This document shows, one piece after another, positions 1 through 64,000 of a stretch of DNA of 64,000 bases (position 1 is its first letter; every line of letters starts with the position of its first letter). Source of the DNA: Roseobacter sp. SK209-2-6 (lineage in GTDB: Bacteria > Pseudomonadota > Alphaproteobacteria > Rhodobacterales > Rhodobacteraceae); contig NZ_AAYC01000002.1 in assembly GCF_000169455.1 (NCBI RefSeq), positions 62,001 through 126,000 of the forward strand, given 5' to 3'. The notes under the pieces were generated by a model. That model worked only from the letters and a program-made list of their open reading frames with translations, ran no database searches and was not told the origin of the DNA. Position numbers and translations under genes: made by a program.

Positions 1-1326
1 ATGAAAATCGCGATCGTCGATGATGAACAGGACATGCGGCAATCGATCAGCCAATGGCTGGCGCTGTCGGGGTACGACACCGAAACCTTTGCCAGCGCCG
101 AGGAAGCGCTGAAGGTTCTGGGGCCGGATTATCCGGGCATTGTCATCTCGGATATCAAGATGCCGGGCATGGATGGCATGCAGTTCCTGAAAAAGCTGAT
201 GGGATCCGACTCGGCGCTGCCGGTGATTATGATCACCGGCCATGGCGATGTCCCCATGGCAGTAGAGGCCATGCGGGTCGGGGCTTTTGACTTTCTGGAA
301 AAGCCTTTTAACCCAGATCGCATGTCCGAGCTGGCCAAACGGGCTACCGGCTCGCGTCGCCTAACTTTGGATAACCGGGCCCTGCGCCGGGAACTCTCGG
401 ATGGCGGTCAAATCATGAAGAAACTCATCGGTCTCAGCCCGGTGATGGACCGTCTGCGTGAGGATATTCTCGATCTGGGTCAGGCCGACGGCCATGTTCT
501 GATCGATGGGGAGACCGGCACGGGGAAAACCCTGGTGGCCCATGCGCTGCATGCGGTTGGTAGCCGGGCAGGTAAGAAATTTGTGCTGATCTCCTGTGCG
601 GCCCTAGAAGAAGAGGCCCTGTCCAAACGGCTCTTTGGCCCGATGCAGCCCGAAGACAGCCTGCTGCCTGCTTTGGAAGAAGCCCGTGGCGGCACCCTGG
701 TGCTGGAAGGGATTGAAGCCCTCAGCGAGGCGCTGCAGGCCAAGCTGCTAAGCGCGATCAATGAACAGGGTACGCCGGGGGAGACCCGGATCATCGCCAT
801 TTCCAACCTGCAGGAAGCGGGGAAAACCAGCGAGGACGTGCTGCGTTCAGATCTGTTCTACCGGCTTGCAGCCCTGCGGATCACGGTGCCGCCCCTGCGA
901 CAGCGCGGTGAGGATATCCTGACGCTCTTTACCCGGCTCTGCGAACAATTTGCCGAGGAATACGGCTGTGAGGCACCGCAAGTCTCTGCTCAGGAAGCCG
1001 CACAGCTCTTACAGGCGCCTTGGCCGGGCAACGTGCGTCAGCTGATCAATATCGCCGAGCGCGCGGTTTTGCAGGCGCGCCGCGGGTCGGGAACCATTGC
1101 CTCACTTCTGATGTCGGATCATGAGGAGATGCAGCCGGTGATGACCACCGAGGGCAAGCCGCTGAAAGAATATGTCGAAGCCTTTGAGCGCATGTTGATC
1201 GACAACACCATGCGTCGCCACAAAGGGTCGATCGCAAGCGTGATGGAAGAGCTCTGCCTGCCGCGCCGAACGCTCAATGAGAAGATGGCAAAATACGCCT
1301 TGCAGCGGTCCGACTATCTGGTCTGA
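1..1326 (+). CDS. dctD: DctD-like NtrC-family response regulator, degenerate AAA+ domain
   Basis: This is a cytoplasmic transcriptional regulator of the DctD/NtrC type, normally paired with a sensor kinase (DctB) for C4-dicarboxylate uptake. Visible parts are a receiver domain (about residues 1-120, phosphoacceptor D51 in VISDIKMPGMDG), an AAA+ domain with Walker A GETGTGKT (170-177), and a Fis-type helix-turn-helix at the C-terminus (about 395-436). The GAFTGA loop that contacts sigma-54 is absent: after KRLFG the chain runs straight into PMQPEDSLLP. The Walker B region reads GGTLVLEGI instead of the usual GGTLFLDEI. The protein may therefore not work with sigma-54 or hydrolyse ATP normally. 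The window begins exactly at this ATG, so a start a few codons upstream cannot be excluded. Family is certain; dctD as the name is likely rather than proven. Confidence 0.85.
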   Translation: MKIAIVDDEQDMRQSISQWLALSGYDTETFASAEEALKVLGPDYPGIVISDIKMPGMDGMQFLKKLMGSDSALPVIMITGHGDVPMAVEAMRVGAFDFLEKPFNPDRMSELAKRATGSRRLTLDNRALRRELSDGGQIMKKLIGLSPVMDRLREDILDLGQADGHVLIDGETGTGKTLVAHALHAVGSRAGKKFVLISCAALEEEALSKRLFGPMQPEDSLLPALEEARGGTLVLEGIEALSEALQAKLLSAINEQGTPGETRIIAISNLQEAGKTSEDVLRSDLFYRLAALRITVPPLRQRGEDILTLFTRLCEQFAEEYGCEAPQVSAQEAAQLLQAPWPGNVRQLINIAERAVLQARRGSGTIASLLMSDHEEMQPVMTTEGKPLKEYVEAFERMLIDNTMRRHKGSIASVMEELCLPRRTLNEKMAKYALQRSDYLV

Positions 1327-1354
1327 CCCTCGCCACATGTGCAGACACAGTCCT

Positions 1355-1385
1355 TCAGGGCGCCTTTGGCGCCCTGATGTGTTTC
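1355..1385 (+). terminator. Stem-loop after dctD-like gene
   Basis: A perfect 10-bp inverted repeat (TCAGGGCGCC and GGCGCCCTGA around a TTT loop, 1355-1377) lies about 30 bases after the stop codon. The following T-run is short and interrupted, so termination may be weak or assisted. Confidence 0.6.
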
Positions 1386-2063
1386 CGGTGACGCCTGAGC
1401 GACAGCCTTTGGAAAAAGGGGAGCGCTGCGGCAAGGGAATACTCTCGAACTTGTGCCTTATCTGATTCCTGGGGAGCCTTCTTCATCTGCGCGCGCGCGT
1501 TTCCCTGTTGGCATGGAGGGCGCTTAGGTGAAGAAGGATCTGGAATGCATAATTTTCGCCAAATTTTAACCTTTTGCCCTGCTAAGTGCCTTTGATTTTC
1601 ACGATTGGCTCTGCGCTATGACGAATGCCCATTGTCATTGTCGCGCTGCTGCCCTTATGGTGAGAATGTGGACAGGTGTCTAAAGTTCGGCACCCCTACT
1701 GATGAGTTTCGCTGCAACATGCTTTTGGCCGGCAAGATCCGAGAAAGCTGTGGCAGACCGATTGGCTCCGCTTTTGGCGGAGCAGTTTAGCGCCTCTTGG
1801 GACTGCTCTGCGGGAACGCAGCAGATAGACCCCCGAAGAGGGAAAAATGGCAGAGCCTGGATGAATCCAGCCTGCCGGAGAAGAAACGCGATGACGCGCG
1901 CGAGAGCGAAGAGCATGCAGGCACGAGGACCGGACGTTAGTTCCAGGGCCGTCTCCTGCTGCGCGCCGTCCCAGATCGCCCTGACAAGACACTCCCCCTT
2001 ACAAGCACGCCCCCCCGGAGACGGGAGGAGCAGGTTTGCGCAGGGCAGGTGCACCAAGGAAAC
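1386..2063 (+). other. Gene-free leader region upstream of rne
   Basis: About 680 bases without a credible gene separate the dctD-like terminator from RNase E. Small frames on both strands here have no codon-use or homology support. A long 5' leader is usual for rne, whose mRNA is autoregulated in several bacteria. It contains at least two overlapping hairpins (1765-1808). I could not identify a convincing promoter. Confidence 0.5.
1765..1808 (+). promoter_or_regulatory. Two mutually exclusive hairpins in the rne leader
   Basis: The first stem is GCTCCGC (1765-1771) with GCGGAGC (1777-1783). The second is GAGCAGT (1780-1786) with ACTGCTC (1802-1808). They share bases 1780-1783, so only one can form at a time. 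Such competing stems are typical of regulated leaders, but here this is only a prediction. Confidence 0.4.
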
Positions 2064-5000
2064 ATGGCAAAGAAGATGCTTATCGATGCCACCCACGCGG
2101 AAGAAACCCGCGTTGTGGTGGTTGATGGAAACAAGGTCGAGGAGTTCGATTTTGAATCCGAAAACAAACGCCAGCTCGCTGGCAACATTTATCTGGCAAA
2201 AGTAACACGGGTCGAACCCTCTCTGCAGGCGGCTTTTGTGGACTATGGCGGCAACCGTCATGGGTTTTTGGCCTTTTCTGAAATTCACCCTGACTACTAT
2301 CAGATCCCGGTTGCTGACCGCGAAGCTCTGATGGAAGAAGAGCGCGCCTATGCGGAAGCGATGCGCGCTCGCGACGATGAGGAGGATGCCAAATCCTCCA
2401 AACCCTCCCGTTCGCGTAGGGGTAAGGGATCACGCACCAAGGCGGCCAAGGTCTCTTCTGGCGATGTGGTCGAGACCAAAGAGGTTGAGGCACCAGAAGA
2501 GGTCGTCGAAACGCCGGTCGCAGGGGGTGGTGAAATCGCCGGGATGGAGACCATCGATCTGGTCGATGGCGAGAGCGACGAGGACAATGCCCTGGCAGAA
2601 GTGCCAGAGGGGTCTTCCCCCATGGAGCGTGTCGCGGAGACCCCTGTGGAAGAGCCCGAAGAGGCATCTGACGAAGCTGGTGCATCATCTGAAAAGGTTG
2701 CCGCCTCCGACGACGCTCCAGCGGAAACAGAAGAAGCTCCGGCAGCTGAAGCCCTGGCAGCTGCTGAGACTGCAGTAGACGAGGCCCCTGCTGAGGCAGC
2801 TGGCGAAGCTGAAACTGCTGATGTCGAAACCTCTGCAGAAGTGGCGCCGGAAGCTGAGGCCGCAGAAGCTGAGGCCGCTCCTGAGGCTGAGACAGCCGAA
2901 GCAGCAGAGGAGACCGTAGAAGACGCGGCATCCTCTGACAGTGAAGGCGATGACTCTGCGACCGCCTCTGCAGATGAGAGCGAAGAAGAAGAGACTTCCG
3001 CCAAAGGCAAGTCTGCTGATGCATCCTCCAAGGATGAGTCCATTGAATCCGTCGCGGATGAGGATGACAGCGAGGACATTCGCCCCCCTCGTAAACCCCG
3101 CGCGCGCCGTTACAAAATCCAGGAAGTGATCAAGGTGCGCCAGGTGCTTCTGGTGCAGGTCGTAAAAGAAGAGCGTGGCAACAAGGGTGCCGCCCTCACC
3201 ACCTATCTGTCGCTGGCCGGCCGTTACTGCGTGTTGATGCCCAATACCGCCCGTGGTGGTGGCATCTCCCGCAAGATCACCAATGTTGCCGACCGCAAGA
3301 AACTGAAAGATATCGCGACTGAACTGGACGTGCCTACGGGCGCGGGCCTCATCGTGCGCACCGCCGGTGCCAAGCGCACCAAAGCCGAGATCAAGCGCGA
3401 CTATGAATATCTGCAGCGGATGTGGGAACAGATCCGCGAGCTGACGCTCAAGAGCATCGCACCTGCCAAGATCTACGAAGAAGGCGACCTGATAAAACGT
3501 TCGATCCGCGACCTTTATAACCGTGAGATTGATGAGGTTCTGGTCGAGGGTGAGCGCGGCTACCGCATCGCCAAGGACTTCATGAAAATGATCATGCCGT
3601 CCCATGCAAAGAATGTGCGTCACTACCAGGATGCGCTGCCGCTCTTTGCCCGTTTCCAAGTCGAAAGCTACCTGGGTGGTATGTTCAATCCGACCGTGCA
3701 GCTGAAATCCGGCGGCTATATCGTGATTGGCGTGACCGAAGCTCTGGTGGCGATTGATGTGAACTCTGGCCGGGCCACCAAACAAGGCTCGATCGAGGAA
3801 ACCGCGCTCAATACTAACCTGGAGGCCGCCGAAGAGGTGGCACGCCAGTTGCGTCTGCGCGACCTTGCCGGTCTGATCGTGATCGACTTTATCGACATGG
3901 ATGAGCGTAAAAACAACGCCGCCGTCGAAAAGCGCATGAAAGACAAACTGAAGACCGATCGCGCCCGTATCCAAGTGGGCCGGATCTCTGGCTTTGGCCT
4001 GATGGAAATGTCGCGCCAGCGTCTGCGCCCCGGCATGATCGAGGCAACGACACAGCCTTGCACCCATTGCCATGGCACCGGTCTGATCCGGTCTGATGAC
4101 TCCATGGCTCTGTCGATCCTGCGTCAGATTGAGGAAGAGGGCACGCGCCGTCGTTCCCGTGAGGTGTTGGTGCGCTGCCCGGTGGCCATCGCCAACTACC
4201 TGATGAACCAGAAGCGCGAGCATATCGCTCAGATCGAAGCGCGCTACGGTTTGTCCGTGCGTATCGAAGGCGACATGCATCTGGTCAGCCCGGATTTCAC
4301 CATCGAGAAGTTCAAGACCGCCTCGCGCATCGTGCCTGTCGCCGAAGCGCCCGTGGTCTCTGTTGATACTTCGATCATGGACCAGGTTGATGCCGAAGAG
4401 AGCGAAGCAGAAGAGGCCGCCGCAGAGACCCCTGTTGCGACCGAGGAAAGTGAGGGCGAAGACAAGCCCAAGCGCAAACGCCGTCGTCGTCGCCGCCGGA
4501 AATCTGGTAACGGTGCTGAGGATGGGGCTGATGGTGAAGATCAGGCTGCTCAGGAGGGTGCTGCGGAATCTGATGATGCAGATGCCAGCGCCGAAGGTGA
4601 GACCAGCGAAGAAGACGCCAAGCCCGAGAAGAAAAGCCGCCGTCGCCGCACCCGTGGTGGACGTGGCCGCTCTAAGAAGGCAGACAATGCGGATACCGAA
4701 GAGGGCGCTGAGAAACCTGCCGAAGAGGGCGCTGAACCTGCTGATGCAAGCGCGGATGCGGATGCCGCCTCAGATGTCTCCACAAGCGATAAAACCGCTG
4801 ATGCAGAGGTGAAGGCCGAAGCAGAGGCCGCAACAGAGGCCACTGACACCGCCCCCCCGGTGGCAGTCGAAGCAGCAGCTGAACCGGAAGAAGCAGCGGA
4901 AGCGCCGGCGGAGACCCAGGTCGACGAAAGCGCGCCTGAAGCGGGTGAGGTTGCGCAAGCTCCTGGAGAAGAGCCAGCGCCTGAAGCTGAGGCGGAAGCC

Positions 5001-5321
5001 CCGGCGGAGGATGTCGCGCAGGAGACTGCTCCTTCTGAGGTGGTGGAAGAAGCAACCGCCGAAGAAGCGGAAGTCGCTGAGCCGGAATCTGTTGAAGCAG
5101 AACCTGTTGAGGCTGAGACAGAGACGGAAAACGCTGAAGAACCCGTCGCTGAAGAACCTGTGGCGGTGCTCGAAACGGCTACTGCGGAAGCAGAACCTGC
5201 AGCGGTCGTGGAGGAACAGCCCGCGCCAACACTCGAGCCAGAGCCGGAACTGGTCGCCGCGGAGCCGGAACCTGCCGCCCCCCCCAAGCCCAAGCGGCGC
5301 GGCTGGTGGTCGATGAGCTAA
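2064..5321 (+). CDS. rne: Ribonuclease E (RNase E/G family)
   Basis: This is the endoribonuclease at the centre of the RNA degradosome, cutting AU-rich single-stranded RNA and maturing rRNA and tRNA. The N-terminal S1 domain starts near residue 36 and is split by an insertion of roughly 250 Ala/Glu-rich residues (about 95-347) before resuming at RRYKIQEVIKVRQV. Catalytic aspartates are in AIDVNSG (about D565) and VIDFIDM (about D608), and the zinc-link is CTHCHGTG (about 666-673). The C-terminal tail is disordered, acidic and alanine-rich, with two arginine-rich patches (for example KRKRRRRRRRK) suited to RNA or partner binding. I chose the ATG at 2064 (MAKKMLIDATHAEE, the conserved start, with AAGGA just before) over an in-frame GTG at 2049. 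A terminator follows directly. Confidence 0.97.
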   Translation: MAKKMLIDATHAEETRVVVVDGNKVEEFDFESENKRQLAGNIYLAKVTRVEPSLQAAFVDYGGNRHGFLAFSEIHPDYYQIPVADREALMEEERAYAEAMRARDDEEDAKSSKPSRSRRGKGSRTKAAKVSSGDVVETKEVEAPEEVVETPVAGGGEIAGMETIDLVDGESDEDNALAEVPEGSSPMERVAETPVEEPEEASDEAGASSEKVAASDDAPAETEEAPAAEALAAAETAVDEAPAEAAGEAETADVETSAEVAPEAEAAEAEAAPEAETAEAAEETVEDAASSDSEGDDSATASADESEEEETSAKGKSADASSKDESIESVADEDDSEDIRPPRKPRARRYKIQEVIKVRQVLLVQVVKEERGNKGAALTTYLSLAGRYCVLMPNTARGGGISRKITNVADRKKLKDIATELDVPTGAGLIVRTAGAKRTKAEIKRDYEYLQRMWEQIRELTLKSIAPAKIYEEGDLIKRSIRDLYNREIDEVLVEGERGYRIAKDFMKMIMPSHAKNVRHYQDALPLFARFQVESYLGGMFNPTVQLKSGGYIVIGVTEALVAIDVNSGRATKQGSIEETALNTNLEAAEEVARQLRLRDLAGLIVIDFIDMDERKNNAAVEKRMKDKLKTDRARIQVGRISGFGLMEMSRQRLRPGMIEATTQPCTHCHGTGLIRSDDSMALSILRQIEEEGTRRRSREVLVRCPVAIANYLMNQKREHIAQIEARYGLSVRIEGDMHLVSPDFTIEKFKTASRIVPVAEAPVVSVDTSIMDQVDAEESEAEEAAAETPVATEESEGEDKPKRKRRRRRRRKSGNGAEDGADGEDQAAQEGAAESDDADASAEGETSEEDAKPEKKSRRRRTRGGRGRSKKADNADTEEGAEKPAEEGAEPADASADADAASDVSTSDKTADAEVKAEAEAATEATDTAPPVAVEAAAEPEEAAEAPAETQVDESAPEAGEVAQAPGEEPAPEAEAEAPAEDVAQETAPSEVVEEATAEEAEVAEPESVEAEPVEAETETENAEEPVAEEPVAVLETATAEAEPAAVVEEQPAPTLEPEPELVAAEPEPAAPPKPKRRGWWSMS

Positions 5322-5340
5322 ATTCATGATTTACAACAAG

Positions 5341-5368
5341 CAGGCGGTCCTATGGGCCGCCTGTTTTG
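5341..5368 (+). terminator. Rho-independent terminator of rne
   Basis: CAGGCGGTCC (5341-5350) and GGGCCGCCTG (5354-5363) form a 10-bp stem with one G-U pair and a TAT loop, followed by TTTT. It starts 20 bases after the rne stop codon. Confidence 0.85.
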
Positions 5369-5399
5369 ATTTTGGCACCACCAGAGCACAGGAGAGGCC

Positions 5400-5810
5400 A
5401 TGACAAGGATAGCCGTTACAGATCAGGCCCTGTTGGACGAGATCCTGGCCTGTGAAACCGCTGTCTGGCAGGCTTTGCAAAACGGCGACGCTGAGGCGGA
5501 TCTGGCGGCCCTGCATCCGGAATTCTTAGGCGTCTATCCAAGCGGTTTTTCTGGGCGGGAGGGCCATGCGGATCAACTGACAGATGGGCCGACGGTCGCG
5601 GATTTCTCCCTGTCCCAGGCGCGGTTGCTACAGCTCGGCCCGGATTGCCTGCTGCTGGCCTATCGGGCGGACTACCTGCGACCGGCGCGTGAAGCAGAGG
5701 AAGCGATGTTTGTCAGCTCCATCTGGCAGCGTAGTCCTGAGGGGTGGAAGAACATCTTTAGTCAGGACTGCGAGGCGCTACCGGAGGGCGCGCCAAATCC
5801 GCTTCCGTGA
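5400..5810 (+). CDS. SnoaL/DUF4440-like NTF2-fold protein
   Basis: A 136-residue cytoplasmic protein whose pattern fits the NTF2-like fold of DUF4440/SnoaL proteins: an N-terminal helix (LLDEILACETAVWQALQNGD), a central segment (HPEFLGVYPSGFSG), and a C-terminal strand ending SIWQRSPEGWKNIFSQDCE. Such proteins are small ligand-binding or isomerase-like domains whose substrate is usually unknown. AGGAG lies 6-7 bases before the ATG, which supports the start. It is transcribed alone, between the rne terminator and the convergent tusA-like gene. No catalytic residues can be assigned. Confidence 0.8.
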   Translation: MTRIAVTDQALLDEILACETAVWQALQNGDAEADLAALHPEFLGVYPSGFSGREGHADQLTDGPTVADFSLSQARLLQLGPDCLLLAYRADYLRPAREAEEAMFVSSIWQRSPEGWKNIFSQDCEALPEGAPNPLP

Positions 5811-5850
5811 GTCCAGAAGCGACCCCTGAGCGCGAAAGCGGCAAGAGGTG

Positions 5851-6084
5851 TCAACCGCCCTTGCGGATCCGATAGATCTGGTGGTTTTCGCCTTCGCTCT
5901 GATCCAGAAAAGCGTGGCCTGCTTCAACGCAGAAATGCGGGATATCGATCAGAGCTGCCGGATCATCCGCAAGAATTTGCAAGACATCACCGGGTCCTAG
6001 CGCTTGTAGCCGCTTGCGGGCCTTCAGGACAGGAAGAGGGCACAACAGCCCGATGGCATCAAGGGTGGCGTCAAAATCACTCAT
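5851..6084 (-). CDS. tusA: TusA-family sulfur carrier protein
   Basis: A small (77-residue) sulfur carrier of the TusA/SirA/YedF family. These proteins carry a persulfide on the cysteine of a CPxP motif and pass sulfur to tRNA thiolation, molybdopterin or sulfur oxidation. The signature is clear near the N-terminus (DAIGLLCPLPVLKARKRL). I chose the internal ATG at 6084 (MSDFDATLDAIG) rather than the longer frame from 6114, because family members begin about 10-12 residues before the CPxP motif. It is divergent from ccdA, about 95 bases away; pairing with a thiol-electron transporter is suggestive but not proof of a shared role. Confidence 0.88.
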   Translation of the reverse strand: MSDFDATLDAIGLLCPLPVLKARKRLQALGPGDVLQILADDPAALIDIPHFCVEAGHAFLDQSEGENHQIYRIRKGG

Positions 6085-6178
6085 AACCTGGGGAATAAGC
6101 CGGATGTCACGCACTGTCCACAGAGTTGTGACATGAAGGCCCCGTGACCTTTCTCCACCCTTGGGCTAAGTGAAAGAT

Positions 6179-6931
6179 ATGTTTGGAATCGAGATCATAG
6201 ATGCGGGGCTGCTCCCCGCCATGTTCGTGGCCCTTCTGGGCGGGGTGATCAGCTTTCTGTCTCCCTGCGTGTTGCCGATTGTGCCGCCTTATCTGGCCTA
6301 TATGAGTGGCGTCTCCCTGGGGGAGGCGCAGGGGACTGCAGCGGCGCGGCGCAAGGTAACGCTTTCAGCGCTCTTCTTTGTGATGGGGCTGTCGACGGTC
6401 TTTCTCCTTCTGGGTTTCACCGCTTCGGCCTTTGGGGCCTTTGTCCTGCAAAACCAAGAGCTTTTCGCCCAGGTATCCGGCGTGGTGGTCATTGTCTTTG
6501 GTCTGCATTTCCTCTCGGTCTTTCGGATCCCGATCCTGGACCGCGAGGCACGCGTGGATGCGGGCGATGCGGGTGGGTCCGTTGTCGGAGCCTATGTGCT
6601 GGGCTTGGCCTTTGCCTTTGGTTGGACGCCCTGCATCGGGCCACAACTGGGGGCGATCCTGTCTCTGGCGGCCTCTGAAGCCTCTGTGAGCCGCGGCACG
6701 CTCCTTCTGGGGGTCTATGCCCTTGGCCTGGGGGTTCCCTTCCTGCTGGCGGCGATCTTCCTCAACCGCTCGATGGTTGTGATGAACAAGCTCAAACGTC
6801 ACATGGGGCTGATCGAAAAGATCATGGGGGGGCTTTTGCTGATCGTCGGCCTGATGCTGGTGACCGGGCTCTTCTCGACCTTCTCCTGGTGGCTGCTAGA
6901 GGCTTTCCCCTTCCTCGCCACGCTTGGTTGA
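6179..6931 (+). CDS. ccdA: Cytochrome c biogenesis / thiol-disulfide transporter CcdA
   Basis: An inner-membrane protein of about 250 residues with six predicted transmembrane helices that moves electrons from cytoplasmic thioredoxin to periplasmic thiol proteins, mainly for cytochrome c maturation. The two hallmark segments are present: GGVISFLSPCVLPIVPPYL near the N-terminus and FAFGWTPCIGPQLGAIL in the middle, each holding one redox cysteine next to conserved prolines. I chose the ATG at 6179 (MFGIEIIDAG) over an in-frame GTG at 6170, since the GTG would add only three residues. A strong terminator follows at 6961. Confidence 0.93.
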   Translation: MFGIEIIDAGLLPAMFVALLGGVISFLSPCVLPIVPPYLAYMSGVSLGEAQGTAAARRKVTLSALFFVMGLSTVFLLLGFTASAFGAFVLQNQELFAQVSGVVVIVFGLHFLSVFRIPILDREARVDAGDAGGSVVGAYVLGLAFAFGWTPCIGPQLGAILSLAASEASVSRGTLLLGVYALGLGVPFLLAAIFLNRSMVVMNKLKRHMGLIEKIMGGLLLIVGLMLVTGLFSTFSWWLLEAFPFLATLG

Positions 6932-6960
6932 TCCTGCGCCTTAGGTGCCAACCGATTTCT

Positions 6961-6993
6961 AAAGCCTCTGTCGGTGACAGAGGCTTTTTCTTT
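6961..6993 (+). terminator. Rho-independent terminator of ccdA
   Basis: A perfect 12-bp stem (AAAGCCTCTGTC with GACAGAGGCTTT, loop GGT) is followed by TTCTTTT, starting 30 bases after the ccdA stop. Confidence 0.92.
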
Positions 6994-7054
6994 TGTCGCC
7001 TTACTCTTGTCCGAAATTCCACCTACACTCCGCCGCAAGAGGCAGGGTTGAATC

Positions 7055-8341
7055 ATGGATGCAAAGACGGGATCCCCGGAGAGACCGCGAGAGGTTTCAG
7101 AAGAGCTGCAAGCGTGCGGCACGTCGTCGGGCACCGTAAAGAACCGGCGAGTGTTTTATATCCCCGGTTTTGATCCCATTCATCCGCGCCGCTACCGCGA
7201 GCTTTATCGCAAAGAAAGTACTGCACAGGCCAAGATCTCTGGCTATGAGGTTGCACTGCATCCCAAGCGGTTGGACGGCCCCTATGGCTGGCATGTGAAA
7301 GCTGCAATCGATGGCGAAGAGGTCGAGAGCGATGTCCAGGTGCTCTACTGGGCCGACCTGGTGCGTGGTGGCATGGATCAGGGGATCCTGCAGACCTATC
7401 TGCAACTGATCCGCACCGCCTGGATCTATATTGCCAGCGGCGCATTACGGCGTCTGATGCGGTTGCGCAAGGGGCCGGTGATTGCAGCACTTTACCCGGT
7501 GGTTTTCTTGCTGGTGCAACTCCTTCTGGCGCTGGGTCTGGCCTGGGGGCTGGGGCAGGGGTTTGCTCTGCTGCATCCCACTCTTGCCTGGGGAGGGCTG
7601 TTGATCGTGCCCTTTGTCCTGCGTTGGTTCCAAAAGCAGGATGGCAAGTTCTTTGCCTATTACCTGATGCATGACTACGCCTATTCAGCGCAGCTGAATG
7701 GGGCGAACCCGCCGGAACTGGAGCAGCGACTTGTAGAGTTCCGTGGGGTGATTGCCAGGGCGCTGCAGGAAGATCTGGATGAGGTGCTGATTGTCGGGCA
7801 CAGCTCCGGTGCGCATTTGGCAGTTTCGATCCTGGCGGATCTGATCCGCGCAGGCCAAGTGCCAGAGAGGGGGGCAAAACTGGGCTTCCTGTCCCTGGGG
7901 CAGGTGGTTCCCATGGTCTCTTTCCTGCCAGCGGCGGATCGGTTGCGGGGGGATCTTTACTATCTCTCCACCAGAGAAGAGCTTTTCTGGTATGATGTGA
8001 CAGCCCCCGGTGATGGCTGTGCCTTTGCCCTCTGCGACCCTGTGGCTGTATCCGGAGTGGCACCGGACAATAAACGCTGGCCTGTGGTTGTTTCTGCCGC
8101 CTTTACCCAGACCCTCAGCCCCAGCCGCTGGGGGGAATTGCGCTGGCGCTTCTTTCGGCTGCATTTCCAGTATCTCTGTGCTTTTGACCGACCTGGGGAC
8201 TACGACTATTTTCGCATCACGGCAGGGCCTTTGACCTTGGCAGCACGCTACACCGGGCGAAGGGCCTCGGCCTCTCGGATTGATGTGCCGGTTTCAAAAT
8301 ACACCTCCCGCAGGAACGAAGGGGTAGGGGCGCTGGAATGA
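7055..8341 (+). CDS. Membrane-anchored alpha/beta-hydrolase-like protein
   Basis: A 428-residue protein of no named family that I recognise. A nucleophile elbow GHSSGA (S250) sits in the second half, preceded by the strand DEVLIVGHSSG, as in alpha/beta-hydrolases and lipases. The N-terminal part has the strand RRVFYIPGFDPIHP, which could supply the oxyanion-hole region. Residues of about 146-175 and 185-200 are strongly hydrophobic (VVFLLVQLLLALGLAWGLG), so the protein is probably held in the membrane by a helical hairpin, with the catalytic domain in the cytoplasm. Its last four bases overlap the start of the downstream P450 (ATGA), which indicates translational coupling and a joint function, perhaps on a lipid or ester substrate. 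Confidence 0.75.
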   Translation: MDAKTGSPERPREVSEELQACGTSSGTVKNRRVFYIPGFDPIHPRRYRELYRKESTAQAKISGYEVALHPKRLDGPYGWHVKAAIDGEEVESDVQVLYWADLVRGGMDQGILQTYLQLIRTAWIYIASGALRRLMRLRKGPVIAALYPVVFLLVQLLLALGLAWGLGQGFALLHPTLAWGGLLIVPFVLRWFQKQDGKFFAYYLMHDYAYSAQLNGANPPELEQRLVEFRGVIARALQEDLDEVLIVGHSSGAHLAVSILADLIRAGQVPERGAKLGFLSLGQVVPMVSFLPAADRLRGDLYYLSTREELFWYDVTAPGDGCAFALCDPVAVSGVAPDNKRWPVVVSAAFTQTLSPSRWGELRWRFFRLHFQYLCAFDRPGDYDYFRITAGPLTLAARYTGRRASASRIDVPVSKYTSRRNEGVGALE

Positions 8342-9702
8342 CCATGTTGCCGCCCAAACCTCCGTCGCGGCCCGAGCGCGTCTCGCTCTGGCAATATCTG
8401 CGCCTGTTTCGTCAGGACATTCTCTCGGCGCAACCAGCTAAGCTGTACCGCGCCTGGATGGCGGAATTTCGGGCCCCCAGGATCCGTTCCTTCCTGATCA
8501 ACCAGCCCGAATTGTTGCAGCGAGTCCTGAAGGAGGAACCGGATCTCTTCCCGAAATCTGATCGCATCGCCGAAGGGTTGAAGCCTCTGCTGGGGAATTC
8601 GGTGTTCTTGACCAATGGCGAAGCCTGGAAGAGGCAGCGCCGATTGATTGACCCGGCCTTTGAAGGAGGGCGGCTAAAGGAGACATTTCCTGCCATGCGT
8701 GCCGCGGCTGAAGCAGCGGTCAGGAGGCTAGAAAAACAAGTAGCAGAGAATGACACGGTGGAGATTGAAGAGGTCACCAGCCACGCGGCTGCGGATGTGA
8801 TCTTTCGCACCTTGTTTTCAATCCCTATCGAGCATGAAGTTGCGGGAGAGGTGTTTTCGCGCTTCCGCGACTATCAACGCAGCCAGCCTCTGCTGAATCT
8901 CGCGGCCTTCTTGCCGCTGCCCGGCTGGATGCCCCGCTTTTTTCGCCCCGGCACCCTGAGCAATGCCAGAGAGATCCGGGCCCTGATCACCCGGCTGACC
9001 GAAACCCGCATGTCAGAGATCAAGGCGGGAACCGCACCGGATGATCTGGCGACCAAGATCATGTGCGCCAAAGATCCAGAAACGGGCACTGGATTTGATA
9101 CCGAGGAAATGGTGGATCAGGTTGCGATCTTCTTCCTTGCGGGCCATGAAACCAGCGCCTCAGCTTTGGCCTGGGCGCTTTATCTTATGGCGCTTTATCC
9201 GGAATGGCAGGAGAAATTGGAAGAGGAGGCGGCAATCCTCGGAGATGAGAGCTTTGCTGCCGTGTCAAAGCTGCGTCTCAGTCGGGCTGTCTTTCGCGAG
9301 GCCCTGCGGCTTTACCCTCCGGTCCCGATGATGGTGCGGGAGGCGAGTTGTCCGGTTCGTTTTCGCAATCGAGATGTGCCAAAGGGCTCGCAGATTGTTC
9401 TCAGCCCTTGGCACCTGCACCGGCATGAGCGGCTTTGGAATAACCCTGATGGGTTTGACCCAATGCGTTGGCAGAGTGAGAATGGAAAGACGTGTCAGAG
9501 AGAGGCCTATATCCCTTTCTCTGCCGGGCCCAGAGTTTGTACTGGCGCAGGGTTTGCAATGGTTGAAGGGCCACTGATCTTGTCAATGATCCTGCGCGCG
9601 TTCCAATTGGAGAGGATCGAAGGAGATGATCCCGTTCCCGTGGCACATCTGACTGTGCGGGCCAAAAATGGGATACGGTTGAGGTTAGCAAGACGTCGGT
9701 AA
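8338..9702 (+). CDS. Cytochrome P450
   Basis: A soluble-type bacterial P450 monooxygenase of 454 residues. The family marks are all there: the I-helix AGHETSA, the K-helix EALR (ExxR), and the heme-binding loop FSAGPRVCTG with the thiolate ligand at about C401. No N-terminal membrane anchor is visible. The sequence type (QRRLIDPAFEGG near the C-helix) resembles the CYP4/CYP102-like fatty-acid hydroxylating group found in many Proteobacteria, but the substrate cannot be read from sequence. It overlaps the upstream hydrolase gene by four bases. No ferredoxin or reductase partner is encoded nearby, so electrons must come from elsewhere. Confidence 0.93.
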   Translation: MTMLPPKPPSRPERVSLWQYLRLFRQDILSAQPAKLYRAWMAEFRAPRIRSFLINQPELLQRVLKEEPDLFPKSDRIAEGLKPLLGNSVFLTNGEAWKRQRRLIDPAFEGGRLKETFPAMRAAAEAAVRRLEKQVAENDTVEIEEVTSHAAADVIFRTLFSIPIEHEVAGEVFSRFRDYQRSQPLLNLAAFLPLPGWMPRFFRPGTLSNAREIRALITRLTETRMSEIKAGTAPDDLATKIMCAKDPETGTGFDTEEMVDQVAIFFLAGHETSASALAWALYLMALYPEWQEKLEEEAAILGDESFAAVSKLRLSRAVFREALRLYPPVPMMVREASCPVRFRNRDVPKGSQIVLSPWHLHRHERLWNNPDGFDPMRWQSENGKTCQREAYIPFSAGPRVCTGAGFAMVEGPLILSMILRAFQLERIEGDDPVPVAHLTVRAKNGIRLRLARRR

Positions 9703-9710
9703 GAGTAGGT

Positions 9711-9758
9711 AAGAAAATTCAGCAATTTTCTTGCCGAAATTTCTTTTTCAAGAAATTT
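9711..9758. terminator. Twin AT-rich hairpins between convergent genes
   Basis: Two perfect 9-bp stem-loops stand side by side: AAGAAAATT/AATTTTCTT (9711-9732) and AAATTTCTT/AAGAAATTT (9737-9758), each with a 4-base loop. They fill the gap between the convergent P450 and the gene ending at 9760 and probably terminate transcription from both sides. Confidence 0.55.
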
Positions 9759-9759
9759 G

Positions 9760-9981
9760 TCAGCGGATGATCTTGATCGGTTCTTGATTACAGAAAATGA
9801 CGATTTGATTTGCATTCTCAACCGCATGAAAGCCGCGGCGATCCAGTTCCTGGCAGAAATTCTCCCAGCCAATGTGACGCATGATATCGCGTTTGTGGCG
9901 CCGGACCACGCCTCCTTTGGCCGCGGATTGTGACTGAAAAATCTGGATGAGCCACCTTTGCGAGGCTTGGGAAAGTTTCAT
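9760..9981 (-). CDS. Conserved small hypothetical protein (Rhodobacteraceae)
   Basis: A 73-residue basic protein beginning MKLSQASQRWLIQIFQSQ. I recall close relatives in many roseobacters, sometimes labelled as an anthranilate isomerase, but it is far too short for that enzyme and shows none of its fold. The start at 9981 is supported by AAAGGAG about 10 bases upstream. It is the last of three small minus-strand genes downstream of fumC. Function unknown; the repeated RRH and HKRD segments suggest possible nucleic-acid binding, which is speculation. Confidence 0.6.
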   Translation of the reverse strand: MKLSQASQRWLIQIFQSQSAAKGGVVRRHKRDIMRHIGWENFCQELDRRGFHAVENANQIVIFCNQEPIKIIR

Positions 9982-10007
9982 TGTTGAAAATCTCCTTTTG
10001 GGGTCGT

Positions 10008-10229
10008 TTAGCTCTCCGTGAGTTTGCGCAGGACGAACAGGCGGATTGCGGAGGCCAGACCACAATCGGCACCACGCGCTGCATCAATCTCGGCCGCCAG
10101 ATCATTGATTGGGCGCGACTCCCGTTCGGCGATTTGGCGAAAAGCCTGCCAGAACTCATCCTCCAGCGAAACCGAGGTGCGATGTCCCTTAAGGGTGAGC
10201 GAGCGTTTTTGGGGGCGCTGGAACTGCAT
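10008..10229 (-). CDS. Ribbon-helix-helix domain protein
   Basis: A 73-residue protein with the RHH pattern: a short basic strand (KRSLTLKGHRTSVSLED) followed by two helices (EFWQAFRQIAERESRP and INDLAAEIDAARG). Proteins of this group in Rhodobacterales are often labelled as aryl-sulfate sulfotransferase by misannotation. It probably binds DNA as a dimer. It starts 10 bases after the stop of the DUF4169 gene, so the two are likely co-translated downstream of fumC. Its targets are unknown. Confidence 0.72.
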   Translation of the reverse strand: MQFQRPQKRSLTLKGHRTSVSLEDEFWQAFRQIAERESRPINDLAAEIDAARGADCGLASAIRLFVLRKLTES

Positions 10230-10238
10230 CAGAACCGG

Positions 10239-10415
10239 TCACTCGTCCAGCTTGTGACCATCAAGATTGCGATCACGTTTTTCAATGCTTGAACTTTCCT
10301 GCTGCTTCTCCGCTTTGCTGCGGCCAAATTTCACGGCGTTGCTATCGGCCTGCGCCTTTTTCTCGGCGCGGGATTTGGTTTTGCGAAAGCGGTTCAGGTT
10401 TACGATCTCAGCCAT
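10239..10415 (-). CDS. DUF4169 family protein
   Basis: A 58-residue, highly charged protein starting MAEIVNLNRFRKTKSRAEKK, the typical opening of DUF4169. Its end (RDRNLDGHKLDE) is also typical of the family. The rest is a basic coiled helix rich in Lys, Arg, Glu and Gln. No function is known. I chose the ATG at 10415 rather than a TTG at 10436 because family members begin with MAE. The order fumC - DUF4169 - RHH protein recurs in this bacterial family. Confidence 0.75.
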   Translation of the reverse strand: MAEIVNLNRFRKTKSRAEKKAQADSNAVKFGRSKAEKQQESSSIEKRDRNLDGHKLDE

Positions 10416-10463
10416 TCCTTCAGCATAGCCGATCAATTAAGGAAGACCAGCCTAGTCCCCGTA

Positions 10464-10507
10464 AGGAAAAAGAAAAAGGCGCCCGTGGGAAACCCCAGGG
10501 CGCCTTT
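10464..10507 (-). terminator. Terminator downstream of fumC
   Basis: AAAGGCGCCC (10475-10484) pairs with GGGCGCCTTT (10498-10507), with an inner TGGG/CCCA extension. Read on the minus strand the stem is followed by TTTTTCTTTTTCC, a good U-run, 27 bases after the fumC stop. Confidence 0.88.
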
Positions 10508-10533
10508 CCTTACCTATTTTCGAAAGAAGGCAA

Positions 10534-11928
10534 TCAGGCTTTGGGCCCGATCATTTGTTCAGGTCTGACAACCGCGTCAAAGGTCTCTGCATCGACAAAG
10601 CCCAGGGCAATCGCTTCTTCCTTCAAGGTGGTGCCGTTCTTGTGTGCGGTCTTGGCAACCTTGGTGGCATTGTCATAGCCAATTGTGGGCGCCAGGGCTG
10701 TCACCAGCATCAGGCTTTCCTTCATCAGCTTGTCAATACGGGGCTCGTTGGCCTGAATGCCGTTCAGCATCCGCTCGGTGAAGCTGTCAGCCACATCCCC
10801 CAAAAGCTGCATGGATTGCAGCAGGTTGTAGGACATCATGGGGTTATAGACGTTGAGCTCAAAATGCCCCTGGCTGCCCGCAAAGGTCATAGCGGCATTG
10901 TTGCCCATGACATGGGCCGCAACCTGGGTCATGGCCTCTGCTTGGGTCGGGTTTACCTTGCCCGGCATGATGGAGGATCCTGGCTCATTCTCCGGCAGGA
11001 TCAATTCCCCCAAGCCCGAGCGCGGACCGGAGCCGAGGAAGCGGATGTCATTGGCAATCTTGTACATCGCCCCCGCAACGGTCGCCAGCGCGCCGGACAT
11101 GAAGACCATGGCGTCATGGGCGGCCAGGGCTTCGAACTTATTGGGTGCGGTGACAAAGGGCAGGCCGGTGATCTCGGCCATATTGGCCGCGACTTTCTCA
11201 CCCCAACCGACCTGAGTGTTGAGGCCGGTGCCAACGGCGGTTCCACCCTGGGCCAGCTCATAGATACCGGGCAGGGCGGCCTCAACCCGAGAGATGCCCT
11301 GACGGACCTGATGTGCGTAACCGCCAAATTCTTGGCCCAGGGTTAGCGGGGTTGCATCCTGGGTATGGGTGCGGCCGATCTTGATGATGTCCTTGAACTC
11401 TTCGGACTTGGCTTCCAGCCCCTCGGCCAGCTTGGTGAGGCCCGGCAGCAGCACATCACGCACAGTCATCGCAGCGGCGATATGCATTGCCGTGGGGAAG
11501 GTGTCGTTAGAAGACTGGCCCATGTTGCAATGATCATTGGGATGGACCGGGTCCTTGGAACCGATCACGCCGCCCAGGATCTCGATCGCGCGGTTGGCGA
11601 TCACCTCGTTGGAGTTCATGTTGGATTGGGTGCCGGAACCGGTCTGCCAGACCACCAGCGGGAAATTGTCGTCAAACTTGCCCGCAACCACTTCGCTGGC
11701 GGCCTGAATGACCGCTTCGCCAATCTTGGCATCCAGCTTGCCGCTTTCCTTGTTGGCCATGGCACAGGCCTGTTTGATCACACCCAGCGCGCGCACGATG
11801 GCGACGGGCTGTTTCTCCCAGCCGATGGGGAAATTCATGATCGAACGCTGGGTCTGCGCGCCCCAATACTTGTCAGAAGGAACTTCGAGCGGACCAAAGC
11901 TGTCGGTTTCGGTGCGGGTGTTGGACAT
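10534..11928 (-). CDS. fumC: Class II fumarate hydratase
   Basis: Iron-independent fumarase of the TCA cycle, interconverting fumarate and malate in the cytoplasm as a homotetramer. At 464 residues it has normal length. The superfamily signature [13 protein letters not shown] (with the catalytic serine loop) is present, as are [14 protein letters not shown] and the [17 protein letters not shown] segment holding the catalytic histidine region. GGAG lies about 10 bases before the ATG. Downstream, past a strong terminator, come the DUF4169 and RHH genes on the same strand. Confidence 0.98.
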
Positions 11929-12177
11929 TGTGTCTGTCTCCGTCTGTATGCCGTTGCATGCCGTCTAGCCGCTGCGCGTCGCAGGCGCAATTGGCCAGTT
12001 GCGCGCAGCATAATGAAATGCGCCCGAGGGTATAGTGAGAATTCACCACAATAGATTGTTTCATGTCATTGTTATGCTGGACGCAGGGGCTAGAATGCTT
12101 GTACCGCGGGATCAAAGCCTTGGTCGATTTTTCAGGAACGTGAATTGAGGAAGGGCAGCGCAATGCAGGGAGGCACG

Positions 12178-12759
12178 ATGAACAGCCACAAAGACAGGCC
12201 AGTTGGTGTTCTAGACGGGCTGCAGAGGTTCTGCGCCACTGTGTTTTGCGCATTGATCTTTTTTCTTGGCAGCAATCTGCCTCTGGCCGCATCCGGGATA
12301 GAGGGTTTCCTAGGAAACTATACAGGCTCAGCAGAAGTTTTAGGACCGGACGGTGAACCAAGTACGCGGGACCTGAGTGTTGAGATTGCCGAGACAAAAA
12401 AGGGGTTTTCCGTACGCTGGAGCTCGATCACGGAAAAGCGGAGAGGGAACCGAAAGGAAAAAAGTTATCAAGTGGAGTTTGTCCACAGCAATCGGCGCGG
12501 TGTTTTTTCTGCGGCAATGCAGCGCAACCTTTTTGGCCATGAGGTGCAGCTGGACCCAATGAAAGGGGAGCCCTATGTCTGGGCGCGAATCGAGGGGGAT
12601 ACGCTGACGGTCTTTTCAATGTTCATCTATGAGAACGGTGACTATGAGATGCAACAATATGACCGCAGTCTAAGCGCTGAAGGCCTCGATCTGGACTACA
12701 CCGCCCACCGCAATGGCGTGCTTGTCAGGCAGATCCAGACCACGCTGAAAAGACAGTAG
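12178..12759 (+). CDS. Exported hypothetical protein
   Basis: A 193-residue protein with a signal peptide (hydrophobic stretch FCATVFCALIFFLGSNLPLA, likely cleavage after AAS) and a mature part predicted to be beta-rich: GNYTGSAEVLG, DLSVEIAETKKGFSVRW, LTVFSMFIYENGDYEMQQYD. This looks like a small lipocalin- or DUF-like beta-barrel in the periplasm, but I do not recognise the family. The start at 12178 is set by GGGAGG five bases upstream; earlier in-frame ATG and TTG codons lack this. It stands alone between fumC (divergent) and the sspB terminator. Confidence 0.7.
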   Translation: MNSHKDRPVGVLDGLQRFCATVFCALIFFLGSNLPLAASGIEGFLGNYTGSAEVLGPDGEPSTRDLSVEIAETKKGFSVRWSSITEKRRGNRKEKSYQVEFVHSNRRGVFSAAMQRNLFGHEVQLDPMKGEPYVWARIEGDTLTVFSMFIYENGDYEMQQYDRSLSAEGLDLDYTAHRNGVLVRQIQTTLKRQ

Positions 12760-12930
12760 CTGGCTTCGTGGTGTGTTAAAATCGGTTGTCAAAACCGATC
12801 CTAAAATCGTTTCCAAGGAACCTCACGCTCAAAAAACTCAGTTCTGATCTGCCTACCTCATCTTTGAGCCAGTCTTTTGGGGAGTGCGAATAGGGCACTG
12901 GAATTTCAACGTCTATTTCTGCATTCAACG

Positions 12931-12963
12931 AAAAGGCCTGTCTCCCTTTGGGAAAGACAGGCC
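12931..12963 (-). terminator. Terminator downstream of sspB
   Basis: GGCCTGTCT (12935-12943) pairs with AGACAGGCC (12955-12963), and CCC/GGG extends the stem inside. On the minus strand it is followed by TTTT, about 80 bases after the sspB stop. Confidence 0.8.
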
Positions 12964-13042
12964 AAATCGGAGCCTATGACGGGCTGCAGCAGAGAGGCGG
13001 CGCCAAGTCTTCAAACTGGCTTTGCCTCAGCAATGTGCTACG

Positions 13043-13516
13043 CTATTTTCGAAAGCTGTCGAGAGAGACAACATCGGCCTCTGCCGGTTTCTTAGGCTCT
13101 TCAGCCTCATCGCCTTCTTCGACGATCTCTTCGCTCTCGTCCTCATCTTCCCCAGCCTGTTCATCGGCGGTTTCGAACCGCAGACCGAATTCGACTGATG
13201 GATCGACAAAGGTCTCGATCGAATCATAGGGGATGTAGAGTGGCTCTGGCGCATCGCCAAAGTTCAGGGTGACGCCAAACCCATCCTCATCCACAGTCAG
13301 ATTGTCATACCAATGTTGCATCACCACCGTCATTTCACCGGGATAGCGATCCTTTAGCCAGTCTGCCAATTGGGCATCTGGGTGGTTGGTGTCGAAGGTG
13401 ATGAAAAAATGGTGATTACCCGGCAATCCGTGATCTACGACCTCCTGCAGGACGTTGCGGATGAGGCCACGCATGGCGTTGTGCATCAGATTGCCGTAAT
13501 CGATTTCTCGGGACAT
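13043..13516 (-). CDS. sspB: ClpXP adaptor SspB (alphaproteobacterial type)
   Basis: Adaptor that tethers ssrA-tagged proteins to the ClpXP protease. The N-terminal domain (about residues 1-115, MSREIDYGNLMHNAMRGLIRNVL and HHFFITFDTNHPDAQL) binds the tag; a long acidic linker (DEQAGEDEDESEEIVEEGDE) leads to the C-terminal ClpX-binding tail ADVVSLDSFRK. The 157-residue length and acidic linker match SspB-alpha. I start at 13516 (MSREIDYG) rather than 13549. The tmRNA that adds the tag is encoded about 3 kb away (16570-16886), so both parts of this rescue route are in the window. Confidence 0.92.
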   Translation of the reverse strand: MSREIDYGNLMHNAMRGLIRNVLQEVVDHGLPGNHHFFITFDTNHPDAQLADWLKDRYPGEMTVVMQHWYDNLTVDEDGFGVTLNFGDAPEPLYIPYDSIETFVDPSVEFGLRFETADEQAGEDEDESEEIVEEGDEAEEPKKPAEADVVSLDSFRK

Positions 13517-13628
13517 GTAAGCTACCCTGTTACTTTGCTGCACCAGCATAGGTGATTTTACCGGAAACTAAAGAGCAGGAGCGCAGCCCCAGCGCATTTT
13601 CTTAAGTGGTGACAACTGGAAACTGGGA

Positions 13629-14897
13629 TCACAGGCCCTGCAGCACCGGCACTAGAACAAAGCCGACGATGGACATGGCTGCCAGAAGCCAAACCATGCG
13701 CCCCTTGAGGAGCCAAGCAAGGAGCGGAGCAAGAAGCACAAGCGAAAAGGCGGGGAGATCGAGGCTGGAAACCTCTGGCCAGCTGAAGGAGAGAGGCCCA
13801 AGAGATAGATCCGTCACTCTCTGAAAGAGAACATGTAGCATAAACCAGGTCATGAGGTTCAAAATGACGCCCGTCACCGTGGCGGTGATCGCCTTGAGTG
13901 CGGCACCCAGGCGGGGCAGGCCGGCAAGGCGCTCCACATAGGGGGCAGCCGCAAAGATCCACAAAAAACAGGGCGCAAATGTCGCCCAAAGCGCAGTTGC
14001 GCCTGCAGCAAGGAACAGTGGGAACCCACCTGCCTTGAGGCCTGAGAGCATGGCGACAAACTGGGTCACCAGAATCAGGGGGCCGGGTGTCGTCTCTGCC
14101 AGGCCGAGGGCATCGATCATCTCTCCGGCAGTGATCCAGCCGTGCTGCTCCACCACGGTTTGGCTAATATAGGCCAAAACCGCATAGGCGCCGCCAAAGC
14201 TTACCACCGCCAGTTTGGCAAAGAACCATCCGATATCGGCCAGAAACTCAAACCCAAAGAGACTGAGCAGGACCAGGGGCGTGAGCCAGATCGCGGACCA
14301 CAAGAGAACCACTGGCAGAGGATTGCGATGAGGGGCCGAACTCTGGGAATTAAGCTGCGTGGAAGCCTTGTCTGGCCACAACAGGCCGATCGCTCCGGCG
14401 CTCAGAATGACCAGGGGAAAGGGGAGGCCGAGCAGAAACAGGCCGACAAAGCCAAAGAGAGCCAGGAGCCAATCTCGGCCGCGCTTCAGGGCCTTGTGGC
14501 TGAGACGCCAGAGCGCCTGCAAGACAATGACCACCACCGCGGCTTTTACCCCCAAGAAGGCGGCTTGTACGCCGGGCAGTGTGCCAAACTGGACATAGAG
14601 CCAAACCAGAGTGGCGATGACAAAAGCACCGGGCAGCACAAAGAGCAGCCCGGCCAGTAGCCCACCCAGCAAGCCGCGCAGGCGCCAGCCGGTATAGGTG
14701 CAGAGCTGCATGGCTTCGGGTCCAGGCAGCAGCATGCAAAAGGACAGACCCCGCAGGAAACTTTCCTCGTCCAGCCAGGGTCGTTCCTCCACCAATTCAC
14801 GGTGCATGACCGCAATTTGCGCGGCGGGGCCTCCAAAGCTCATCAGCCCGATTCTTCCGAATACGCGCAACATTTCCTGCCAAGAGACTTGGGTCAT
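13629..14897 (-). CDS. chrA: Chromate transporter ChrA
   Basis: An inner-membrane transporter of the CHR family (422 residues, two homologous halves of about 200 residues, roughly 10-12 helices) that exports chromate. Both halves carry the family motif: GRIGLMSFGGPAAQIAVMH at the N-terminus and FAKLAVVSFGGAYAVLAYI in the second half, each followed by the FxxGLxxCxxLPGP-like segment (LSFCMLLPGPEAMQL; LAETTPGPLILVTQFV). The ATG overlaps the chrB stop by four bases, so the two are translated together. Confidence 0.95.
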   Translation of the reverse strand: MTQVSWQEMLRVFGRIGLMSFGGPAAQIAVMHRELVEERPWLDEESFLRGLSFCMLLPGPEAMQLCTYTGWRLRGLLGGLLAGLLFVLPGAFVIATLVWLYVQFGTLPGVQAAFLGVKAAVVVIVLQALWRLSHKALKRGRDWLLALFGFVGLFLLGLPFPLVILSAGAIGLLWPDKASTQLNSQSSAPHRNPLPVVLLWSAIWLTPLVLLSLFGFEFLADIGWFFAKLAVVSFGGAYAVLAYISQTVVEQHGWITAGEMIDALGLAETTPGPLILVTQFVAMLSGLKAGGFPLFLAAGATALWATFAPCFLWIFAAAPYVERLAGLPRLGAALKAITATVTGVILNLMTWFMLHVLFQRVTDLSLGPLSFSWPEVSSLDLPAFSLVLLAPLLAWLLKGRMVWLLAAMSIVGFVLVPVLQGL

Positions 14898-15709
14898 TGG
14901 TGTTTTTCCGAAGGCCAGTTGTGGCTTTCTCCCTGGCCGTCGCGGGCCCAGCGATAAAGCGCATCATAGAGGGGCAGCCCAGCTGCCAATTGTTGGTGGT
15001 CATCGCGGAACTGGCGCGAGAGACCAACCGAAAGCGCCAGAAGGCCCGCAGCCTCTGGGGCGAGCTGATGCTGTTTGGTATCCGCCGCCCGGACAACCAG
15101 CGCCAGCCGATCCAGCGCTTCCGTATGCAGGCCGAACTCATCCAGCATGGTGTCAAAGCTGCAGTTCTCCCCCCTGTGCGACCAGAAGCCGCCCTCGGTG
15201 TCAAAGGGCGTGGCACCAAAGCGCTCGGCCACCAGAACGACCTCTGCTGGGGCAACAAAGAGGAACCGCGCCTCGGGATCAACAAAGCGCCGGATCAGCC
15301 AGGGGCAGGCGATACGGTCAATCTTGGGTCGGTGCCGCGTGACCCAGAGGCTGGGAGCGTCAGGATTTCCGGGCAGGGCGCCATAGGGTACACGCGGCGC
15401 AGCGGGCAGGGCCTTCCAGGCTTCTGTGCCGCCTTTCAGATACTCGGCAACCAGGCCTTCGCTCCGCAGCCAGCTGGCCATCCCCTGTGATAGCTTCTTG
15501 CCCTTCTGGCAGGCCAGGATGCTGGGCGATCCCGCAAGCCTTTGGATCAGGCCTTCGGGATCTTTGGGATCATGACGAAAGGAGCCAGGGATCAGATAGG
15601 GATCCTCGGCAAAATCCTCGGGTGTGCGAATATCCACAATGCATGAGGCACCGGGAATACCGATCAGGCGGGTCAATTGGGCAGGGGCGATTTCATTTGG
15701 GGCAGCCAT
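14894..15709 (-). CDS. chrB: Rhodanese-ChrB domain fusion, chromate resistance protein
   Basis: A 271-residue two-domain protein. Residues of about 1-105 form a rhodanese-like domain with its loop cysteine (C67 in ILACQKGKK); the rest is the ChrB C-terminal domain (WVTRHRPKIDRIACPWLIRRFVDPEARF), which in ChrB acts in chromate-dependent regulation or resistance. This differs from classical ChrB, where the N-terminal part is a DNA-binding region. The start at 15709 (MAAPNE) has GAGGAG eight bases upstream; ATG 15715 would be too close to it. It overlaps chrA by four bases, which supports a chromate role. DNA binding is therefore doubtful here. Confidence 0.88.
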   Translation of the reverse strand: MAAPNEIAPAQLTRLIGIPGASCIVDIRTPEDFAEDPYLIPGSFRHDPKDPEGLIQRLAGSPSILACQKGKKLSQGMASWLRSEGLVAEYLKGGTEAWKALPAAPRVPYGALPGNPDAPSLWVTRHRPKIDRIACPWLIRRFVDPEARFLFVAPAEVVLVAERFGATPFDTEGGFWSHRGENCSFDTMLDEFGLHTEALDRLALVVRAADTKQHQLAPEAAGLLALSVGLSRQFRDDHQQLAAGLPLYDALYRWARDGQGESHNWPSEKHQ

Positions 15710-15879
15710 AGGCATGTCTCCTCGCGCGCAAGGGTGAACATGCGAACCTTGGGCTTGGCGCCTCACGGGGCGTTCGCGGCACTCCCCAGGGTTTCTGTCA
15801 TAAAAAGATGCGGCGGAGATGTCCAGCTTGGAACGCGACTGTGCAGCGACCCTGGCCCATAGGGTTCGGCTTCAGTGCC

Positions 15880-16311
15880 TTACTTCAAGACCAGCTTTTG
15901 ACCCGATAGGCAACTGGCCAGGGTCTCTGGTGGCAGCAGACCCTGTTTTTCGAACAGGGTGACATAATCCGCATGACTCTGGACTTCGGCGATCTTGTCA
16001 CCCTCAAAACGCACCATCATGTGGTCTGTTATCTCGAATGCTTCGCCGGTTTCCAAAGAGGAGGTCATCAGGATCACTTTGGCGGCAATCCAATCGCCTT
16101 CTTCGATGGTCAGGCCAATACGGTACTGAGAGGGGCCTGTCTGGCTGGCCAGGGCTGGCACCAGATCACCGAGTTCGCGTTTTTCCACCGGAACCTGCGT
16201 CAGCAGCCCCTGCACAGTTGCATCCTCTGTCATCCAGAGATCAAGAGCGGATCGGCTATGCTCGCCAAAGGCGGCATTCAGCCAGCTCAACAGGATCTCA
16301 GCCTTGGTCAT
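15880..16311 (-). CDS. SnoaL/NTF2-like protein
   Basis: A 143-residue protein fitting the NTF2-like (SnoaL, ketosteroid-isomerase-like) fold: an N-terminal helix (AEILLSWLNAAFGEHSRSALDLWMTEDATVQG), mid strands, and the closing MMVRFEGDKIAEVQSHADYVTLFEKQGLLPPE typical of SnoaL-like polyketide cyclase relatives. AAGGAAG before ATG 16311 fixes the start; the longer frame from 16374 has no such site. Catalytic role and substrate unknown. It lies between chrB (140 bases upstream on the plus map) and the tmRNA gene. Confidence 0.75.
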   Translation of the reverse strand: MTKAEILLSWLNAAFGEHSRSALDLWMTEDATVQGLLTQVPVEKRELGDLVPALASQTGPSQYRIGLTIEEGDWIAAKVILMTSSLETGEAFEITDHMMVRFEGDKIAEVQSHADYVTLFEKQGLLPPETLASCLSGQKLVLK

Positions 16312-16569
16312 TGGATCTTCCTTAGTCGTCGAAGAAAAGGTGCGTGCGAAATGCGAATTTTTCCTTAACCACATGCGTGAAGCAAGTACAAACGCAAAAG
16401 CCCTTAAGAATATGAGGATGACGTTAGGTTAACTTGTGGGGCGGGCATCCGCATATCTTTTGCAAATTGGGCTTGCCGCGTCGGTTCCGCGCTCAACCAA
16501 TCACTGTTTCAAGCGGAGTTTTCTTTCCAGGGCAGGAAGATAGGGAGGAGCGGGAAAGTGCAAGCAGGT

Positions 16570-16886
16570 TAAAGTGCAGGTTTCTGTTGCCAGGTACCTG
16601 CGAACCCCGCCTCACGCGGCTAGGCGAGAGGACTTAGTTTCGGCGACCCGAACTGCTTACGCAGCCAGAGCCATTGCCGGAGCACGATTGTCATTTGCAA
16701 TTGTACAGTTTTCGCCGATAACGGTGGCAGACAGCCGAGACAAAGCTAACCCCTTTAGACGTCCGTCGATCCTATTTCGACCCCTTGATGCCCAAATGAA
16801 GCATGGTTGGTGGAGTCGCCGGGTACCGCCCCCGGGTCCGATCCGTTTATTACGAGCGCATTTATGTCCATAGTTCCCGAGGGAAC
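16570..16886 (-). ncRNA. ssrA: Two-piece (circularly permuted) tmRNA
   Basis: This is the alphaproteobacterial permuted tmRNA gene. Read on the minus strand, the acceptor piece comes first and ends CGACTCCACCA at 16808, with a T-stem CCGGG/CCCGG around a 7-base loop. A 23-base spacer (16807-16785) follows. The coding piece starts GGGGTCGAAATAGG at 16784. GGGGTCG pairs with CGACTCC, including the G3-U pair that marks alanine acceptance. The tag frame runs 16698-16657 and encodes ANDNRAPAMALAA then TAA. A protein-like open frame covering this DNA is only a by-product. The outer ends (about 16886 and 16570) are estimated from a promoter and from the last recognisable stems. Confidence 0.93.
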
Positions 16887-16892
16887 ATCCTT

Positions 16893-16921
16893 GAAATAGG
16901 ATGAGACGGAAGGATTTGCAA
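16893..16921 (-). promoter_or_regulatory. Candidate sigma-70 promoter of ssrA
   Basis: On the minus strand, TTGCAA (16921-16916) and TATTTC (16898-16893) are 17 bases apart, placing a start near 16886, just before the acceptor piece. The boxes are moderately good matches. Confidence 0.5.
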
Positions 16922-16948
16922 GGGCTTCTGGCAGGTCCAAGGCGGCAT

Positions 16949-17335
16949 TTAGTAGCCGGATGGGCCTTCTGCATCTGGGCTGTGGGTTTCCTGACCGGTC
17001 AGCGGGGGATTAAAGACACTGACCAGAACCAGATCCGCATCCGCTGCGGCTGTTAGTATATGGTCATCATGTTGGTCCAGGGCATATAATGTCCCGATCT
17101 CAATGGGATGGTGGGCGCCATTCACCTCTTCCACCCAGCCGGAACCGGCGATGCAATAGCAGGCTTCCAGATGGTCTTGATACTGCAGCCGGGTCGTGGT
17201 GCCCGCATGCACGATGGTGTGGCACAGGGTAAAACCCATGCCGTCTTCCTCCACCAGCATCCGGTGGCTGGTGCCATTGCCCCAATGCACAAAGCGATCC
17301 GTGGCTTCGATGGCCTGTTTCTGCCGGATGATCAT
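16949..17335 (-). CDS. ectC: Orphan ectoine synthase (EctC-like)
   Basis: A cupin of the ectoine synthase family, which normally cyclises N-gamma-acetyl-diaminobutyrate to ectoine. The signature is clear: HWGNGTSHRML, DGMGF, and FNPPLTGQETH. By alignment to published EctC numbering, the metal ligands are kept (E57, Y84, H92) along with W18, R25, T40, Y52, F108, E116 and H118; position 38 is Cys. No ectA, ectB, ectD or ask_ect gene is in the window; instead the gene overlaps a GntR regulator by four bases. Orphan EctC proteins are known in non-producers, where they may make ectoine from imported precursor or hydrolyse other compounds. Identity is sure; the physiological substrate is open. Confidence 0.88.
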   Translation of the reverse strand: MIIRQKQAIEATDRFVHWGNGTSHRMLVEEDGMGFTLCHTIVHAGTTTRLQYQDHLEACYCIAGSGWVEEVNGAHHPIEIGTLYALDQHDDHILTAAADADLVLVSVFNPPLTGQETHSPDAEGPSGY

Positions 17336-18075
17336 TTAGGTTGCTGACGCTGTGCATCACGGGCCGCCATGGCCTTGGTGCCCAGCTCCAGCGTATAGGT
17401 GGTCAGCTCTGCCAGGGCGCGGTCTGCTGCTTCGGCGTCGCGGATCTCGATGGCATCCGCGATCTGTCCATGCAGCTCGACAATGCGTTCGCGGTCGCGG
17501 GCGGTGAAGGTGATCATATTCATCAAGGGCTGCATGGCCTCAACCGCGCCAGCCAATTGATAAGAGAGTACCGGATTGGAAGCCCCGTCCACCAGAGCCC
17601 GGTGAAAGGCCACATCCGAGGCACAAAAGGCCTCATCCGTGAGGCCGGGCTGGTTCTGACGGAAAATCTCGGCCCGCATGGTCGCCAGCTGATCCGCATT
17701 GCGCCGCTCTGCAGAGAGGGGTGCGCAGGCGCGTTCCAGCGCAAATCGGGCTTCACAGGCGGTGTCAAAACTCACCTCATTCATGCTCAGCAGCAGGGTG
17801 GAGGTGGTGATCTGCTGCACGTAGGCATCTTCAAAGCTGATCCGGTTGACAAAGGCGCCACCGGCGGCGCCGCGCTGGGTACGGATCAGGGATTGCGCTG
17901 CCAGCCGTTTCAGCGCCTCGCGCACCGTGGGGCGCGAAACCTGAAAGTGATCTGCCAGCTCCGCTTCGGAGGGCAGGCGCTCATCCACGATCAGCTCACC
18001 GGCGATGATGGCATCGCGCAGCGCCTTGGCGATCTGCGCCGACAGATCCCCGGCGCTCTTGGGGTCAATCTTCAT
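17332..18075 (-). CDS. GntR/FadR-family transcriptional regulator
   Basis: A 247-residue repressor with an N-terminal winged helix (LPSEAELADHFQVSRPTVREALKRLAAQSLIRTQRGAAGGAFV, about residues 35-75) and a C-terminal all-helical FCD ligand-binding domain (about 95-235). The FCD metal-ligand histidines are plausible in DVAFHRALVDGASN and ELHGQIADAI. The start at 18075 has AGGAGAG upstream; the longer frame lacks a site. It shares an ATGA overlap with ectC, so its effector could be ectoine or a related compound. A tandem pair of operator-like repeats lies 65-95 bases upstream and is shared with the divergent DUF2182 gene. Confidence 0.88.
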   Translation of the reverse strand: MKIDPKSAGDLSAQIAKALRDAIIAGELIVDERLPSEAELADHFQVSRPTVREALKRLAAQSLIRTQRGAAGGAFVNRISFEDAYVQQITTSTLLLSMNEVSFDTACEARFALERACAPLSAERRNADQLATMRAEIFRQNQPGLTDEAFCASDVAFHRALVDGASNPVLSYQLAGAVEAMQPLMNMITFTARDRERIVELHGQIADAIEIRDAEAADRALAELTTYTLELGTKAMAARDAQRQQPK

Positions 18076-18139
18076 CCGGTTCTCTCCTGACCGCTCTTCT
18101 GACGTCGCGGCCAAAATGACCGGGAGTGCAGATTTTATT

Positions 18140-18170
18140 TGTCTGACATTTAAAAGTCTGACATTTAAAA
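18140..18170. promoter_or_regulatory. Tandem 15-bp repeats, likely GntR operator
   Basis: GTCTGACATTTAAAA occurs twice without a gap or mismatch (18141-18155 and 18156-18170). Each copy contains the odd palindrome GTC-T-GAC, extended to TGTC-T-GACA in the first copy, similar to FadR-type GntR sites. It sits between the divergent GntR gene and the DUF2182 gene, so it may control both. Confidence 0.6.
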
Positions 18171-18212
18171 ATACAAGACCTGAGTCGGCAGATGACACGT
18201 TTGGAGGCCGTA

Positions 18213-18983
18213 ATGAAAGCCCTGATGGCTGAACGCATCCGTACTATGGGAGGCTGGCACTGGCTGGCGCTCTTTGGGTTGATCCTGGGATCCTGGATCT
18301 TGCTCTACCTGATGGCGGTGCCGCAGGATCTGCGTCTTGCTGGGGCGATCTATGGTGCTGACTTCTGGCGCGACCTTTGTCTGGTGACGCCGGATGCGGC
18401 GGGTTATCTGCGGATCCTGATGATGTGGATGCTGATGTCCTTTGCGATGATGGCGCCGACAGCACTACCGGCATTTGCCACCTATGAGGACCTGTCCCAT
18501 ACGCGGGCTGAAACCAGCTTTGGCCTCTTGGTGGGGGCCTATATCGCGGTCTGGTTTGGCTTTTCCGTCTTTGCCGCAGCGCTGCAGCTGGGGTTGTACC
18601 GTTGGGAGCTGATTTCCGCCTTTGGTGACAGCCAGTCGAGGCTGCTGAGTGCGGCGCTGCTGCTCATCGCGGGGCTCTACCAATTCTCACCCGCCAAGGA
18701 AGCCTGCCTCAGCAAATGCCGCCGTCCGCTGATCTTCTTCATGCAGTACTGGGAGGAGGGGCCGCTGCGCAACGGGTTGCGCCTGGGTCTGGTCTGCCTG
18801 GGGTGCTGCTGGGCGCTGATGCTCCTGGCCTTTGCCGGCGGCGTAATGAACATCGCCTTTATGGGGCTTGCGACCCTCATAATGGTTTTTGAAAAACTGC
18901 CCGATCTGGGCCGCTATGCAACCAAGCCCCTGGGGCTGGTGCTTTGCGGCTGGGCCGGGCTGATCCTGTTGAACCTGATTTAG
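18213..18983 (+). CDS. DUF2182 integral membrane protein
   Basis: A 256-residue inner-membrane protein with about seven predicted helices, matching the DUF2182 family of putative metal-binding membrane proteins. The family features are MMWMLMSFAMMAPTALPAF, LYQFSPAKEACLSKCRRPLIFF (two cysteines in a conserved loop) and GLRLGLVCLGCCWALMLLAFAGGVMNI. GGAGG five bases before ATG 18213 fixes the start. It lies 15 bases upstream of a DUF1326 gene; the two families co-occur often, and both have conserved cysteines and methionines, so a joint role with a metal ion such as copper is reasonable inference but unproven. Confidence 0.85.
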   Translation: MKALMAERIRTMGGWHWLALFGLILGSWILLYLMAVPQDLRLAGAIYGADFWRDLCLVTPDAAGYLRILMMWMLMSFAMMAPTALPAFATYEDLSHTRAETSFGLLVGAYIAVWFGFSVFAAALQLGLYRWELISAFGDSQSRLLSAALLLIAGLYQFSPAKEACLSKCRRPLIFFMQYWEEGPLRNGLRLGLVCLGCCWALMLLAFAGGVMNIAFMGLATLIMVFEKLPDLGRYATKPLGLVLCGWAGLILLNLI

Positions 18984-18997
18984 AAAGGGAGAGTGAA

Positions 18998-19627
18998 ATG
19001 GCTTTGGATTTTGACGGCACGGTGCCTTGGACCATCAAGGGGGAGCTGATCCTCAACTGTAATTGCACCGTCTTCTGCCCCTGCGTTGTCTCGCTGGGCC
19101 AGCACCCGCCCACCGAAGGCCATTGCCAGGCCTGGGCCGGGGTGCGCATTGACGAAGGCGAATATGGCGGCGTCGACCTTTCGGGTCTGAATGTCGGCCT
19201 GTTCCTGGAGATCCCTGGCAATATGGGGCGCGGCAACTGGAAGGCAGCGGCCTTTATCGATGACCGCGCCTCGGAAGAGGCCTATGACGCGCTGGTTGCC
19301 ATCTTCTCTGGCGCCGCACGCGGAACAACCGGCCTGTTTGCCATGCTGGTCAGCGAGTTCCTGGGCGCCGAACGCGCGCCGGTCACCTTTGAGACCGAGG
19401 GCAAGGAACGTCGCCTGATGGTGGGCAAGAAGATCCAGGGCGCTGTGGTGCCGGTTGAGGGCAAAGATGGCAAGGATATCGTTGTCACCAATACCGAATA
19501 TTGGATGGGCCCCGACATCACCGTCGCCACCGCAACCAAGGGCCGGGTGCGCGCCTTTGGTCGGGTCTGGGATTTCGACGGCCGCTCCGCCGAGATCTGC
19601 CAGATCGACTGGCACGGTCCACGCTGA
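18998..19627 (+). CDS. DUF1326 domain protein
   Basis: A 209-residue soluble protein of the DUF1326 family. The defining cysteine cluster CNCTVFCPC lies near residue 20, followed by GHCQAWAGVRIDEGEYGG and a conserved C-terminal part (NTEYWMGPDITVATATKGRV). The cysteines look suited to binding a metal. The start at 18998 has GGGAG a few bases upstream. It is co-directional with and 15 bases after the DUF2182 gene, forming a two-gene operon probably closed by the hairpin at 19642. Confidence 0.85.
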   Translation: MALDFDGTVPWTIKGELILNCNCTVFCPCVVSLGQHPPTEGHCQAWAGVRIDEGEYGGVDLSGLNVGLFLEIPGNMGRGNWKAAAFIDDRASEEAYDALVAIFSGAARGTTGLFAMLVSEFLGAERAPVTFETEGKERRLMVGKKIQGAVVPVEGKDGKDIVVTNTEYWMGPDITVATATKGRVRAFGRVWDFDGRSAEICQIDWHGPR

Positions 19628-19641
19628 CCCAATCCCAAGGT

Positions 19642-19660
19642 GGGCCGGTTCATCCGGCCC
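19642..19660 (+). terminator. Stem-loop after the DUF1326 gene
   Basis: GGGCCGG and CCGGCCC form a perfect 7-bp stem with loop TTCAT, 15 bases after the stop. No U-run follows, so it may only slow transcription into dmdA. Confidence 0.45.
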
Positions 19661-19690
19661 TCTGCAACAAATCTGTTGGAGTTCGCCTAG

Positions 19691-20779
19691 ATGGCTTCAA
19701 TCTTTCCATCACGCCGGGTCCGTCGCACACCCTTCTCTCAAGGGGTTGAGGCCGCGGGCATGTCTGTCTGCACGGTTTATAACCGTATGATCCTTCCTTC
19801 GGTCTTTGCCAGCGAGGAGGAGGACTATCGCCATCTCAAATCCCATGTTCAGGTTTGGGATGTCTCCTGCGAGCGTCAGGTCGCGGTACAGGGGCCGGAT
19901 GCACGGCGCCTGCTGGATATGCTCAGCCCGCGTGATCTGGACAAGATGGCGCCGGACCAATGCTATTATATGCCGGCAATCGACCGGAACGGTGGAATGC
20001 TGAATGATCCGGTGCTGGTCAAGCTTGCGGAAGATCATTTTTGGATTTCACTCGCTGACAGCGATTATCTGCAATATGTGCTGGGCGTTGTAGATGCTCT
20101 GGCGCTGGAGGTGCGGGTCTGGGAACCAGACGTCAGCCCATTGGCCGTTCAGGGGCCAAAATCCGATGCGCTGATGGCGCGGGTCTTTGGCGAAGAAGTC
20201 CGTGACATCCGGTTCTTCCGCTATAAGCGGATGGCCTTTCAGGACACCAGCTTTGTCGTTGCGCGCTCTGGCTACTCCAAACAGGGCGGTTTCGAGATCT
20301 ACGTTGAAGGCAGCGATTATGGCATGCCGCTGTGGGACATGTTGATGCAGGCGGGTGAGGATCTGGAGGTGCGGGCTGGCTGCCCCTCCACCAAAGAGCG
20401 CGTTGAGGGCGGTCTGCTCAGCTATGGCAATGACATGACGCAGGACAACACGCCGTTTGAATGCGGTTTGGGCAAATTCGTGAACTCACCCCGCGACTAT
20501 ATCGGCAAGGCCGGTCTTTTGGCGCGGGCGGAACCCAAGCAACAGATCCGCGCAGTCGAGATCACCGGCGACATTCCCCCGATCACAGCGCCCTGGCCTT
20601 TGGTCGCAGGTGGCAAAAGGGTGGGGCAGGTGACAACGGCAACCTGGTCGCCAGACTTTGCCACCAATGTCTCTATCGCGATGGTGGAGCGGTCCCATTG
20701 GGATGCGGGGACGGCACTGGAGGTGGAAACACCCGCCGGTATGCGCCCGGCTGTTGTTCATGAAAAATTCTGGCGCTAG
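19691..20779 (+). CDS. dmdA: DMSP demethylase
   Basis: A tetrahydrofolate-dependent enzyme of the GcvT fold that removes a methyl group from dimethylsulfoniopropionate, giving methylmercaptopropionate. The 362-residue chain closely follows the remembered Ruegeria pomeroyi DmdA: it starts MASIFPSRRVRRTPFS, and has the conserved segments QVWDVSCERQV, DQCYYMPAIDRNGGMLNDP, FFRYKRMAF, SGYSKQGGFEIYVEGS and SYGNDMTQDNTPFECGLGKF. These distinguish DmdA from glycine-cleavage T-proteins and from dimethylglycine dehydrogenases. acuI lies 57 bases downstream, then a BCCT carrier, a linkage known in roseobacters. Confidence 0.92.
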   Translation: MASIFPSRRVRRTPFSQGVEAAGMSVCTVYNRMILPSVFASEEEDYRHLKSHVQVWDVSCERQVAVQGPDARRLLDMLSPRDLDKMAPDQCYYMPAIDRNGGMLNDPVLVKLAEDHFWISLADSDYLQYVLGVVDALALEVRVWEPDVSPLAVQGPKSDALMARVFGEEVRDIRFFRYKRMAFQDTSFVVARSGYSKQGGFEIYVEGSDYGMPLWDMLMQAGEDLEVRAGCPSTKERVEGGLLSYGNDMTQDNTPFECGLGKFVNSPRDYIGKAGLLARAEPKQQIRAVEITGDIPPITAPWPLVAGGKRVGQVTTATWSPDFATNVSIAMVERSHWDAGTALEVETPAGMRPAVVHEKFWR

Positions 20780-20836
20780 CGGCGCCAAGGAAAATGAAGC
20801 CCCCAGAAGGGGCGACTACAAGACAGGAGATATGCA

Positions 20837-21832
20837 ATGTTCAAAGCATTGGTCATGGAAAAAGACGAAGAAAGCGGGCTGGCCGCAGCCGCCATCAAGG
20901 AGCTGAGCGAAGATCAGCTGCCCGCAGGCGATGTGACCGTTGCGGTGGAATATTCCACCGTGAACTACAAGGACGGCCTCTGCCTCAGCCCCAAGGGCGG
21001 TGGTTTGGTGCGCAATTACCCGCATGTGCCCGGTATCGATTTTGCAGGCACGGTCGAAGCCAGCGATGATGACCGCTACAAGCCCGGCGACAAGGTGGTC
21101 CTGACCGGCTGGCGCGTTGGAGAGATGCATTGGGGTGGCTATGGACAGAAGGCCCGCGTCAAAGCGGATTGGTTGGTGCCGCTGCCCGAAGGGCTGGATG
21201 CGCGCCAGGCCATGGCGGTCGGGACCGCAGGCTTTACCGCCATGCTTTCGGTCATGGCGCTGGAAGATCACGGTCTGGAACCGGGCCAAGGGCCCGTTCT
21301 GGTGACTGGCGCGGCCGGCGGTGTTGGCTCCGTCGCGACTGCCATTCTGGCCAATCTCGGCTATGAGGTCGCAGGCGTGACCGGTCGCCCGGAAACCGCA
21401 GATTACCTGCGCGAGCTGGGTGCCAGCCAGATTGTCGCCCGTGAAGAGCTGAACGAGACGGTGAAACGCCCCTTGGAAACAGAAACCTGGGCGGGATGTA
21501 TTGATGCCGTGGGAGGTGAGATGCTGGCCCGTGTTCTGGGCCAGATGAAATATGGCGCCTCAGTTGCGGCGGTTGGCCTTGCCGGTGGCGCTGGCCTACC
21601 TGCGACAGTCATTCCCTTCCTGCTGCGCGGCGTCAACCTCCTGGGCATCGACTCTGTGATGCGCCCCTTTGAAGACCGTCAGCGTGCCTGGCAGCGTCTG
21701 GCAACAGACCTCCCGATGGAGAAGCTGGAAGCCATGGTGCAACCAGCCACATTGTCGGATCTGCCAGAGCTGGGTGCGGGCATCCTGAAGGGCCAGGTCA
21801 AGGGACGCGTTGTTGTCGATCTGAACGGCTGA
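20837..21832 (+). CDS. acuI: Acrylyl-CoA reductase (NADPH)
   Basis: A 331-residue zinc-independent medium-chain reductase that turns toxic acryloyl-CoA, formed from DMSP, into propionyl-CoA using NADPH. The family is shown by STVNYKDGLCLSPKGG, the nucleotide-binding loop VTGAAGGVGSVA and the C-terminal GQVKGRVVVDL. The sequence type is the YhdH/AcuI branch. AGGAG lies seven bases before the ATG. Its place directly behind dmdA matches the dmdA-acuI operon of roseobacters, which links demethylation and detoxification. A strong terminator follows at 21856. Confidence 0.95.
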   Translation: MFKALVMEKDEESGLAAAAIKELSEDQLPAGDVTVAVEYSTVNYKDGLCLSPKGGGLVRNYPHVPGIDFAGTVEASDDDRYKPGDKVVLTGWRVGEMHWGGYGQKARVKADWLVPLPEGLDARQAMAVGTAGFTAMLSVMALEDHGLEPGQGPVLVTGAAGGVGSVATAILANLGYEVAGVTGRPETADYLRELGASQIVAREELNETVKRPLETETWAGCIDAVGGEMLARVLGQMKYGASVAAVGLAGGAGLPATVIPFLLRGVNLLGIDSVMRPFEDRQRAWQRLATDLPMEKLEAMVQPATLSDLPELGAGILKGQVKGRVVVDLNG

Positions 21833-21855
21833 TTTCGGGTCTAGCTGGTGCAGTA

Positions 21856-21887
21856 AACGGTCGCTCCGAAAGGGGTGGCCGTTTTTT
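21856..21887 (+). terminator. Rho-independent terminator of dmdA-acuI
   Basis: A 12-bp stem beginning AACGGTC and ending GGCCGTT, with several G-U pairs and a GAAA tetraloop, is followed by a run of T. It begins 23 bases after the acuI stop. Confidence 0.85.
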
Positions 21888-22138
21888 GTGTCGCAAAACA
21901 CATAGTTGTTTGGCGATACAAAAATTTAATTCATGATTTAAAAAATCATTTGAAATCAAGGAAATATGCGGTGCTCTTGTTGGATTTGTTTTGCGGCGCT
22001 TGCAATTGCAAAAGCGACATATGTCGCTTTTGGTTCTCATTTTATGACGATTTTGATCCAATTCAGGTCTTTTCTGAGAGTCCCGGTTTGCCATTCCTCC
22101 CGCATGAGCTTGACACCTGTGTCTAACGGAGAGGAAAT
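21888..22138 (+). promoter_or_regulatory. AT-rich regulatory region with palindromes before the BCCT gene
   Basis: This 250-base stretch is much richer in A+T than its surroundings and has three symmetrical elements: ATGATTT/AAATCAT around AAA (21933-21949), the 12-bp palindrome TTGCAATTGCAA (22000-22011), and a perfect 22-bp palindrome with half-site AAAAGCGACAT (22010-22031). The last is about 110 bases before the carrier's ATG. They are good operator candidates; which regulator binds is unknown. Confidence 0.5.
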
Positions 22139-23746
22139 ATGTCAGATAAAACGCAGGCCGGCGCCGAAGCCGGCCAAAACACCGAGTATGAACCAGGCCA
22201 GGACAACGTCCAATTCATGGGCCTGGATGTACATAATCCGGTCTTTGCCGTCTCGGCATTCACCATCATCGCCTTTGTTTTCTTTTCGCTGGTCTTCCGC
22301 GAGCAAGCTGCCGAGTTTTTTGGCTGGCTCCGTCCAGCGCTAACCAGTCAGTTCGACTGGGTCTTCATGATCGCCTGCAACATCTTTGTTCTGTTCTCGC
22401 TGTTTCTGGTGGTCTCCCCTTATGGGTCGATCCGTCTGGGCGGCGACAATGCACGTCCCGATTACAGCTATGCAGGCTGGTTCTCGATGCTCTTTGCCGC
22501 AGGCATGGGCATTGGTCTTGTCTTCTGGGGTGTCGCCGAGCCGATTTCGCACTACGGCTCTTCCATTGGCGGAACCGCAGTAGGCGAGAATGGTATCCGC
22601 ACCGACTGGGCGCCTCTGGGTGCCGCTGCGGGTGATGCGCTTGCCTCCAAAGATCTTGCGATGGCGGCAACGATCTTCCACTGGGGGCTGCACCCCTGGG
22701 CGATCTATGCGGTTGTAGCGCTGGCACTGGCCTTCTTCAGCTTCAACCACGGTCTGCCGCTGACCATGCGTTCGGTTTTCTATCCGATCTTTGGCAAGGC
22801 AACCTGGGGCCCTCTGGGTCACATCATCGATGTTCTGGCCGTCTTTGCCACCATCTTTGGTCTGGCAACCTCGCTTGGTCTGGGTGCAACCCAGGCGCTG
22901 GCCGGTCTGAACTATCTGTTTGATGTGCCGGTCACCGATGGCATGAAAGTGGCTCTGATCATCATTATCACGATCTTTGCGCTGGTTTCGGTTGTTGCTG
23001 GTCTCGACAAAGGTGTGAAGCGCCTGTCCGAAGCCAACATGATCCTGGCCGCAGCCCTCTTGGTTTTGGTCATCATCGTAGGCCCAACCCTGGCGATCTT
23101 CACCGGCTTCTTCACCAATCTGGTGGACTACGTCATCTACCTTCCTGAACTCAGCAACTGGGTCGGCCGTGAAGACACCAACTTCATGCAGGGCTGGACC
23201 ACCTTCTACTGGGCTTGGTGGATCTCCTGGTCGCCTTTTGTCGGCATGTTCATCGCGCGCATTTCCCGTGGCCGTACCATCCGCGAATTCGTGATCTGCG
23301 TTCTGTTGATCCCAACCGTGGTTGGTGCTCTGTGGATGAGCGTCTTTGGTGGTGCAGCACTGGATATGCTGGGCGGCGAAAGCGGTCAGGCACTGAAGGA
23401 TGCGGCGCTTGAGCTGAAAATGTTCAAGATGTTCGAAAGCTTCCCAATGACCGGCATCCTGTCCTTTGTTGGCATCATCCTGGTGGTGGTCTTCTTTGTC
23501 ACCTCCTCGGACTCTGGCTCGCTGGTGATTGACACCATCACCGCAGGCGGCAAGACCGATGCCCCAACCGCACAGCGTGTGTTCTGGTGTATCCTGGAAG
23601 GTGCCATTGCGATCGTGCTCCTGCTTGGTGGTGGCCTTGGCGCGCTGCAGGCGGCCGCGATTGCAACGGGCTTCCCCTTTGCCATCGTGCTGGTTCTGAT
23701 GTGTCTGTCGATCTTTATCGGTCTGGTGCAGTGGCGCCGCCGCTGA
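22139..23746 (+). CDS. BCCT-family betaine/DMSP transporter
   Basis: A 535-residue inner-membrane carrier of the betaine-choline-carnitine family, with about 12 helices. The family mark GMGIGLVFWGVAEP is at about residues 120-134, and aromatic residues that form the quaternary-ammonium site are in MQGWTTFYWAWWISWSPFVGMF. It probably takes up DMSP, glycine betaine or choline. Position after dmdA-acuI makes DMSP (DddT-like) the first guess, but its own terminator-bounded unit and promoter region mean that co-regulation is not shown. The C-terminus is short, without the long regulatory tail of BetP. Confidence 0.92.
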   Translation: MSDKTQAGAEAGQNTEYEPGQDNVQFMGLDVHNPVFAVSAFTIIAFVFFSLVFREQAAEFFGWLRPALTSQFDWVFMIACNIFVLFSLFLVVSPYGSIRLGGDNARPDYSYAGWFSMLFAAGMGIGLVFWGVAEPISHYGSSIGGTAVGENGIRTDWAPLGAAAGDALASKDLAMAATIFHWGLHPWAIYAVVALALAFFSFNHGLPLTMRSVFYPIFGKATWGPLGHIIDVLAVFATIFGLATSLGLGATQALAGLNYLFDVPVTDGMKVALIIIITIFALVSVVAGLDKGVKRLSEANMILAAALLVLVIIVGPTLAIFTGFFTNLVDYVIYLPELSNWVGREDTNFMQGWTTFYWAWWISWSPFVGMFIARISRGRTIREFVICVLLIPTVVGALWMSVFGGAALDMLGGESGQALKDAALELKMFKMFESFPMTGILSFVGIILVVVFFVTSSDSGSLVIDTITAGGKTDAPTAQRVFWCILEGAIAIVLLLGGGLGALQAAAIATGFPFAIVLVLMCLSIFIGLVQWRRR

Positions 23747-23770
23747 AGCACCGATTGACTTGAAAACAAG

Positions 23771-23804
23771 AGGCCCCGGATCCACAGGTCCGGGGCCTTT
23801 TTTA
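23771..23804 (+). terminator. Rho-independent terminator of the BCCT gene
   Basis: AGGCCCCGGA (23771-23780) and TCCGGGGCCT (23789-23798) form a perfect 10-bp stem followed by a T-run, 25 bases after the stop. Confidence 0.93.
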
Positions 23805-23927
23805 TTTCTTTTCAACCGCGCATCCACAGAAGGTTTCGCATTCTCCAGCCGCTTTCCTCAGCTCGGTGCTTGACCTTGCCATTGTGGATCTGCATGGATT
23901 TCACCACTGCAAAAAGGGAAGAGGCTC

Positions 23928-25151
23928 ATGGCGCTGGATATCGACTTTATACGCACTCAATTTCCGGCCTTTCAGCAGGCAGCGCTTGCGGATCAGGCCT
24001 TCTTTGAGAACGCCGGTGGCTCTTATACCTGCCAGCAGGTGATTGACCGCCTGACCCGGTTTTATACGGAGCGTAAGGTGCAGCCCTATGCCCCCTATGA
24101 GGCTTCGCAGCTCGCCGGAGCCGAAATGGATGAGGCGCGCCAGCGTCTGGCCGCCCTCATGGGGGTGGAAAGTGATGAGGTGAGCTTTGGTCCCTCCACC
24201 ACGCAGAACACCTATGTGCTGGCCCAGGCCTTCCGGCAATTCCTGAAACCCGGTGAAGCCATCATCGTCACCAATCAGGACCATGAGGCCAACACCGGCC
24301 CCTGGCGCCGACTGGCGGAAGAGGGGATCGAAATCCGCGAATGGCAGATAGACCCCGCCTCGGGCCACCTGGATCCCAACGATCTGGAAAACCTGCTGGA
24401 CGAGAAAGTGCGCCTGGTCTGTTTTCCCCATTGCTCTAATGTGGTCGGAGAGATCAACCCGGTGACAGAGATCACCGCGCTCTCCCATGCGGCCGGGGCC
24501 TTTGTCTGTGTCGACGGCGTGTCCTATGCACCGCACGGCCTACCCAATGTGGGAGAGATCGGCCCGGATATCTATCTTTTTTCCTCCTATAAGACCTATG
24601 GCCCACACCAGGGGGTGATGGTGATCCGCCGGAACCTAGGGGAGCTGCTGCCCAATCAGGGTCACTACTTCAATGCCGATGTCCTCTATAAGCGCTTTAC
24701 GCCCGCAGGACCGGACCATGCTCAGGTCGCGGCCTGTGCGGGGATCGCTGACTTTTTTGCGGCCATCGCTGATCATCACGGCTTCACCGGCACAGAAGCG
24801 GCAGAGCAGGGGCAGTTTGTGCATGACCTGATGCGTGATCATGAAACCACCCTGCTGCAACCCTTGCTGGATATGGTCAGCAGCCGTAATGATCTGCGCC
24901 TTCTGGGCCCCAAGGAGGCCGCAAGGCGCGCGCCCACCGTGGCCCTTGCTCTGAACCGAGCAGCAGCGCCCGTGGCGGCGGAACTTTCCAAACATGGGAT
25001 CATGGCTGGCGGCGGCGATTTCTACGCCGTCCGTGCCCTCTCAGCCATGGGCGTGAACCCGGAAGAAGGTGTACTGCGCCTCAGCTTCACACATTATACC
25101 AGCGAGGCAGAACTGGCAAAGCTGATGGACGCGCTAGAGGCCGTGTTGTAA
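23928..25151 (+). CDS. Class V aminotransferase, cysteine-desulfurase-like
   Basis: A 407-residue PLP enzyme of the class V aminotransferase fold (NifS/SufS/CsdA relatives). The PLP lysine is in SSYKTYGPHQGV (about residue 226), with the upstream asparagine/aspartate contacts in DHEANTGPWRR and VDGVSYAPHGLPNVG. The cysteine of the mobile loop that cysteine desulfurases need (RxGHHCAxP or similar) is not seen; the corresponding region reads AGGGDFYAVRAL. It may therefore not act on cysteine. GGAAGAGG precedes the ATG. It stands alone, bounded by the BCCT terminator and the IS remnant. Substrate not known. Confidence 0.82.
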   Translation: MALDIDFIRTQFPAFQQAALADQAFFENAGGSYTCQQVIDRLTRFYTERKVQPYAPYEASQLAGAEMDEARQRLAALMGVESDEVSFGPSTTQNTYVLAQAFRQFLKPGEAIIVTNQDHEANTGPWRRLAEEGIEIREWQIDPASGHLDPNDLENLLDEKVRLVCFPHCSNVVGEINPVTEITALSHAAGAFVCVDGVSYAPHGLPNVGEIGPDIYLFSSYKTYGPHQGVMVIRRNLGELLPNQGHYFNADVLYKRFTPAGPDHAQVAACAGIADFFAAIADHHGFTGTEAAEQGQFVHDLMRDHETTLLQPLLDMVSSRNDLRLLGPKEAARRAPTVALALNRAAAPVAAELSKHGIMAGGGDFYAVRALSAMGVNPEEGVLRLSFTHYTSEAELAKLMDALEAVL

Positions 25152-25313
25152 GGGCGCGAGCCCGAGCTGAAGCGGCTAACATACGGTAGCGTTCAGCCCA
25201 AGGTCGAGGCCCCGGTCGGCTATGGGAGCTCAGTCAAGGCAACTTGCAAAGCTTAGAAGCGTGGCTTCGCTCTCCAATGGATGCTTCAGGCTTAAGCCCA
25301 ACCGCGCTTAGCT

Positions 25314-26005
25314 GGGCATTGTTGCAAAATTTGACCAATTCGGAATCACCTGAGAATCCGGTGGGTTAAGAGGCTCGCATGAGAAAGCCTGAACCCGCCC
25401 GCTACCGCACGACGAACTGGAAGTCCTACAACGACGCGTTGACGGGGCGCGGCTCCCTGCTGATCTGGCTGGATAAGGACCTGGTGTGGCAGGCCCCCAA
25501 GGGCCGGTCGCAAGGGTCGCCCTGCTGTGTATTCAGATGCAGCGATCCAGTCTTGTTTGATGGTGAAAATACTGTCCGGCCTGCCGCTGAGGCAAATCGA
25601 ACCACGGGAACGCCACTGGTCCGAGTGACCATGGCGAGGCGGAGTGGTGTGCAGCATCCTGAGGATGGCCGGGTTGGCCTGGCCTGTGCCGGCTTTTCGA
25701 CCCAGAGCCGACACCAGAATTCTATCATCGTCCAGATGTCGGGCCGTCACGCGGCAGGGTCGCTGAACCTGTTGATCCCCTCTCGTGACATCTCTGGGTG
25801 TTGCACTGCAGGGTAATGCGATGCCTGTAACCCTTCGGCGAACGCATCGCCTCACGAGACCCAGACCGCCAGACCGCCGAAATCCACATGCCTATCGCTC
25901 TCATGAACCGCTTCAACCAACCCGGCACGGCCAATGTCGAACGCGCGGCCTGAACGCAATGGGAAAGGGAAAACTCGCTCAGTTGCTGGGTTCTGCAACA
26001 AGGCC
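25314..26005 (+). mobile_element. Decayed IS5-family insertion sequence
   Basis: The ends look like IS5-type inverted repeats: GGGCATTGTTGCA at 25314 and, reversed, GGCCTTGTTGCA at 26005-25994, with two mismatches. Between them lie N- and C-terminal pieces of a transposase in several frames. The element is about 690 bases, shorter than intact IS5 members, so internal sequence is lost. No clear target-site duplication was seen. Confidence 0.75.
25379..25951 (+). pseudogene. IS5-type transposase fragment, frameshifted and deleted
   Basis: It opens MRKPEPARYRTTNWKSYNDA, typical of IS5/IS903-type transposases. After GRSQ the homologous reading moves to another frame (GRPAVYSDAAIQ, then LSGLPLRQIE), shifts again around ILRMAGLAWPVPAF, and the end reads ERIASRDPDRQTAEIH and ALMNRFNQPGTANVERAA before TGA. 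The DDE catalytic core between these pieces is missing. The element cannot move by itself. Confidence 0.78.
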
Positions 26006-26299
26006 AACCGGATCAGTAGAAGAACCACTTCTACTGCCCCATGTTGCTATTGTAGTTACCGTTTCCAGCCAAAATGCTGCGGCAATAGAAGCTCCAAGAG
26101 CCACCTCCCGTCTGAAAGGCGATTTCTTGACCGCTTACTGAGACGAATGTCGGGGGCCAGGGCGTGTGGCACCCGTAGACACGCTGGATGAGGCGACAGG
26201 TTGCTTTCCCTGTTTGACCCTCCGTTTCCTAACTGTAGGGGCGGACCAATTCAGTGGGGAGGCTCACAAATGCCTAGGCCGCAGATGGAGGGTTTGCAT

Positions 26300-27691
26300 T
26301 CATAACGCCGCTCCTTGATTGGTATGGAATATACCCCACTTTAACTTTCTGTCCCGAGCGGCGATCCTGAGCACCATAATTGTTAGACCAAGTAGCATCA
26401 CTTCGGCCAATGGGCCCGCGATCCAGATGCCAATTTCACCGAACCAGATGGGCAACAAGAACGTCAATGGGATCGCAAAGGCATAGGTTTTCGTGAGCCC
26501 CAGCAGGGCCGCCTTGCTCGCGGAACCAATCGCTTGGAAATAGGTCGCGATCATCATCAATGGCCCGACCAGAAAGAAGACGCTGGCCATGACCGGGAGT
26601 ATACGTGACACTTCATCAATGACCGCGACATCCTTCACGAAGGCGCCGGCGATCTGGCTCGGCATCTGCATCACGACGATCTGCACCACCACGCAATAGA
26701 TGAACGCGACCCAAAGGGCCAAGCGCAGGCTCCTATCCGATCTGTGCCAAAGGGCGGCGCCAAAGTTGTTGCCTGTGATCGTTTGCATGGCAAAGGACAG
26801 TCCCAAGAGCGGCAGGAAGGTAAATGTGATGACCCGCGTTATTATGCCGTATGCGGTAATTGTATCGGCGTAGCCTGGTCCGCCGACCCATTGCAGCGCG
26901 GTAATAATTGCTGCCGAACCCAGCGCCAGCCCAATGAAGTTCAGGCTTTGCGGAGCCCCCAACGCGAGGATCCGCCCCCAGCTTCCGCGCATGGAATGGG
27001 ATAGTAGCGTTGCAGGGCGCAGCGATGTGTCTCCAAACAATCTGAACGCAAAAATGATCGCAAACGCGAGCATTTGTGCCGCGGCTGTCCCATAGGCTGA
27101 ACCTGCAACGCCCATATCCAGAATGGCGATCAGCATGTAATTGAACCCGATGTTTGCAAGTGAGACCAGCAGGCTCATCGCGGCCATAAAGCCTACGCGC
27201 CCTTCATTGCGCAGCGCGTCAGAATTGACCGACAACACGAATAAAAGCGGTGAGAAGAACACCGTGATCCGCAAATAGACCACCCCCATTTGCGCCAAGT
27301 GCTCTGACCCACCAGCAGCAAGCAATGCGATGGGTTGGCCCAATTGGAGAAACAACAGGATCAGAACCGCACTCAAACCCAGGGCCAACCCGTGCGCCCC
27401 TGCAAATACTGCACGCGCAGACTCCATGTCGCCTGCGCCGAGAGAGCGCGCCAAAAGGCTCGACATGCCGTTGGCCACAAGCGTGGAGAGCGCCACAATC
27501 AACATGTAAATCGGGAACATTAACGTGACAGCCGCAAGCGCATCAGGGCCGACGTAGATGCCCAGAAACAACGCATCGGCAACGGACAACAGCCCGTTCA
27601 TCCCCATCACAAATATGATCGGCAGCGCAGTCTTAAGGTAGATGGTGCCAAGCGGTCCATCGGTGAATGTATTGGTGGGGGTATCAGTCAT
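26300..27691 (-). CDS. MATE-family efflux transporter
   Basis: A 463-residue inner-membrane exporter of the MATE family with about 12 helices, likely driven by sodium or protons and exporting organic cations or drugs. Typical segments are ALPIIFVMGMNGLLSVADALFLG at the start of the first half and GAPQSLNFIGLALGSAAIITAL at the start of the second, giving the two six-helix halves. It is flanked by the IS remnant downstream and by about 850 bases without clear genes upstream, so it may have come by transfer; base composition is somewhat lower in G+C than its neighbours by eye. No regulator is linked. Confidence 0.9.
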   Translation of the reverse strand: MTDTPTNTFTDGPLGTIYLKTALPIIFVMGMNGLLSVADALFLGIYVGPDALAAVTLMFPIYMLIVALSTLVANGMSSLLARSLGAGDMESARAVFAGAHGLALGLSAVLILLFLQLGQPIALLAAGGSEHLAQMGVVYLRITVFFSPLLFVLSVNSDALRNEGRVGFMAAMSLLVSLANIGFNYMLIAILDMGVAGSAYGTAAAQMLAFAIIFAFRLFGDTSLRPATLLSHSMRGSWGRILALGAPQSLNFIGLALGSAAIITALQWVGGPGYADTITAYGIITRVITFTFLPLLGLSFAMQTITGNNFGAALWHRSDRSLRLALWVAFIYCVVVQIVVMQMPSQIAGAFVKDVAVIDEVSRILPVMASVFFLVGPLMMIATYFQAIGSASKAALLGLTKTYAFAIPLTFLLPIWFGEIGIWIAGPLAEVMLLGLTIMVLRIAARDRKLKWGIFHTNQGAAL

Positions 27692-28539
27692 ATCCCATAT
27701 CTCTCTAGCCTGATCGCGCAGTTTGAGATGGGACCCGCATTACCATCCGCGCGATATGCGGAAAGAGATAGATAGAGAATTACGTCGCAGAACTTAACCA
27801 AGACATTCGTCAGCGGGAGGCAGGCGTCTACAGCCTAAATGGTAGGTAGTACGGAAATTTTCCATGGTCAAGAGTTTAGGGAAGATCCTACTTTTGCTAT
27901 GGCCGACCTACACCACAAAGTAGAAAAACGATAAAGTGGACACTCTGTTGACTTGTACAGGCTCCGCAAGTGGTCTGTAGCATGTTCGCATACTGAGCGG
28001 GCTCTAGCTCACAGCCCTGCAGCGGTCGTAGACAAGTGATGCCGCTCCGTAGAATCTGTTGGTGCGAAAATCTATGGTTGCTTTCCCGAAAGCGGATCTA
28101 CAAATCTGGTCGACTGACCAGGGCAATGCTGCACCTCGATCGCAGGCCAGCGACGCGCAAAAGCACCCTCTACAAAGTCGCGAGGTCTAGCGGCATGGCC
28201 TAGGCTTTCAAGTATGAAGTCATCCACCTCAATGCAATTTAGGCGGCGGCAGAAATGTCTGCAGGCATTCACAAAAGGTTGATCTTCTGCAACTCTGAAT
28301 GCTTCCGTTCGACACCAGGCTTGGTGGCCCCAGATGAAGCGGATGACTGCGAAACAGATCCAGTGAGAATAGCGCTCTAATTGAAAGCCTGATCCATCTT
28401 AGAAAGGCTGCAAATTGGTTAAAAGCCGGACCGGGTTTCATACAATCAACTCAGCCTGGAAGAATGGCACAGGATTGAGAAATTGCGCATGACGAAAGTC
28501 AGCGTAGGGGTTTCGCCCGAGAAATGGAGCCAACCTAGT
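27692..28539. other. Mostly gene-free accessory stretch
   Basis: About 850 bases between the MATE gene and the sensor kinase. No RNA gene, repeat or clear promoter was found, apart from a possible -35 box TTGACT at 27949. One uninterrupted frame on the minus strand (28072-28401) is listed separately. Composition is lower in G+C than the flanks, which fits old acquired or decaying DNA. Confidence 0.5.
28072..28401 (-). pseudogene. Unidentified open frame, possible gene remnant
   Basis: About 109 codons without a stop on the minus strand, with a protein-like composition (RYSHWICFAVIRFIWGHQAW, AFRVAEDQPFVNACRHFCRR, IEVDDFILESLGHAARPRDF). No ATG with a ribosome site is found; the first usable start would be GTG at 28272. 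It looks like the 3' part of a truncated gene. I do not recognise the family. Confidence 0.35.
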
Positions 28540-29952
28540 TTATTTCGTGAAACGAATGCTAACGCAGAGGCCCTTGCCATTCTCAGATTCCGAAAGCTGC
28601 AAGTCGGCATCGTGGAGATCAGTGATTGCTTTGACCATAGCCAGCCCCAGACCGGACCCATTGGAAGTGCGGCTACGGTCCAGCCTGTACATGGGCTCCA
28701 GTACTTTTTCTCGCTGATCTGGCGGAATTCCGGGGCCGTTGTCGGATATGCTTAGCAATGGCCCCTCGACCCGAATGGAGATGCTGTCGGCAGCGTCGCA
28801 ATGGCGGATGGCGTTCTCGACCAGATTGGCGGTCATTTGCAGCAGCAACTCGGGATCCCCATCAATGACTGCCGGATCGATGACCCGACAAGTCAGGTGC
28901 CGGTCCGCATCCTCAGCCACCGCGCTATAGATCTCCATTGCCTGTTCAGCAACCTCGCCTAGATCGACTTGTTTGAACTTGGCGCGTCGCTCCCGCGTGC
29001 GCAGGCGGGCAATCCGCTGAATGGCATCAAAAATCTTTACGATACGATTGGCCTGGCCAATGGCAGAATCCAGAAAAGCCTGATCCGGATGGGCGCCGCT
29101 ATCCAAGTGCAGTTGCAGCCTTGTCAGTGGTGTGCGCAAATCGTGAGCGATATTGGCCGAAAATTCAGACATCTGACGCAGGGAACCCTGCAGCCGCACA
29201 GTTGCTTCATCAATGCGTGAGGCAAGCAGATCCAGATCATCGCGAATGATTTTGGGGGCCATTCGCACGCTGAGGTCACCATCTGCAATTCTGGCGTAGC
29301 CGCTGGCAATGCGATCCAAACGTTTCTGTGCACGCCAACCAAAGAACACGCCAACTGCCAATGCCGGCACGGACAGCAATGCAACAGCAATCAGAATAAC
29401 AGTTTGCAACTCAAGGGCAAAACTACTGAAGGCCGGCAGGAAGACAATCAGCTCCCCTCCCGCTACCGGGCCACTCAGCACGCGCCATTGCTCGCCAAAC
29501 TCTCCATCAAATGGGAGCTCATAGGAGAGTAGCAAGTCCTCATCATCACTGTTTTCAATGATGTCTATGGCGGTCTCATAGTCTTGAATGACCGCTTTGT
29601 TAAAAAGCTCTTCGTAGAAAATGGTCCGCAACCCGGCCTGGTTAAACACAGTGGAGACGAGCGGACCTGACAGTTCTCCTGTGGAGGTTATTAGCCCGTA
29701 ACCTTCCTCTACCTGCAGGAATAAATCCTCCTGCTTCAACATCAGATCAGAGAACTTCCCCTCCGCTAGACGCGCCTCTAGTTCACTGAATTGGTGGCGC
29801 AGATCCCGGTCGATCTCCGCCTGTAGTTCCCGGGTCAAGAAACTCTCGAGCGCAAAGCCACCGATGCTAAGCAATACTAAGAAACAGAGCGACTGCGCCA
29901 AGGTCTGGCGCAACGCACTCATTCTGAAGAGCCGCTTAATCACCAAAGACAT
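28540..29952 (-). CDS. Membrane sensor histidine kinase
   Basis: A 470-residue sensor kinase with an N-terminal membrane helix (LAQSLCFLVLLSIGGFAL), a periplasmic sensor of about 130 residues, a second helix (VILIAVALLSVPALAVGVFFG), a HAMP domain, the H-box SANIAHDLRTPLTRLQLHLD, an N-box TANLVENAIRHCD and G-boxes ISDNGPGIPP and GSGLGLAMVKAI. It phosphorylates the response regulator encoded just upstream; the two genes overlap by 17 bases. I chose ATG 29952 with GGGG six bases before. The signal is unknown; nearby PepSY-like and lipoprotein genes suggest envelope sensing. Confidence 0.92.
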   Translation of the reverse strand: MSLVIKRLFRMSALRQTLAQSLCFLVLLSIGGFALESFLTRELQAEIDRDLRHQFSELEARLAEGKFSDLMLKQEDLFLQVEEGYGLITSTGELSGPLVSTVFNQAGLRTIFYEELFNKAVIQDYETAIDIIENSDDEDLLLSYELPFDGEFGEQWRVLSGPVAGGELIVFLPAFSSFALELQTVILIAVALLSVPALAVGVFFGWRAQKRLDRIASGYARIADGDLSVRMAPKIIRDDLDLLASRIDEATVRLQGSLRQMSEFSANIAHDLRTPLTRLQLHLDSGAHPDQAFLDSAIGQANRIVKIFDAIQRIARLRTRERRAKFKQVDLGEVAEQAMEIYSAVAEDADRHLTCRVIDPAVIDGDPELLLQMTANLVENAIRHCDAADSISIRVEGPLLSISDNGPGIPPDQREKVLEPMYRLDRSRTSNGSGLGLAMVKAITDLHDADLQLSESENGKGLCVSIRFTK

Positions 29953-30613
29953 AACCGGCCCCACGCACGGTGGTTATGAGCTTAAGATCAAAAGGTTTTT
30001 CTACTTTATTCCGTAATCGGCTCATATGTGTTTCAACAACGCTTGTAGCAGGATCGAAGTTGATGTCCCAAACACGCTCCAACAGCATCGCGCGGGTTTG
30101 TACCCGGCCTTTGCTACGCATCAGAACTTCGAGTAGCTTAAATTCCTTGGGGTTCAAGGGGATAATCTCCCCTTTATAGCTGCATTTCTGCGCAAGAATA
30201 TCGAGCTCCAACCCCTTATGTTCCAGCTTGGTAAGTGTGGTTGTGGCCTCTCCTTGGCGTCTGCGAGAAAGAGCGGTGATACGGGCCAGCAGCTCGGTCA
30301 TGGCAAAAGGTTTGCTGAGGTAGTCATCTGCCCCCGCCTCAAGCCCCTCAACACGGTCTTCAACCTCCCCCATGGCTGTCAGCAAGAGGGCCGGTGTCAT
30401 CACTTTTGCAGCGCGAAGGGTCTTTAAAACGGATAGCCCATCCATTTCTGGTGTCATGCGATCAAGGATCAGGACATCGTAGTCTCTGGTCGTCGCACTC
30501 AAGAGCGCATCTCGGCCGCTCTCCAGCCAATCCACCACATGCCCCGCAGTCATGAGGCCTTTGATGGTCCACTTTCCGATTTCTCCGTCATCTTCCAGGA
30601 GTAAAACGCGCAT
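29936..30613 (-). CDS. OmpR-family response regulator
   Basis: A 225-residue regulator with a receiver domain (acid pocket D8/D9, phosphoacceptor D51 in VLILDRMTPEMDG, the conserved lysine in LSKPF) and a C-terminal winged helix ending KPFDLKLITTVRGAGYVFGD. The DNA-binding part has the usual NPKEFKLLEVLMRSKGRVQTRAMLLE. GGAGATGAG precedes the ATG. It is co-transcribed with the overlapping kinase. The phosphorylation site is followed by RMTP rather than the common LMLP, as in the QseB/PmrA-like branch with small variations. Confidence 0.94.
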   Translation of the reverse strand: MRVLLLEDDGEIGKWTIKGLMTAGHVVDWLESGRDALLSATTRDYDVLILDRMTPEMDGLSVLKTLRAAKVMTPALLLTAMGEVEDRVEGLEAGADDYLSKPFAMTELLARITALSRRRQGEATTTLTKLEHKGLELDILAQKCSYKGEIIPLNPKEFKLLEVLMRSKGRVQTRAMLLERVWDINFDPATSVVETHMSRLRNKVEKPFDLKLITTVRGAGYVFGD

Positions 30614-30738
30614 CTCATCTCCAATCCGGTAGCTCCTGTGCAGAGCTGCAATTCACAGCTAATGGTGCTCTGTCGGCAGGTCCAGCCCAGAGACTGCTGA
30701 ACCTGCGTCCAAATACTGGGATTTGCCCAATGGGTATA

Positions 30739-30786
30739 GGCCAGTACTCAGGCTAGTACTCAGGCCAGCACTCAGGCTAGTACCCG
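30739..30786. repeat. Four tandem 12-bp repeats
   Basis: Units are GGCCAGTACTCA, GGCTAGTACTCA, GGCCAGCACTCA and GGCTAGTACCCG, in register. The array overlaps the last codons and stop of the glycine-zipper lipoprotein gene (minus-strand reading GTA CTA GCC TGA). Confidence 0.8.
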
Positions 30787-31140
30787 GTGGCCACGCCCCT
30801 GCATGCAGCGCAGCAAGATCTTTCTACGTGCTTCGTCCTGTTCCACAGTGCCCTCCAAGGCACCAATTCCGCCGCCGATCACAGCCCCAATCAAGGCATC
30901 ATCAACCCGGTCACCATCTGTGCTGTCCAGCGCGCCAACGACCGCGCCAATAGCGGCCCCTTGCAAGGCTGGTGTCTTGACTTGATCCTGTGTGTGATTG
31001 GCAGAAATCTGCCTGCACTGGGCCAAATCAGACTCAAAAAGAGGTGATTTCGGCCCGTCTACCAACAGAGGATCCTCAAAGGTCTGGCTGCAGGCGCTGA
31101 CGCCAAGAACTGCAATACATCCGATCACAAGAGTTCGCAT
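30772..31140 (-). CDS. Glycine-zipper lipoprotein
   Basis: A 122-residue small lipoprotein. The signal peptide ends with a lipobox (VLGVSAC, acylated C17), so it is anchored to the inner or outer membrane facing the periplasm. The central part has a glycine zipper (ALQGAAIGAVVGALD and ALIGAVIGGGIGALEG), like Rickettsia 17-kDa antigen relatives that insert into or span the outer membrane. AAGGAG precedes the ATG. Stop and final codons lie in a 12-bp tandem repeat. It is between the PepSY-like gene and the response regulator, all on the same strand, which fits a target of the two-component system. Confidence 0.82.
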   Translation of the reverse strand: MRTLVIGCIAVLGVSACSQTFEDPLLVDGPKSPLFESDLAQCRQISANHTQDQVKTPALQGAAIGAVVGALDSTDGDRVDDALIGAVIGGGIGALEGTVEQDEARRKILLRCMQGRGHRVLA

Positions 31141-31285
31141 GTTTGTATTCTCCTTCAAGAGCTTAAGGCTCTTTTGACATTTTAAAACTGGCTCAAATTT
31201 GCAGTTCGCATCACGTTCAGAGAGGGAACATTGACGCGAACTGCACGAGGTAGCCATTTGGCTGGGGGAGTGCGGTTTGTTCCGC

Positions 31286-31717
31286 TTAGTTTTTCTCGCA
31301 AGAATTGAATTTGACGGCGGTCTCATAGAGTGCAAACCCGTCGGCATCTCCCACTGCATCAAAGAACTCCAGCTCTTCCTCGATCTCCATGGCAATGAGT
31401 TCTTCCATGATCTCTGGTGTCGCTGTTGTCTGGACGGAGGTTGCAAGAACCGAACCATCATTGGCGCTAATGGCGAGGTCGGTCAGTTTTGTTTCCGTTG
31501 CCAAGGTGACCAAATATATCTGCTGTCCTGCGAATTCCTCGCGGGAAACTTCCAACAGGTCGCCTTCTGCATGACTGGAGGCAACTTCGACCACCTGCCC
31601 GAACTTTATTGGTACATCCAGCACATCAGAGAGCGAGGTCATGCTTTCGGCCAATGCACTACTGGCGGCAATTGCTGTTGCTAAGCAAAGCGTCCCTGCG
31701 ATGTAGTACTTGAACAT
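31286..31717 (-). CDS. Exported PepSY-like protein
   Basis: A 143-residue protein with a signal peptide (YYIAGTLCLATAIAASSALA, cleaved before ESM). The mature part (LSDVLDVPIKFGQVVEVASSHAEGDLLEVSREEFAGQQIYLV) resembles a PepSY repeat, a fold found in periplasmic protease inhibitors and in proteins linked to two-component systems. I chose the ATG at 31717 because AAAGGA stands five bases before it; ATG 31732 has no site. It heads the minus-strand group lipoprotein - response regulator - kinase, though a gap of about 145 bases separates it from the lipoprotein. The PepSY assignment is moderate. Confidence 0.68.
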   Translation of the reverse strand: MFKYYIAGTLCLATAIAASSALAESMTSLSDVLDVPIKFGQVVEVASSHAEGDLLEVSREEFAGQQIYLVTLATETKLTDLAISANDGSVLATSVQTTATPEIMEELIAMEIEEELEFFDAVGDADGFALYETAVKFNSCEKN

Positions 31718-32493
31718 TTCGTTTCCTTTCATCCATTGCCCCTGGGCGATGAGAAGAAACTAAGTTGTCATTCTTACAGGGTCTCTGCCGCTTCCTTACG
31801 TTTTTGTAAGATTGCATTTCCCATGTTTTCCGCTTGGTCGGCGGCCGTTCGACACCACCATCTGGGTCGGTTCGCTCACTCCCTGATCTGTAAAAAGCCT
31901 TTATTGGCCGGGCACAGGCGTCATTGCTTAGGCTCAGATTAGAGATGTCGTAGAGCCGCCATCCACCCATAGGTAAGCCGTGGGCGCCAAGCTACTCGTT
32001 CCGAAACTCCCCCCCCCCAATATCAAGAAGCTTAGGGACTTGGGGTTAGTCGTGAAACCCCTCCTCCTAGGTTGAGTTGCGCCCCTGCTATTTGGAATTT
32101 CTGCGAAAGGGTAGATTTGATTTGCCCTCTTCGGGCTGTCTTTCAATGGCAGAGTTGGCGACCGTCCTGCTTCACCGTGAAAATCACGCAGCAGCCTCGA
32201 GCGAATGCTAGATCAGAAAATACTAGGTAGGGAAACGGCGGCAAGGTAAGCACGGTGTGAGCTCATCATCTCCAGAACCTCGCCGTCACAGCGCGCAGCA
32301 GAAATGGCGAATTGCACTGCAACACAAAACCTTTGCCGCAGGCATCAAATGGCAAAGTTTGCAAATGGCGCTTTCCGCGCAAAGCAAGGAGTTAGTGCGC
32401 TTGGACCTCTTCAAACGGTTCAAAACAGTTTTCTTGCGTGAAAGCTCCTGCCGCTCTAGCCTGAAAGGCGTCAAGAAAAGCGGAGGGGAGCCG
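31718..32493. other. Gene-free region between the PepSY-like gene and cfa
   Basis: About 775 bases with no credible gene. It includes a run of C near 32010 and the divergent promoters of both flanking genes, which I could not place exactly. The cfa frame is open upstream to 32257, but codons there look random and the ribosome site marks 32494. Confidence 0.5.
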
Positions 32494-33708
32494 ATGGTTT
32501 TGACGTCAACAGCGGGTGAGAGCGGCTTGCCGCGTTACTTTCCGCAGGTTTTTGCCAAGCTGCAGGCGATGCGGGCGGGGCAGTTGGATATCACCCTGCC
32601 GGACGGGCGAATCTTTCGTATCGAAGGCGCTGAGCCGGGACCGGTTGCGGATCTGATCATTCACAACCCGGATTGCTTTGCCAGATTGGTGCGCGAGGGG
32701 GATCTGGGGTTTTCGGATGCTTATCTGGAAGGCGATTGGAGCACCTCGGATCTGCAGTGCTTTATGGATCTGATCCATATGGCCGCAGAGGAGACCTATG
32801 ATGGGTTTCCCGGTCAGGCTCTGGCGCGCGCCTATGAGCGGTTTCGCTTTTGGATGCAGCGCAATCACCGCTCGCAGGCAAAGAAGAACATCTCCTATCA
32901 CTATGACCTGGGGAATGATTTCTATGCGCTCTGGCTGGATGAGACGATGACCTATTCCAGCGCTCTGTTCAAAACCGGGCAGGAAAGTCTGGAACGGGCG
33001 CAGCAGGCCAAATACGCCTCTATGGTGGATCAGATGGGGGCCAAACCCGGTGATCACGTGCTGGAGATTGGCTGTGGCTGGGGTGGTTTTGCCGAATATG
33101 CCGCCAAAGAGCGCGGGCTGCGGGTTACCGGCCTCACCCTCAGCCAGGAGCAATATGACTATGCCAAGGCGCGGATCGCACGGGCAGGGCTCTCGGATCA
33201 GGTGGAATTCCGCATTCAGGACTACCGTGATTGTTCTGGTCGTTTTGATGGCATTGCCTCGATCGAAATGTTTGAAGCGGTAGGGCAAAAGTACTGGCCA
33301 ACCTATTTCAACTGTATCCGTGAGCGGCTGCGCCCCGGTGGTAAGGCAACCCTGCAGATCATCACCGTCGCTGACAGGCGCTGGGAGGTCTACAAGAAGG
33401 GCGTTGATTTCATTCAGAAATACATTTTCCCCGGGGGGATGCTGCCCTCACCAACCGTATTGCGCCACCAGATAGAGGAGGCAGGGCTGAGGGTGGTGAA
33501 CTCGCTCGAATTCGGGGAGAGTTATGATCTGACCCTCCGGCGCTGGCATGAGGTGTTCAATCAGCGCTGGGATGAGATTCAGCCCCTGGGGTTTGATGAG
33601 CGGTTCCATAAAATGTGGAACTTTTACCTGACCTCTTGTGCTGCGGCCTTTAAAACGGGAAATTGCGACGTGACTCAGATGACCGTGGCGCATTCCGACG
33701 CGCCCTGA
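32494..33708 (+). CDS. cfa: Cyclopropane-fatty-acyl-phospholipid synthase
   Basis: A 404-residue SAM-dependent enzyme that adds a methylene bridge to unsaturated membrane fatty acids in phospholipids. The SAM loop is LEIGCGWGGFAEYAA (about residues 190-204); other family segments are NISYHYDLGNDFYALWLDETMTYSSA and IEMFEAVGQKYWPTYF, and the C-terminal FIQKYIFPGGMLPS. GGAGGGGAG directly before ATG 32494 sets the start. It is followed after 18 bases by trgA. Relatives in this group may also make other methylated lipids, but the close CFA match makes the usual role likely. Confidence 0.92.
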   Translation: MVLTSTAGESGLPRYFPQVFAKLQAMRAGQLDITLPDGRIFRIEGAEPGPVADLIIHNPDCFARLVREGDLGFSDAYLEGDWSTSDLQCFMDLIHMAAEETYDGFPGQALARAYERFRFWMQRNHRSQAKKNISYHYDLGNDFYALWLDETMTYSSALFKTGQESLERAQQAKYASMVDQMGAKPGDHVLEIGCGWGGFAEYAAKERGLRVTGLTLSQEQYDYAKARIARAGLSDQVEFRIQDYRDCSGRFDGIASIEMFEAVGQKYWPTYFNCIRERLRPGGKATLQIITVADRRWEVYKKGVDFIQKYIFPGGMLPSPTVLRHQIEEAGLRVVNSLEFGESYDLTLRRWHEVFNQRWDEIQPLGFDERFHKMWNFYLTSCAAAFKTGNCDVTQMTVAHSDAP

Positions 33709-33726
33709 CAAAGGACGCCCGCGCCG

Positions 33727-34167
33727 ATGCCCACCGCCGCTCGACTGATTGCAGCCCTGGCGCTGTCTGTAACCGCCTATCTTGCCTCTGTGCAGGTGAT
33801 CCCGCTTTTGCCTGAAGGCACCGATGTCGGTTACTTCTTCCAGGTGAACATGGGGATCGGCCTGGCGGTAGGCTGGGTTTACATGGGTAAGCGCGCAGGG
33901 GGCGGCCTGGTGCAGGCGATCAACAACGGTCTCACTGGTGCGGCACTGCTCCTGCTGTGGGCGTTGTTCGTGCAGGGGTGCTGGGAAATGTTCCGGCTTG
34001 CCATGCGCCACCGCTATGGGGGTCCCTTTGATGCCCTGGGGGCGATCTTCACGATTGCCATCGATTACTTCTTCCTCGTCGCGGTACCTACAGTCCTGCT
34101 GCCGCTCTTTGTCGGTGGTTGCATTTCCGGGATCCTGACAAACGCCGCCTATAAGCGCTGGCCCTAA
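33727..34167 (+). CDS. trgA: TrgA-family tellurite-resistance membrane protein
   Basis: A 146-residue inner-membrane protein with about four helices (ALALSVTAYLASVQVIPLL; GIGLAVGWVYMGKRAGGGLV; LLLLWALFVQGCWEMF; YFFLVAVPTVLLPLFVGG). The conserved RAGGGLVQAINNGLTG loop and gene order identify it as TrgA, first described in Rhodobacter sphaeroides, where trgAB and cysK raise tellurite resistance. The mechanism is unknown. trgB begins 27 bases downstream and cysK follows, the same order. Confidence 0.87.
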   Translation: MPTAARLIAALALSVTAYLASVQVIPLLPEGTDVGYFFQVNMGIGLAVGWVYMGKRAGGGLVQAINNGLTGAALLLLWALFVQGCWEMFRLAMRHRYGGPFDALGAIFTIAIDYFFLVAVPTVLLPLFVGGCISGILTNAAYKRWP

Positions 34168-34194
34168 TCCCCTTTAAACAACAGGTTATGAAAC

Positions 34195-35319
34195 GTGGTT
34201 GATCTCTTTCTCTACGGCACATTGCGCTATGTGCCTCTCTTGGAACTTGTGCTGGGGCGTGGCGGTGATGCGCTGAAAACCGCAGCGGCCAATTTGCCAG
34301 AGCATCAGGTCTTTCAGGTGCAGGACCAGCCCTTTCCCGCAATAGCTGCAGCTGAGGGGGAGCAGGCCAAGGGGATCCTGGTGCGGGGGCTTTCACAGGA
34401 AGACCTGGAGGCGCTGAACTACTACGAGGGTGGGTTTGATTACGCTCTGCAGCCTGTTGAAGTCACTTTGGAAAATGACGAATCAGTTGGTGCTGAGGTC
34501 TATTTTCCGACGCCGGGTGCGTGGCAATTGGCAAATCCCTGGAGCCTGCAAGACTGGGTCGAAGACTGGGGCGCCCTGTCTCTTCGCGCCGCCGAAGAGG
34601 TGATGTCCTATCAGGGGCGTGTTTCTGCCTCGGAGATGGTCAAGTGTTTCCCATCGGTGCGCCGTCGCGCCTCTGCCTGGTTGGCAGCACAGGCGCGGGA
34701 TGAGGATCCGGCGCGAGATCTTGCCACCGATGTGGTGGTGCATGACCACAAGCGCGCCTTTGTGAACTTCTTTGCCATGGAAGAGATGGACCTGCAGTTT
34801 CGCCGCTATGACGGCACCATGAGCCCGGTGATGAACCGTTGTGTCGCTCTGGTTGGCCGTGCGGCGGTGGTTCTGCCCTATGATCCTCTGCGCGATCAGG
34901 TGCTCCTGGTCGAGCAATTCCGTGCTGCGACATTTATTGCGGGTGAAAAACGTCCCTGGATTTGGGAGCCGGTTGCAGGGCTGATTGATCCGGGTGAAAC
35001 GCCGGAAACAACCGCGCGCCGCGAAGCCATGGAGGAAGCCGGGGTAAAGGTCACCGATCTGGAAATGGTCAGCAATGCCTATCCCTCCAGCGGGGCTTCG
35101 GGCGAATTTCTTCACATTTTTGTGGGGCTTGCGGATCTCTCAGACATCCAGGGCGGCGGTGGCCTTGCCAGCGAAGGAGAAGACTTGCGAAGCAAAATCA
35201 TCAGTTTTGAGGCGCTGATGCAGGGTATTGATGATCATAGCTATCAGGATTTGCCGCTGATCACCTCCGCTCTCTGGCTAGCGCGTCATCGCGATCGTTT
35301 GCGCGCATCCACAAGATAG
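34195..35319 (+). CDS. trgB: TrgB: GGCT-like plus NUDIX hydrolase fusion
   Basis: A 374-residue two-domain protein. The N-terminal part (about 1-110) has the LFLYGTLRYVPLLEL opening of gamma-glutamylcyclotransferase-like (AIG2/GGCT) proteins. The C-terminal part is a NUDIX domain of the ADP-ribose pyrophosphatase type; the box GLIDPGETPETTARREAMEE continues at about 262-284 with all metal-binding glutamates. It is the second gene of the trgA-trgB-cysK group. A GTG at 34195 is the only reasonable start, with a weak AGG site. Substrates of each half are not known; glutathione turnover plus nucleotide sanitation during oxidant stress is a plausible reading. Confidence 0.88.
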   Translation: MVDLFLYGTLRYVPLLELVLGRGGDALKTAAANLPEHQVFQVQDQPFPAIAAAEGEQAKGILVRGLSQEDLEALNYYEGGFDYALQPVEVTLENDESVGAEVYFPTPGAWQLANPWSLQDWVEDWGALSLRAAEEVMSYQGRVSASEMVKCFPSVRRRASAWLAAQARDEDPARDLATDVVVHDHKRAFVNFFAMEEMDLQFRRYDGTMSPVMNRCVALVGRAAVVLPYDPLRDQVLLVEQFRAATFIAGEKRPWIWEPVAGLIDPGETPETTARREAMEEAGVKVTDLEMVSNAYPSSGASGEFLHIFVGLADLSDIQGGGGLASEGEDLRSKIISFEALMQGIDDHSYQDLPLITSALWLARHRDRLRASTR

Positions 35320-35389
35320 AGGCGCATCGCGCCTTGTGAAGGGGCGCGGCCTTGGGTATCTCTCTCAGGGAATGATCGAAAGGGATACC

Positions 35390-36424
35390 ATGCGCATTGC
35401 ACGCGATCTGGCCGATGCCATCGGCCACACGCCTCTGATCCGTCTGAACCGCGTCAGCGAAGAGACCGGATGCGAAATTCTGGGCAAGGCCGAGTTCATG
35501 AACCCGGGCCAATCGGTGAAAGACCGCGCTGCCCTCTATATCATCAAGGATGCGATTGCGCGCGGTGATCTGAAGCCGGGCGGCACCATCGTTGAGGGCA
35601 CCGCGGGTAACACCGGTATTGGTCTCGCGCTTGTAGGGGCCTCCATGGGGTTCAAAACCGTGATCGTGATCCCGGAGACCCAATCGGAAGAAAAGAAAGA
35701 CATGCTGCGCCTTGCTGGCGCGCAATTGGTTCAGGTGCCCGCAGCCCCCTATAAGAACCCCAACAACTACGTGCGCTATTCCCAGCGTCTGGCCGAGCAA
35801 CTGGCCAAGACCGAACCCAATGGCGCCATCTGGGCCAACCAGTTTGACAATGTAGCCAACAAGCAAAGCCACGTGGAAACCACTGGCCCCGAGATCTGGG
35901 AACAGACAGGCGGCAAGGTTGATGGCTTTATCTGCGCGGTTGGCTCCGGCGGCACGCTGGCCGGTGTCGCGGAGGCCCTGCAGCCCAAAGGCGTCAAGAT
36001 TGGTCTGGCGGATCCCAATGGTGCCGCACTGCATTCCTATTACAGCAAAGGTGAGCTGGCCTCCGAAGGGTCTTCGATTTCCGAAGGCATCGGCCAGGGC
36101 CGCATCACCAAGAACCTGGAAGGGCTGAAACCTGATTTCAGCTATCAGATTCCGGATGCAGAGGCGCTGCCTTATGTCTTTGACCTCCTGCATGACGAAG
36201 GTCTGGTTCTGGGCGGCTCCACCGCGATCAATATTGCTGGCGCCGTACGTCTGGCCAAGGAAATGGGGCCAGGCCACACCATTGTGACCGTGCTGTGTGA
36301 CTATGGCACCCGCTATCAGTCCAAGCTCTTCAATCCTGAGTTCCTGCGCGAAAAAGGACTGCCGGTCCCGGACTGGATGACCCATACCCCGGCCTCGATC
36401 CCGGGCGTTTTTGAAGACCTATGA
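35390..36424 (+). CDS. cysK: Cysteine synthase A
   Basis: A 344-residue PLP enzyme making cysteine from O-acetylserine and sulfide. The PLP lysine is K44 in NPGQSVKDRAA; the substrate loop EGTAGNTGIGLA (TxGNT type), the phosphate loop GSGGTLAGV and the C-terminal GGSTAINIAGAV are all present. AAAGGGA before ATG 35390 (MRIARDLADAIG) sets the start; the longer frame is not supported. Third gene of the trgA-trgB-cysK group, where extra cysteine synthesis is thought to counter tellurite. Its stop overlaps the MscS gene start by four bases. Confidence 0.95.
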   Translation: MRIARDLADAIGHTPLIRLNRVSEETGCEILGKAEFMNPGQSVKDRAALYIIKDAIARGDLKPGGTIVEGTAGNTGIGLALVGASMGFKTVIVIPETQSEEKKDMLRLAGAQLVQVPAAPYKNPNNYVRYSQRLAEQLAKTEPNGAIWANQFDNVANKQSHVETTGPEIWEQTGGKVDGFICAVGSGGTLAGVAEALQPKGVKIGLADPNGAALHSYYSKGELASEGSSISEGIGQGRITKNLEGLKPDFSYQIPDAEALPYVFDLLHDEGLVLGGSTAINIAGAVRLAKEMGPGHTIVTVLCDYGTRYQSKLFNPEFLREKGLPVPDWMTHTPASIPGVFEDL

Positions 36425-38907
36425 TCCGCTCTTTGCCGGGCAGTTCTGCCATAGGAACCGCAGTCCCCGACCTGGGGCTGCGGTTCTTCCGTTTCTGGTG
36501 TTTCACCTTTTTCCTTATCCTGTCCTTGACGGTAAGTGCGCTGGCGCAGACCGGGGACCGCAATAGCGACTATTATCAGGGCTGGCTGAAAACTGCGCTA
36601 CGGGCCGAAGAGGCGATTGATGCCAGCCGCGCCTCCAGCGCTGCCTTTGAGGTTCTGCGTAAGGATCTAGTGGACTATCGTCAGGCTTTTCAGAGGGCCA
36701 GCAGTGAGAATGTCCAGCGGATCACCACCCTGGAGGGGCAATTGCAGGCCCTGGGGGAGGCCCCAGCAGATGGCAGCGATGAACCCGTCGATATCGCTAG
36801 CCTGCGCAATGCTCTGACCCTGCAGCTCAACCAGCTGAAAGTACCGCACATCGTCGCGGATGAGGCCTTTCGCCGGGCGGATGGGTTGATCAGCGAGATC
36901 GACAGCATCATCCGTGAACGCAGAACCAAGCGGTTGCTGGAACGGGGACCGACGCCGCTGAACCCGAATTCCTGGCAGGCAGCACTTGCGGCGATCAGCA
37001 AGACCTGGCTGGCGCTCTGGTATGAGACAGAGACCCAGGTGCGCAATGGGACCACCATTCAGCAGACGATGAACGATCTTCCGGGAATCCTGGTCTTCCT
37101 CATCCTGGGGGCGCTGCTGCTCTTGCGGGGGCGCCACTGGGCGCGACGGCTGGGGGATCGGCTTCGCGCATTCGGTGGGCGCGGCACCGGGGTCTGGAGC
37201 TTTGTGATCTCGCTCTTGCAGGTCATCCTGCCCCTGGCTGGGGTGATTGTACTGGTCATCACGGTTGAGCTTACAGGGATCCTGAGCATTCGTGGCTCCT
37301 TGATCCTTGAGCACCTGCCAGGTTGGGCCTTTATCCTCCTGTCCTTCCACTGGCTGGGGGAGCAGCTCCTGGCGGCGCGCCGGGAGCGGGACCTGATCGA
37401 AGTCGAGGCAGGCCGCCGCCGTGAGGCGCGGCTGATGATCGATCTCCTTGCTCTGGTACTCGTGCTGCAGGATGTGATCCGCCAATTTGGCCTGCTGGAG
37501 AATATCTCTGCCGAGGTGAACGCGGTGCTGAGCTTCCCGCTGATCCTGGCGGCGGCTTTGGTTCTGCTGCGCCTGAACCGTCTGGGTCTGCGTCAGGTCG
37601 GCGCTGCGCGAGAGGATGAGGGCGACGGCGAGGGGAGGATTGCGGCCGGTGCAAGCCGGATTGTCTCTTTTATTCGCAGATCCGCCTACCTCCTCAGCTT
37701 TGCAGCCCCGCCGCTGGCGGCCATCGGTTATGTCAATGCCGCCGAAGCGATGATTTATCCGGCGATCGATACGCTGTTCCTGATGGCGGTTGTCGCAATC
37801 CTGCAGCGGTTCTTTGGCGATCTTTTTGGCTGGCTTTCGGGCCGGGGCCAGTCGGTGCATGACTCTCTCTTCTCGGTTGGGACCGGTTTTGTCCTGGCGC
37901 TATTGTCGGTTCCGATGCTGGCGCTGATCTGGGGGGCGCGCACCGCCGATCTGACAGAGCTTTGGGCCAAGTTCCTGGATGGGTTCCAGATCGGCGAGAC
38001 CAAGATCTCGCCTTCGATCTTCCTCAGCTTTGTGGTGGTCTTTGCCATTGGCTATGTGCTGACACGGCTGGTGCAAAGCAGCCTGCGCAATTCACTTTTG
38101 CCAAAGACCCGGATTGATGCCGGCGGGCAGAATGCCATTGTCTCTGGCACTGGCTATGTCGGGGTCTTTCTGGCGGCACTTGTGGCGATTTCCACTGCTG
38201 GGCTGGACCTCTCCTCGCTGGCGATTGTCGCCGGTGCGCTCTCTGTCGGGATCGGCTTTGGCCTGCAGACCATCGTGTCGAACTTTGTTTCCGGCATCAT
38301 CCTCTTGGTGGAGCGTCCAATCTCCAAAGGCGACTGGATCGAGGTAGGCGGGCTGATGGGCTATGTGCGCGATATCTCGGTGCGCTCCACCCGGATCGAG
38401 ACCTTTGACCGCAGCGATGTCATCGTCCCGAACTCGGATCTGATCACCGGCACCGTCACCAACTATACCCGCGGCAATACCGTTGGCCGGGTGATTGTAC
38501 CGGTTGGTGTGGCCTATGGCACCGATCCCAGAAGAGTTGAAGGCATCTTGTCTGAGATTGCCCAGGCCCACCCCATGGTGCTGATGAATCCAGCCCCCAG
38601 CGTGGTCTTCCAGGGCTTTGGCGCCGATAGCCTTGATTTTGAGATCCGCGCGATTCTGCGGGATGTGAATTGGGTGCTTTCGGTGAAATCGGACATGAAC
38701 TACGAAATCGCCCGCCGCTTCGAGGAAGAGGGGATCGAGATCCCATTCGCGCAGCGCGACATCTGGATCCGCAACCCCGAGAGCCTTACCGCTGGGGCTA
38801 CCCGAAATGCGGCAACAGAAATGACCAAGACACTTGAAACCACCAAGCCGGATCTAACAGACCTGCAGGATGGCGAGGCAGAAGGAGACGGCGATGCAGA
38901 TCGATGA
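36421..38907 (+). CDS. Large MscS-family mechanosensitive channel with DUF3772
   Basis: An 828-residue inner-membrane channel. A signal-like N-terminus (FTFFLILSLTVSALAQ) is followed by a periplasmic helical region of the DUF3772 type (about residues 40-200), then about eleven helices. The MscS core is at the C-terminal end: pore helix LSSLAIVAGALSVGIGFGLQ, beta domain VERPISKGDWIEVGG and IVPNSDLITGTVTNYTR, and an alpha-beta domain. It opens on membrane tension to release solutes. The ATGA overlap with cysK places it in the same operon; its last 14 bases overlap the AlaX-like gene. Confidence 0.93.
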   Translation: MIRSLPGSSAIGTAVPDLGLRFFRFWCFTFFLILSLTVSALAQTGDRNSDYYQGWLKTALRAEEAIDASRASSAAFEVLRKDLVDYRQAFQRASSENVQRITTLEGQLQALGEAPADGSDEPVDIASLRNALTLQLNQLKVPHIVADEAFRRADGLISEIDSIIRERRTKRLLERGPTPLNPNSWQAALAAISKTWLALWYETETQVRNGTTIQQTMNDLPGILVFLILGALLLLRGRHWARRLGDRLRAFGGRGTGVWSFVISLLQVILPLAGVIVLVITVELTGILSIRGSLILEHLPGWAFILLSFHWLGEQLLAARRERDLIEVEAGRRREARLMIDLLALVLVLQDVIRQFGLLENISAEVNAVLSFPLILAAALVLLRLNRLGLRQVGAAREDEGDGEGRIAAGASRIVSFIRRSAYLLSFAAPPLAAIGYVNAAEAMIYPAIDTLFLMAVVAILQRFFGDLFGWLSGRGQSVHDSLFSVGTGFVLALLSVPMLALIWGARTADLTELWAKFLDGFQIGETKISPSIFLSFVVVFAIGYVLTRLVQSSLRNSLLPKTRIDAGGQNAIVSGTGYVGVFLAALVAISTAGLDLSSLAIVAGALSVGIGFGLQTIVSNFVSGIILLVERPISKGDWIEVGGLMGYVRDISVRSTRIETFDRSDVIVPNSDLITGTVTNYTRGNTVGRVIVPVGVAYGTDPRRVEGILSEIAQAHPMVLMNPAPSVVFQGFGADSLDFEIRAILRDVNWVLSVKSDMNYEIARRFEEEGIEIPFAQRDIWIRNPESLTAGATRNAATEMTKTLETTKPDLTDLQDGEAEGDGDADR

Positions 38908-39619
38908 CGCATATTACCGGCAGGACGCCTATCTGAAAGAAGCAACCTCCAAGGTCGTAGCGCATGAGGGGGAGGGCGGACTGCTGCTAGAGCAGAGCCT
39001 GTTCTACCCTACTGGCGGAGGCCAGCCCGGAGACGCGGGTCGTCTCACCTGGCAGGGCGGCAGCTGCGATGTGATCAACACCGTGAAATCCGCAGAGGGG
39101 CACCCGCTCCTCTTGATTGCAGAGGGGCAGGACCTGCCGCCGGTTGGCGCTGAGGTTCAACAAGAACTCGACTGGGCGCGCCGCTATGGCCATATGCGGG
39201 TCCATACCGCGCTGCATCTCCTCTCGGTGGTGATCCCTTTGGAAGTCTCCGGCGGGTCAATTGCGGCAGCCAAGGGGCGGCTGGATTTCAACATGCCCGA
39301 GGCGCCGGAGGACAAGGAAGCCCTGCAAGAGGCGTTACAGGCCTTGATCGATCAGGATCTGGAGGTGAGCGAGAGCTGGATCACAGATGCGGAGCTGGAT
39401 GCCAACCCGCAGCTGGTCAAAACCATGTCGGTCTCCCCACCGCGCGGCAGCGGCCGCGTGCGCCTGGTTCGCATCGGCACCGATGCAGAGCAGATTGATC
39501 TGCAGCCCTGCGGCGGCACCCATGTGAAACGCACCGGTGAGATCGGCAAAATCCGCCTGGGCAAAGTGGAAAAAAAGGGCCGCCAGAACCGCCGCGTCTA
39601 CCTGCATCTGGAGGATTGA
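38894..39619 (+). CDS. AlaX-type alanyl-tRNA editing protein
   Basis: A 241-residue free-standing homologue of the editing domain of alanyl-tRNA synthetase that removes serine or glycine wrongly attached to tRNA-Ala. The zinc ligands are H104 and H108 in HTALHLL and the later CGGTH (Cys and His). The opening LFYPTGGGQPGD is the conserved N-terminal glycine-rich motif of AlaX-II-type proteins. ATG 38894 has GAAGGAG about seven bases before it and overlaps the MscS gene. It closes the co-directional run from cfa; a weak hairpin-like and T-rich stretch follows at 39640. Confidence 0.9.
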   Translation: MQIDDAYYRQDAYLKEATSKVVAHEGEGGLLLEQSLFYPTGGGQPGDAGRLTWQGGSCDVINTVKSAEGHPLLLIAEGQDLPPVGAEVQQELDWARRYGHMRVHTALHLLSVVIPLEVSGGSIAAAKGRLDFNMPEAPEDKEALQEALQALIDQDLEVSESWITDAELDANPQLVKTMSVSPPRGSGRVRLVRIGTDAEQIDLQPCGGTHVKRTGEIGKIRLGKVEKKGRQNRRVYLHLED

Positions 39620-39711
39620 GAAGGGGGGCGAAAAAGGTTTTGAAAAAGGTGCGTTTTTTCTGAAATCCGCCCTTGCAATTCCCGCCCCAATCCTTCAAAA
39701 GCCCCCTCAAC

Positions 39712-39801
39712 GGAGAGGTGGCCGAGTGGTCGAAGGCGCACGCCTGGAAAGTGTGTAGGCGGGAAACCGTCTCCAGGGTTCGAATCCCTGTCTCTCCGCC
39801 A
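39712..39801 (+). tRNA. tRNA-Ser (anticodon GGA)
   Basis: A complete class II tRNA with long variable arm. Acceptor stem GGAGAGG pairs with TCTCTCC, the anticodon loop reads CTGGAAA with GGA at 39746-39748, the T-arm has GGTTCGAATCC, and CCA is encoded. The GGA anticodon reads serine codons UCC and UCU. Confidence 0.97.
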
Positions 39802-40714
39802 TAATCATTTCAAGATCAGAACTTTCTTGGGTTTCAGCTGTCGACCTGAAAGTCAGGTTCAGTGCTCGCTGCCCTAAAGGCTGGCCAAACCATTGGCCGC
39901 CCCCTTGGTGGCCTGGGCTCTTCTTGGACGATTTACCTCTAGCGGGTTTTGGGAAAATTGCTTCGGACAAGAGGCGCGAATCCGGCGATTCAGAATGATT
40001 CGATAACCTCCCGTATAGGGGGTTGTTTCCGAAACTCAGCCAATCTTTGAAAGTCGTTGCAATTGGTCGCGATTGGTGAACTTTGCCTCATCGAACTGCC
40101 CCACGATCGTCCCGGTTTGACCAAAACCTAATCCTTATCGCTGTTTCCGGATTTGAGATAAACCAATGGGTCTATAGGGCTGATTGTTTACTTAGCGGAA
40201 TAGGTTCACTGTTTCTTAAGCTTTTGCAAAACAAGCTGGAACAATCCCCCTATAGGCAAAAAACAAAGCAGAGCAGGCCAGCCGCCTGATAGGGCTTTGG
40301 AAGGTTTTTAGTCAAATTTCCGTAGGTTTTTTCGCTTTGTTGAAGCAAAAGCCTACGGTATCTATGAGATAGCCCAACTGGGGGGTGCGAAAAACGCAGG
40401 TTTTTCGGAAGACGCGCGGACGAAAATGACTGTTCCAGACGAATGCTGCAATTCGTCACTGTGATATGTCTTTGCGCCTATTTCGATTGATTTGCTTCTG
40501 CTGCGGATGCAATCGGCTGTTGGCCTGTGCCTGGTGCACGGCCCTGCCATAGCATTTGAGCAATTGGCGCGGATTTTGTCTGCAAGGCCTTCCTCCCTCC
40601 TTCACGGGCAGAAAGCAGGCTGTCTTAGGCAGCTTTGCTTGGCGAAATAGATGGTATCAGCGCTCCGGCTTCAGGAGCTGGATAGTGCGGCTGATGGCCG
40701 GCGAGGAGAACGAA
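39802..40714. other. Gene-free region with dispersed inverted repeat
   Basis: About 910 bases between tRNA-Ser and the RTX-Hint gene. No frame looks coding. It contains a long-range imperfect inverted repeat: CCGTATAGGGGGTTGTTTCC at 40011-40030 and GGAACAATCCCCCTATAGG at 40238-40256. A third TATAGGG-containing stretch is near 40170. This is a common landing place for integrated DNA (3' of a tRNA), but no integrase is present. Confidence 0.55.
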
Positions 40715-43700
40715 ATGGCTGACAATTTTGACAACCCGTATTCGGCCAGTCTGATTGGGCTTTGGGATTTCCGCTCCGGCTATGAGACCAATGACACCGG
40801 ACTGGGAGATGGTATTGCCCAGGATGGTGCAGGTGCGGGTGGCGCCAGCTACGCGGGTGGCTGGATGCTGGGAAGTGGCGATGGCAGCCGTTTTGATGTT
40901 GCGGGCACCAATGATGATCCCTTTGATCTGACAGAGGGCACGCTTCTTACCACCTTTAAGCCGAATGGAATTCCGGACAGCGGGGATCAGACCGTTGTCA
41001 GCCGAGGTGTCGGAGATACAGACGACGGTGAGGGCTTTGTGGTCCGCGTTGGTGATGACGGCTCCGTTCAGGTGGTACATCAGGATGGTGGGCAAACCGC
41101 TTCGTTTGCGACCGGCGGCGGCTTTTTCAACCCTGGCGACGTGATCACCATTGCCTATGGCTGGAGCCCTGGCGGTGTCACGCTTGTTGTTGAGAATGAA
41201 ACCCAGGGAACCAGCTATCAGACCGGTGATGACCTGACTGGCATGACAATGGATGTTGCGGGACCTGGTGAGAACAGCTTTGTGATCGGGGCTACCGAAA
41301 CCGGTGGTGAATCCTTTGACGGTGCGATCGACTATGTTGCGGTTCTGGATGATGACGTCACTACCAATGGCGGCGGTCTGGACGGCTTTGTTGAAGGCAC
41401 GTCCGGGGATGATCTGATTGACACCGGCTATACCGGCGACCCGGAAGGCGACCGCATTGACAATGGCGACGCCATCGATTCCAGCCATGGTCCAGATGAT
41501 GACATCGTCGATGCGCGTGCCGGGGACGATACGGTGGAAGCTGGCGCAGGCGATGACACTGTGCATGGTGGCAGCGGTTCTGACAGCCTCAGCGGTGGCG
41601 CTGGAGATGATGTTCTGGAGGGCGATTCCAGTGCGCCTGGCGCAGGTGGCATTGGCAACCGTGAGGTCTTCCAATGGGATCTGGCACCGGACCCGGATGA
41701 TGGCGGAGAGGTGGACCCCGCGGATGATCTGAGCGGCGGTTTCTCGCAGGATACCGGCTCTGTAACCGTTGATTTCTCGACCACCGGAGCTATGGGCTCT
41801 ATCGGGTCTGAGTTTACCGAGGTGCCGCAGTTTGTGGGCAATATCAACACCGGTGGCGATCCTGCTGATCCGACCAGCGGGCTGAGCTCCGATGCCTCGG
41901 GTGATGGTAGCGGTGCGGGGTATCGCCTCGATTTCTCTGACCCTGTTGGCGATGTTTCTTTCCGGGTGAATGATATTGACGGGGATAGCTCTGTCATGAT
42001 CACCGCCTTTGATGCGGCTGGAAACCCGGTTGTTGTAAACTTGGCGGGCGGTCCTGCCTTGACGCTGGATGACACCGACGCGGTGAGCGGCAATGACACA
42101 GCGCGCCCAACTGATGACAGTGTCTTTACCAGCGATGACAATCCGGACACCTCGCTTTTGGTGACCATTCCGGGCCCGGTTTCGGCCATTGTGATCACCC
42201 ATACCCAGGACGGCGGCATCAACAGCAGCATCGATATCACCGATGTCTATTTTGATGCGCTGAGCGCGCCGGATCCAATCGTTCCCGGTGACGATACAAT
42301 TGATGGTGGCGATGGCGATGATGTGATCATTGGCAATGGCGGTGATGACTCGCTGACCGGCGGCGATGGCTCTGATAGCGTCGATGGCGGTGATGGCGAT
42401 GATATCATCGACACCTCCGGCGGCATTCCACTGCCTGATCGTGGTTTCCCAGGCTACAGCGGAACCACGCCTGCTATTCCACCGGTGCCCGCGGATGCGG
42501 ATCCGGATGATGACCGTGATACGGTTGATGGCGGTGAAGGCAATGACATGATCCTCACCGGAGATGATGCGGATCTGATCACCGGCGGTGGCGGTCTGGA
42601 TACCATTGATGGTGGCATCGACGATGACACCATCGACGGTGGTGCAGATGACGACTTGATCACCGGCGGCGAAGGCTCTGATAGCATCGTTGGCGGAACC
42701 GGCGATGACACCATTTATGGTGGGCTGGATCCTGTCTTCCCCGATGGACTTAACATTACTGATGACGGCTCTGACGGGCGCCCGGTTGATCCGGATCCCA
42801 CCAATGGCATGGATACCATTGATGGTGGTGACGGCGATGACGTGATCTTTGGTCAGGACGATGACGATGTAATCACAGGCGGGTCAGGCAATGACACCAT
42901 CGATGCCGGCATTGATGACGATGTGGTTGAGGGCGGTGAAGGTGATGATGTCATTACCGGCGGCCATGGTGCGGATACGCTTTCGGGAGGTGACGGTCGC
43001 GATACCTTTATCGGAGGCAACGCGGGTGATGTAACCGATGGCGGCTCTGGTGGCGACGACTTCGATGTGCTGGATCTGACCGGCAGCGGTCCCTTTGAGC
43101 TGGTCGATGTCACCGATGATGCGGATGGCAACAGTATCTCGGGCACCGTCAACTTCCTGGACGCCGATGGAGCGGTAACCGGTTCGATGACCTTCGGTGA
43201 GATCGAGCAGATCATTCCTTGCTTTACTCCGGGCACGCTGATTGCAACCCCGGATGGGGAACGTCTGGTTGAGGATCTGAAAGCAGGTGATCGCGTCATC
43301 ACCCGTGACAATGGTATTCAGTCGGTGCGCTGGATCGGTTCACGCGACCTGGAGGCCCGTGACTTGGCGGCTGCGCAGCATCTGCAGCCGATCCTGATCC
43401 GTCAGGGTGCCCTGGGCAATGGTTTGCCGGAACGCGACATGATGGTCAGCCCCAACCACCGGGTTCTGGTCGCCAATGACAAGACCGCGCTCTACTTTGA
43501 AGATCGTGAAGTACTGGTTGCGGCCAAACATCTGACCGGCCTCGCGGGCGTTGATCGGGTGGAAACCAGCAAGGTCACCTATATCCACTTCATGTTTGAC
43601 CAGCATGAGGTCGTCCTGTCGGATGGCGCCTGGACCGAGAGCTTCCAGCCCGGCGATCACTCCTTGCGCGGTTTGGACAATGCACAGCGCAACGAGGTTT

Positions 43701-43801
43701 TTGAACTCTTCCCAGAGCTCAAATCCGAAGAAGGCCGTGCCGCCTATAGTTCTGCGCGGCGCTCTCTGAAACGGCATGAGGCGCGCCTACTGGTGCACTA
43801 A
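40715..43801 (+). CDS. Secreted LamG-RTX repeat protein with C-terminal Hint domain
   Basis: A 1028-residue, very acidic secreted protein. Residues 1-220 resemble a LamG/concanavalin-like domain (SLIGLWDFRSGYETNDTG, FDGAIDYVAVLDDDV). Then come RTX calcium-binding nonapeptides (GGDGDDVI, GGSGNDTI and others, about residues 225-310 and 520-790), broken by a beta-rich insertion. Residues of about 835 onward form a Hint (hedgehog/intein-like) domain: C836 in CFTPGTLI, then LKAGDRVITRDN, SPNHRVLV and HEVVLSDGAWTESF. RTX repeats point to type I secretion; no exporter is encoded nearby. GAGGAG before ATG 40715 sets the start. The Hint domain may cut or cross-link the protein outside the cell. Confidence 0.9.
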   Translation: MADNFDNPYSASLIGLWDFRSGYETNDTGLGDGIAQDGAGAGGASYAGGWMLGSGDGSRFDVAGTNDDPFDLTEGTLLTTFKPNGIPDSGDQTVVSRGVGDTDDGEGFVVRVGDDGSVQVVHQDGGQTASFATGGGFFNPGDVITIAYGWSPGGVTLVVENETQGTSYQTGDDLTGMTMDVAGPGENSFVIGATETGGESFDGAIDYVAVLDDDVTTNGGGLDGFVEGTSGDDLIDTGYTGDPEGDRIDNGDAIDSSHGPDDDIVDARAGDDTVEAGAGDDTVHGGSGSDSLSGGAGDDVLEGDSSAPGAGGIGNREVFQWDLAPDPDDGGEVDPADDLSGGFSQDTGSVTVDFSTTGAMGSIGSEFTEVPQFVGNINTGGDPADPTSGLSSDASGDGSGAGYRLDFSDPVGDVSFRVNDIDGDSSVMITAFDAAGNPVVVNLAGGPALTLDDTDAVSGNDTARPTDDSVFTSDDNPDTSLLVTIPGPVSAIVITHTQDGGINSSIDITDVYFDALSAPDPIVPGDDTIDGGDGDDVIIGNGGDDSLTGGDGSDSVDGGDGDDIIDTSGGIPLPDRGFPGYSGTTPAIPPVPADADPDDDRDTVDGGEGNDMILTGDDADLITGGGGLDTIDGGIDDDTIDGGADDDLITGGEGSDSIVGGTGDDTIYGGLDPVFPDGLNITDDGSDGRPVDPDPTNGMDTIDGGDGDDVIFGQDDDDVITGGSGNDTIDAGIDDDVVEGGEGDDVITGGHGADTLSGGDGRDTFIGGNAGDVTDGGSGGDDFDVLDLTGSGPFELVDVTDDADGNSISGTVNFLDADGAVTGSMTFGEIEQIIPCFTPGTLIATPDGERLVEDLKAGDRVITRDNGIQSVRWIGSRDLEARDLAAAQHLQPILIRQGALGNGLPERDMMVSPNHRVLVANDKTALYFEDREVLVAAKHLTGLAGVDRVETSKVTYIHFMFDQHEVVLSDGAWTESFQPGDHSLRGLDNAQRNEVFELFPELKSEEGRAAYSSARRSLKRHEARLLVH

Positions 43802-43874
43802 GGGACCAATGCTGGCTGCGACGGACCCCAGATAGGGCTTTGGTCGCCGGATAGCGAGAAAAACGGGAGGAAAT

Positions 43875-43902
43875 GGCGGTGCCGCTTGGTGCCGCCCTTT
43901 TC
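43875..43902 (+). terminator. Terminator of the RTX-Hint gene
   Basis: GGCGGTGCC (43875-43883) pairs with GGTGCCGCC (43888-43896), two G-U pairs, loop GCTT, then CTTTTC. It stands 74 bases after the stop. Confidence 0.75.
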
Positions 43903-43952
43903 ATTTCAGCACTATAGGGCCCAGGGTACAGCGACTGATCTGGAGCACTCGG

Positions 43953-44540
43953 CTACTGAGATCTTCGGGCGCGCCAGGCGGCCCATGCCTCTGGCGTGTC
44001 GAGATCGGTCAACGCCCGGTTGCCGGGCAAAGGCACCAATTGAACCTGCTCCCCTTTCAACAGAGAACGCGCGCCCTGATCGCCCTGAAGGCGCAGAAGA
44101 TCCGCAAAGCAGCGGCGTGGAAAGAGCACCGGATGACCCGGCGTGCCGTCACTGGCGCAGGCGCGCAGGATTGGCCCATCCGGACCTTTGAAATGGCAGG
44201 CCAGAAACATCATATCCTGGGTTTCCACTTCCGGCATATCTGCGGGCAATAGCATCACGCCCTCTGTCAGGGGAGGTAGCGCCGCAATCCCTCGACGGAT
44301 TGAGGCGCCCATGCCCTCATCCGCATCCGGCACCGGGATGATTGTGGCCGTACCTGTTGCGTCAACGCGGGGATGGCTCTTGCTGGGGAGGGTCACGAAA
44401 GAGGGCAGGGCGGTCAGCGCCGCCCGTCGGCAAAGAAGCTGCAGGAGCGGTTGGTCTTCGACCTGTTCCAGCAGCTTGTCACGACCGCCCATGCGGGAGG
44501 AGCGGCCTGCGGCCAGCAAAAGTATGGCAATCGCGCTCAT
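43953..44540 (-). CDS. MobA/MocA-like nucleotidyltransferase
   Basis: A 195-residue enzyme of the NTP-transferase (MobA/MocA) fold. The nucleotide-binding loop LAAGRSSRMGGRDKLL is at residues 8-23, and the metal site is in LLPADMPEVE (D in PADMP). Relatives transfer CMP or GMP to molybdopterin, which is the likely role, with cytidylyltransferase MocA type more likely than MobA. GGAGG six bases before the ATG fixes the start. No molybdenum genes are adjacent; it lies between the RTX-Hint gene and a flavoprotein gene. Confidence 0.86.
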   Translation of the reverse strand: MSAIAILLLAAGRSSRMGGRDKLLEQVEDQPLLQLLCRRAALTALPSFVTLPSKSHPRVDATGTATIIPVPDADEGMGASIRRGIAALPPLTEGVMLLPADMPEVETQDMMFLACHFKGPDGPILRACASDGTPGHPVLFPRRCFADLLRLQGDQGARSLLKGEQVQLVPLPGNRALTDLDTPEAWAAWRARRSQ

Positions 44541-44774
44541 GAATATCCTCCGCCTGTTCCGGGAGGCGGGCAGGGGAGCCTCCGTCGGGGATATTTTAGG
44601 AAAGATGAGACAAAAGGGCCAGACGACAACGGGAAGCGGGCTGCGGAAGGGGGGACAAGGTTAAAAGGGGCGCCAAAGCAAGATGTTTCGCGCACGAAAC
44701 AATACGGCAGAGAAGTTGTCGCAAGCGTTGCGCAGATCTGGGGACTGTGGCGGGCAGTCCTCTGGCAACGGGGG

Positions 44775-44803
44775 TGTTTCAGGGCAGGAGAGCTGCCCTG
44801 AAA
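44775..44803 (-). terminator. Perfect 12-bp stem after the first flavoprotein gene
   Basis: GTTTCAGGGCAG and CTGCCCTGAAAC with loop GAGAG. It lies 17 bases downstream of the stop of the minus-strand gene ending at 44820; the following bases are C-rich with few T, so termination may be partial. Confidence 0.6.
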
Positions 44804-44819
44804 CGCAGGTTTGTAGCGC

Positions 44820-47237
44820 TTAGCCCCGCATGCGAGCGCCGTCGGCATCAAAGAGCGGCTCAGTTATCAGCCGTGCCTTGTGCATCTTGCCGAGGATCTC
44901 GATTTCGACCTCCAGGCCTTCGGCTGCGCGCTCTGTGGGGACAAAGCCCTGGGCGATGGATTTCTGCGCATAGTGGCTGTAGCCGCCGGAGGTGCAGAAA
45001 CCAACGACCTCACCGTCCAGCCAGATCGGCTCATAGGCGACTACATCGGCATCATCCGCATCGACCTCAAAGGCGCTAAGCCGTCGGGCAGGGCCCGCGT
45101 CGCGCTCGGCTTCGGCTGCCGAACGTCCAATGAAATCAACCTCTTTCTTAAAAGAGATGAAGCGGTCCAGCCCGGTTTCCGCCGCGGTGTAGTCGGGAGA
45201 GAATTCAGAGAGCCAGGAGCCAAAGAATTTGTCCAAGCGCAGCGACATCATCGCCCGCATGCCGAAGGGCTTCATTCCATGCACCTGACCAGCGGACCAG
45301 AGTACCTCCCAGAGCGCGCGTTGCGATGCCAGATCACAGTAGATCTCATACCCCAGATCGCCGGTGTAGCTGACCCGCTGCACGATGCAGTCGGCCATGC
45401 CCACGGTCAGGCGGCGCACATCCATGAAGCGCATGTCCGAGATGTCTTGCCTTGTGCAGGCTTGCAGCACCTCGCGTGCCTTGGGGCCAGCGATCTGGAA
45501 ACCGTTGCGGGTGTCGGAGATGTTTTCAAGACTGACACCGTCATCGAGGTTCTGCAGGAACCAGCGCATGTGGTAGGCCTGAGAGCCGTAGGAGGCGGTA
45601 AGCTGGAACTCTTCTTCGCTGAGGCAGGAGATGGTGAAATCACCGATGAGGCGGCCCTTGGGCGACAGCATTGGCGTCAGCGACAGGCGGCCCGGTTTCG
45701 GCACACGTCCCGCCATGATGCGGTCGAGCCAGGCGCGGGCACCCGCACCCTTGACCAAATATTTGCCAAAGTTGTGGACCTCGTTGATTCCAACCGCTTC
45801 GCGCACTGCTTTGACCTCGCGCGCGGTGGCGTCAAAGGCGTTGGAGCGGCGGAAGGAGGGGGTCTCGTAGCGTGGCTCGCCCTCGGCGGCGAAGTAGTTC
45901 GGGACCTCCATGCCGTATTGCGCGCCCCAGACGGCACCCATGCCATCAAAGATGTCATACATCGGTGTGGTTCGGAACGGGCGGGCTGCAGGCAGCTCCT
46001 CGTTCGGGTAGGCGATGGAGAAGCGTTTCTGATAGTTTTCAATGACTTTGGGCCGGGTGTAGCCCGGTGTAATCCAATCGCCGAAGCGGGCGCAGTCCAT
46101 CGCAAAAGTGTCGCGCTCGCACTCACCCTCGATCATCCACTGGGCCAGCATCAAGCCGACGCCGCCGCCCTGGCTAAAGCCGGCCATGACCGCGCAGGCG
46201 GACCAGTAGTTGCGCATGCCAGGGACCGGACCGACCAGCGGGTTGCCGTCTGGGGCAAAGGTGAAGGGGCCGTGGATCACCGATTTGACCCCTGCGGCCT
46301 CCAGCGCTGGGAAGCGTTTGTAGGCGAAGTTGATCGAGTCTTCGATCTTGTCGAAATCGTCCTGCAGCAGCTCGTGTCCAAAGTCCCAGGGGGTGCCGTC
46401 CACCGCCCAGGGTTTGCAGGGCTGTTCGTAAAAGCCGATGCAGAGGCCGCGGCCTTCCTGACGCAGGTAGCTTTCCCCGGCCGGGTCCATCACATGCGGG
46501 TGCTCGCCGCCGCCGTCGATGATTTCGGCGATCATCGGCACCTCATCGGTGACGATATACTGGTGCTCCATCGGGTGTAGCGGGAAATAGACCCCGGCCA
46601 TGGCACCAACCTCGCGCGCCCATAGGCCGCCTGCGTTGACGATATGTTCAGCGTGGATGGTGCCTTTTTCCGTCACTACATCCCAGGTGCCGTCAGGGCG
46701 CTGGTTGGTCTCGATCACCTTGCAGTGGGTCTCGATCGTGGCGCCGCCCATGCGCGCAGCTTTGGCATAGGCGTGGGTGGTGCCTGAGGGATCCAGGTGG
46801 CCGTCCAGTGGGTCGTATAGCCCGCCGACGATGCCGTCGATATTGGTGACGGGGGCGATCTTCTTGATTTCCTCAGGCGAGACGATCTCTGTCTCCAGCC
46901 CCATGAAGCGGTGCTTGGCGCGCTCGGCCTTCAGCATATCAAAGCGTTCCTGGGTTTCCGCCAGGGTGACACCGCCGACGTGATGGAGGCCGCAGGACAT
47001 GCCGGTGATCTCTTCCAGCTCTTTATAGAGCTTGATGGTGTAGCCCTGAAGTGCGGCCATATTGGTATCGCCATTGAGCGTATGAAAGCCGCCCGCCGCA
47101 TGCCAGGTGGAGCCGGATGTAAGCTCTGAGCGTTCGATCAGCATGACATCGGACCAGCCGAGCTTGGTCAGATGGTAAAGAACTGAGCAGCCGACGACGC
47201 CGCCGCCGATCACTGCCACACGGGTGGTGGTTTTCAT
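44820..47237 (-). CDS. Dimethylglycine-dehydrogenase-like FAD/GcvT fusion protein
   Basis: An 805-residue flavoprotein with an N-terminal DAO-type FAD domain (GGGVVG loop at 11-16) and a C-terminal folate-binding GcvT domain (from about 430). H46 in SGSTWHAAGG matches the histidine that holds FAD covalently in mammalian dimethylglycine dehydrogenase. Such enzymes demethylate dimethylglycine, sarcosine or related N-methyl amines and pass formaldehyde to tetrahydrofolate. GGGAGG before ATG 47237 sets the start; the longer frame to 47384 is not supported. A related enzyme is encoded 440 bases upstream on the same strand. Which N-methyl compound is used cannot be told. Confidence 0.9.
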   Translation of the reverse strand: MKTTTRVAVIGGGVVGCSVLYHLTKLGWSDVMLIERSELTSGSTWHAAGGFHTLNGDTNMAALQGYTIKLYKELEEITGMSCGLHHVGGVTLAETQERFDMLKAERAKHRFMGLETEIVSPEEIKKIAPVTNIDGIVGGLYDPLDGHLDPSGTTHAYAKAARMGGATIETHCKVIETNQRPDGTWDVVTEKGTIHAEHIVNAGGLWAREVGAMAGVYFPLHPMEHQYIVTDEVPMIAEIIDGGGEHPHVMDPAGESYLRQEGRGLCIGFYEQPCKPWAVDGTPWDFGHELLQDDFDKIEDSINFAYKRFPALEAAGVKSVIHGPFTFAPDGNPLVGPVPGMRNYWSACAVMAGFSQGGGVGLMLAQWMIEGECERDTFAMDCARFGDWITPGYTRPKVIENYQKRFSIAYPNEELPAARPFRTTPMYDIFDGMGAVWGAQYGMEVPNYFAAEGEPRYETPSFRRSNAFDATAREVKAVREAVGINEVHNFGKYLVKGAGARAWLDRIMAGRVPKPGRLSLTPMLSPKGRLIGDFTISCLSEEEFQLTASYGSQAYHMRWFLQNLDDGVSLENISDTRNGFQIAGPKAREVLQACTRQDISDMRFMDVRRLTVGMADCIVQRVSYTGDLGYEIYCDLASQRALWEVLWSAGQVHGMKPFGMRAMMSLRLDKFFGSWLSEFSPDYTAAETGLDRFISFKKEVDFIGRSAAEAERDAGPARRLSAFEVDADDADVVAYEPIWLDGEVVGFCTSGGYSHYAQKSIAQGFVPTERAAEGLEVEIEILGKMHKARLITEPLFDADGARMRG

Positions 47238-47676
47238 TTGGGCCTCCCAGATTTGCTGTTTCCTGCATTCTGTACAGAAGTGAACAGTAGTCCAGCAAAA
47301 AAGCGACCCCACTGGTCGGTTTTCTACCGCAGCGAGGCGGATTTGGCGACCAGACGCGCTGTATATGGGCTTGGGGAGCCACATAGGGGGGCGTGACAGC
47401 AGCGTAACTTGCCTAGGCCTTTGTCGTGATCAGGATTTAATCCTCAGCGATCCATGAGGGTTTGGTCGGTCCCAAGCATATAGCGTGAAATGGCCGACAA
47501 TTCAGGAGTTTCGTCACCCGACAGCTATCTTTGAAGGCCGCTTTTTCTGGTTGATCAATCCCGGTGCGGATCAAATGTGCATTTGTCGTAACCAACCCCA
47601 TTTTGCGACCCTGTTTGGGATAGGGGTGCCCCGCCAAATGGTACGGGGCAACCAAAGACAATCTGCGTGCGGTTGC
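47238..47676. other. Spacer between the two flavoprotein genes, with palindrome
   Basis: About 440 bases without a gene. A perfect 12-bp palindrome TTCTGTACAGAA lies at 47268-47279, 31 bases before the downstream gene's ATG, inside a wider CTGTT...AACAG symmetry; it is a good operator candidate. The gap suggests that the two flavoprotein genes have separate promoters. Confidence 0.5.
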
Positions 47677-50070
47677 TTAACTCTTCATTCGGCTGCCAGC
47701 GGGGTCGAACAGCGGCCCAATGGTCACGGTGGCATCCAGCAGGTTTCGCGCGATGTCGATCTGCACGCGAGTGCCATCTTTGACGACGCCTTTCACATGG
47801 CCCAAAGCAACCGGTTTGCCGACACGGTAACCAAAGCCGCAGGAACTGGTTTGACCAATGATCTTCCCATCCAGGTAGATCGGTTCATGGCCCAAAGGCA
47901 CCGCAGTTTCGTCATCCAGTTTGAGGGAGATCACATGCGGCATCGCGCCCTTTGCCCGGCGCTCTGCCAGGGCTTCGGCACCAATGAAGCCGCCCGTCTT
48001 ACGAGTGGCAAAATCCAGACCGGCCTCAATCGGTGAGACATCGCTGTCCAGCTCATGCCCCATGGCGCAGAAGCCTTTTTCGATCCGCATTGAGGTCTGC
48101 GCAAAAAGTCCCGCCGGTTTGGCCCCTGCCGTCGTGAGAGCGGCATAGACCGTGGCGGCGTTTTCTGCCCGCATGGTGATTTCCCAACCCGCTTCGCCTA
48201 CATAGGACATACGTGCAGCTCGCACATGTTTGCCCGCGATATGGGCGGTGCCGGTTTTGAAATAGCCAAGCTCGTTTAGCTCCGGTGCGCCACATTCGGT
48301 GACGATCCGGGCTGCTTCTGGACCCATGAGGCCCAGGGTGGCGTAGTCCTCCGTACTGTCCGTCAGGGTGACTTTGTAGCCCTCTGCCAGATTGCGGAAC
48401 CAGGCGAGGTCACGCTTGATCGCATTGGTTCCCACGAACAGGCGATAGTGATCCTCTGCGATGCGCTGCGCGGTGATATCGCTTTCAAAGGTGCCGCGTT
48501 GGTTCAGCACAGATGTGTAGATAACCGACCCTGGAGCGCGACCCAAGTAGCCGGAACAACAGTGCAGAAGGAACGCTTCGGCATCTGGTCCTTGCACCTC
48601 AATCTTGCCGAAGGAAGAGGCGTCGAAAATTGCCGCAGCCTCATGGGCGGCCATGACTTCGGCGCGAACATTCTCAAACCAGTCCGGCCGACCGAAGGTC
48701 ATGGCAGGCTCAGCTGTCTTGCCAAAGTACAGAGATCTCTCCCAACCATAGAACTGCCCCATATGCGCTCCTACCGCACGATATTCGGTATCAAGCGGCA
48801 GGGCGCACAGGTCCCGGGCAGTTGAGAGCTGTTTGCCCGGAAAGGCGATGTCGTAATGGGTCCCGAGGATTTCGGGCGCGCGGGCCATCAAGTGATCAAT
48901 ACTGTCAAAAACCGGGGCAAACCGCTTGGCGTCCGCTTCGGTCAGATCATAGGCCGTATGCCCATGCACGATGCAATGCGCCAAATTCATGCCCGCACCA
49001 CCACCGGAGGCAATTCCGACCGAGTTCATGCCGCAGCCCAGGAACAACCCCTTGGTTTCGGCGGTTTCGCCCAGCATGAATGTGCCGTCAGGTGTGAAGC
49101 TTTCCGGCCCGTTCAGCAGCATTTTGACTTCGGCAGTTTCCAGCGCGGGCAGGCGATGAAGTGCATTCATCATCATGGGTTCGAAATGATCCCAATCTTC
49201 GGGCAACAGGCCAAATTCAAAGCTTTCGTCCAGCACGCCCGGAGCAATCGGTTTCCCCATGAGTTCAAAACACCCCACCAGAAGCCCGCCGGAATCGTCG
49301 CGGATATAGAGGTGGTTGTCATGGTCGGACAAGGTTGGCGTATTGCCGATGATACCGTCAATCGGCTTGGTCAGAAGATAGAAATGCTCGCAGGCCAGCG
49401 CAGGCACCTGCGCGCCCGCCATGGCGCCCACTTCGCGGGACCACAGGCCGGTGCACAAAGCAATTGCATCGCACATGATTGTGCCCTGCGTGGTTTCTAC
49501 CCCTTTGACACGGCCATTTTCGGTCAGAATGCCGGTCACTCCGGTATCTTCAAAGATCTTGGCCCCTAGCGGCTTAGCCGCTTTGACCAGGGCAGCGCAG
49601 ACATCTGAGGGCGACACCCGGCCATCATCCGGTGACCAGACCGCCCCCAGTACGTCTTCGGCATTCATCAGCGGCCAGCGTTCCTTGGCCTCCTCCGCCG
49701 AAACGGACATCGCATCGATCCCATAGGCATGGGCCAGGGCTTCCTGCCGCTTCACATGGATCAGGCGATCGGGGTTTGTGGCAATCGACAGGGAGCCTTT
49801 CTGGATCCAGCCCACATTCTGTCCGGTTTCTTCTTCCAGCTGGGAATAAAGATCCACCGAATATTGGATCATGCGGGTCAGGTTTTGTGAATGGCGCAGG
49901 GCCCGCACCTGGGCCGCCGAATGCCAGGTGGTGCCGCTGGTCAGCTTGTTTCGCTCCAGCAGGACCGCATCCGAAACGCCCATCTTGGCAAGGTGATAGA
50001 GCGTCGAGCAGCCCATGATGCCACCGCCGATCACAACGACGGAGGCGTGGGAGGGAAGGGAATGGACCAT
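47677..50070 (-). CDS. Second dimethylglycine/sarcosine-dehydrogenase-like FAD/GcvT protein
   Basis: A 797-residue paralogue of the enzyme at 44820-47237: N-terminal FAD domain (GGGIMG at 15-20), H50 in SGTTWHSAA at the covalent-FAD position, and a C-terminal GcvT-like folate domain with the YVGEAGWEITM segment. The FAD half is of the dimethylglycine dehydrogenase type; the substrate is an N-methylated amine. It is divergent from an RpiR-type regulator, 155 bases away, with an inverted-repeat operator candidate between. The two flavoproteins are not near-identical copies, so they probably act on different methylation states or substrates. Confidence 0.9.
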   Translation of the reverse strand: MVHSLPSHASVVVIGGGIMGCSTLYHLAKMGVSDAVLLERNKLTSGTTWHSAAQVRALRHSQNLTRMIQYSVDLYSQLEEETGQNVGWIQKGSLSIATNPDRLIHVKRQEALAHAYGIDAMSVSAEEAKERWPLMNAEDVLGAVWSPDDGRVSPSDVCAALVKAAKPLGAKIFEDTGVTGILTENGRVKGVETTQGTIMCDAIALCTGLWSREVGAMAGAQVPALACEHFYLLTKPIDGIIGNTPTLSDHDNHLYIRDDSGGLLVGCFELMGKPIAPGVLDESFEFGLLPEDWDHFEPMMMNALHRLPALETAEVKMLLNGPESFTPDGTFMLGETAETKGLFLGCGMNSVGIASGGGAGMNLAHCIVHGHTAYDLTEADAKRFAPVFDSIDHLMARAPEILGTHYDIAFPGKQLSTARDLCALPLDTEYRAVGAHMGQFYGWERSLYFGKTAEPAMTFGRPDWFENVRAEVMAAHEAAAIFDASSFGKIEVQGPDAEAFLLHCCSGYLGRAPGSVIYTSVLNQRGTFESDITAQRIAEDHYRLFVGTNAIKRDLAWFRNLAEGYKVTLTDSTEDYATLGLMGPEAARIVTECGAPELNELGYFKTGTAHIAGKHVRAARMSYVGEAGWEITMRAENAATVYAALTTAGAKPAGLFAQTSMRIEKGFCAMGHELDSDVSPIEAGLDFATRKTGGFIGAEALAERRAKGAMPHVISLKLDDETAVPLGHEPIYLDGKIIGQTSSCGFGYRVGKPVALGHVKGVVKDGTRVQIDIARNLLDATVTIGPLFDPAGSRMKS

Positions 50071-50175
50071 TGGTTCTCTGTCTTTCTGATTGGAGGAGAC
50101 CTCTGCGGTCTCGTCACTTGTCGCGTTGCCATGGAAAGAACAGATAAATTACGATAGTAGTCAATAGCCGCCCAA

Positions 50176-50193
50176 AGATAACACTGGTTATCT
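50176..50193. promoter_or_regulatory. Inverted repeat, candidate RpiR operator
   Basis: AGATAAC and GTTATCT with spacer ACTG form a perfect 7-bp inverted repeat in the 155-base gap between the divergent flavoprotein and RpiR genes. It is 32 bases before the regulator's ATG. Confidence 0.6.
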
Positions 50194-50224
50194 CTGGAAG
50201 CCCACTCTCTTGGAGCGAATCAAA

Positions 50225-51112
50225 ATGGACCCGACGCTAAAATCCAAAACAATTTCAAAGCTTAAGGAGGGGGTTTCCAGTTTCTCTCCTCGCATGCAGG
50301 TTGTGGCCAAGTACATCCTCGACAACCCAGCTGACTTTGGTCTCGACTATGTGCGGGATACTGCCCGCAAGGCGGGTGTCAGCACATTCACCCTGGTCAG
50401 GTTGGCAGAAAAAATCGGATTCGATAGTTTTGAAGAGTTCCGTGAACCCTTTCGCCATGCCCTAGTCTCAACCACCGAGCTGCAGGAGCGACCCAACTGG
50501 ATCGATGGTCTCTATGAGAAAGGAGAGGCCGGGCAGGTTCAGGCGGAAGCGGCATTGAATACGCTCTCCAATACGCAGCGCTCCCTTGAACGCCAGACAC
50601 CCGAACTGCTGGATGAGATTGTGACCCTGCTGTTGTCCGCCAATACCACCTTTGTGACGGCGGTACGGGCCAGTTATTCGATGGCGTTCTACTTTCACTA
50701 TGTTGGGCGTATGGCCTTGCCATCGCTGGAACTTATCCCTCGACATATGGGGAGTGCGGTGGATGAGTTGACACGCGCCAAGCCCGGCGATGCGGTGATC
50801 GCGATCACCCTGACCCCCTATTCACGAGAGACCGTGGAAGCCTGCAAATTCGCACAGGAACGCGGGGCGAAGCTGATCCTGATCACAGATTCCGATATCA
50901 TCTCTCCGGGCCTGAAGCCGGATTTCCTACTCACGGTCTCCTCAAACAGCACGCATCATTTTGCCTGCTACTCCGGCGCCATTGCGGTGCTTGAGGCTCT
51001 GCTCTCATTGCTGATGAAGCGAGGAGGGGTCGATGCCGCTGAGAGGATCACGTCTTATGAGGAAGCACGCATCGCGCAGAACGCCTATGTGACCATCGCA
51101 AAAAAACAATAG
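50225..51112 (+). CDS. RpiR-family HTH-SIS transcriptional regulator
   Basis: A 295-residue regulator with an N-terminal HTH_6 domain (SPRMQVVAKYILDNPADF, TARKAGVSTFTLVRLAEKIGFDSFEEF) and a C-terminal SIS domain (about 130-270, VTAVRASYSMAFYFHYVGRM; DAVIAITLTPYSRETVEACKFAQERGAKLILIT). SIS domains usually bind phosphosugars, but members of this branch beside amine-catabolism genes may sense other ligands. I chose ATG 50225 with GGAG nine bases before, not the TTG at 50210. It is divergent from the flavoprotein gene and probably controls it through the repeat at 50176. Confidence 0.9.
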   Translation: MDPTLKSKTISKLKEGVSSFSPRMQVVAKYILDNPADFGLDYVRDTARKAGVSTFTLVRLAEKIGFDSFEEFREPFRHALVSTTELQERPNWIDGLYEKGEAGQVQAEAALNTLSNTQRSLERQTPELLDEIVTLLLSANTTFVTAVRASYSMAFYFHYVGRMALPSLELIPRHMGSAVDELTRAKPGDAVIAITLTPYSRETVEACKFAQERGAKLILITDSDIISPGLKPDFLLTVSSNSTHHFACYSGAIAVLEALLSLLMKRGGVDAAERITSYEEARIAQNAYVTIAKKQ

Positions 51113-51210
51113 TTATCTGGTTACGCAAAGAAAAACCTGGTCTATGCCTTTTCCACGAAAAAAAACGATCGCCACAGGTGGCCGCAATGGGAGGAAAAGC
51201 ATGGAAAAGC

Positions 51211-51688
51211 ATGAAGGTTTCCAACGTCTTTGTGGCTGCGGCCTTGGCCGCATTCAAGGGAATTCGCGGCGGGGCGAGCGCGGACCAGCAGTTCATCACA
51301 ATCGGCACTGGTTGTGTGACCGGGGTCTACTACCCTACAGGCGGTGCGATTTGCCGTCTGGTTAACAAGGGCCGCAAGGAGCATGGCATCCGATGCTCCG
51401 TCGAACCAATCTATGGTTCGGTCTACAACACCCGCACCATCCCTGAGGGAGAGCTTGACCTTGATGTCATGCAGTCGGACGTGCAGGCCGCTGCAGTGTC
51501 CGGCACTGGGAAATTCATCCGAGGATGGCGCCTATACCCTATCGCGCGCGCTTTTCTCGTTTCCTCCCGCGCCTATGCAGGCATCAACCCTATCGCCTCA
51601 TTTCGCGGGAAAGAAGAACAGTATCGCCAACCTGGGCTCAGGCACAGGCGTGTCGGCTGAAGCCCTGCTGGACGGCTATGCGGTTTAA
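51211..51688 (+). pseudogene. TAXI-type TRAP solute-binding protein, frameshifted
   Basis: The beginning is a normal TAXI-family receptor: a signal peptide (MKVSNVFVAAALAAFKG) and the conserved FITIGTGCVTGVYYPTGGAICRLVNKG, then HGIRCSVEPIYGSVYN. Homology continues in other frames (AGINPIASFRGK, then SIANLGSGTGVSAEALLDGY) and stops after about 160 codons, half the usual length. At least one frameshift and a deletion have broken it. It lies directly behind the RpiR gene. Confidence 0.8.
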
Positions 51689-51754
51689 AGAGATGAATTC
51701 GCTCTTGCGGGGCTTATATCCTGTCCGCGTCCCCGCATTCCTGTCGCGATTTGG

Positions 51755-51955
51755 GTACAGGCCCTCGTTGGGGCGCTTGTCGCGTTCTATCTGTTTTAGG
51801 CTTGTGCCGATGTGGGCGCGCGTTCCGGCGCGCCGAGCACGATGGATGTCGTGGTTTCGGTTCTGACCGGAGTGATCCTCGACGCAGTGCATGGCGCATT
51901 GGGCAGGATGGCAGTTTGGGCCATCGTTGCTGCAATGATACTGCTCTATGTGGGG
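51755..51955 (+). pseudogene. Remnant of a TRAP transporter fused permease
   Basis: A single frame with one internal TAG reads VQALVGALVAFYLF, stop, then ACADVGARSGAPSTMDVVV and a hydrophobic stretch ending VAAMILLYVG. It resembles the start of the DctQ-DctM fused permeases that accompany TAXI receptors, and its position after the receptor remnant supports this. The rest of the permease is gone. A G9 tract follows. Confidence 0.65.
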
Positions 51956-52158
51956 GGGGGTGCGTTTTGCGGCGCAGCGGCCCGATCTTAAAATGGGCAT
52001 CGAGAGCATGAAGCACCTGCCGCCCGCCCGAGAGATTTTTTCCATGGCTGAGGCGGCTGAGGCGGCTGAGGTGGGGAGTTCGATCAGGGGGCGATTGCCG
52101 GGTGAGACCCAGGAAGGTGCACAGTATTCTGCGCGCTGCGCGCCTTGTTCGCAGGCTT

Positions 52159-52749
52159 TTAACCGTCTTGTGTGTCACCCTTGTAGTAGCCGATCACATC
52201 ATTTTCAGTGGTCGCGCCCAAACCGTTGAGAAGCCTGTTGGAGTAGTTGAAATAGGCGCAGACCTGATTGACCTCCAGGATCTCGCCATCACTGCATCCT
52301 ACGATTTTCAAGGCTTCGAAATCCGATTTGATCAGTTTGCCCACATCAGTCGTCAGCTTGGCCGCATAGCGCAGTAGCGCCAGCTCTTTGCCCTCGAACT
52401 CATCCTCCGGCCGCTGCGCCTTGAGCGCGAGGAATATCCGGTCGCTGCGCGGCTGATCCTGGATCAGGTTGCGGACGTTCATAAAGTGATGGGTCAGCGA
52501 ATAGGTGCAGTCATTGAGGATCGAGGTATAGCTCGCGACTACCTCAAGGAACCAGAAGGGCAGCACGTTGTCCTGTGAATGCAGCACCGAACGATAGAGC
52601 GTCACATGCCCATTCATGGTTTCTGGCCGCAGAGAGTGGACCCGCATCACCGTGTCGACCGTGCCATGCGGCGTACGTGCCTTATCCAAGAGTTCCTTCA
52701 GACGGCCGGTGGCCTCTTCGTCGGGCACCATTTCAATCCATGCGCTCAT
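52159..52749 (-). CDS. AhpD-like peroxidase-related protein with CxxS motif
   Basis: A 196-residue all-helical protein of the carboxymuconolactone-decarboxylase/AhpD superfamily (peroxidase-related branch). At the active site the usual CxxC is CTYS (TSILNDCTYSLTHHFMNV), so one redox cysteine is lost; the following histidine pair stays. It may act as a decarboxylase-like or non-redox member. AGGAG is six bases before ATG 52749 (the second of two tandem ATGs). It is divergent from the NicX/M29-like gene, 150 bases apart, and forms the edge of the putative catabolic cluster. Confidence 0.8.
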   Translation of the reverse strand: MSAWIEMVPDEEATGRLKELLDKARTPHGTVDTVMRVHSLRPETMNGHVTLYRSVLHSQDNVLPFWFLEVVASYTSILNDCTYSLTHHFMNVRNLIQDQPRSDRIFLALKAQRPEDEFEGKELALLRYAAKLTTDVGKLIKSDFEALKIVGCSDGEILEVNQVCAYFNYSNRLLNGLGATTENDVIGYYKGDTQDG

Positions 52750-52898
52750 CATTGTCTCCTGTTCTTTCAGCCCAGCTTAAATCCAAAAGTAGCATTACTG
52801 ACAGTCAAAAAATCAACCCAGGTGAAATTTTTGTGGATCAACCAGCACGACCGACGCTAATGTTGCGGCAAAGCGTTACCTTTGTGGGGAGTATTGTC

Positions 52899-54008
52899 AT
52901 GCAGCAGTCCGATTTGCGTCTTGGCGCTGAGAATCTGCTGATCACCTGTGCTGGTCTGGCAGCAGGGGACCGCTTACTTGTACTTCGGGAAGAACCCGAA
53001 AATACCTATTATGATCAAGGGATTGTTGAGGCGGTACTTGAAACCGCCCACGCGCTGGAGATGAGAGCAGAACTACGCACAGTGCCCTTCGATCCGATGG
53101 GTGGTGCGATTTCTGCGGATCTGGTTGCGGCGATGAAACAGGCTGACCGCACTATCTTTCTGTCCCGTACCGGGGACCAGATTCGCTTTGATGCCTCCAT
53201 GGCGGGTATCCGTCCGATCATGTCCTATGCGCTGGACGCAGAGATGCTGGCCTCGGGCTTTGGGCAGGCCAACTATACAGGGTTTGTCGCACTGAAGGAT
53301 GCGGTCAATGCGCTCTTCGCCGGGGCAAGAGAAATTCGCGTGTCCTGTCCGCTTGGTACTGATTTTTCCGGCCCCGGTGCATGTTACGCCCAGGCGGGGG
53401 CGGCGGATGTCAGCGTCACCCGCTTTCCCATGTCGGTCTTTGCGCCGGTGCCCGCTAGCGGGTTCTCTGGCGTGGTGATGCAGGACGGGTTTCTGGTTGG
53501 CACCGGGTCGAAGTTCTACGATCCCTATGGCTGTGACCTGCAAGAGCTGCTGGCGGTGCATTTTGAAAATTCGCGCCTGACGCATTTCAGCGGTCACGAG
53601 ATGGATGTGCATTGCGCTCAGATGCACTACGAGAAAGTTGGTCAGATGTTCGACCTTGAGCCCCTGACCATGCATTCCTGGCATGCGGGTATCCATCCTG
53701 GTTGTGCCTATACCATGCCCGCCGCCAATAACTTTGAGCGTTGGAGTGGCGGCGCCTTTGGCAATCCGCGCCTGATGCATTTCCACACTTGTGGACATTA
53801 CGCTCCCGGCGAAATCTCATTGAATGTTCTGGATCCGACCATCAGCATCGATGGGGTCGCCGTCTGGAAAGGCGGCGTCTTTAACCCACTTTGTGTTCCC
53901 GGTGGTGCAGAGATCCTTGCTCAATACCCCTCTGTGCAGGCGGTATTCGACGCCCCAGCGCAGGAGGTGGGGCAGGGACCTAATGGCCGCTTGATGGGGG
54001 CCGCCTGA
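52899..54008 (+). CDS. NicX/M29-like metalloenzyme
   Basis: A 369-residue protein resembling the M29-aminopeptidase fold as used by 2,5-dihydroxypyridine dioxygenase NicX. The similarity is in overall layout and in the C-terminal metal-site region: GHEMDVHCAQMHYE, HSWHAGIHPGCAYTMPAANNF, and HFHTCGHYAPGEISLNVLD followed by a final strand ISIDGVAVWKGGVF. Histidines and acids in these segments could bind iron or zinc. GGGGAG precedes ATG 52899; the longer frame from 52575 is not coding. Neighbours (Rieske oxygenase, AhpD-like proteins, ABC uptake) support ring cleavage rather than peptidase action, but this is inference from distant similarity. Confidence 0.68.
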   Translation: MQQSDLRLGAENLLITCAGLAAGDRLLVLREEPENTYYDQGIVEAVLETAHALEMRAELRTVPFDPMGGAISADLVAAMKQADRTIFLSRTGDQIRFDASMAGIRPIMSYALDAEMLASGFGQANYTGFVALKDAVNALFAGAREIRVSCPLGTDFSGPGACYAQAGAADVSVTRFPMSVFAPVPASGFSGVVMQDGFLVGTGSKFYDPYGCDLQELLAVHFENSRLTHFSGHEMDVHCAQMHYEKVGQMFDLEPLTMHSWHAGIHPGCAYTMPAANNFERWSGGAFGNPRLMHFHTCGHYAPGEISLNVLDPTISIDGVAVWKGGVFNPLCVPGGAEILAQYPSVQAVFDAPAQEVGQGPNGRLMGAA

Positions 54009-54077
54009 GGCGGGCCCTTCAGTAGAGGGGCTGTAAGGAATGCCACAGGCCGGTTTCCCGGTCCGTGGCAATCACCG

Positions 54078-55139
54078 TCAAGCCTTCGATAGCTCTTCTT
54101 CTGCTGCGATGGCTTTGGCCACGCGGGATCGGAACCGCATCGCGCCCGCATCGAGCCCAAGGTTGAGGTAGGGCGTCTTGCGCCGTGCCATGCCGGTTTG
54201 CACATATTCCAGCACATCCTTGTCCTCGGTAAAGGCCATGATCGCCCCCTGGAACATGCGTTCGGACAGAGCGGCATCTTCGGCATGCATATTGCGGTGC
54301 TGGAACCAGAAATAGCGCGAGTTTTCCCCATCCACCGGCGTGATGAAATTATAAGAGATATTGACCAGCGCATTGGGTGAGATCGGCTTATCCGGACCGC
54401 CTTCACCCACCGGCGCGTAGACCGACATGTTGATTGCGGTCGAAGGCAATCGGCATTCGTAATGCTGCTTGCGATCACAGTTCGGGCCAAAGGGCAGCAT
54501 GGGTTTGTAATAGGGCGCGGGGGGCTCGTCATAGATCCAGCGCGACACCACAACTCCTGCGTCAAACTCCTCCAAATCCAGGGGGCGGCTGTCGGTTCCG
54601 GCCCCGGCAAAGGAGGTCAGATGCACCCAAGCCACATGGCTCGGATCCAAGAGGTTGTCGGTGATGTAGAGGTAGTGGCAGGCCATCTCCATCGCGCCCT
54701 TGGCGGTCTTGCCCCAGGTCGGATTGTCGAAGTTCGGGATGTCGATGATCTTATCCCGGTCCGCCTTCTCAGGATCCCCCATCCAGAGCCAGAGGAAGCC
54801 CCAGCGATCCTCGGCCGCATAGGAATGGACCGCTGCGCGGCGTGGCGGGTTGTCCAACTGGGTTGGGGCGATCACGCATTCGCCGCTACAGTCAAAGGTT
54901 AGCCCATGATAGCCACAGACCACATGGTCGCCTTCGATCGTGCCGCGCGACAGCGGCAGTTTGCGATGGGGACAGGCATCTTCCAGGGCAATCGCCATTC
55001 CCTTGGTGTCGCGGTAGATCACGATCTCTTCGCCCAGCATGCGCACCGCGCTTAATTCGCGGCCAAAATCCTCGCTGCGTCCGGCCACATACCAGCAATC
55101 GCGTATGTAGCCGTTGGCACCTATCAGGTCTGGTCGCAT
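54078..55139 (-). CDS. Rieske-type oxygenase, VanA-like
   Basis: A 353-residue oxygenase subunit of the vanillate O-demethylase (VanA) group. The [2Fe-2S] Rieske ligands are in CPHRKLPLSRG and CGYHGLTFD; the non-heme iron site is probably in DNLLDPSHVAWVH with a distal acid. Such enzymes hydroxylate rings or demethylate methoxy or N-methyl groups, using electrons from a separate reductase. No VanB-type reductase gene is present in the window. AGGAG precedes the ATG, and the gene follows directly on the small CMD gene upstream (stop-to-start 3 bases), so the two are co-translated. Confidence 0.9.
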   Translation of the reverse strand: MRPDLIGANGYIRDCWYVAGRSEDFGRELSAVRMLGEEIVIYRDTKGMAIALEDACPHRKLPLSRGTIEGDHVVCGYHGLTFDCSGECVIAPTQLDNPPRRAAVHSYAAEDRWGFLWLWMGDPEKADRDKIIDIPNFDNPTWGKTAKGAMEMACHYLYITDNLLDPSHVAWVHLTSFAGAGTDSRPLDLEEFDAGVVVSRWIYDEPPAPYYKPMLPFGPNCDRKQHYECRLPSTAINMSVYAPVGEGGPDKPISPNALVNISYNFITPVDGENSRYFWFQHRNMHAEDAALSERMFQGAIMAFTEDKDVLEYVQTGMARRKTPYLNLGLDAGAMRFRSRVAKAIAAEEELSKA

Positions 55140-55142
55140 CGC

Positions 55143-55484
55143 TCACTCCTGCCCAGAAAAGACATCAAAGGCCTTTAGCGCCTTGGCGCTATAGGCATAG
55201 GAGGGGCCGCCTCCCATATAGGTGGCCATGGCCAGCGCCTCACAGAGTTCTTCGCGGGTGATCCCAAGCCGAACCAGCGCGCGCACATGAAAGCCGATGC
55301 AGCTGTCGCAACGGGTCGCAACTGCGATCCCCAGCGCCATGATTTCTTTGGTCTTTTCACTGAGTGCCCCATTGGTTTTGGCGGCTTTGCCCATAATGCC
55401 AAAGCCTTTGACCGTCTCGGGCACTTCCTTAGAAAAACTTCCGATATCGGCCTCAATCTCGGCCATGAAGGTGTTCCAATCCAT
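55143..55484 (-). CDS. AhpD/carboxymuconolactone-decarboxylase-like protein
   Basis: A 113-residue helical protein with the intact redox motif CDSCIGFH (C59, C62, H66), as in AhpD alkylhydroperoxidases. The AhpD-type CxxC usually reduces peroxides with thioredoxin or lipoamide; small single-domain members beside Rieske oxygenases may protect them or act as decarboxylases. AAGGAG before the ATG is strong. It lies between the permease gene and the Rieske gene on the same strand. Confidence 0.88.
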   Translation of the reverse strand: MDWNTFMAEIEADIGSFSKEVPETVKGFGIMGKAAKTNGALSEKTKEIMALGIAVATRCDSCIGFHVRALVRLGITREELCEALAMATYMGGGPSYAYSAKALKAFDVFSGQE

Positions 55485-55499
55485 GTCTTTTCTCCTTTT

Positions 55500-56261
55500 T
55501 TAGCCGCGCTCGTCCGAACCCATCCGCCGTTCCAGCCAGCGCACCCCTGCGCTGATGATCAGCACCAGGATCAGATATTCGAGGATCAGCAATGAATAGA
55601 TTTCCAGCGGGCGGTATTCTGTCACCACCAGCTCATTGGCGCGTCGCGTCAGTTCCTGCATGCCGATCACACTGGCAAAGGCGCTCATCTTGACGATGTA
55701 GATAAATTGGTTGGCCAGGGGTGGCAGAATGCGCCGGATCGCCTGTGGCAGGATCACGTAGCGCATGGTTTGCAGGTAGTTCAGGCCGATGGTCTGCGCC
55801 GCTTCGGTCTGTCCTTTGGCAATCGATTGGATGCCTGCGCGATAAATCTCGGCGGTAAAGGCGCTATCCGAGAGGGCCAGTGTAATGATCGCGCCCCAGA
55901 AGGGATCAATCGGGACGTTCATTCCCATCTCGCGGAAGATGATCGGCAAGCCGTAGAAGACCCAGAACAGCATGGGCAGCAAGGGAATAGAGCGGACCAG
56001 CTCGACATAGACCCGGTTCACCATGCGCCACCAGCGGCTTTTGGCCAGGCCCGGCAAGGCCACGATCAGCCCCAGCACAATCGAGATGACCGCCGCGATC
56101 ACCGAAATCAGGATGGTATCGCCCATGCCTGAGATCAGGAATTTCACATTGACCCAGCCCGAGGCCGTCATCGGGTTGATAACATACCAGCCCCAGGTGG
56201 AAGAGCTGGAACAGCCGGTCAGCACCAGAAACGGCAGCAGTAGAACAAGAAACCTCTTCAT
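55500..56261 (-). CDS. Polar amino-acid-type ABC transporter permease
   Basis: A 253-residue inner-membrane permease of the HisMQ type: TM helices and the conserved EAA loop (AAQTIGLNYLQTMRYVILPQAIRRILPPLANQ) that touches the ATPase. The N-terminus looks like a lipoprotein signal (LLLPFLVLTGCSSSS), which is odd for a permease. ATG 56261 has GAAGGGG upstream. Only one permease gene is present, so a homodimer is likely. It follows the ATPase gene in one operon with the AhpD-like and Rieske genes. Confidence 0.9.
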   Translation of the reverse strand: MKRFLVLLLPFLVLTGCSSSSTWGWYVINPMTASGWVNVKFLISGMGDTILISVIAAVISIVLGLIVALPGLAKSRWWRMVNRVYVELVRSIPLLPMLFWVFYGLPIIFREMGMNVPIDPFWGAIITLALSDSAFTAEIYRAGIQSIAKGQTEAAQTIGLNYLQTMRYVILPQAIRRILPPLANQFIYIVKMSAFASVIGMQELTRRANELVVTEYRPLEIYSLLILEYLILVLIISAGVRWLERRMGSDERG

Positions 56262-56275
56262 CGTTGCGCCCCTTC

Positions 56276-57016
56276 TCAATGCTCTAGGATTTGGCTGAGG
56301 AATTGCTGGCAGCGCGGGGATCTGGGCGAGCCAAAGAACTCATCCGGGGTGCCCTGTTCGACGATCTCACCCGCATCCATGAAGATCATGTTGTCCGCAA
56401 CCTTGCGGGCAAAGCCCATCTCATGGGTCACAACAACCATTGTCATGCCTTCCTGGGCCAGTTCGACCATCACTTCCAGCACCTCCGAGATCATCTCGGG
56501 GTCCAGGGCAGAGGTTGGCTCATCGAACAACAGAACCTTGGGTTCCATGCAGAGCGAACGGGCAATTGCCACGCGCTGCTGCTGCCCGCCGGACAGCTGT
56601 CCGGGGCGCTTCATCGCCTGATCCGGGATGTGCACCCGCTTCAAGTAATGCATCGCCTTGGCCTCGGCTTCCGATTTGGAGAGGCCACGCGCCTTCATCG
56701 GCCCCAGCGTCAGGTTCTCCAGCACAGTCAGATGCGGAAACAGGTTAAATTGCTGAAACACCATGCCGACATCCGAGCGAATCGCCGCCACGGAATTCGG
56801 ATCATTGGTCAGTTCGATCCCATCGACCCGAATGGTTCCCTTTTGATGTTCCTCCAGCCGGTTGATGCAGCGCACGACCGTTGATTTGCCAGAGCCCGAG
56901 GGGCCGCAGATCACGACCTTTTCACCGGTCTGGATGGATAAGTTGATGTCTTTGAGGACATGGAACGTGCCATACCATTTGTTGACATCCACTAGTTCGA
57001 TTGCCGTTTCGCTCAC
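56276..57016 (-). CDS. Polar amino-acid-type ABC transporter ATPase
   Basis: A 246-residue ATP-binding subunit of the GlnQ/HisP type. Walker A is GPSGSGKST, the signature [10 protein letters not shown], Walker [13 protein letters not shown], and the His switch VTHEMGF. The start is a GTG at 57016 with GGAG about nine bases before. It heads the minus-strand operon ATPase - permease - AhpD-like - Rieske and is divergent from its binding-protein gene, 142 bases away. Confidence 0.95.
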
Positions 57017-57045
57017 TGGCTAGGCTCCCCCCCCTGGCGTGAATT

Positions 57046-57060
57046 TTTCTTCTGAAGAAA
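57046..57060. promoter_or_regulatory. Odd palindrome between the divergent ABC genes
   Basis: TTTCTTC and GAAGAAA flank a central T, in a T-rich stretch. It lies 30 bases upstream of the ATPase start and about 100 upstream of the binding-protein ATG. A regulator site is possible; the XRE-cupin protein next door is the obvious candidate. Confidence 0.4.
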
Positions 57061-57158
57061 TTTTTTTCTTGAGGTTAGCGTCGCTCTTGGCGTTAAATCA
57101 AGTATCAAAAATGCTTCAAATCGAAGGCAGTCCAAGAACCACCAACGGGAGAAACACA

Positions 57159-57929
57159 ATGAAACGCGCATTCCAGGTCGTCGCCGCGGCCGCCATCAGC
57201 CTTGCACTTGCCGGCGCTGCCACCGCCCAATCCGCCCTGAACGAGATTCTGGACGGCGGTGTGCTCAAGGTTGGTACCACCGGGGATTGGAACCCGATGA
57301 CCCTGCGCGATCCGGCGACCAACAGCTACAAAGGGTTTGATATCGACATCATGACCGAGCTGGCCAAGGATCTGGGCGTGGAGGTGGAATTCGTGCCTAC
57401 GGATTGGAAAACGCTGGTCAACGGTGTGGTCGCGGGCAAGTATCATATGACCGGCTCCGCCTCGATCTCACCGCCACGCATGAAGGTTGCAGGCTTCTCG
57501 GAGAGCTATATTTCAGTCGAACTCTACCCCTTTACTCTTAAGGCCAATGCGGATCGATTTGACGGCTATGAGTCGATCAACCAGCCGGATGTAAAGGTTG
57601 CAACCACCCTTGGCACGACCTTTGAAAAGCGCGTGCGCGAATGGTTCCCGAATGCCGACATCAAAGTGGTTGAGGCCCCGGCGCGTGGCTTCCAAGAGGT
57701 TCTGGCCGGTCGTGCCGATGTCTTTATCACCTCGAATATCGAGGGCTCCACGCTTGAAGCCAAGTTCCCGGTGGTGCGCGTCAAAGGCACTGGCCCGCGC
57801 TCACCTTCACCAATTGCCATGTTGCTTCCGCAGTCCGATCAGGTCTGGATCAACTATGTGAACAACTGGGTCAAAGTGAAAAAGGCGCAGGGCTTCTTTG
57901 AGAATATCAAGGCGAAATGGGGACTCTGA
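57159..57929 (+). CDS. ABC transporter substrate-binding protein, PheC-like
   Basis: A 256-residue periplasmic protein of the SBP_bac_3 type with a signal peptide (VVAAAAISLALAGAATAQ). The closest pattern is that of cyclohexadienyl-dehydratase-like (PheC) binding proteins: LKVGTTGDWNPMTLRD, YKGFDIDIMTELAKDLGVEVEFV and a conserved RGFQEVLAGRADVFITSNIEG. CGGGAG precedes ATG 57159; the frame from 57039 is longer but not supported. It feeds the divergent ATPase and permease. Ligands in this subgroup are small acids or amines; the specific one here is unknown. Confidence 0.9.
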   Translation: MKRAFQVVAAAAISLALAGAATAQSALNEILDGGVLKVGTTGDWNPMTLRDPATNSYKGFDIDIMTELAKDLGVEVEFVPTDWKTLVNGVVAGKYHMTGSASISPPRMKVAGFSESYISVELYPFTLKANADRFDGYESINQPDVKVATTLGTTFEKRVREWFPNADIKVVEAPARGFQEVLAGRADVFITSNIEGSTLEAKFPVVRVKGTGPRSPSPIAMLLPQSDQVWINYVNNWVKVKKAQGFFENIKAKWGL

Positions 57930-57950
57930 GCCGACCCGCATACTGCACTG

Positions 57951-57978
57951 GCCCGTCCCATATTGGGGCGGGCTTTTC
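57951..57978 (+). terminator. Rho-independent terminator of the binding-protein gene
   Basis: GCCCGTCCC (57951-57959) pairs with GGGGCGGGC (57965-57973), one G-U pair, loop ATATT, then TTTT. It is 22 bases after the stop. Confidence 0.88.
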
Positions 57979-58052
57979 TCAGTTCTCAGGTCAGTTCTTA
58001 GGTGTGTGCACTTAGGCCAGCTCTCAGGCGGATGCGCTCAGACCATTGTGTC

Positions 58053-58652
58053 TCAGGCGACGGGTTTGGCCACCAGCGTGATAAAGCTCACCTTGTCGGT
58101 TTTCAGCTCGACCGCGCCATGGGCGGTACTGGCATCATAGCTCAGACTGTCACCGGGACGCATGTGATAGACCCCTTCGCCACAGCGGTAGATCATCTCA
58201 CCATCGGTGACGTGTACGAATTCGATCCCTTCATGCTGATAGAGCGGGCGGGGCGATAGGGGGCCCTCCAGCGTCACATTGAAAGTCTCGAAATTCACAT
58301 GACCGGATTCGGCCCGTCCGATCAGCTTGTAGATATGACCAAAGCCACTGCCCAGGCGCTGCACCGTCATGCCTTCGCCTGCCGCGACAAAGGACACATC
58401 CGTGCGCTCAACCGTACCGGCAAAGAAATTGATCAGCGGCACGCCTGTTGCCTGTGCCAGCGCTTCCAACGAACTGAGCGAGGCCGAGACCTGCCCCCGT
58501 TCGATCTTGGAAATCATTGCGGGCGAGACCTTGGCCTTGGCCGAGAGCTCCGCCAGGGTCAGCCCCGCCAAAACGCGATGCGCCTTGACAGCAGCGCCGA
58601 TCAGGTGGTCCAGCGGCGGTTTCTCTACTTCGATGGGCAATGAATCTTCCAT
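58053..58652 (-). CDS. XRE-type HTH plus cupin transcriptional regulator
   Basis: A 199-residue regulator: an N-terminal XRE helix-turn-helix (HRVLAGLTLAELSAKAKVSPAMISKIERGQ) and a C-terminal cupin sensor domain (HEGIEFVHVTDGEMIYRCGEGVYHMRPGDSLSYD). This type, like PuuR, often controls uptake and breakdown of amines or amino acids. I chose ATG 58652 (MEDSLPIEV) over a TTG at 58673; ribosome sites are weak for both. It is divergent from the creatininase-family gene by about 80 bases and 120 bases past the binding-protein gene, so it probably governs this cluster. Confidence 0.88.
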   Translation of the reverse strand: MEDSLPIEVEKPPLDHLIGAAVKAHRVLAGLTLAELSAKAKVSPAMISKIERGQVSASLSSLEALAQATGVPLINFFAGTVERTDVSFVAAGEGMTVQRLGSGFGHIYKLIGRAESGHVNFETFNVTLEGPLSPRPLYQHEGIEFVHVTDGEMIYRCGEGVYHMRPGDSLSYDASTAHGAVELKTDKVSFITLVAKPVA

Positions 58653-58730
58653 GGGGATAGCGTACCGTCCCAAATCGAAAAGGGGAAGCGATGCTCAGAT
58701 CAGCGCCCCCGAAAACTGCAAGGAACGCGC

Positions 58731-59492
58731 ATGAAACTTGAACACATGACATGGCAGGAGGTCGATAACCGCATCCGCAAGGGGGCCGCGATTATTTTGC
58801 CTGTTGGTTCAACCGAACAGCATGGACCAATGGGGCGGATTGGTACCGATACGATATGCGCCAAAGCGGTGGCGCTGTTGGCCGCAGAGGCCTGTGATGC
58901 CATTGTCGCGCCGCCGCTGGCCTATACTCCGGCCCCGTTCAACACGGCTTTTCCGGGCACCGTTTCGATGCCGGAGGAGATCTTCCAGGCCCATGCCGGG
59001 GCGATTGTCACGGGCCTGCTGGCGCAGGGGTTTCTGGGCGTGTTTGTCGTCAATGGCCATGGAGCCAATCTCGCGCCCCTGCGGGCCATCGCCAACAGCT
59101 GCAAGCCTGAACAGATGAGGATCCGCAGTTGGTGGGAGCCGGAAGAGGTCAACGGCCTTCGGCGTGATCTTTATGGTGATTGGGAGGGGATGCATGCAAC
59201 CCCATCCGAAGTCGCAATCACCCAGTACCTGTTGGGCGTGCTACCTTCTGGGGATGCAAGCGAGGCGCCCACCAAGCTGACACAGGAGTATATCCAGGAA
59301 CATAGCGGCGACCGTCACGGCCGCCCGGAGGAACATCGGCAAATGTTCCCTGACGGTCGGGTGGGCTCCCATTCTGCTTTGGCCACACCAGAAGATGGGG
59401 AACGCATTCTTGCAGCAGCTTCCCAATCCATCGCACGTGAGTTCCTGGATTTTGAAGAAAGCGCGCGGAGCTGCACATCGCTAAGGGGGTGA
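58731..59492 (+). CDS. Creatininase-family amidohydrolase
   Basis: A 253-residue metal-dependent hydrolase of the creatininase family. Metal and catalytic positions are visible: E29-H31 in STEQHGP, D40, VVNGHGAN and the later GDWEGMHATPSE. Family members open cyclic amides or formamides (creatinine, and formylaminopyrimidine in coenzyme F420 synthesis) and also act in other pathways. Here, between the XRE-cupin regulator and the end of the cluster, it may hydrolyse an amide produced by ring cleavage. The exact reaction is unknown. Confidence 0.88.
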   Translation: MKLEHMTWQEVDNRIRKGAAIILPVGSTEQHGPMGRIGTDTICAKAVALLAAEACDAIVAPPLAYTPAPFNTAFPGTVSMPEEIFQAHAGAIVTGLLAQGFLGVFVVNGHGANLAPLRAIANSCKPEQMRIRSWWEPEEVNGLRRDLYGDWEGMHATPSEVAITQYLLGVLPSGDASEAPTKLTQEYIQEHSGDRHGRPEEHRQMFPDGRVGSHSALATPEDGERILAAASQSIAREFLDFEESARSCTSLRG

Positions 59493-59605
59493 AAAGCACA
59501 GCCCTTAGAAATTGGCTATCCCTCGAAAGAGTGAGGCAGGAATTGCCTGAGGCGATTGATCTTGCAGACGCACTGCAATGAGGGCCGACCAGTGGTGCTG
59601 TAGCC

Positions 59606-61237
59606 CTAATCGCGGCTGCGCAGGGGGCTGTTTTGCACCAGAAGAACGGCCAACACCGGCATGGCCAGTTTGATCAAGGCGACGGTGATCAAGAGCACGC
59701 CCAGCGCGCTGTAATCGGCAGGGGTGGTGACCAGACCAGCCTCGTCCTTGACCTCTCGGGTGACGAGAAAGACCTGGTTCAGGTACTTGGTGCCAAGGCT
59801 GGAAGCTGAAAGCGCCAGATTGGTAAAGGAGGCCATGACCGCAAAGAAGGTCGCCTTAAGACCCGAAGGCGCGTTGCGGGCGATCCAGGCCAGCATCGGG
59901 ATCATCGCAACCTGGCCCAGGGGGCTTTCTACTGCCGTATCCACCAGCGCGATGAAACGCGCGTCCACCAGCCCGCCGGTCAGGGAGGCGGTCCATTCAT
60001 GCAGCCCGTAGTAAAGCCCGATATTGGGCAGGCTCAGAACGGCTTCGGTGGCAGCCAGGAAGAGGATGATCCAGACAATGGTGTTATTGGCCATCATCGG
60101 TCGCAGCACAATCATACCCGCCAGGGTCAAAAGTGAGGTCAGCAGCGAAAGCACCGAGAGGAACTGTGGATCAAACCCCAGTATGTCGATCTCGAACCAG
60201 GTGGAGGCAGCGCCGTTCAGCGGCGTGGCACGATAGGCAAAGATGATGATCGCGGTACCGATGAGGGCGCGGGCCTGCTCGGGCGTCAGGGCCTGGATCA
60301 ATTGGCGCATCAGCACCAGAATGATGGCCATGGAACCGGCAAAGACCACTTCTTGCGAATGGGGAATATCCCCCAGCCCGGCGCCAAGTGACAGGGCCAG
60401 AAAGGCGCCGCCACCGATGAAGTACCACCAGTTTACCGCTGTCTCGTCCCGCGGGATCTCCAGAAGGCTGCGGATCTTGTCCTGAGCCAGGCCTGCACGG
60501 CGCAGTCTTGTGGCCTTCAGGTGCTTTTGCACCATCGCCAGCGCAACGCCGCTGAGTGACAAAAGCGGCACCAGAAGGGCAAGTTGGTAGACCTGAGCAT
60601 AGAGCGCGCCTTTTTCTGCCTGGGGCAGGGCATCGGCGCCGTCAAACAGGACCACATTCAGTGCGGCAGCAGCACTGGAGCCGCCGATCAGAGCGATGCG
60701 GCCAAAGGTTTGCATGGTGGTATGCATGGCCCGTGTCTCATCGCCGGAATAGGCCGTACCATCAGGGCGTCTATGCGGCACCGCCTCCACCGACATGGCA
60801 TCGGCAACCACATCCTGCAGCACAAAACCCACCGGGGCCAGCAGCGCTGAGAGCACGTACCAGCTGGCGGCTGGCGCGAGGGTTACCATCGCCCCGGGCA
60901 TCAAGAGCAGCGAGGCGATAATGCCATAGCTTGAGGCCATCAGGGCGGCACCCAAGAGGATCAGCAGGTATTTCCAGGGCCAGATCAGGTCGGTGAGATG
61001 GCCCAGCGGCATCTTCAGCGCCCAGGGTAGCCCGGCCCAGAAGGCAAGACCGGCTAGAAAAGCGGCCTCCAGATCCAGGTATTCCTTGACAAAAAAAGCG
61101 CCCGCCACGCTGGTGATGGCCTGGGTGCCATAGGCAAAATAGATCAGCAGCGGCGGCAGAAAGCTCCAGCGCATCTGGCGGAACAGATCAGCAAAGACCT
61201 GATCAAACCAGTGTAGAAGCCGCGCCGCCGCCCTCAT
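59606..61237 (-). CDS. BT1-type (folate-biopterin-like) MFS transporter
   Basis: A 543-residue inner-membrane carrier with about twelve helices. The segment VLQDVVADAMSVEAVPHRR resembles the conserved DxxxDxxxVE motif of the BT1 (folate-biopterin) transporter family within the MFS. The C-terminal half has matching helices. Its start overlaps the CNNM gene stop by four bases (ATGA), so the two are translated together. Substrate is not certain; relatives in Rhodobacterales are common and not characterised as far as I know. Confidence 0.78.
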   Translation of the reverse strand: MRAAARLLHWFDQVFADLFRQMRWSFLPPLLIYFAYGTQAITSVAGAFFVKEYLDLEAAFLAGLAFWAGLPWALKMPLGHLTDLIWPWKYLLILLGAALMASSYGIIASLLLMPGAMVTLAPAASWYVLSALLAPVGFVLQDVVADAMSVEAVPHRRPDGTAYSGDETRAMHTTMQTFGRIALIGGSSAAAALNVVLFDGADALPQAEKGALYAQVYQLALLVPLLSLSGVALAMVQKHLKATRLRRAGLAQDKIRSLLEIPRDETAVNWWYFIGGGAFLALSLGAGLGDIPHSQEVVFAGSMAIILVLMRQLIQALTPEQARALIGTAIIIFAYRATPLNGAASTWFEIDILGFDPQFLSVLSLLTSLLTLAGMIVLRPMMANNTIVWIILFLAATEAVLSLPNIGLYYGLHEWTASLTGGLVDARFIALVDTAVESPLGQVAMIPMLAWIARNAPSGLKATFFAVMASFTNLALSASSLGTKYLNQVFLVTREVKDEAGLVTTPADYSALGVLLITVALIKLAMPVLAVLLVQNSPLRSRD

Positions 61238-62544
61238 GCCAGCGGCCTGATCTTAAACCCAGTTATGCGGTTGCCCTCGCGGGCCATGACCTCAAAGCGG
61301 AAGCCATGGAAGGCAAAGACCTGACCCACGGTGGGGATCATCTGCGCCTCATGAATGACCAGGCCGGCGATTGTATTGGCCTCCTCATCGGGCAGGTTCC
61401 AGTCGGTGGCCCTGTTGAGGTCGCGAATGGTTGTGGCGCCATCCACCAGATAGTTGCCATCGCTGTCTTTCTTGGCGACGCTCTCCTCATCCGGATCGAA
61501 CTCATCGGTGATCTCACCGACGATCTCTTCCAGGATGTCTTCCAGCGTGATCAGCCCCTGCAGAGCGCCATATTCATCCACCACCAGGGCAAAGTGACTG
61601 CGTTGGCGCAGGAACTGGCGCATCTGCTCGTCCAGCGTGGTGGTTTCGGGCACAAAATAGGGGGGCTTGGTGACCGAGGTGATCTGAAAGTTGTTGAGAG
61701 CTGCGGCGTCGCCGTCGGGCCCGCCGATCTGGGCGTACATTTCGCGCAGAAGGTCTTTGGCATGGACAATGCCAACGATGTTTTCCTGCTCATCCTTGAA
61801 GACGGGGAGGCGGGTATGGGGGGAGGTCAGGCATTGTTCCAGAATGACAGAGGGTTCCGCATCCGCATCGATCATCTGAATGTTGGAACGATGCAGCATG
61901 ATTTCTTCGACAAATCGCTCTGATAGATCCAGAGCGCCCAGAATTCGGTCGCGGTCCTCTTTCTCCACCACCCCTTCGGAATGGCCCAGCTGCAAGGCGC
62001 CGGCAATCTCTTCGCGTACCGCCATGATCTGGCTATCTGGGTCGATCTGCACCCCAAAGAGGCGCAGGATGCCCCGCACCAGAAAACGCACCGCGCCCAC
62101 AATTGGCGCCAGAATGGTGACCACCAGGCCAATGACCGGGGCCACTGCGGCGGCGGCCTTCTCGGCGTTGGAGATCGCATAGGTCTTTGGCAGAACCTCT
62201 GCAAAGATCAGCACCAGAAGCGTCATGACCAATGTGGCAAAGGCCACGCCGCTTTCGCCAAAGGCGCGGGTCAGCACCGCCGTGGCCAGCGAGGTGGCGA
62301 GAATATTGACCAGGTTGTTGCCCAAAAGAACCGAGCCAATCAGCCTCTCGCTATCCTCGGTCACATCCAGAGCGCGCTGCGCCCGGCGCGAACCTTTGTC
62401 GGCCTGACTGCGCAGCTTGCCCCGCGAGGCCGCCGTCAATGCGGTTTCCGAGCCCGAGAAAAAGGCCGAGAGCACCAGGAGGAGCAGGATTGCCCCGGCT
62501 GAAATCCAAAAGGCGCTATCCATCATGCTTTGGGCACTGTCCAT
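61234..62544 (-). CDS. CNNM/CorC-like membrane protein with CBS pair
   Basis: A 436-residue protein of the UPF0053/HlyC-CorC family: an N-terminal DUF21 membrane domain (SAFFSGSETALTAASRGKLR and about four helices), a CBS domain pair (about 215-340, LEQCLTSPHTRLPVFKDEQENIVGIVHAKDLL and RQRSHFALVVDEYGALQGLITLEDILEEIVGEI), and a C-terminal CorC/HlyC domain (DGNYLVDGATTIRDLN). Members act in magnesium or cobalt transport or resistance. It sits directly after xerD on the same strand and overlaps the BT1 carrier gene. Confidence 0.92.
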   Translation of the reverse strand: MDSAQSMMDSAFWISAGAILLLLVLSAFFSGSETALTAASRGKLRSQADKGSRRAQRALDVTEDSERLIGSVLLGNNLVNILATSLATAVLTRAFGESGVAFATLVMTLLVLIFAEVLPKTYAISNAEKAAAAVAPVIGLVVTILAPIVGAVRFLVRGILRLFGVQIDPDSQIMAVREEIAGALQLGHSEGVVEKEDRDRILGALDLSERFVEEIMLHRSNIQMIDADAEPSVILEQCLTSPHTRLPVFKDEQENIVGIVHAKDLLREMYAQIGGPDGDAAALNNFQITSVTKPPYFVPETTTLDEQMRQFLRQRSHFALVVDEYGALQGLITLEDILEEIVGEITDEFDPDEESVAKKDSDGNYLVDGATTIRDLNRATDWNLPDEEANTIAGLVIHEAQMIPTVGQVFAFHGFRFEVMAREGNRITGFKIRPLA

Positions 62545-62628
62545 GGGAGGTCCGATTTTCCAGTTCTGTCATCAATGGTTATGGGGCGCAGGCGCGCGCC
62601 AATCAAGACCTGCCAGCGGCTTGCCTTG

Positions 62629-63615
62629 CTAGTCTTTCTCTGAATCTGGCGGCGCTGTCCCCGCATCCGTCTTGCGACGGGTCTTGGAAAGCGGATGATG
62701 ATCCATCACCAGTTCCTGCAGGCGGGCCTCCAACACATGGGTATAGATCTCTGTTGTGGCGATATCTGCATGCCCCAGGAGGGTCTGGATCGCCCGCAGA
62801 TCCGCCCCATTGGCCAGAAGATGCGTCGCAAAGGCATGGCGCAGCGTATGGGGCGTGACCTTTTCGGGGTCAACGCCGCCGGTGACAGCCAGATCCTTGA
62901 TCAGGAGGTAGAAAAAATGCCGCGTCAGATGACCGGCTTTGCCTCGAGAGGGGAACAGAAACCGGGAAGACGCGTGGCCCTTGGACCGGTTCGCCTCATC
63001 GGCCTTGTCTCTAACGCTCAGCCAGGCGGCCAGCGCATCACGGGCAGGTGGAGAAAGTGGCACCAGCCGTTCTTTGCCGCCTTTCCCCAGAACCAAGAGC
63101 ATCTGCGGATCACCGCGCGCAGAGGAGACGGGCAGCGAGACCAGCTCACTCACCCGCATGCCAGTGGCATAGAGCAGCTCCATCAGGCAGCAATTGCGCA
63201 ACCGGTCCTCCGGGCTGCGCCCGGTTTGGCGCGCCGCGTCCAGCAGGCGATCAACCTCAATGACTTCCAGGGTTTTGGGCAATTTCTTGTCCCGCCCCGG
63301 ACCGCTGATCTGGATCGCCGGATTGTCGCTGCGCCATCCTTCCTCAAAGGCAAAGCGATAGATCTGCTTCAGCGCCGAAAGACGTCTGGCGCGGGTCGCG
63401 CGGGACAGGCCTTCGGCGTCACAGGCTATCAGATAGGCTTCGATGTCTGCCCGCTGTGCGGTAGCAAACCCGCTCTCGCGATGAAAGAGCCAGGAAGCGG
63501 CGTCCTTCAGATCCCGTCCATAGGCCAAGAGGGTATTTCGTGCGGCGCCGGCTTCTGCGGCCTGGGCCTCCAGAAAGGTGGAGATCCATTGATGGTCATC
63601 TGCGGGCGCAGTCAT
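62629..63615 (-). CDS. xerD: Tyrosine recombinase XerD
   Basis: A 328-residue site-specific recombinase that, with XerC, resolves chromosome dimers at dif. The N-terminal SAM-like core-binding domain is followed by the catalytic domain with all conserved residues: R in ATGMRVSELV, K in GKGGKERLVP, HxxR in HTLRHAFATHLL, H in GHADIATTEIYTH, and the nucleophile Y in that last motif. The ATG at 63615 overlaps the upstream stop (TGATG) with GGAG eight bases before. Chromosomal context and lack of nearby att-like sequences favour housekeeping XerD over an integrase. Confidence 0.93.
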   Translation of the reverse strand: MTAPADDHQWISTFLEAQAAEAGAARNTLLAYGRDLKDAASWLFHRESGFATAQRADIEAYLIACDAEGLSRATRARRLSALKQIYRFAFEEGWRSDNPAIQISGPGRDKKLPKTLEVIEVDRLLDAARQTGRSPEDRLRNCCLMELLYATGMRVSELVSLPVSSARGDPQMLLVLGKGGKERLVPLSPPARDALAAWLSVRDKADEANRSKGHASSRFLFPSRGKAGHLTRHFFYLLIKDLAVTGGVDPEKVTPHTLRHAFATHLLANGADLRAIQTLLGHADIATTEIYTHVLEARLQELVMDHHPLSKTRRKTDAGTAPPDSEKD

Positions 63616-64000
63616 CACCCGCGCTCCAACAACATCAATTGCAGTGCTGCCCGACGCGCCGTGTCCTCCAACCCGATCGCGCGCAAGGCGGCAAGCGCCT
63701 GGGTGAGATCCCCCAGATTGCCCGCAGCCCCCCGCGAGAAAAGTGTCATGCTGCGCAGGATTGCCTCTCCCAGTTGGCCATTGTCCAAAAGGGCCTGGAT
63801 CTGCGCCGGAGGACGGGTTGCATCACTGAAACCCAGTGCGATGGAATGGGCAAGAGGGCTAGGGGCAGGTCGAGGCAGGGGCTGGGCTTCGGCCGCAGTG
63901 CCGTCTTCGGAAGCGACCAATCTCGGGGCATAGCTGCCCGCGCGTCCCTGAGCCAGAGCCGCGAGAAACAGGGTTTCAGCCTTTTGATCCGGGGACCGGT
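63615..64000 (-). CDS. 3' part of an unknown protein, cut by the window edge
   Basis: An open minus-strand frame runs to the window end and stops at 63615, overlapping xerD. The visible 128 residues contain a low-complexity Pro/Ala segment (AEAQPLPRPAPSPLAH) and helices (IQALLDNGQLGEAILRSMTLFSRG; LTQALAALRAIGLEDTARRAALQLMLLE). I recall similar proteins next to xerD in Rhodobacterales, with no known function. The start lies outside the window. Confidence 0.7.
   Translation of the reverse strand, partial: RSPDQKAETLFLAALAQGRAGSYAPRLVASEDGTAAEAQPLPRPAPSPLAHSIALGFSDATRPPAQIQALLDNGQLGEAILRSMTLFSRGAAGNLGDLTQALAALRAIGLEDTARRAALQLMLLERG

Follow-up and report, generated by a model that had tools for sequence, protein, structure and literature searches.

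The analysed window is a stretch of 64,000 nucleotides from Roseobacter sp. SK209-2-6, and the genes considered here occupy its positions 52159–59492. Every gene that the original prediction had named within these 7.3 kb was found to be an open frame at its position, and the family assignments were borne out: the unit is composed of two CMD/AhpD-type proteins, a NicX/M29-superfamily protein, a VanA-type Rieske oxygenase, an importer consisting of a solute-binding protein (SBP), a permease, and an ATPase, an XRE-cupin regulator, and a creatininase-family hydrolase. The features are as follows.

52159..52752, − strand: CMDa, a TIGR01926 peroxidase-related protein of the CMD/AhpD superfamily; C82-x-x-S85 replaces CxxC
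52899..54008, + strand: NicX/M29-superfamily protein from a branch that Pfam does not model; start ATG at 52899
54078..55139, − strand: VanA-type Rieske oxygenase with both the Rieske and the mononuclear Fe motif intact
55143..55484, − strand: CMDb, AhpD-like; canonical CxxC...H
55500..56279, − strand: amino-acid-type ABC permease (BPD_transp_1), the sole permease gene of the unit
56276..57016, − strand: amino-acid-type ABC ATPase (ABC_tran)
57068..57102, no strand: conserved block with the imperfect inverted repeat CTTGAGGTTA ... GTTAAATCAAG, a candidate operator between the ATPase and SBP genes
57159..57929, + strand: solute-binding protein (SBP_bac_3); nearest solved relative 5kkw
58053..58673, − strand: XRE-cupin regulator (HTH_3 and Cupin_2)
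58731..59492, + strand: creatininase-family metal hydrolase (PF02633), below the NCBIfam creatininase cut-off

Of 11 GTDB loci, 8 have all nine genes in unchanged order and orientation between flanks that differ. As for the other three loci, the cluster is cut by the contig end in L003, both the XRE and creatininase genes are lacking in L010, and L011 lacks the creatininase gene and carries a fragmented Rieske gene. The recurrence of the same genes in one order and orientation shows that the grouping is not due to chance, and its persistence amid changing flanks identifies a real accessory cassette of marine roseobacters; the survey of cluster conservation, earlier proposed as a test, thus upheld the unit. 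The distribution of the gene at 52899..54008 (NicX-like gene hereafter) is patchy and accessory: it was found in 49 of 394 family genomes and in 24 of the 54 genomes that share a genus with R. denitrificans (Ruegeria-type genomes). Within 10 kb in the 40 family-survey loci, the Rieske gene was found in 28, the SBP gene in 26, the CMDa gene in 21, and the creatininase gene in 17. A Rieske gene was found in none of the 8 loci outside the family, some of which lie on short contigs, and a 2-oxoglutarate oxygenase-like gene occurs in 4 of them; thus, the hydroxylation step is not fixed, and the pathway may differ between lineages. An IPNS-type oxygenase gene was also seen by eye in L052. No further relatives of the NicX-like protein were found in the viral contigs scanned, and a literature search for the gene set and for homarine genes, with most subscription papers outside its scope, gave no recognised description of the cluster.

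The NicX-like protein matched no Pfam or NCBIfam model, and direct PDB searches with it (phmmer, and profiles A1 and A4, at the limits used) gave no match to NicX, so that the intermediate profile A5 was needed for the link: profile A4 was aligned with profile A5 by hhalign (99.8%, E = 2.4e-29), and profile A5 with NicX 7cn3 (E = 9e-33). One A5 member (L113) matched the M29 aminopeptidase family PF02073 (1.4e-8), which was matched by 0 of 42 A4 members. Kinship with the NicX/M29 superfamily is shown through this chain only. Structure prediction with 12 sequences gave a model of low quality (mean pLDDT 55.8; residues 249–310 below 50), and Foldseek of this low-confidence model placed NicX at the top (E = 3e-8), but with a TM of 0.36–0.39 at a mean pLDDT of 56. 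In NicX, the 2,5-dihydroxypyridine 5,6-dioxygenase of P. putida, the Fe ligands are H265, H318, and D320, according to PMC7910607. In the profile alignments, these three columns correspond to a gap, a gap, and Ser306, respectively, in the NicX-like protein, and a counterpart of NicX S302 could not be placed. Although the two proteins belong to one superfamily, a NicX-type reaction therefore cannot be assumed, and the ring opening that the original prediction had ascribed to this enzyme is weakened. As to a metal site, on which that prediction also turned, the result is mixed: the iron ligands of NicX are not conserved, but H261, H293, and H295 show no variation across the 42 relatives aligned, and these three histidines could form a different metal site.

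The Rieske oxygenase matches PF00355 (E = 5e-21) and VanA_C PF19112 (E = 2.5e-49), and the CxH...CxxH and D-x2-H-x4-H motifs are present both in it and in 33 related rows. Both domains and both metal motifs are shared with the VanA-type Rieske oxygenases (solved relatives 7qwt, DdmC, and SxtT); the cassette differs from these systems in that it lacks a reductase gene and pairs the Rieske protein with the NicX-like protein. The expectation that the reductase must be encoded elsewhere is supported: no VanB-type reductase gene exists among the nine genes, and a query with the reductase of a sister-clade Rieske matched seven places in the same genome, two of which are pieces of one frame (best E = 1.5e-38 and 5.6e-33).

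For the SBP, the nearest solved structure is 5kkw (E = 6e-80), which we take to be the Pelagibacter protein Pu1068. In the comparison with the cyclohexadienyl dehydratase lineage, both carry Ser at the position of an Asp in AncCDT-1, an arginine-binding ancestor in which this Asp presumably has a functional role; the Ser was found in all 13 of the chosen aligned SBPs, including that of the cassette. The cassette SBP differs from Pu1068 in being encoded alongside the Rieske and NicX-like genes. PMC7683729 describes the ligand of Pu1068 as unknown as of 2020. CMDb matches PF02627 (E = 2e-20) and has the AhpD redox motif CxxC...H, whereas CMDa, which scores above the cut-off for TIGR01926 (91.7 versus 81.8 bits) and below that for Pfam CMD (17.4 bits), has CxxS in 11 of 12 rows, with Arg replacing Cys in L011. 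The creatininase-family hydrolase matches PF02633 (E = 1e-47) and aligns throughout with 3no4; however, it falls below the TIGR04448 equivalog cut-off (85.5 versus 235 bits), and in the alignment with 1q3k it has Ala in the column of E122, which we take to be the creatininase ligand Glu. ArfB and MftE are presumably among its relatives. A creatinine/creatine pathway was set aside, because the creatininase cut-off is missed and such a pathway gives the Rieske and NicX-like genes no role.

We tentatively favour, at somewhat below an even chance, the reading that the cassette serves accessory catabolism in roseobacters, its substrate being a nitrogen compound that resembles betaines in having a carboxylate and an N-methyl group and that may be an N-heterocycle; the substrate class, each reaction, and the reaction order are what we infer. 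The ABC importer would take up the compound, the Rieske oxygenase would hydroxylate its ring or an N-methyl group with electrons from a reductase encoded outside the cassette, and the NicX/M29-superfamily protein, a putative metalloenzyme, would open or hydrolyse the oxidised product. The creatininase-family enzyme would then hydrolyse an amide or formamide, while the two CMD proteins may handle a reactive intermediate or guard against peroxide. A leftover N-methyl amino acid would pass to a SoxBDAG-type oxidase, the genes for which lie within some of the related clusters and, in SK209-2-6, at another place in the genome. Of the pathway as originally read, the conserved unit with its importer and oxygenase stands, whereas the NicX-like ring opening and a fixed hydroxylation step do not stand as firmly.

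The N-methylated nature of the substrate is suggested by the SoxBDAG-type genes in related clusters, namely those of type B (L043, L048, L051, L054, and L083–L085) and type C (L060, L062, L086, and L088). In the same direction, a sister Rieske (51% identity) is accompanied by a reductase gene and formaldehyde-detoxification genes, and the SBP and permease genes directly follow SoxBDAG in 2 of the 3 SAR11-size genomes examined. The Ser shared by the 13 aligned SBPs also counts in favour of the betaine-like reading. The type C Rieskes group with the reductase-linked Rieskes, apart from the others (90/100, not starred, unrooted), and the cluster SoxA proteins form two separate clades; the Rieske/SoxBDAG pairing thus probably arose more than once. 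These oxidases are of the same heterotetrameric type as SoxBDAG sarcosine oxidase and MgdABCD N-methylglutamate dehydrogenase. Since the cluster SoxB and SoxA scores lie around, mostly below, the NCBIfam cut-offs, sarcosine need not be the substrate. The SoxA tree does not support equating the cluster SoxBDAG with Mgd: the cluster clades lie apart from the SoxA found beside MgsABC/GS-III-like genes (L147 and L153), although L150, which branches deepest in the first of these clades, itself lies about 11 kb from such genes. Further support comes from L134 and L150, which share one contig and have no NicX-like gene: genes for an SBP, a creatininase, an IPNS-type oxygenase, SoxBDAG, and CMDa occur there together with one for glutamine synthetase of type III (686 bits against a cut-off of 470) and three glutamate-synthase-like genes. 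Other features count against the preferred reading: the SK209-2-6-type cluster itself has no SoxBDAG gene; SoxA occurs within 10 kb in only 8 of the 40 family-survey loci, one being a weak match; the metal ligands of NicX are not conserved; no Rieske gene was found in the 8 loci outside the family; the third SAR11-size genome (L123) has the SBP and permease genes without SoxBDAG nearby; and the transporter, creatininase, and CMDb genes also exist as a separate module (L159) without the Rieske and NicX-like genes. The SoxBDAG genes of the related clusters were not visible to the earlier reader, who had one genome.

In a version close to the original prediction, the substrate may instead be a pyridine or another N-heterocycle without an N-methyl group, hydroxylated on the ring by the Rieske enzyme, cleaved by the NicX-like enzyme in the manner of NicX, and deformylated or deamidated by the creatininase relative. 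NicX/M29 superfamily membership and the VanA-type Rieske fit this proposal, as would the GST-type genes of some related clusters, which would suit a maleyl-type product (in L083 and L086, their matches to general GST models stay under the cut-off). We consider it rather unlikely, given the unmatched NicX ligand columns, the failure of phmmer and of profiles A1 and A4 to reach NicX at the limits used, and the Rieske gene not found in the loci outside the family. The cassette would be still less likely to represent the pathway of homarine (N-methylpicolinate) or a branch of it, with 5-hydroxylation, C5–C6 cleavage, deformylation to N-methylglutamate, and conversion by Mgd to glutamate. By our own reasoning, C5–C6 cleavage would leave an N-formyl-N-methyl-glutamate skeleton, and the glutamate-synthase-like and GS-III genes on the L134 contig agree with this. 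Ferrer-Gonzalez is said to have reported in 2026 that the homarine operon occurs in SAR11; in contrast, the 19 genomes matched by the NicX-like profile go down to no less than 2.7 Mb and do not include G598, G687, and G764, which are of SAR11 size. The presence of the gene in fewer than half of the Ruegeria-type genomes also speaks against homarine, although Mgd is reported to act in homarine catabolism (PMC13390433).

An N-methylated histidine or methylated imidazole, demethylated by the Rieske enzyme and passed to the Hut pathway, is quite improbable. Sister Rieskes lie near hutI and a formimidoylglutamate deiminase gene on a Paracoccus yeei plasmid, which also weighs against the betaine-like reading, and near hisC and formaldehyde genes on a Shinella plasmid, and in Leisingera sp. 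M658 the cluster has hut genes at a distance of 6–11 kb; however, these sister Rieskes are only 50–51% identical, hut genes are annotated in 1 of 7 plasmid-borne cluster regions, and the NicX-like protein is given no role. A cassette for peroxide or electrophile defence, with the AhpD-like proteins at its centre and the Rieske and NicX-like proteins as detoxifying enzymes, is the most improbable of all: two CMD/AhpD proteins are present, and among the three proteins aligned, mean column identity is greatest for CMDa (92% versus 89% and 81%), but CMDa lacks CxxC, and the dedicated importer and the SoxBDAG of relatives fit nutrition better.

Returning to the preferred betaine-like reading, a bolder version of it, which we regard as doubtful, is that the NicX-like protein founds a new NicX/M29 branch with a re-wired metal site (H261, H293, and H295) that opens a betaine-type N-methyl heterocycle in marine bacteria; the ligand of Pu1068 would then belong to the same substrate class, given that its transporter clade lies beside SoxBDAG in SAR11-size genomes. 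As a portable and testable gene set, the cassette could name the breakdown route of an oceanic nitrogenous osmolyte or alkaloid, reveal what an enzyme branch outside the Pfam models does, and point to ligands of a binding protein of SAR11 type that is still an orphan. Should the cassette prove to belong to the homarine route already published, it would be of value mainly as a variant.

Finally, as regards the intergenic regions, in the candidate operator block at 57068..57102, most columns are at least 80% conserved over 15 chosen loci, of which L065 is the most divergent. The inverted repeat in this block was seen by eye, and an automated repeat search gave another at 57052–57073. A search for one short motif that the three divergent promoters might have in common gave no match in 13 of the 15 loci, and the ATPase/SBP and CMDa/NicX-like junctions were found to carry different conserved blocks.

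The region 52159–59492 is a real, conserved catabolic cassette, which is composed of known kinds of enzymes and one divergent enzyme branch. The nine genes, in mixed orientation, bear out the gene set of the original prediction in their Pfam and NCBIfam assignments. They are, in order:

CMDa, minus strand, CMD/AhpD-type protein
NicX-like gene, plus strand, start at ATG 52899 (from the sequence)
Rieske gene, minus strand
CMDb, minus strand, second CMD/AhpD-type protein
Permease gene, minus strand
ATPase gene, minus strand
Solute-binding protein (SBP) gene, plus strand
XRE-cupin gene, minus strand
Creatininase-family gene, plus strand

CMDb has the canonical AhpD CxxC...H, while CMDa, a TIGR01926 protein, has C82-x-x-S85 without the second cysteine. 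The creatininase relative passed PF02633 and scored 85 of 235 bits, below the cut-off, against the NCBIfam creatininase model; aligned to the creatininase structure 1q3k, it carries Ala at the column of E122, which we take to be a ligand Glu of creatininase. Conserved non-coding blocks were found at two junctions: the block upstream of the SBP gene contains an imperfect inverted repeat (by eye), and the CMDa/NicX-like junction has a TGNCAGT...AA block. These two blocks may allow uptake and catabolism to be regulated separately.

The genes were also found to be kept together in other genomes, as the original prediction requires. The GTDB scan with the NicX-like protein, which detects no more than close relatives, returned 11 loci, whose records are all named as roseobacters or Rhodobacteraceae; in 8 of them, all nine genes retain their order and orientation. 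Of the others, L003 stops at a contig end and L010 is without the XRE and creatininase genes. L011 (9259–12144), where the Rieske gene is in three pieces, Cys82 of CMDa is Arg and the creatininase gene was not found, is either a decaying copy or a product of assembly errors. Among 21 loci chosen as window-like (L064 is apparently the same contig as L004, the two having equal lengths), 13 carry all nine genes in order, and L053 carries all nine rearranged. Across the wider family, 49 of 394 genomes carry the NicX-like gene (46 of the 347 good-quality ones; one of the 49 matches is a 38-bit fragment), as do 24 of 54 in the genus of R. denitrificans and 19 of 385 in the class. Nine of the class genomes have weak matches only, which are taken to represent the NicX/M29 superfamily in general. 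The plasmid collection gave matches in 12 of 72,556 records. Such a patchy distribution would be expected of accessory catabolic genes. Literature searches for the gene set and for homarine genes, with most subscription papers outside their coverage, found no description of the cassette.

The genes flanking the cassette vary between genera. In the window, two tandem FAD/GcvT-type oxidases adjoin it (44820–47384 and 47677–50070, minus strand), which are dimethylglycine-dehydrogenase-like (by eye and similarity), with an RpiR-like regulator alongside (by eye); the one tested, 47677–50070, had no match beside the cluster in L002–L012. A TAXI/TRAP-type transporter remnant lies at 51178–52100, where the PF16868 match is confined to positions 1–74 of 289, with disrupted reading frames after it (by eye).

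No Pfam model matched the NicX-like protein, and the 42 members of its alignment (A4) gave single chance-like matches only (best E 0.0017). The A4 profile retrieved distant proteins with the classical H-x-D motif (A5). Because A4 matches A5 (99.8% probability), A5 matches NicX 7cn3 (E 9e-33) and PepS of M29 (6e-6), and one A5 member matches PF02073, membership in the NicX/M29 superfamily is well supported. The Fe ligands of NicX are given as H265, S302, H318 and D320 in PMC7910607. In the A4–A5 alignment, the H265 and H318 columns are gaps in the NicX-like branch and the D320 column is Ser306; that of S302 has no confident placement. Since these ligand columns fall on gaps and Ser306, the protein may not be a NicX-type dioxygenase. 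Thus, of the ring-opening enzyme proposed originally, the kinship stands and the Fe ligands are not kept. As for the metal site, H261, H293 and H295 are invariant in 42 of 42 branch members and form a candidate alternative; the structure model is poor exactly around them.

The count of neighbours within 10 kb of the NicX-like gene covered 40 family-survey loci, some of which are truncated by contig ends and some of which are not independent of one another: ABC ATPase, 29 (not necessarily the cognate one in every case); Rieske, 28; SBP and permease, 26 each; LysR, 22; CMDa, 21; XRE and creatininase, 17 each; FA-desaturase and Rieske ferredoxin, 10 each; CMDb, 9; SoxA, 8 (one weak). Among the eight loci of the class survey that lie outside the family, some on short contigs, CMDa was found in 6, SBP in 5, creatininase in 4, Rieske in 0, and a 2OG-Fe(II) oxygenase-like gene in 4 (PF03171/PF14226 checked for one). 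Annotated plasmids revealed two further cluster types. One, in Paracoccus seriniphilus and two Ruegeria plasmids, has Rieske, LysR, NicX-like, CMDa, two-permease importer and SoxBDAG genes, with GST and purU in the former and FA-desaturase, ferredoxin and PhyH in the latter; the other, in Alisedimentitalea and Leisingera thetidis plasmids, has Rieske-SoxGADB adjoining NicX-like-CMDa and GST. The recurring theme is an importer, an oxygenase, CMDa and the NicX-like protein, and the oxygenase seems exchangeable. On a Ruegeria conchae plasmid (L159, 6191–9738), CMDb, permease, ATPase, SBP and creatininase genes form a separate module, ~110 kb from a type B cluster.

SoxBDAG-type oxidases belong to the clusters of types B and C. 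In the tree, the cluster SoxA proteins form two clades (each 100/100) apart from one another and from the clade with SoxA of L147 and L153, loci near MgsABC- and/or GS-III-like genes; a caveat is that L150, at the deepest position in the first cluster clade, likewise lies ~11 kb from genes of this kind. The Rieskes of type C clusters group with reductase-linked Rieskes, away from the others (90/100, not starred, unrooted tree). SoxBDAG was probably recruited more than once, which suggests a functional connection with the oxidation of N-methyl groups or secondary amines. One contig of genome G617 carries SBP, creatininase, importer, IPNS-type oxygenase, SoxBDAG, CMDa and low-identity (30%) Rieske genes, alongside the gene of a type III glutamine synthetase that passes its NCBIfam cut-off and three genes resembling glutamate synthase, presumably those named gmaS and mgsABC; no NicX-like gene was found in its examined stretches.

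The cassette is taken to serve uptake and oxidative breakdown of a betaine-like N-methylated carboxylate, which may be an N-heterocycle. The clues to this substrate class are the SoxBDAG genes of related clusters, the G617 contig, the relatives and the Ser residue of the SBP (described below), and a sister Rieske that sits with a reductase and formaldehyde-detoxification genes. Homarine would fit chemically, because 5-hydroxylation and then C5–C6 cleavage would, by our reasoning, leave an N-formyl-N-methyl-glutamate skeleton, and Mgd is reported in PMC13390433 to be active in homarine catabolism. Against the betaine-like reading, another sister Rieske is near hut genes, which points to histidine derivatives. 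Two further observations also argue against it: SoxBDAG is missing from the window-type cluster itself, and the importer, creatininase and CMDb genes occur elsewhere as a module without the rest. Outside the cassette, four SoxA-like genes of the source genome pass the family cut-off, and they fall in neither cluster SoxA clade.

The Rieske reductase was expected to be encoded elsewhere, and none is present in the cassette. Because a sister-clade Rieske reductase matches seven places in the source genome (two being pieces of one frame; the best reach 41% over part of the length and 31% over almost all of it), an unlinked reductase gene is plausible.

The nearest solved relative of the SBP is the Pelagibacter protein 5kkw, which we take to be Pu1068. 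The ligand of Pu1068 was not known in 2020, according to PMC7683729. Relatives of the SBP at E 1e-40 or better were found in 29 of 385 class genomes. In two of three single-contig genomes of 1.2–1.3 Mb, a SAR11-like size, the SBP and permease genes directly follow SoxBDAG (L121, L122), which gives a lead to the ligand of this 5kkw-type SBP; in the third (L123), they occur without SoxBDAG. The Asp of the arginine-binding ancestor AncCDT-1, which presumably holds the ammonium group, is Ser in P0006, 5kkw and 13 of 13 chosen aligned SBPs. In L125, L126 and L127, a GST-like gene (by eye; below all cut-offs in L126) adjoins the same SBP type, with no NicX-like gene seen nearby. Elsewhere in the window, DMSP demethylase-, AcuI-type reductase- and BCCT transporter-like genes are seen by eye at 19691–23746.
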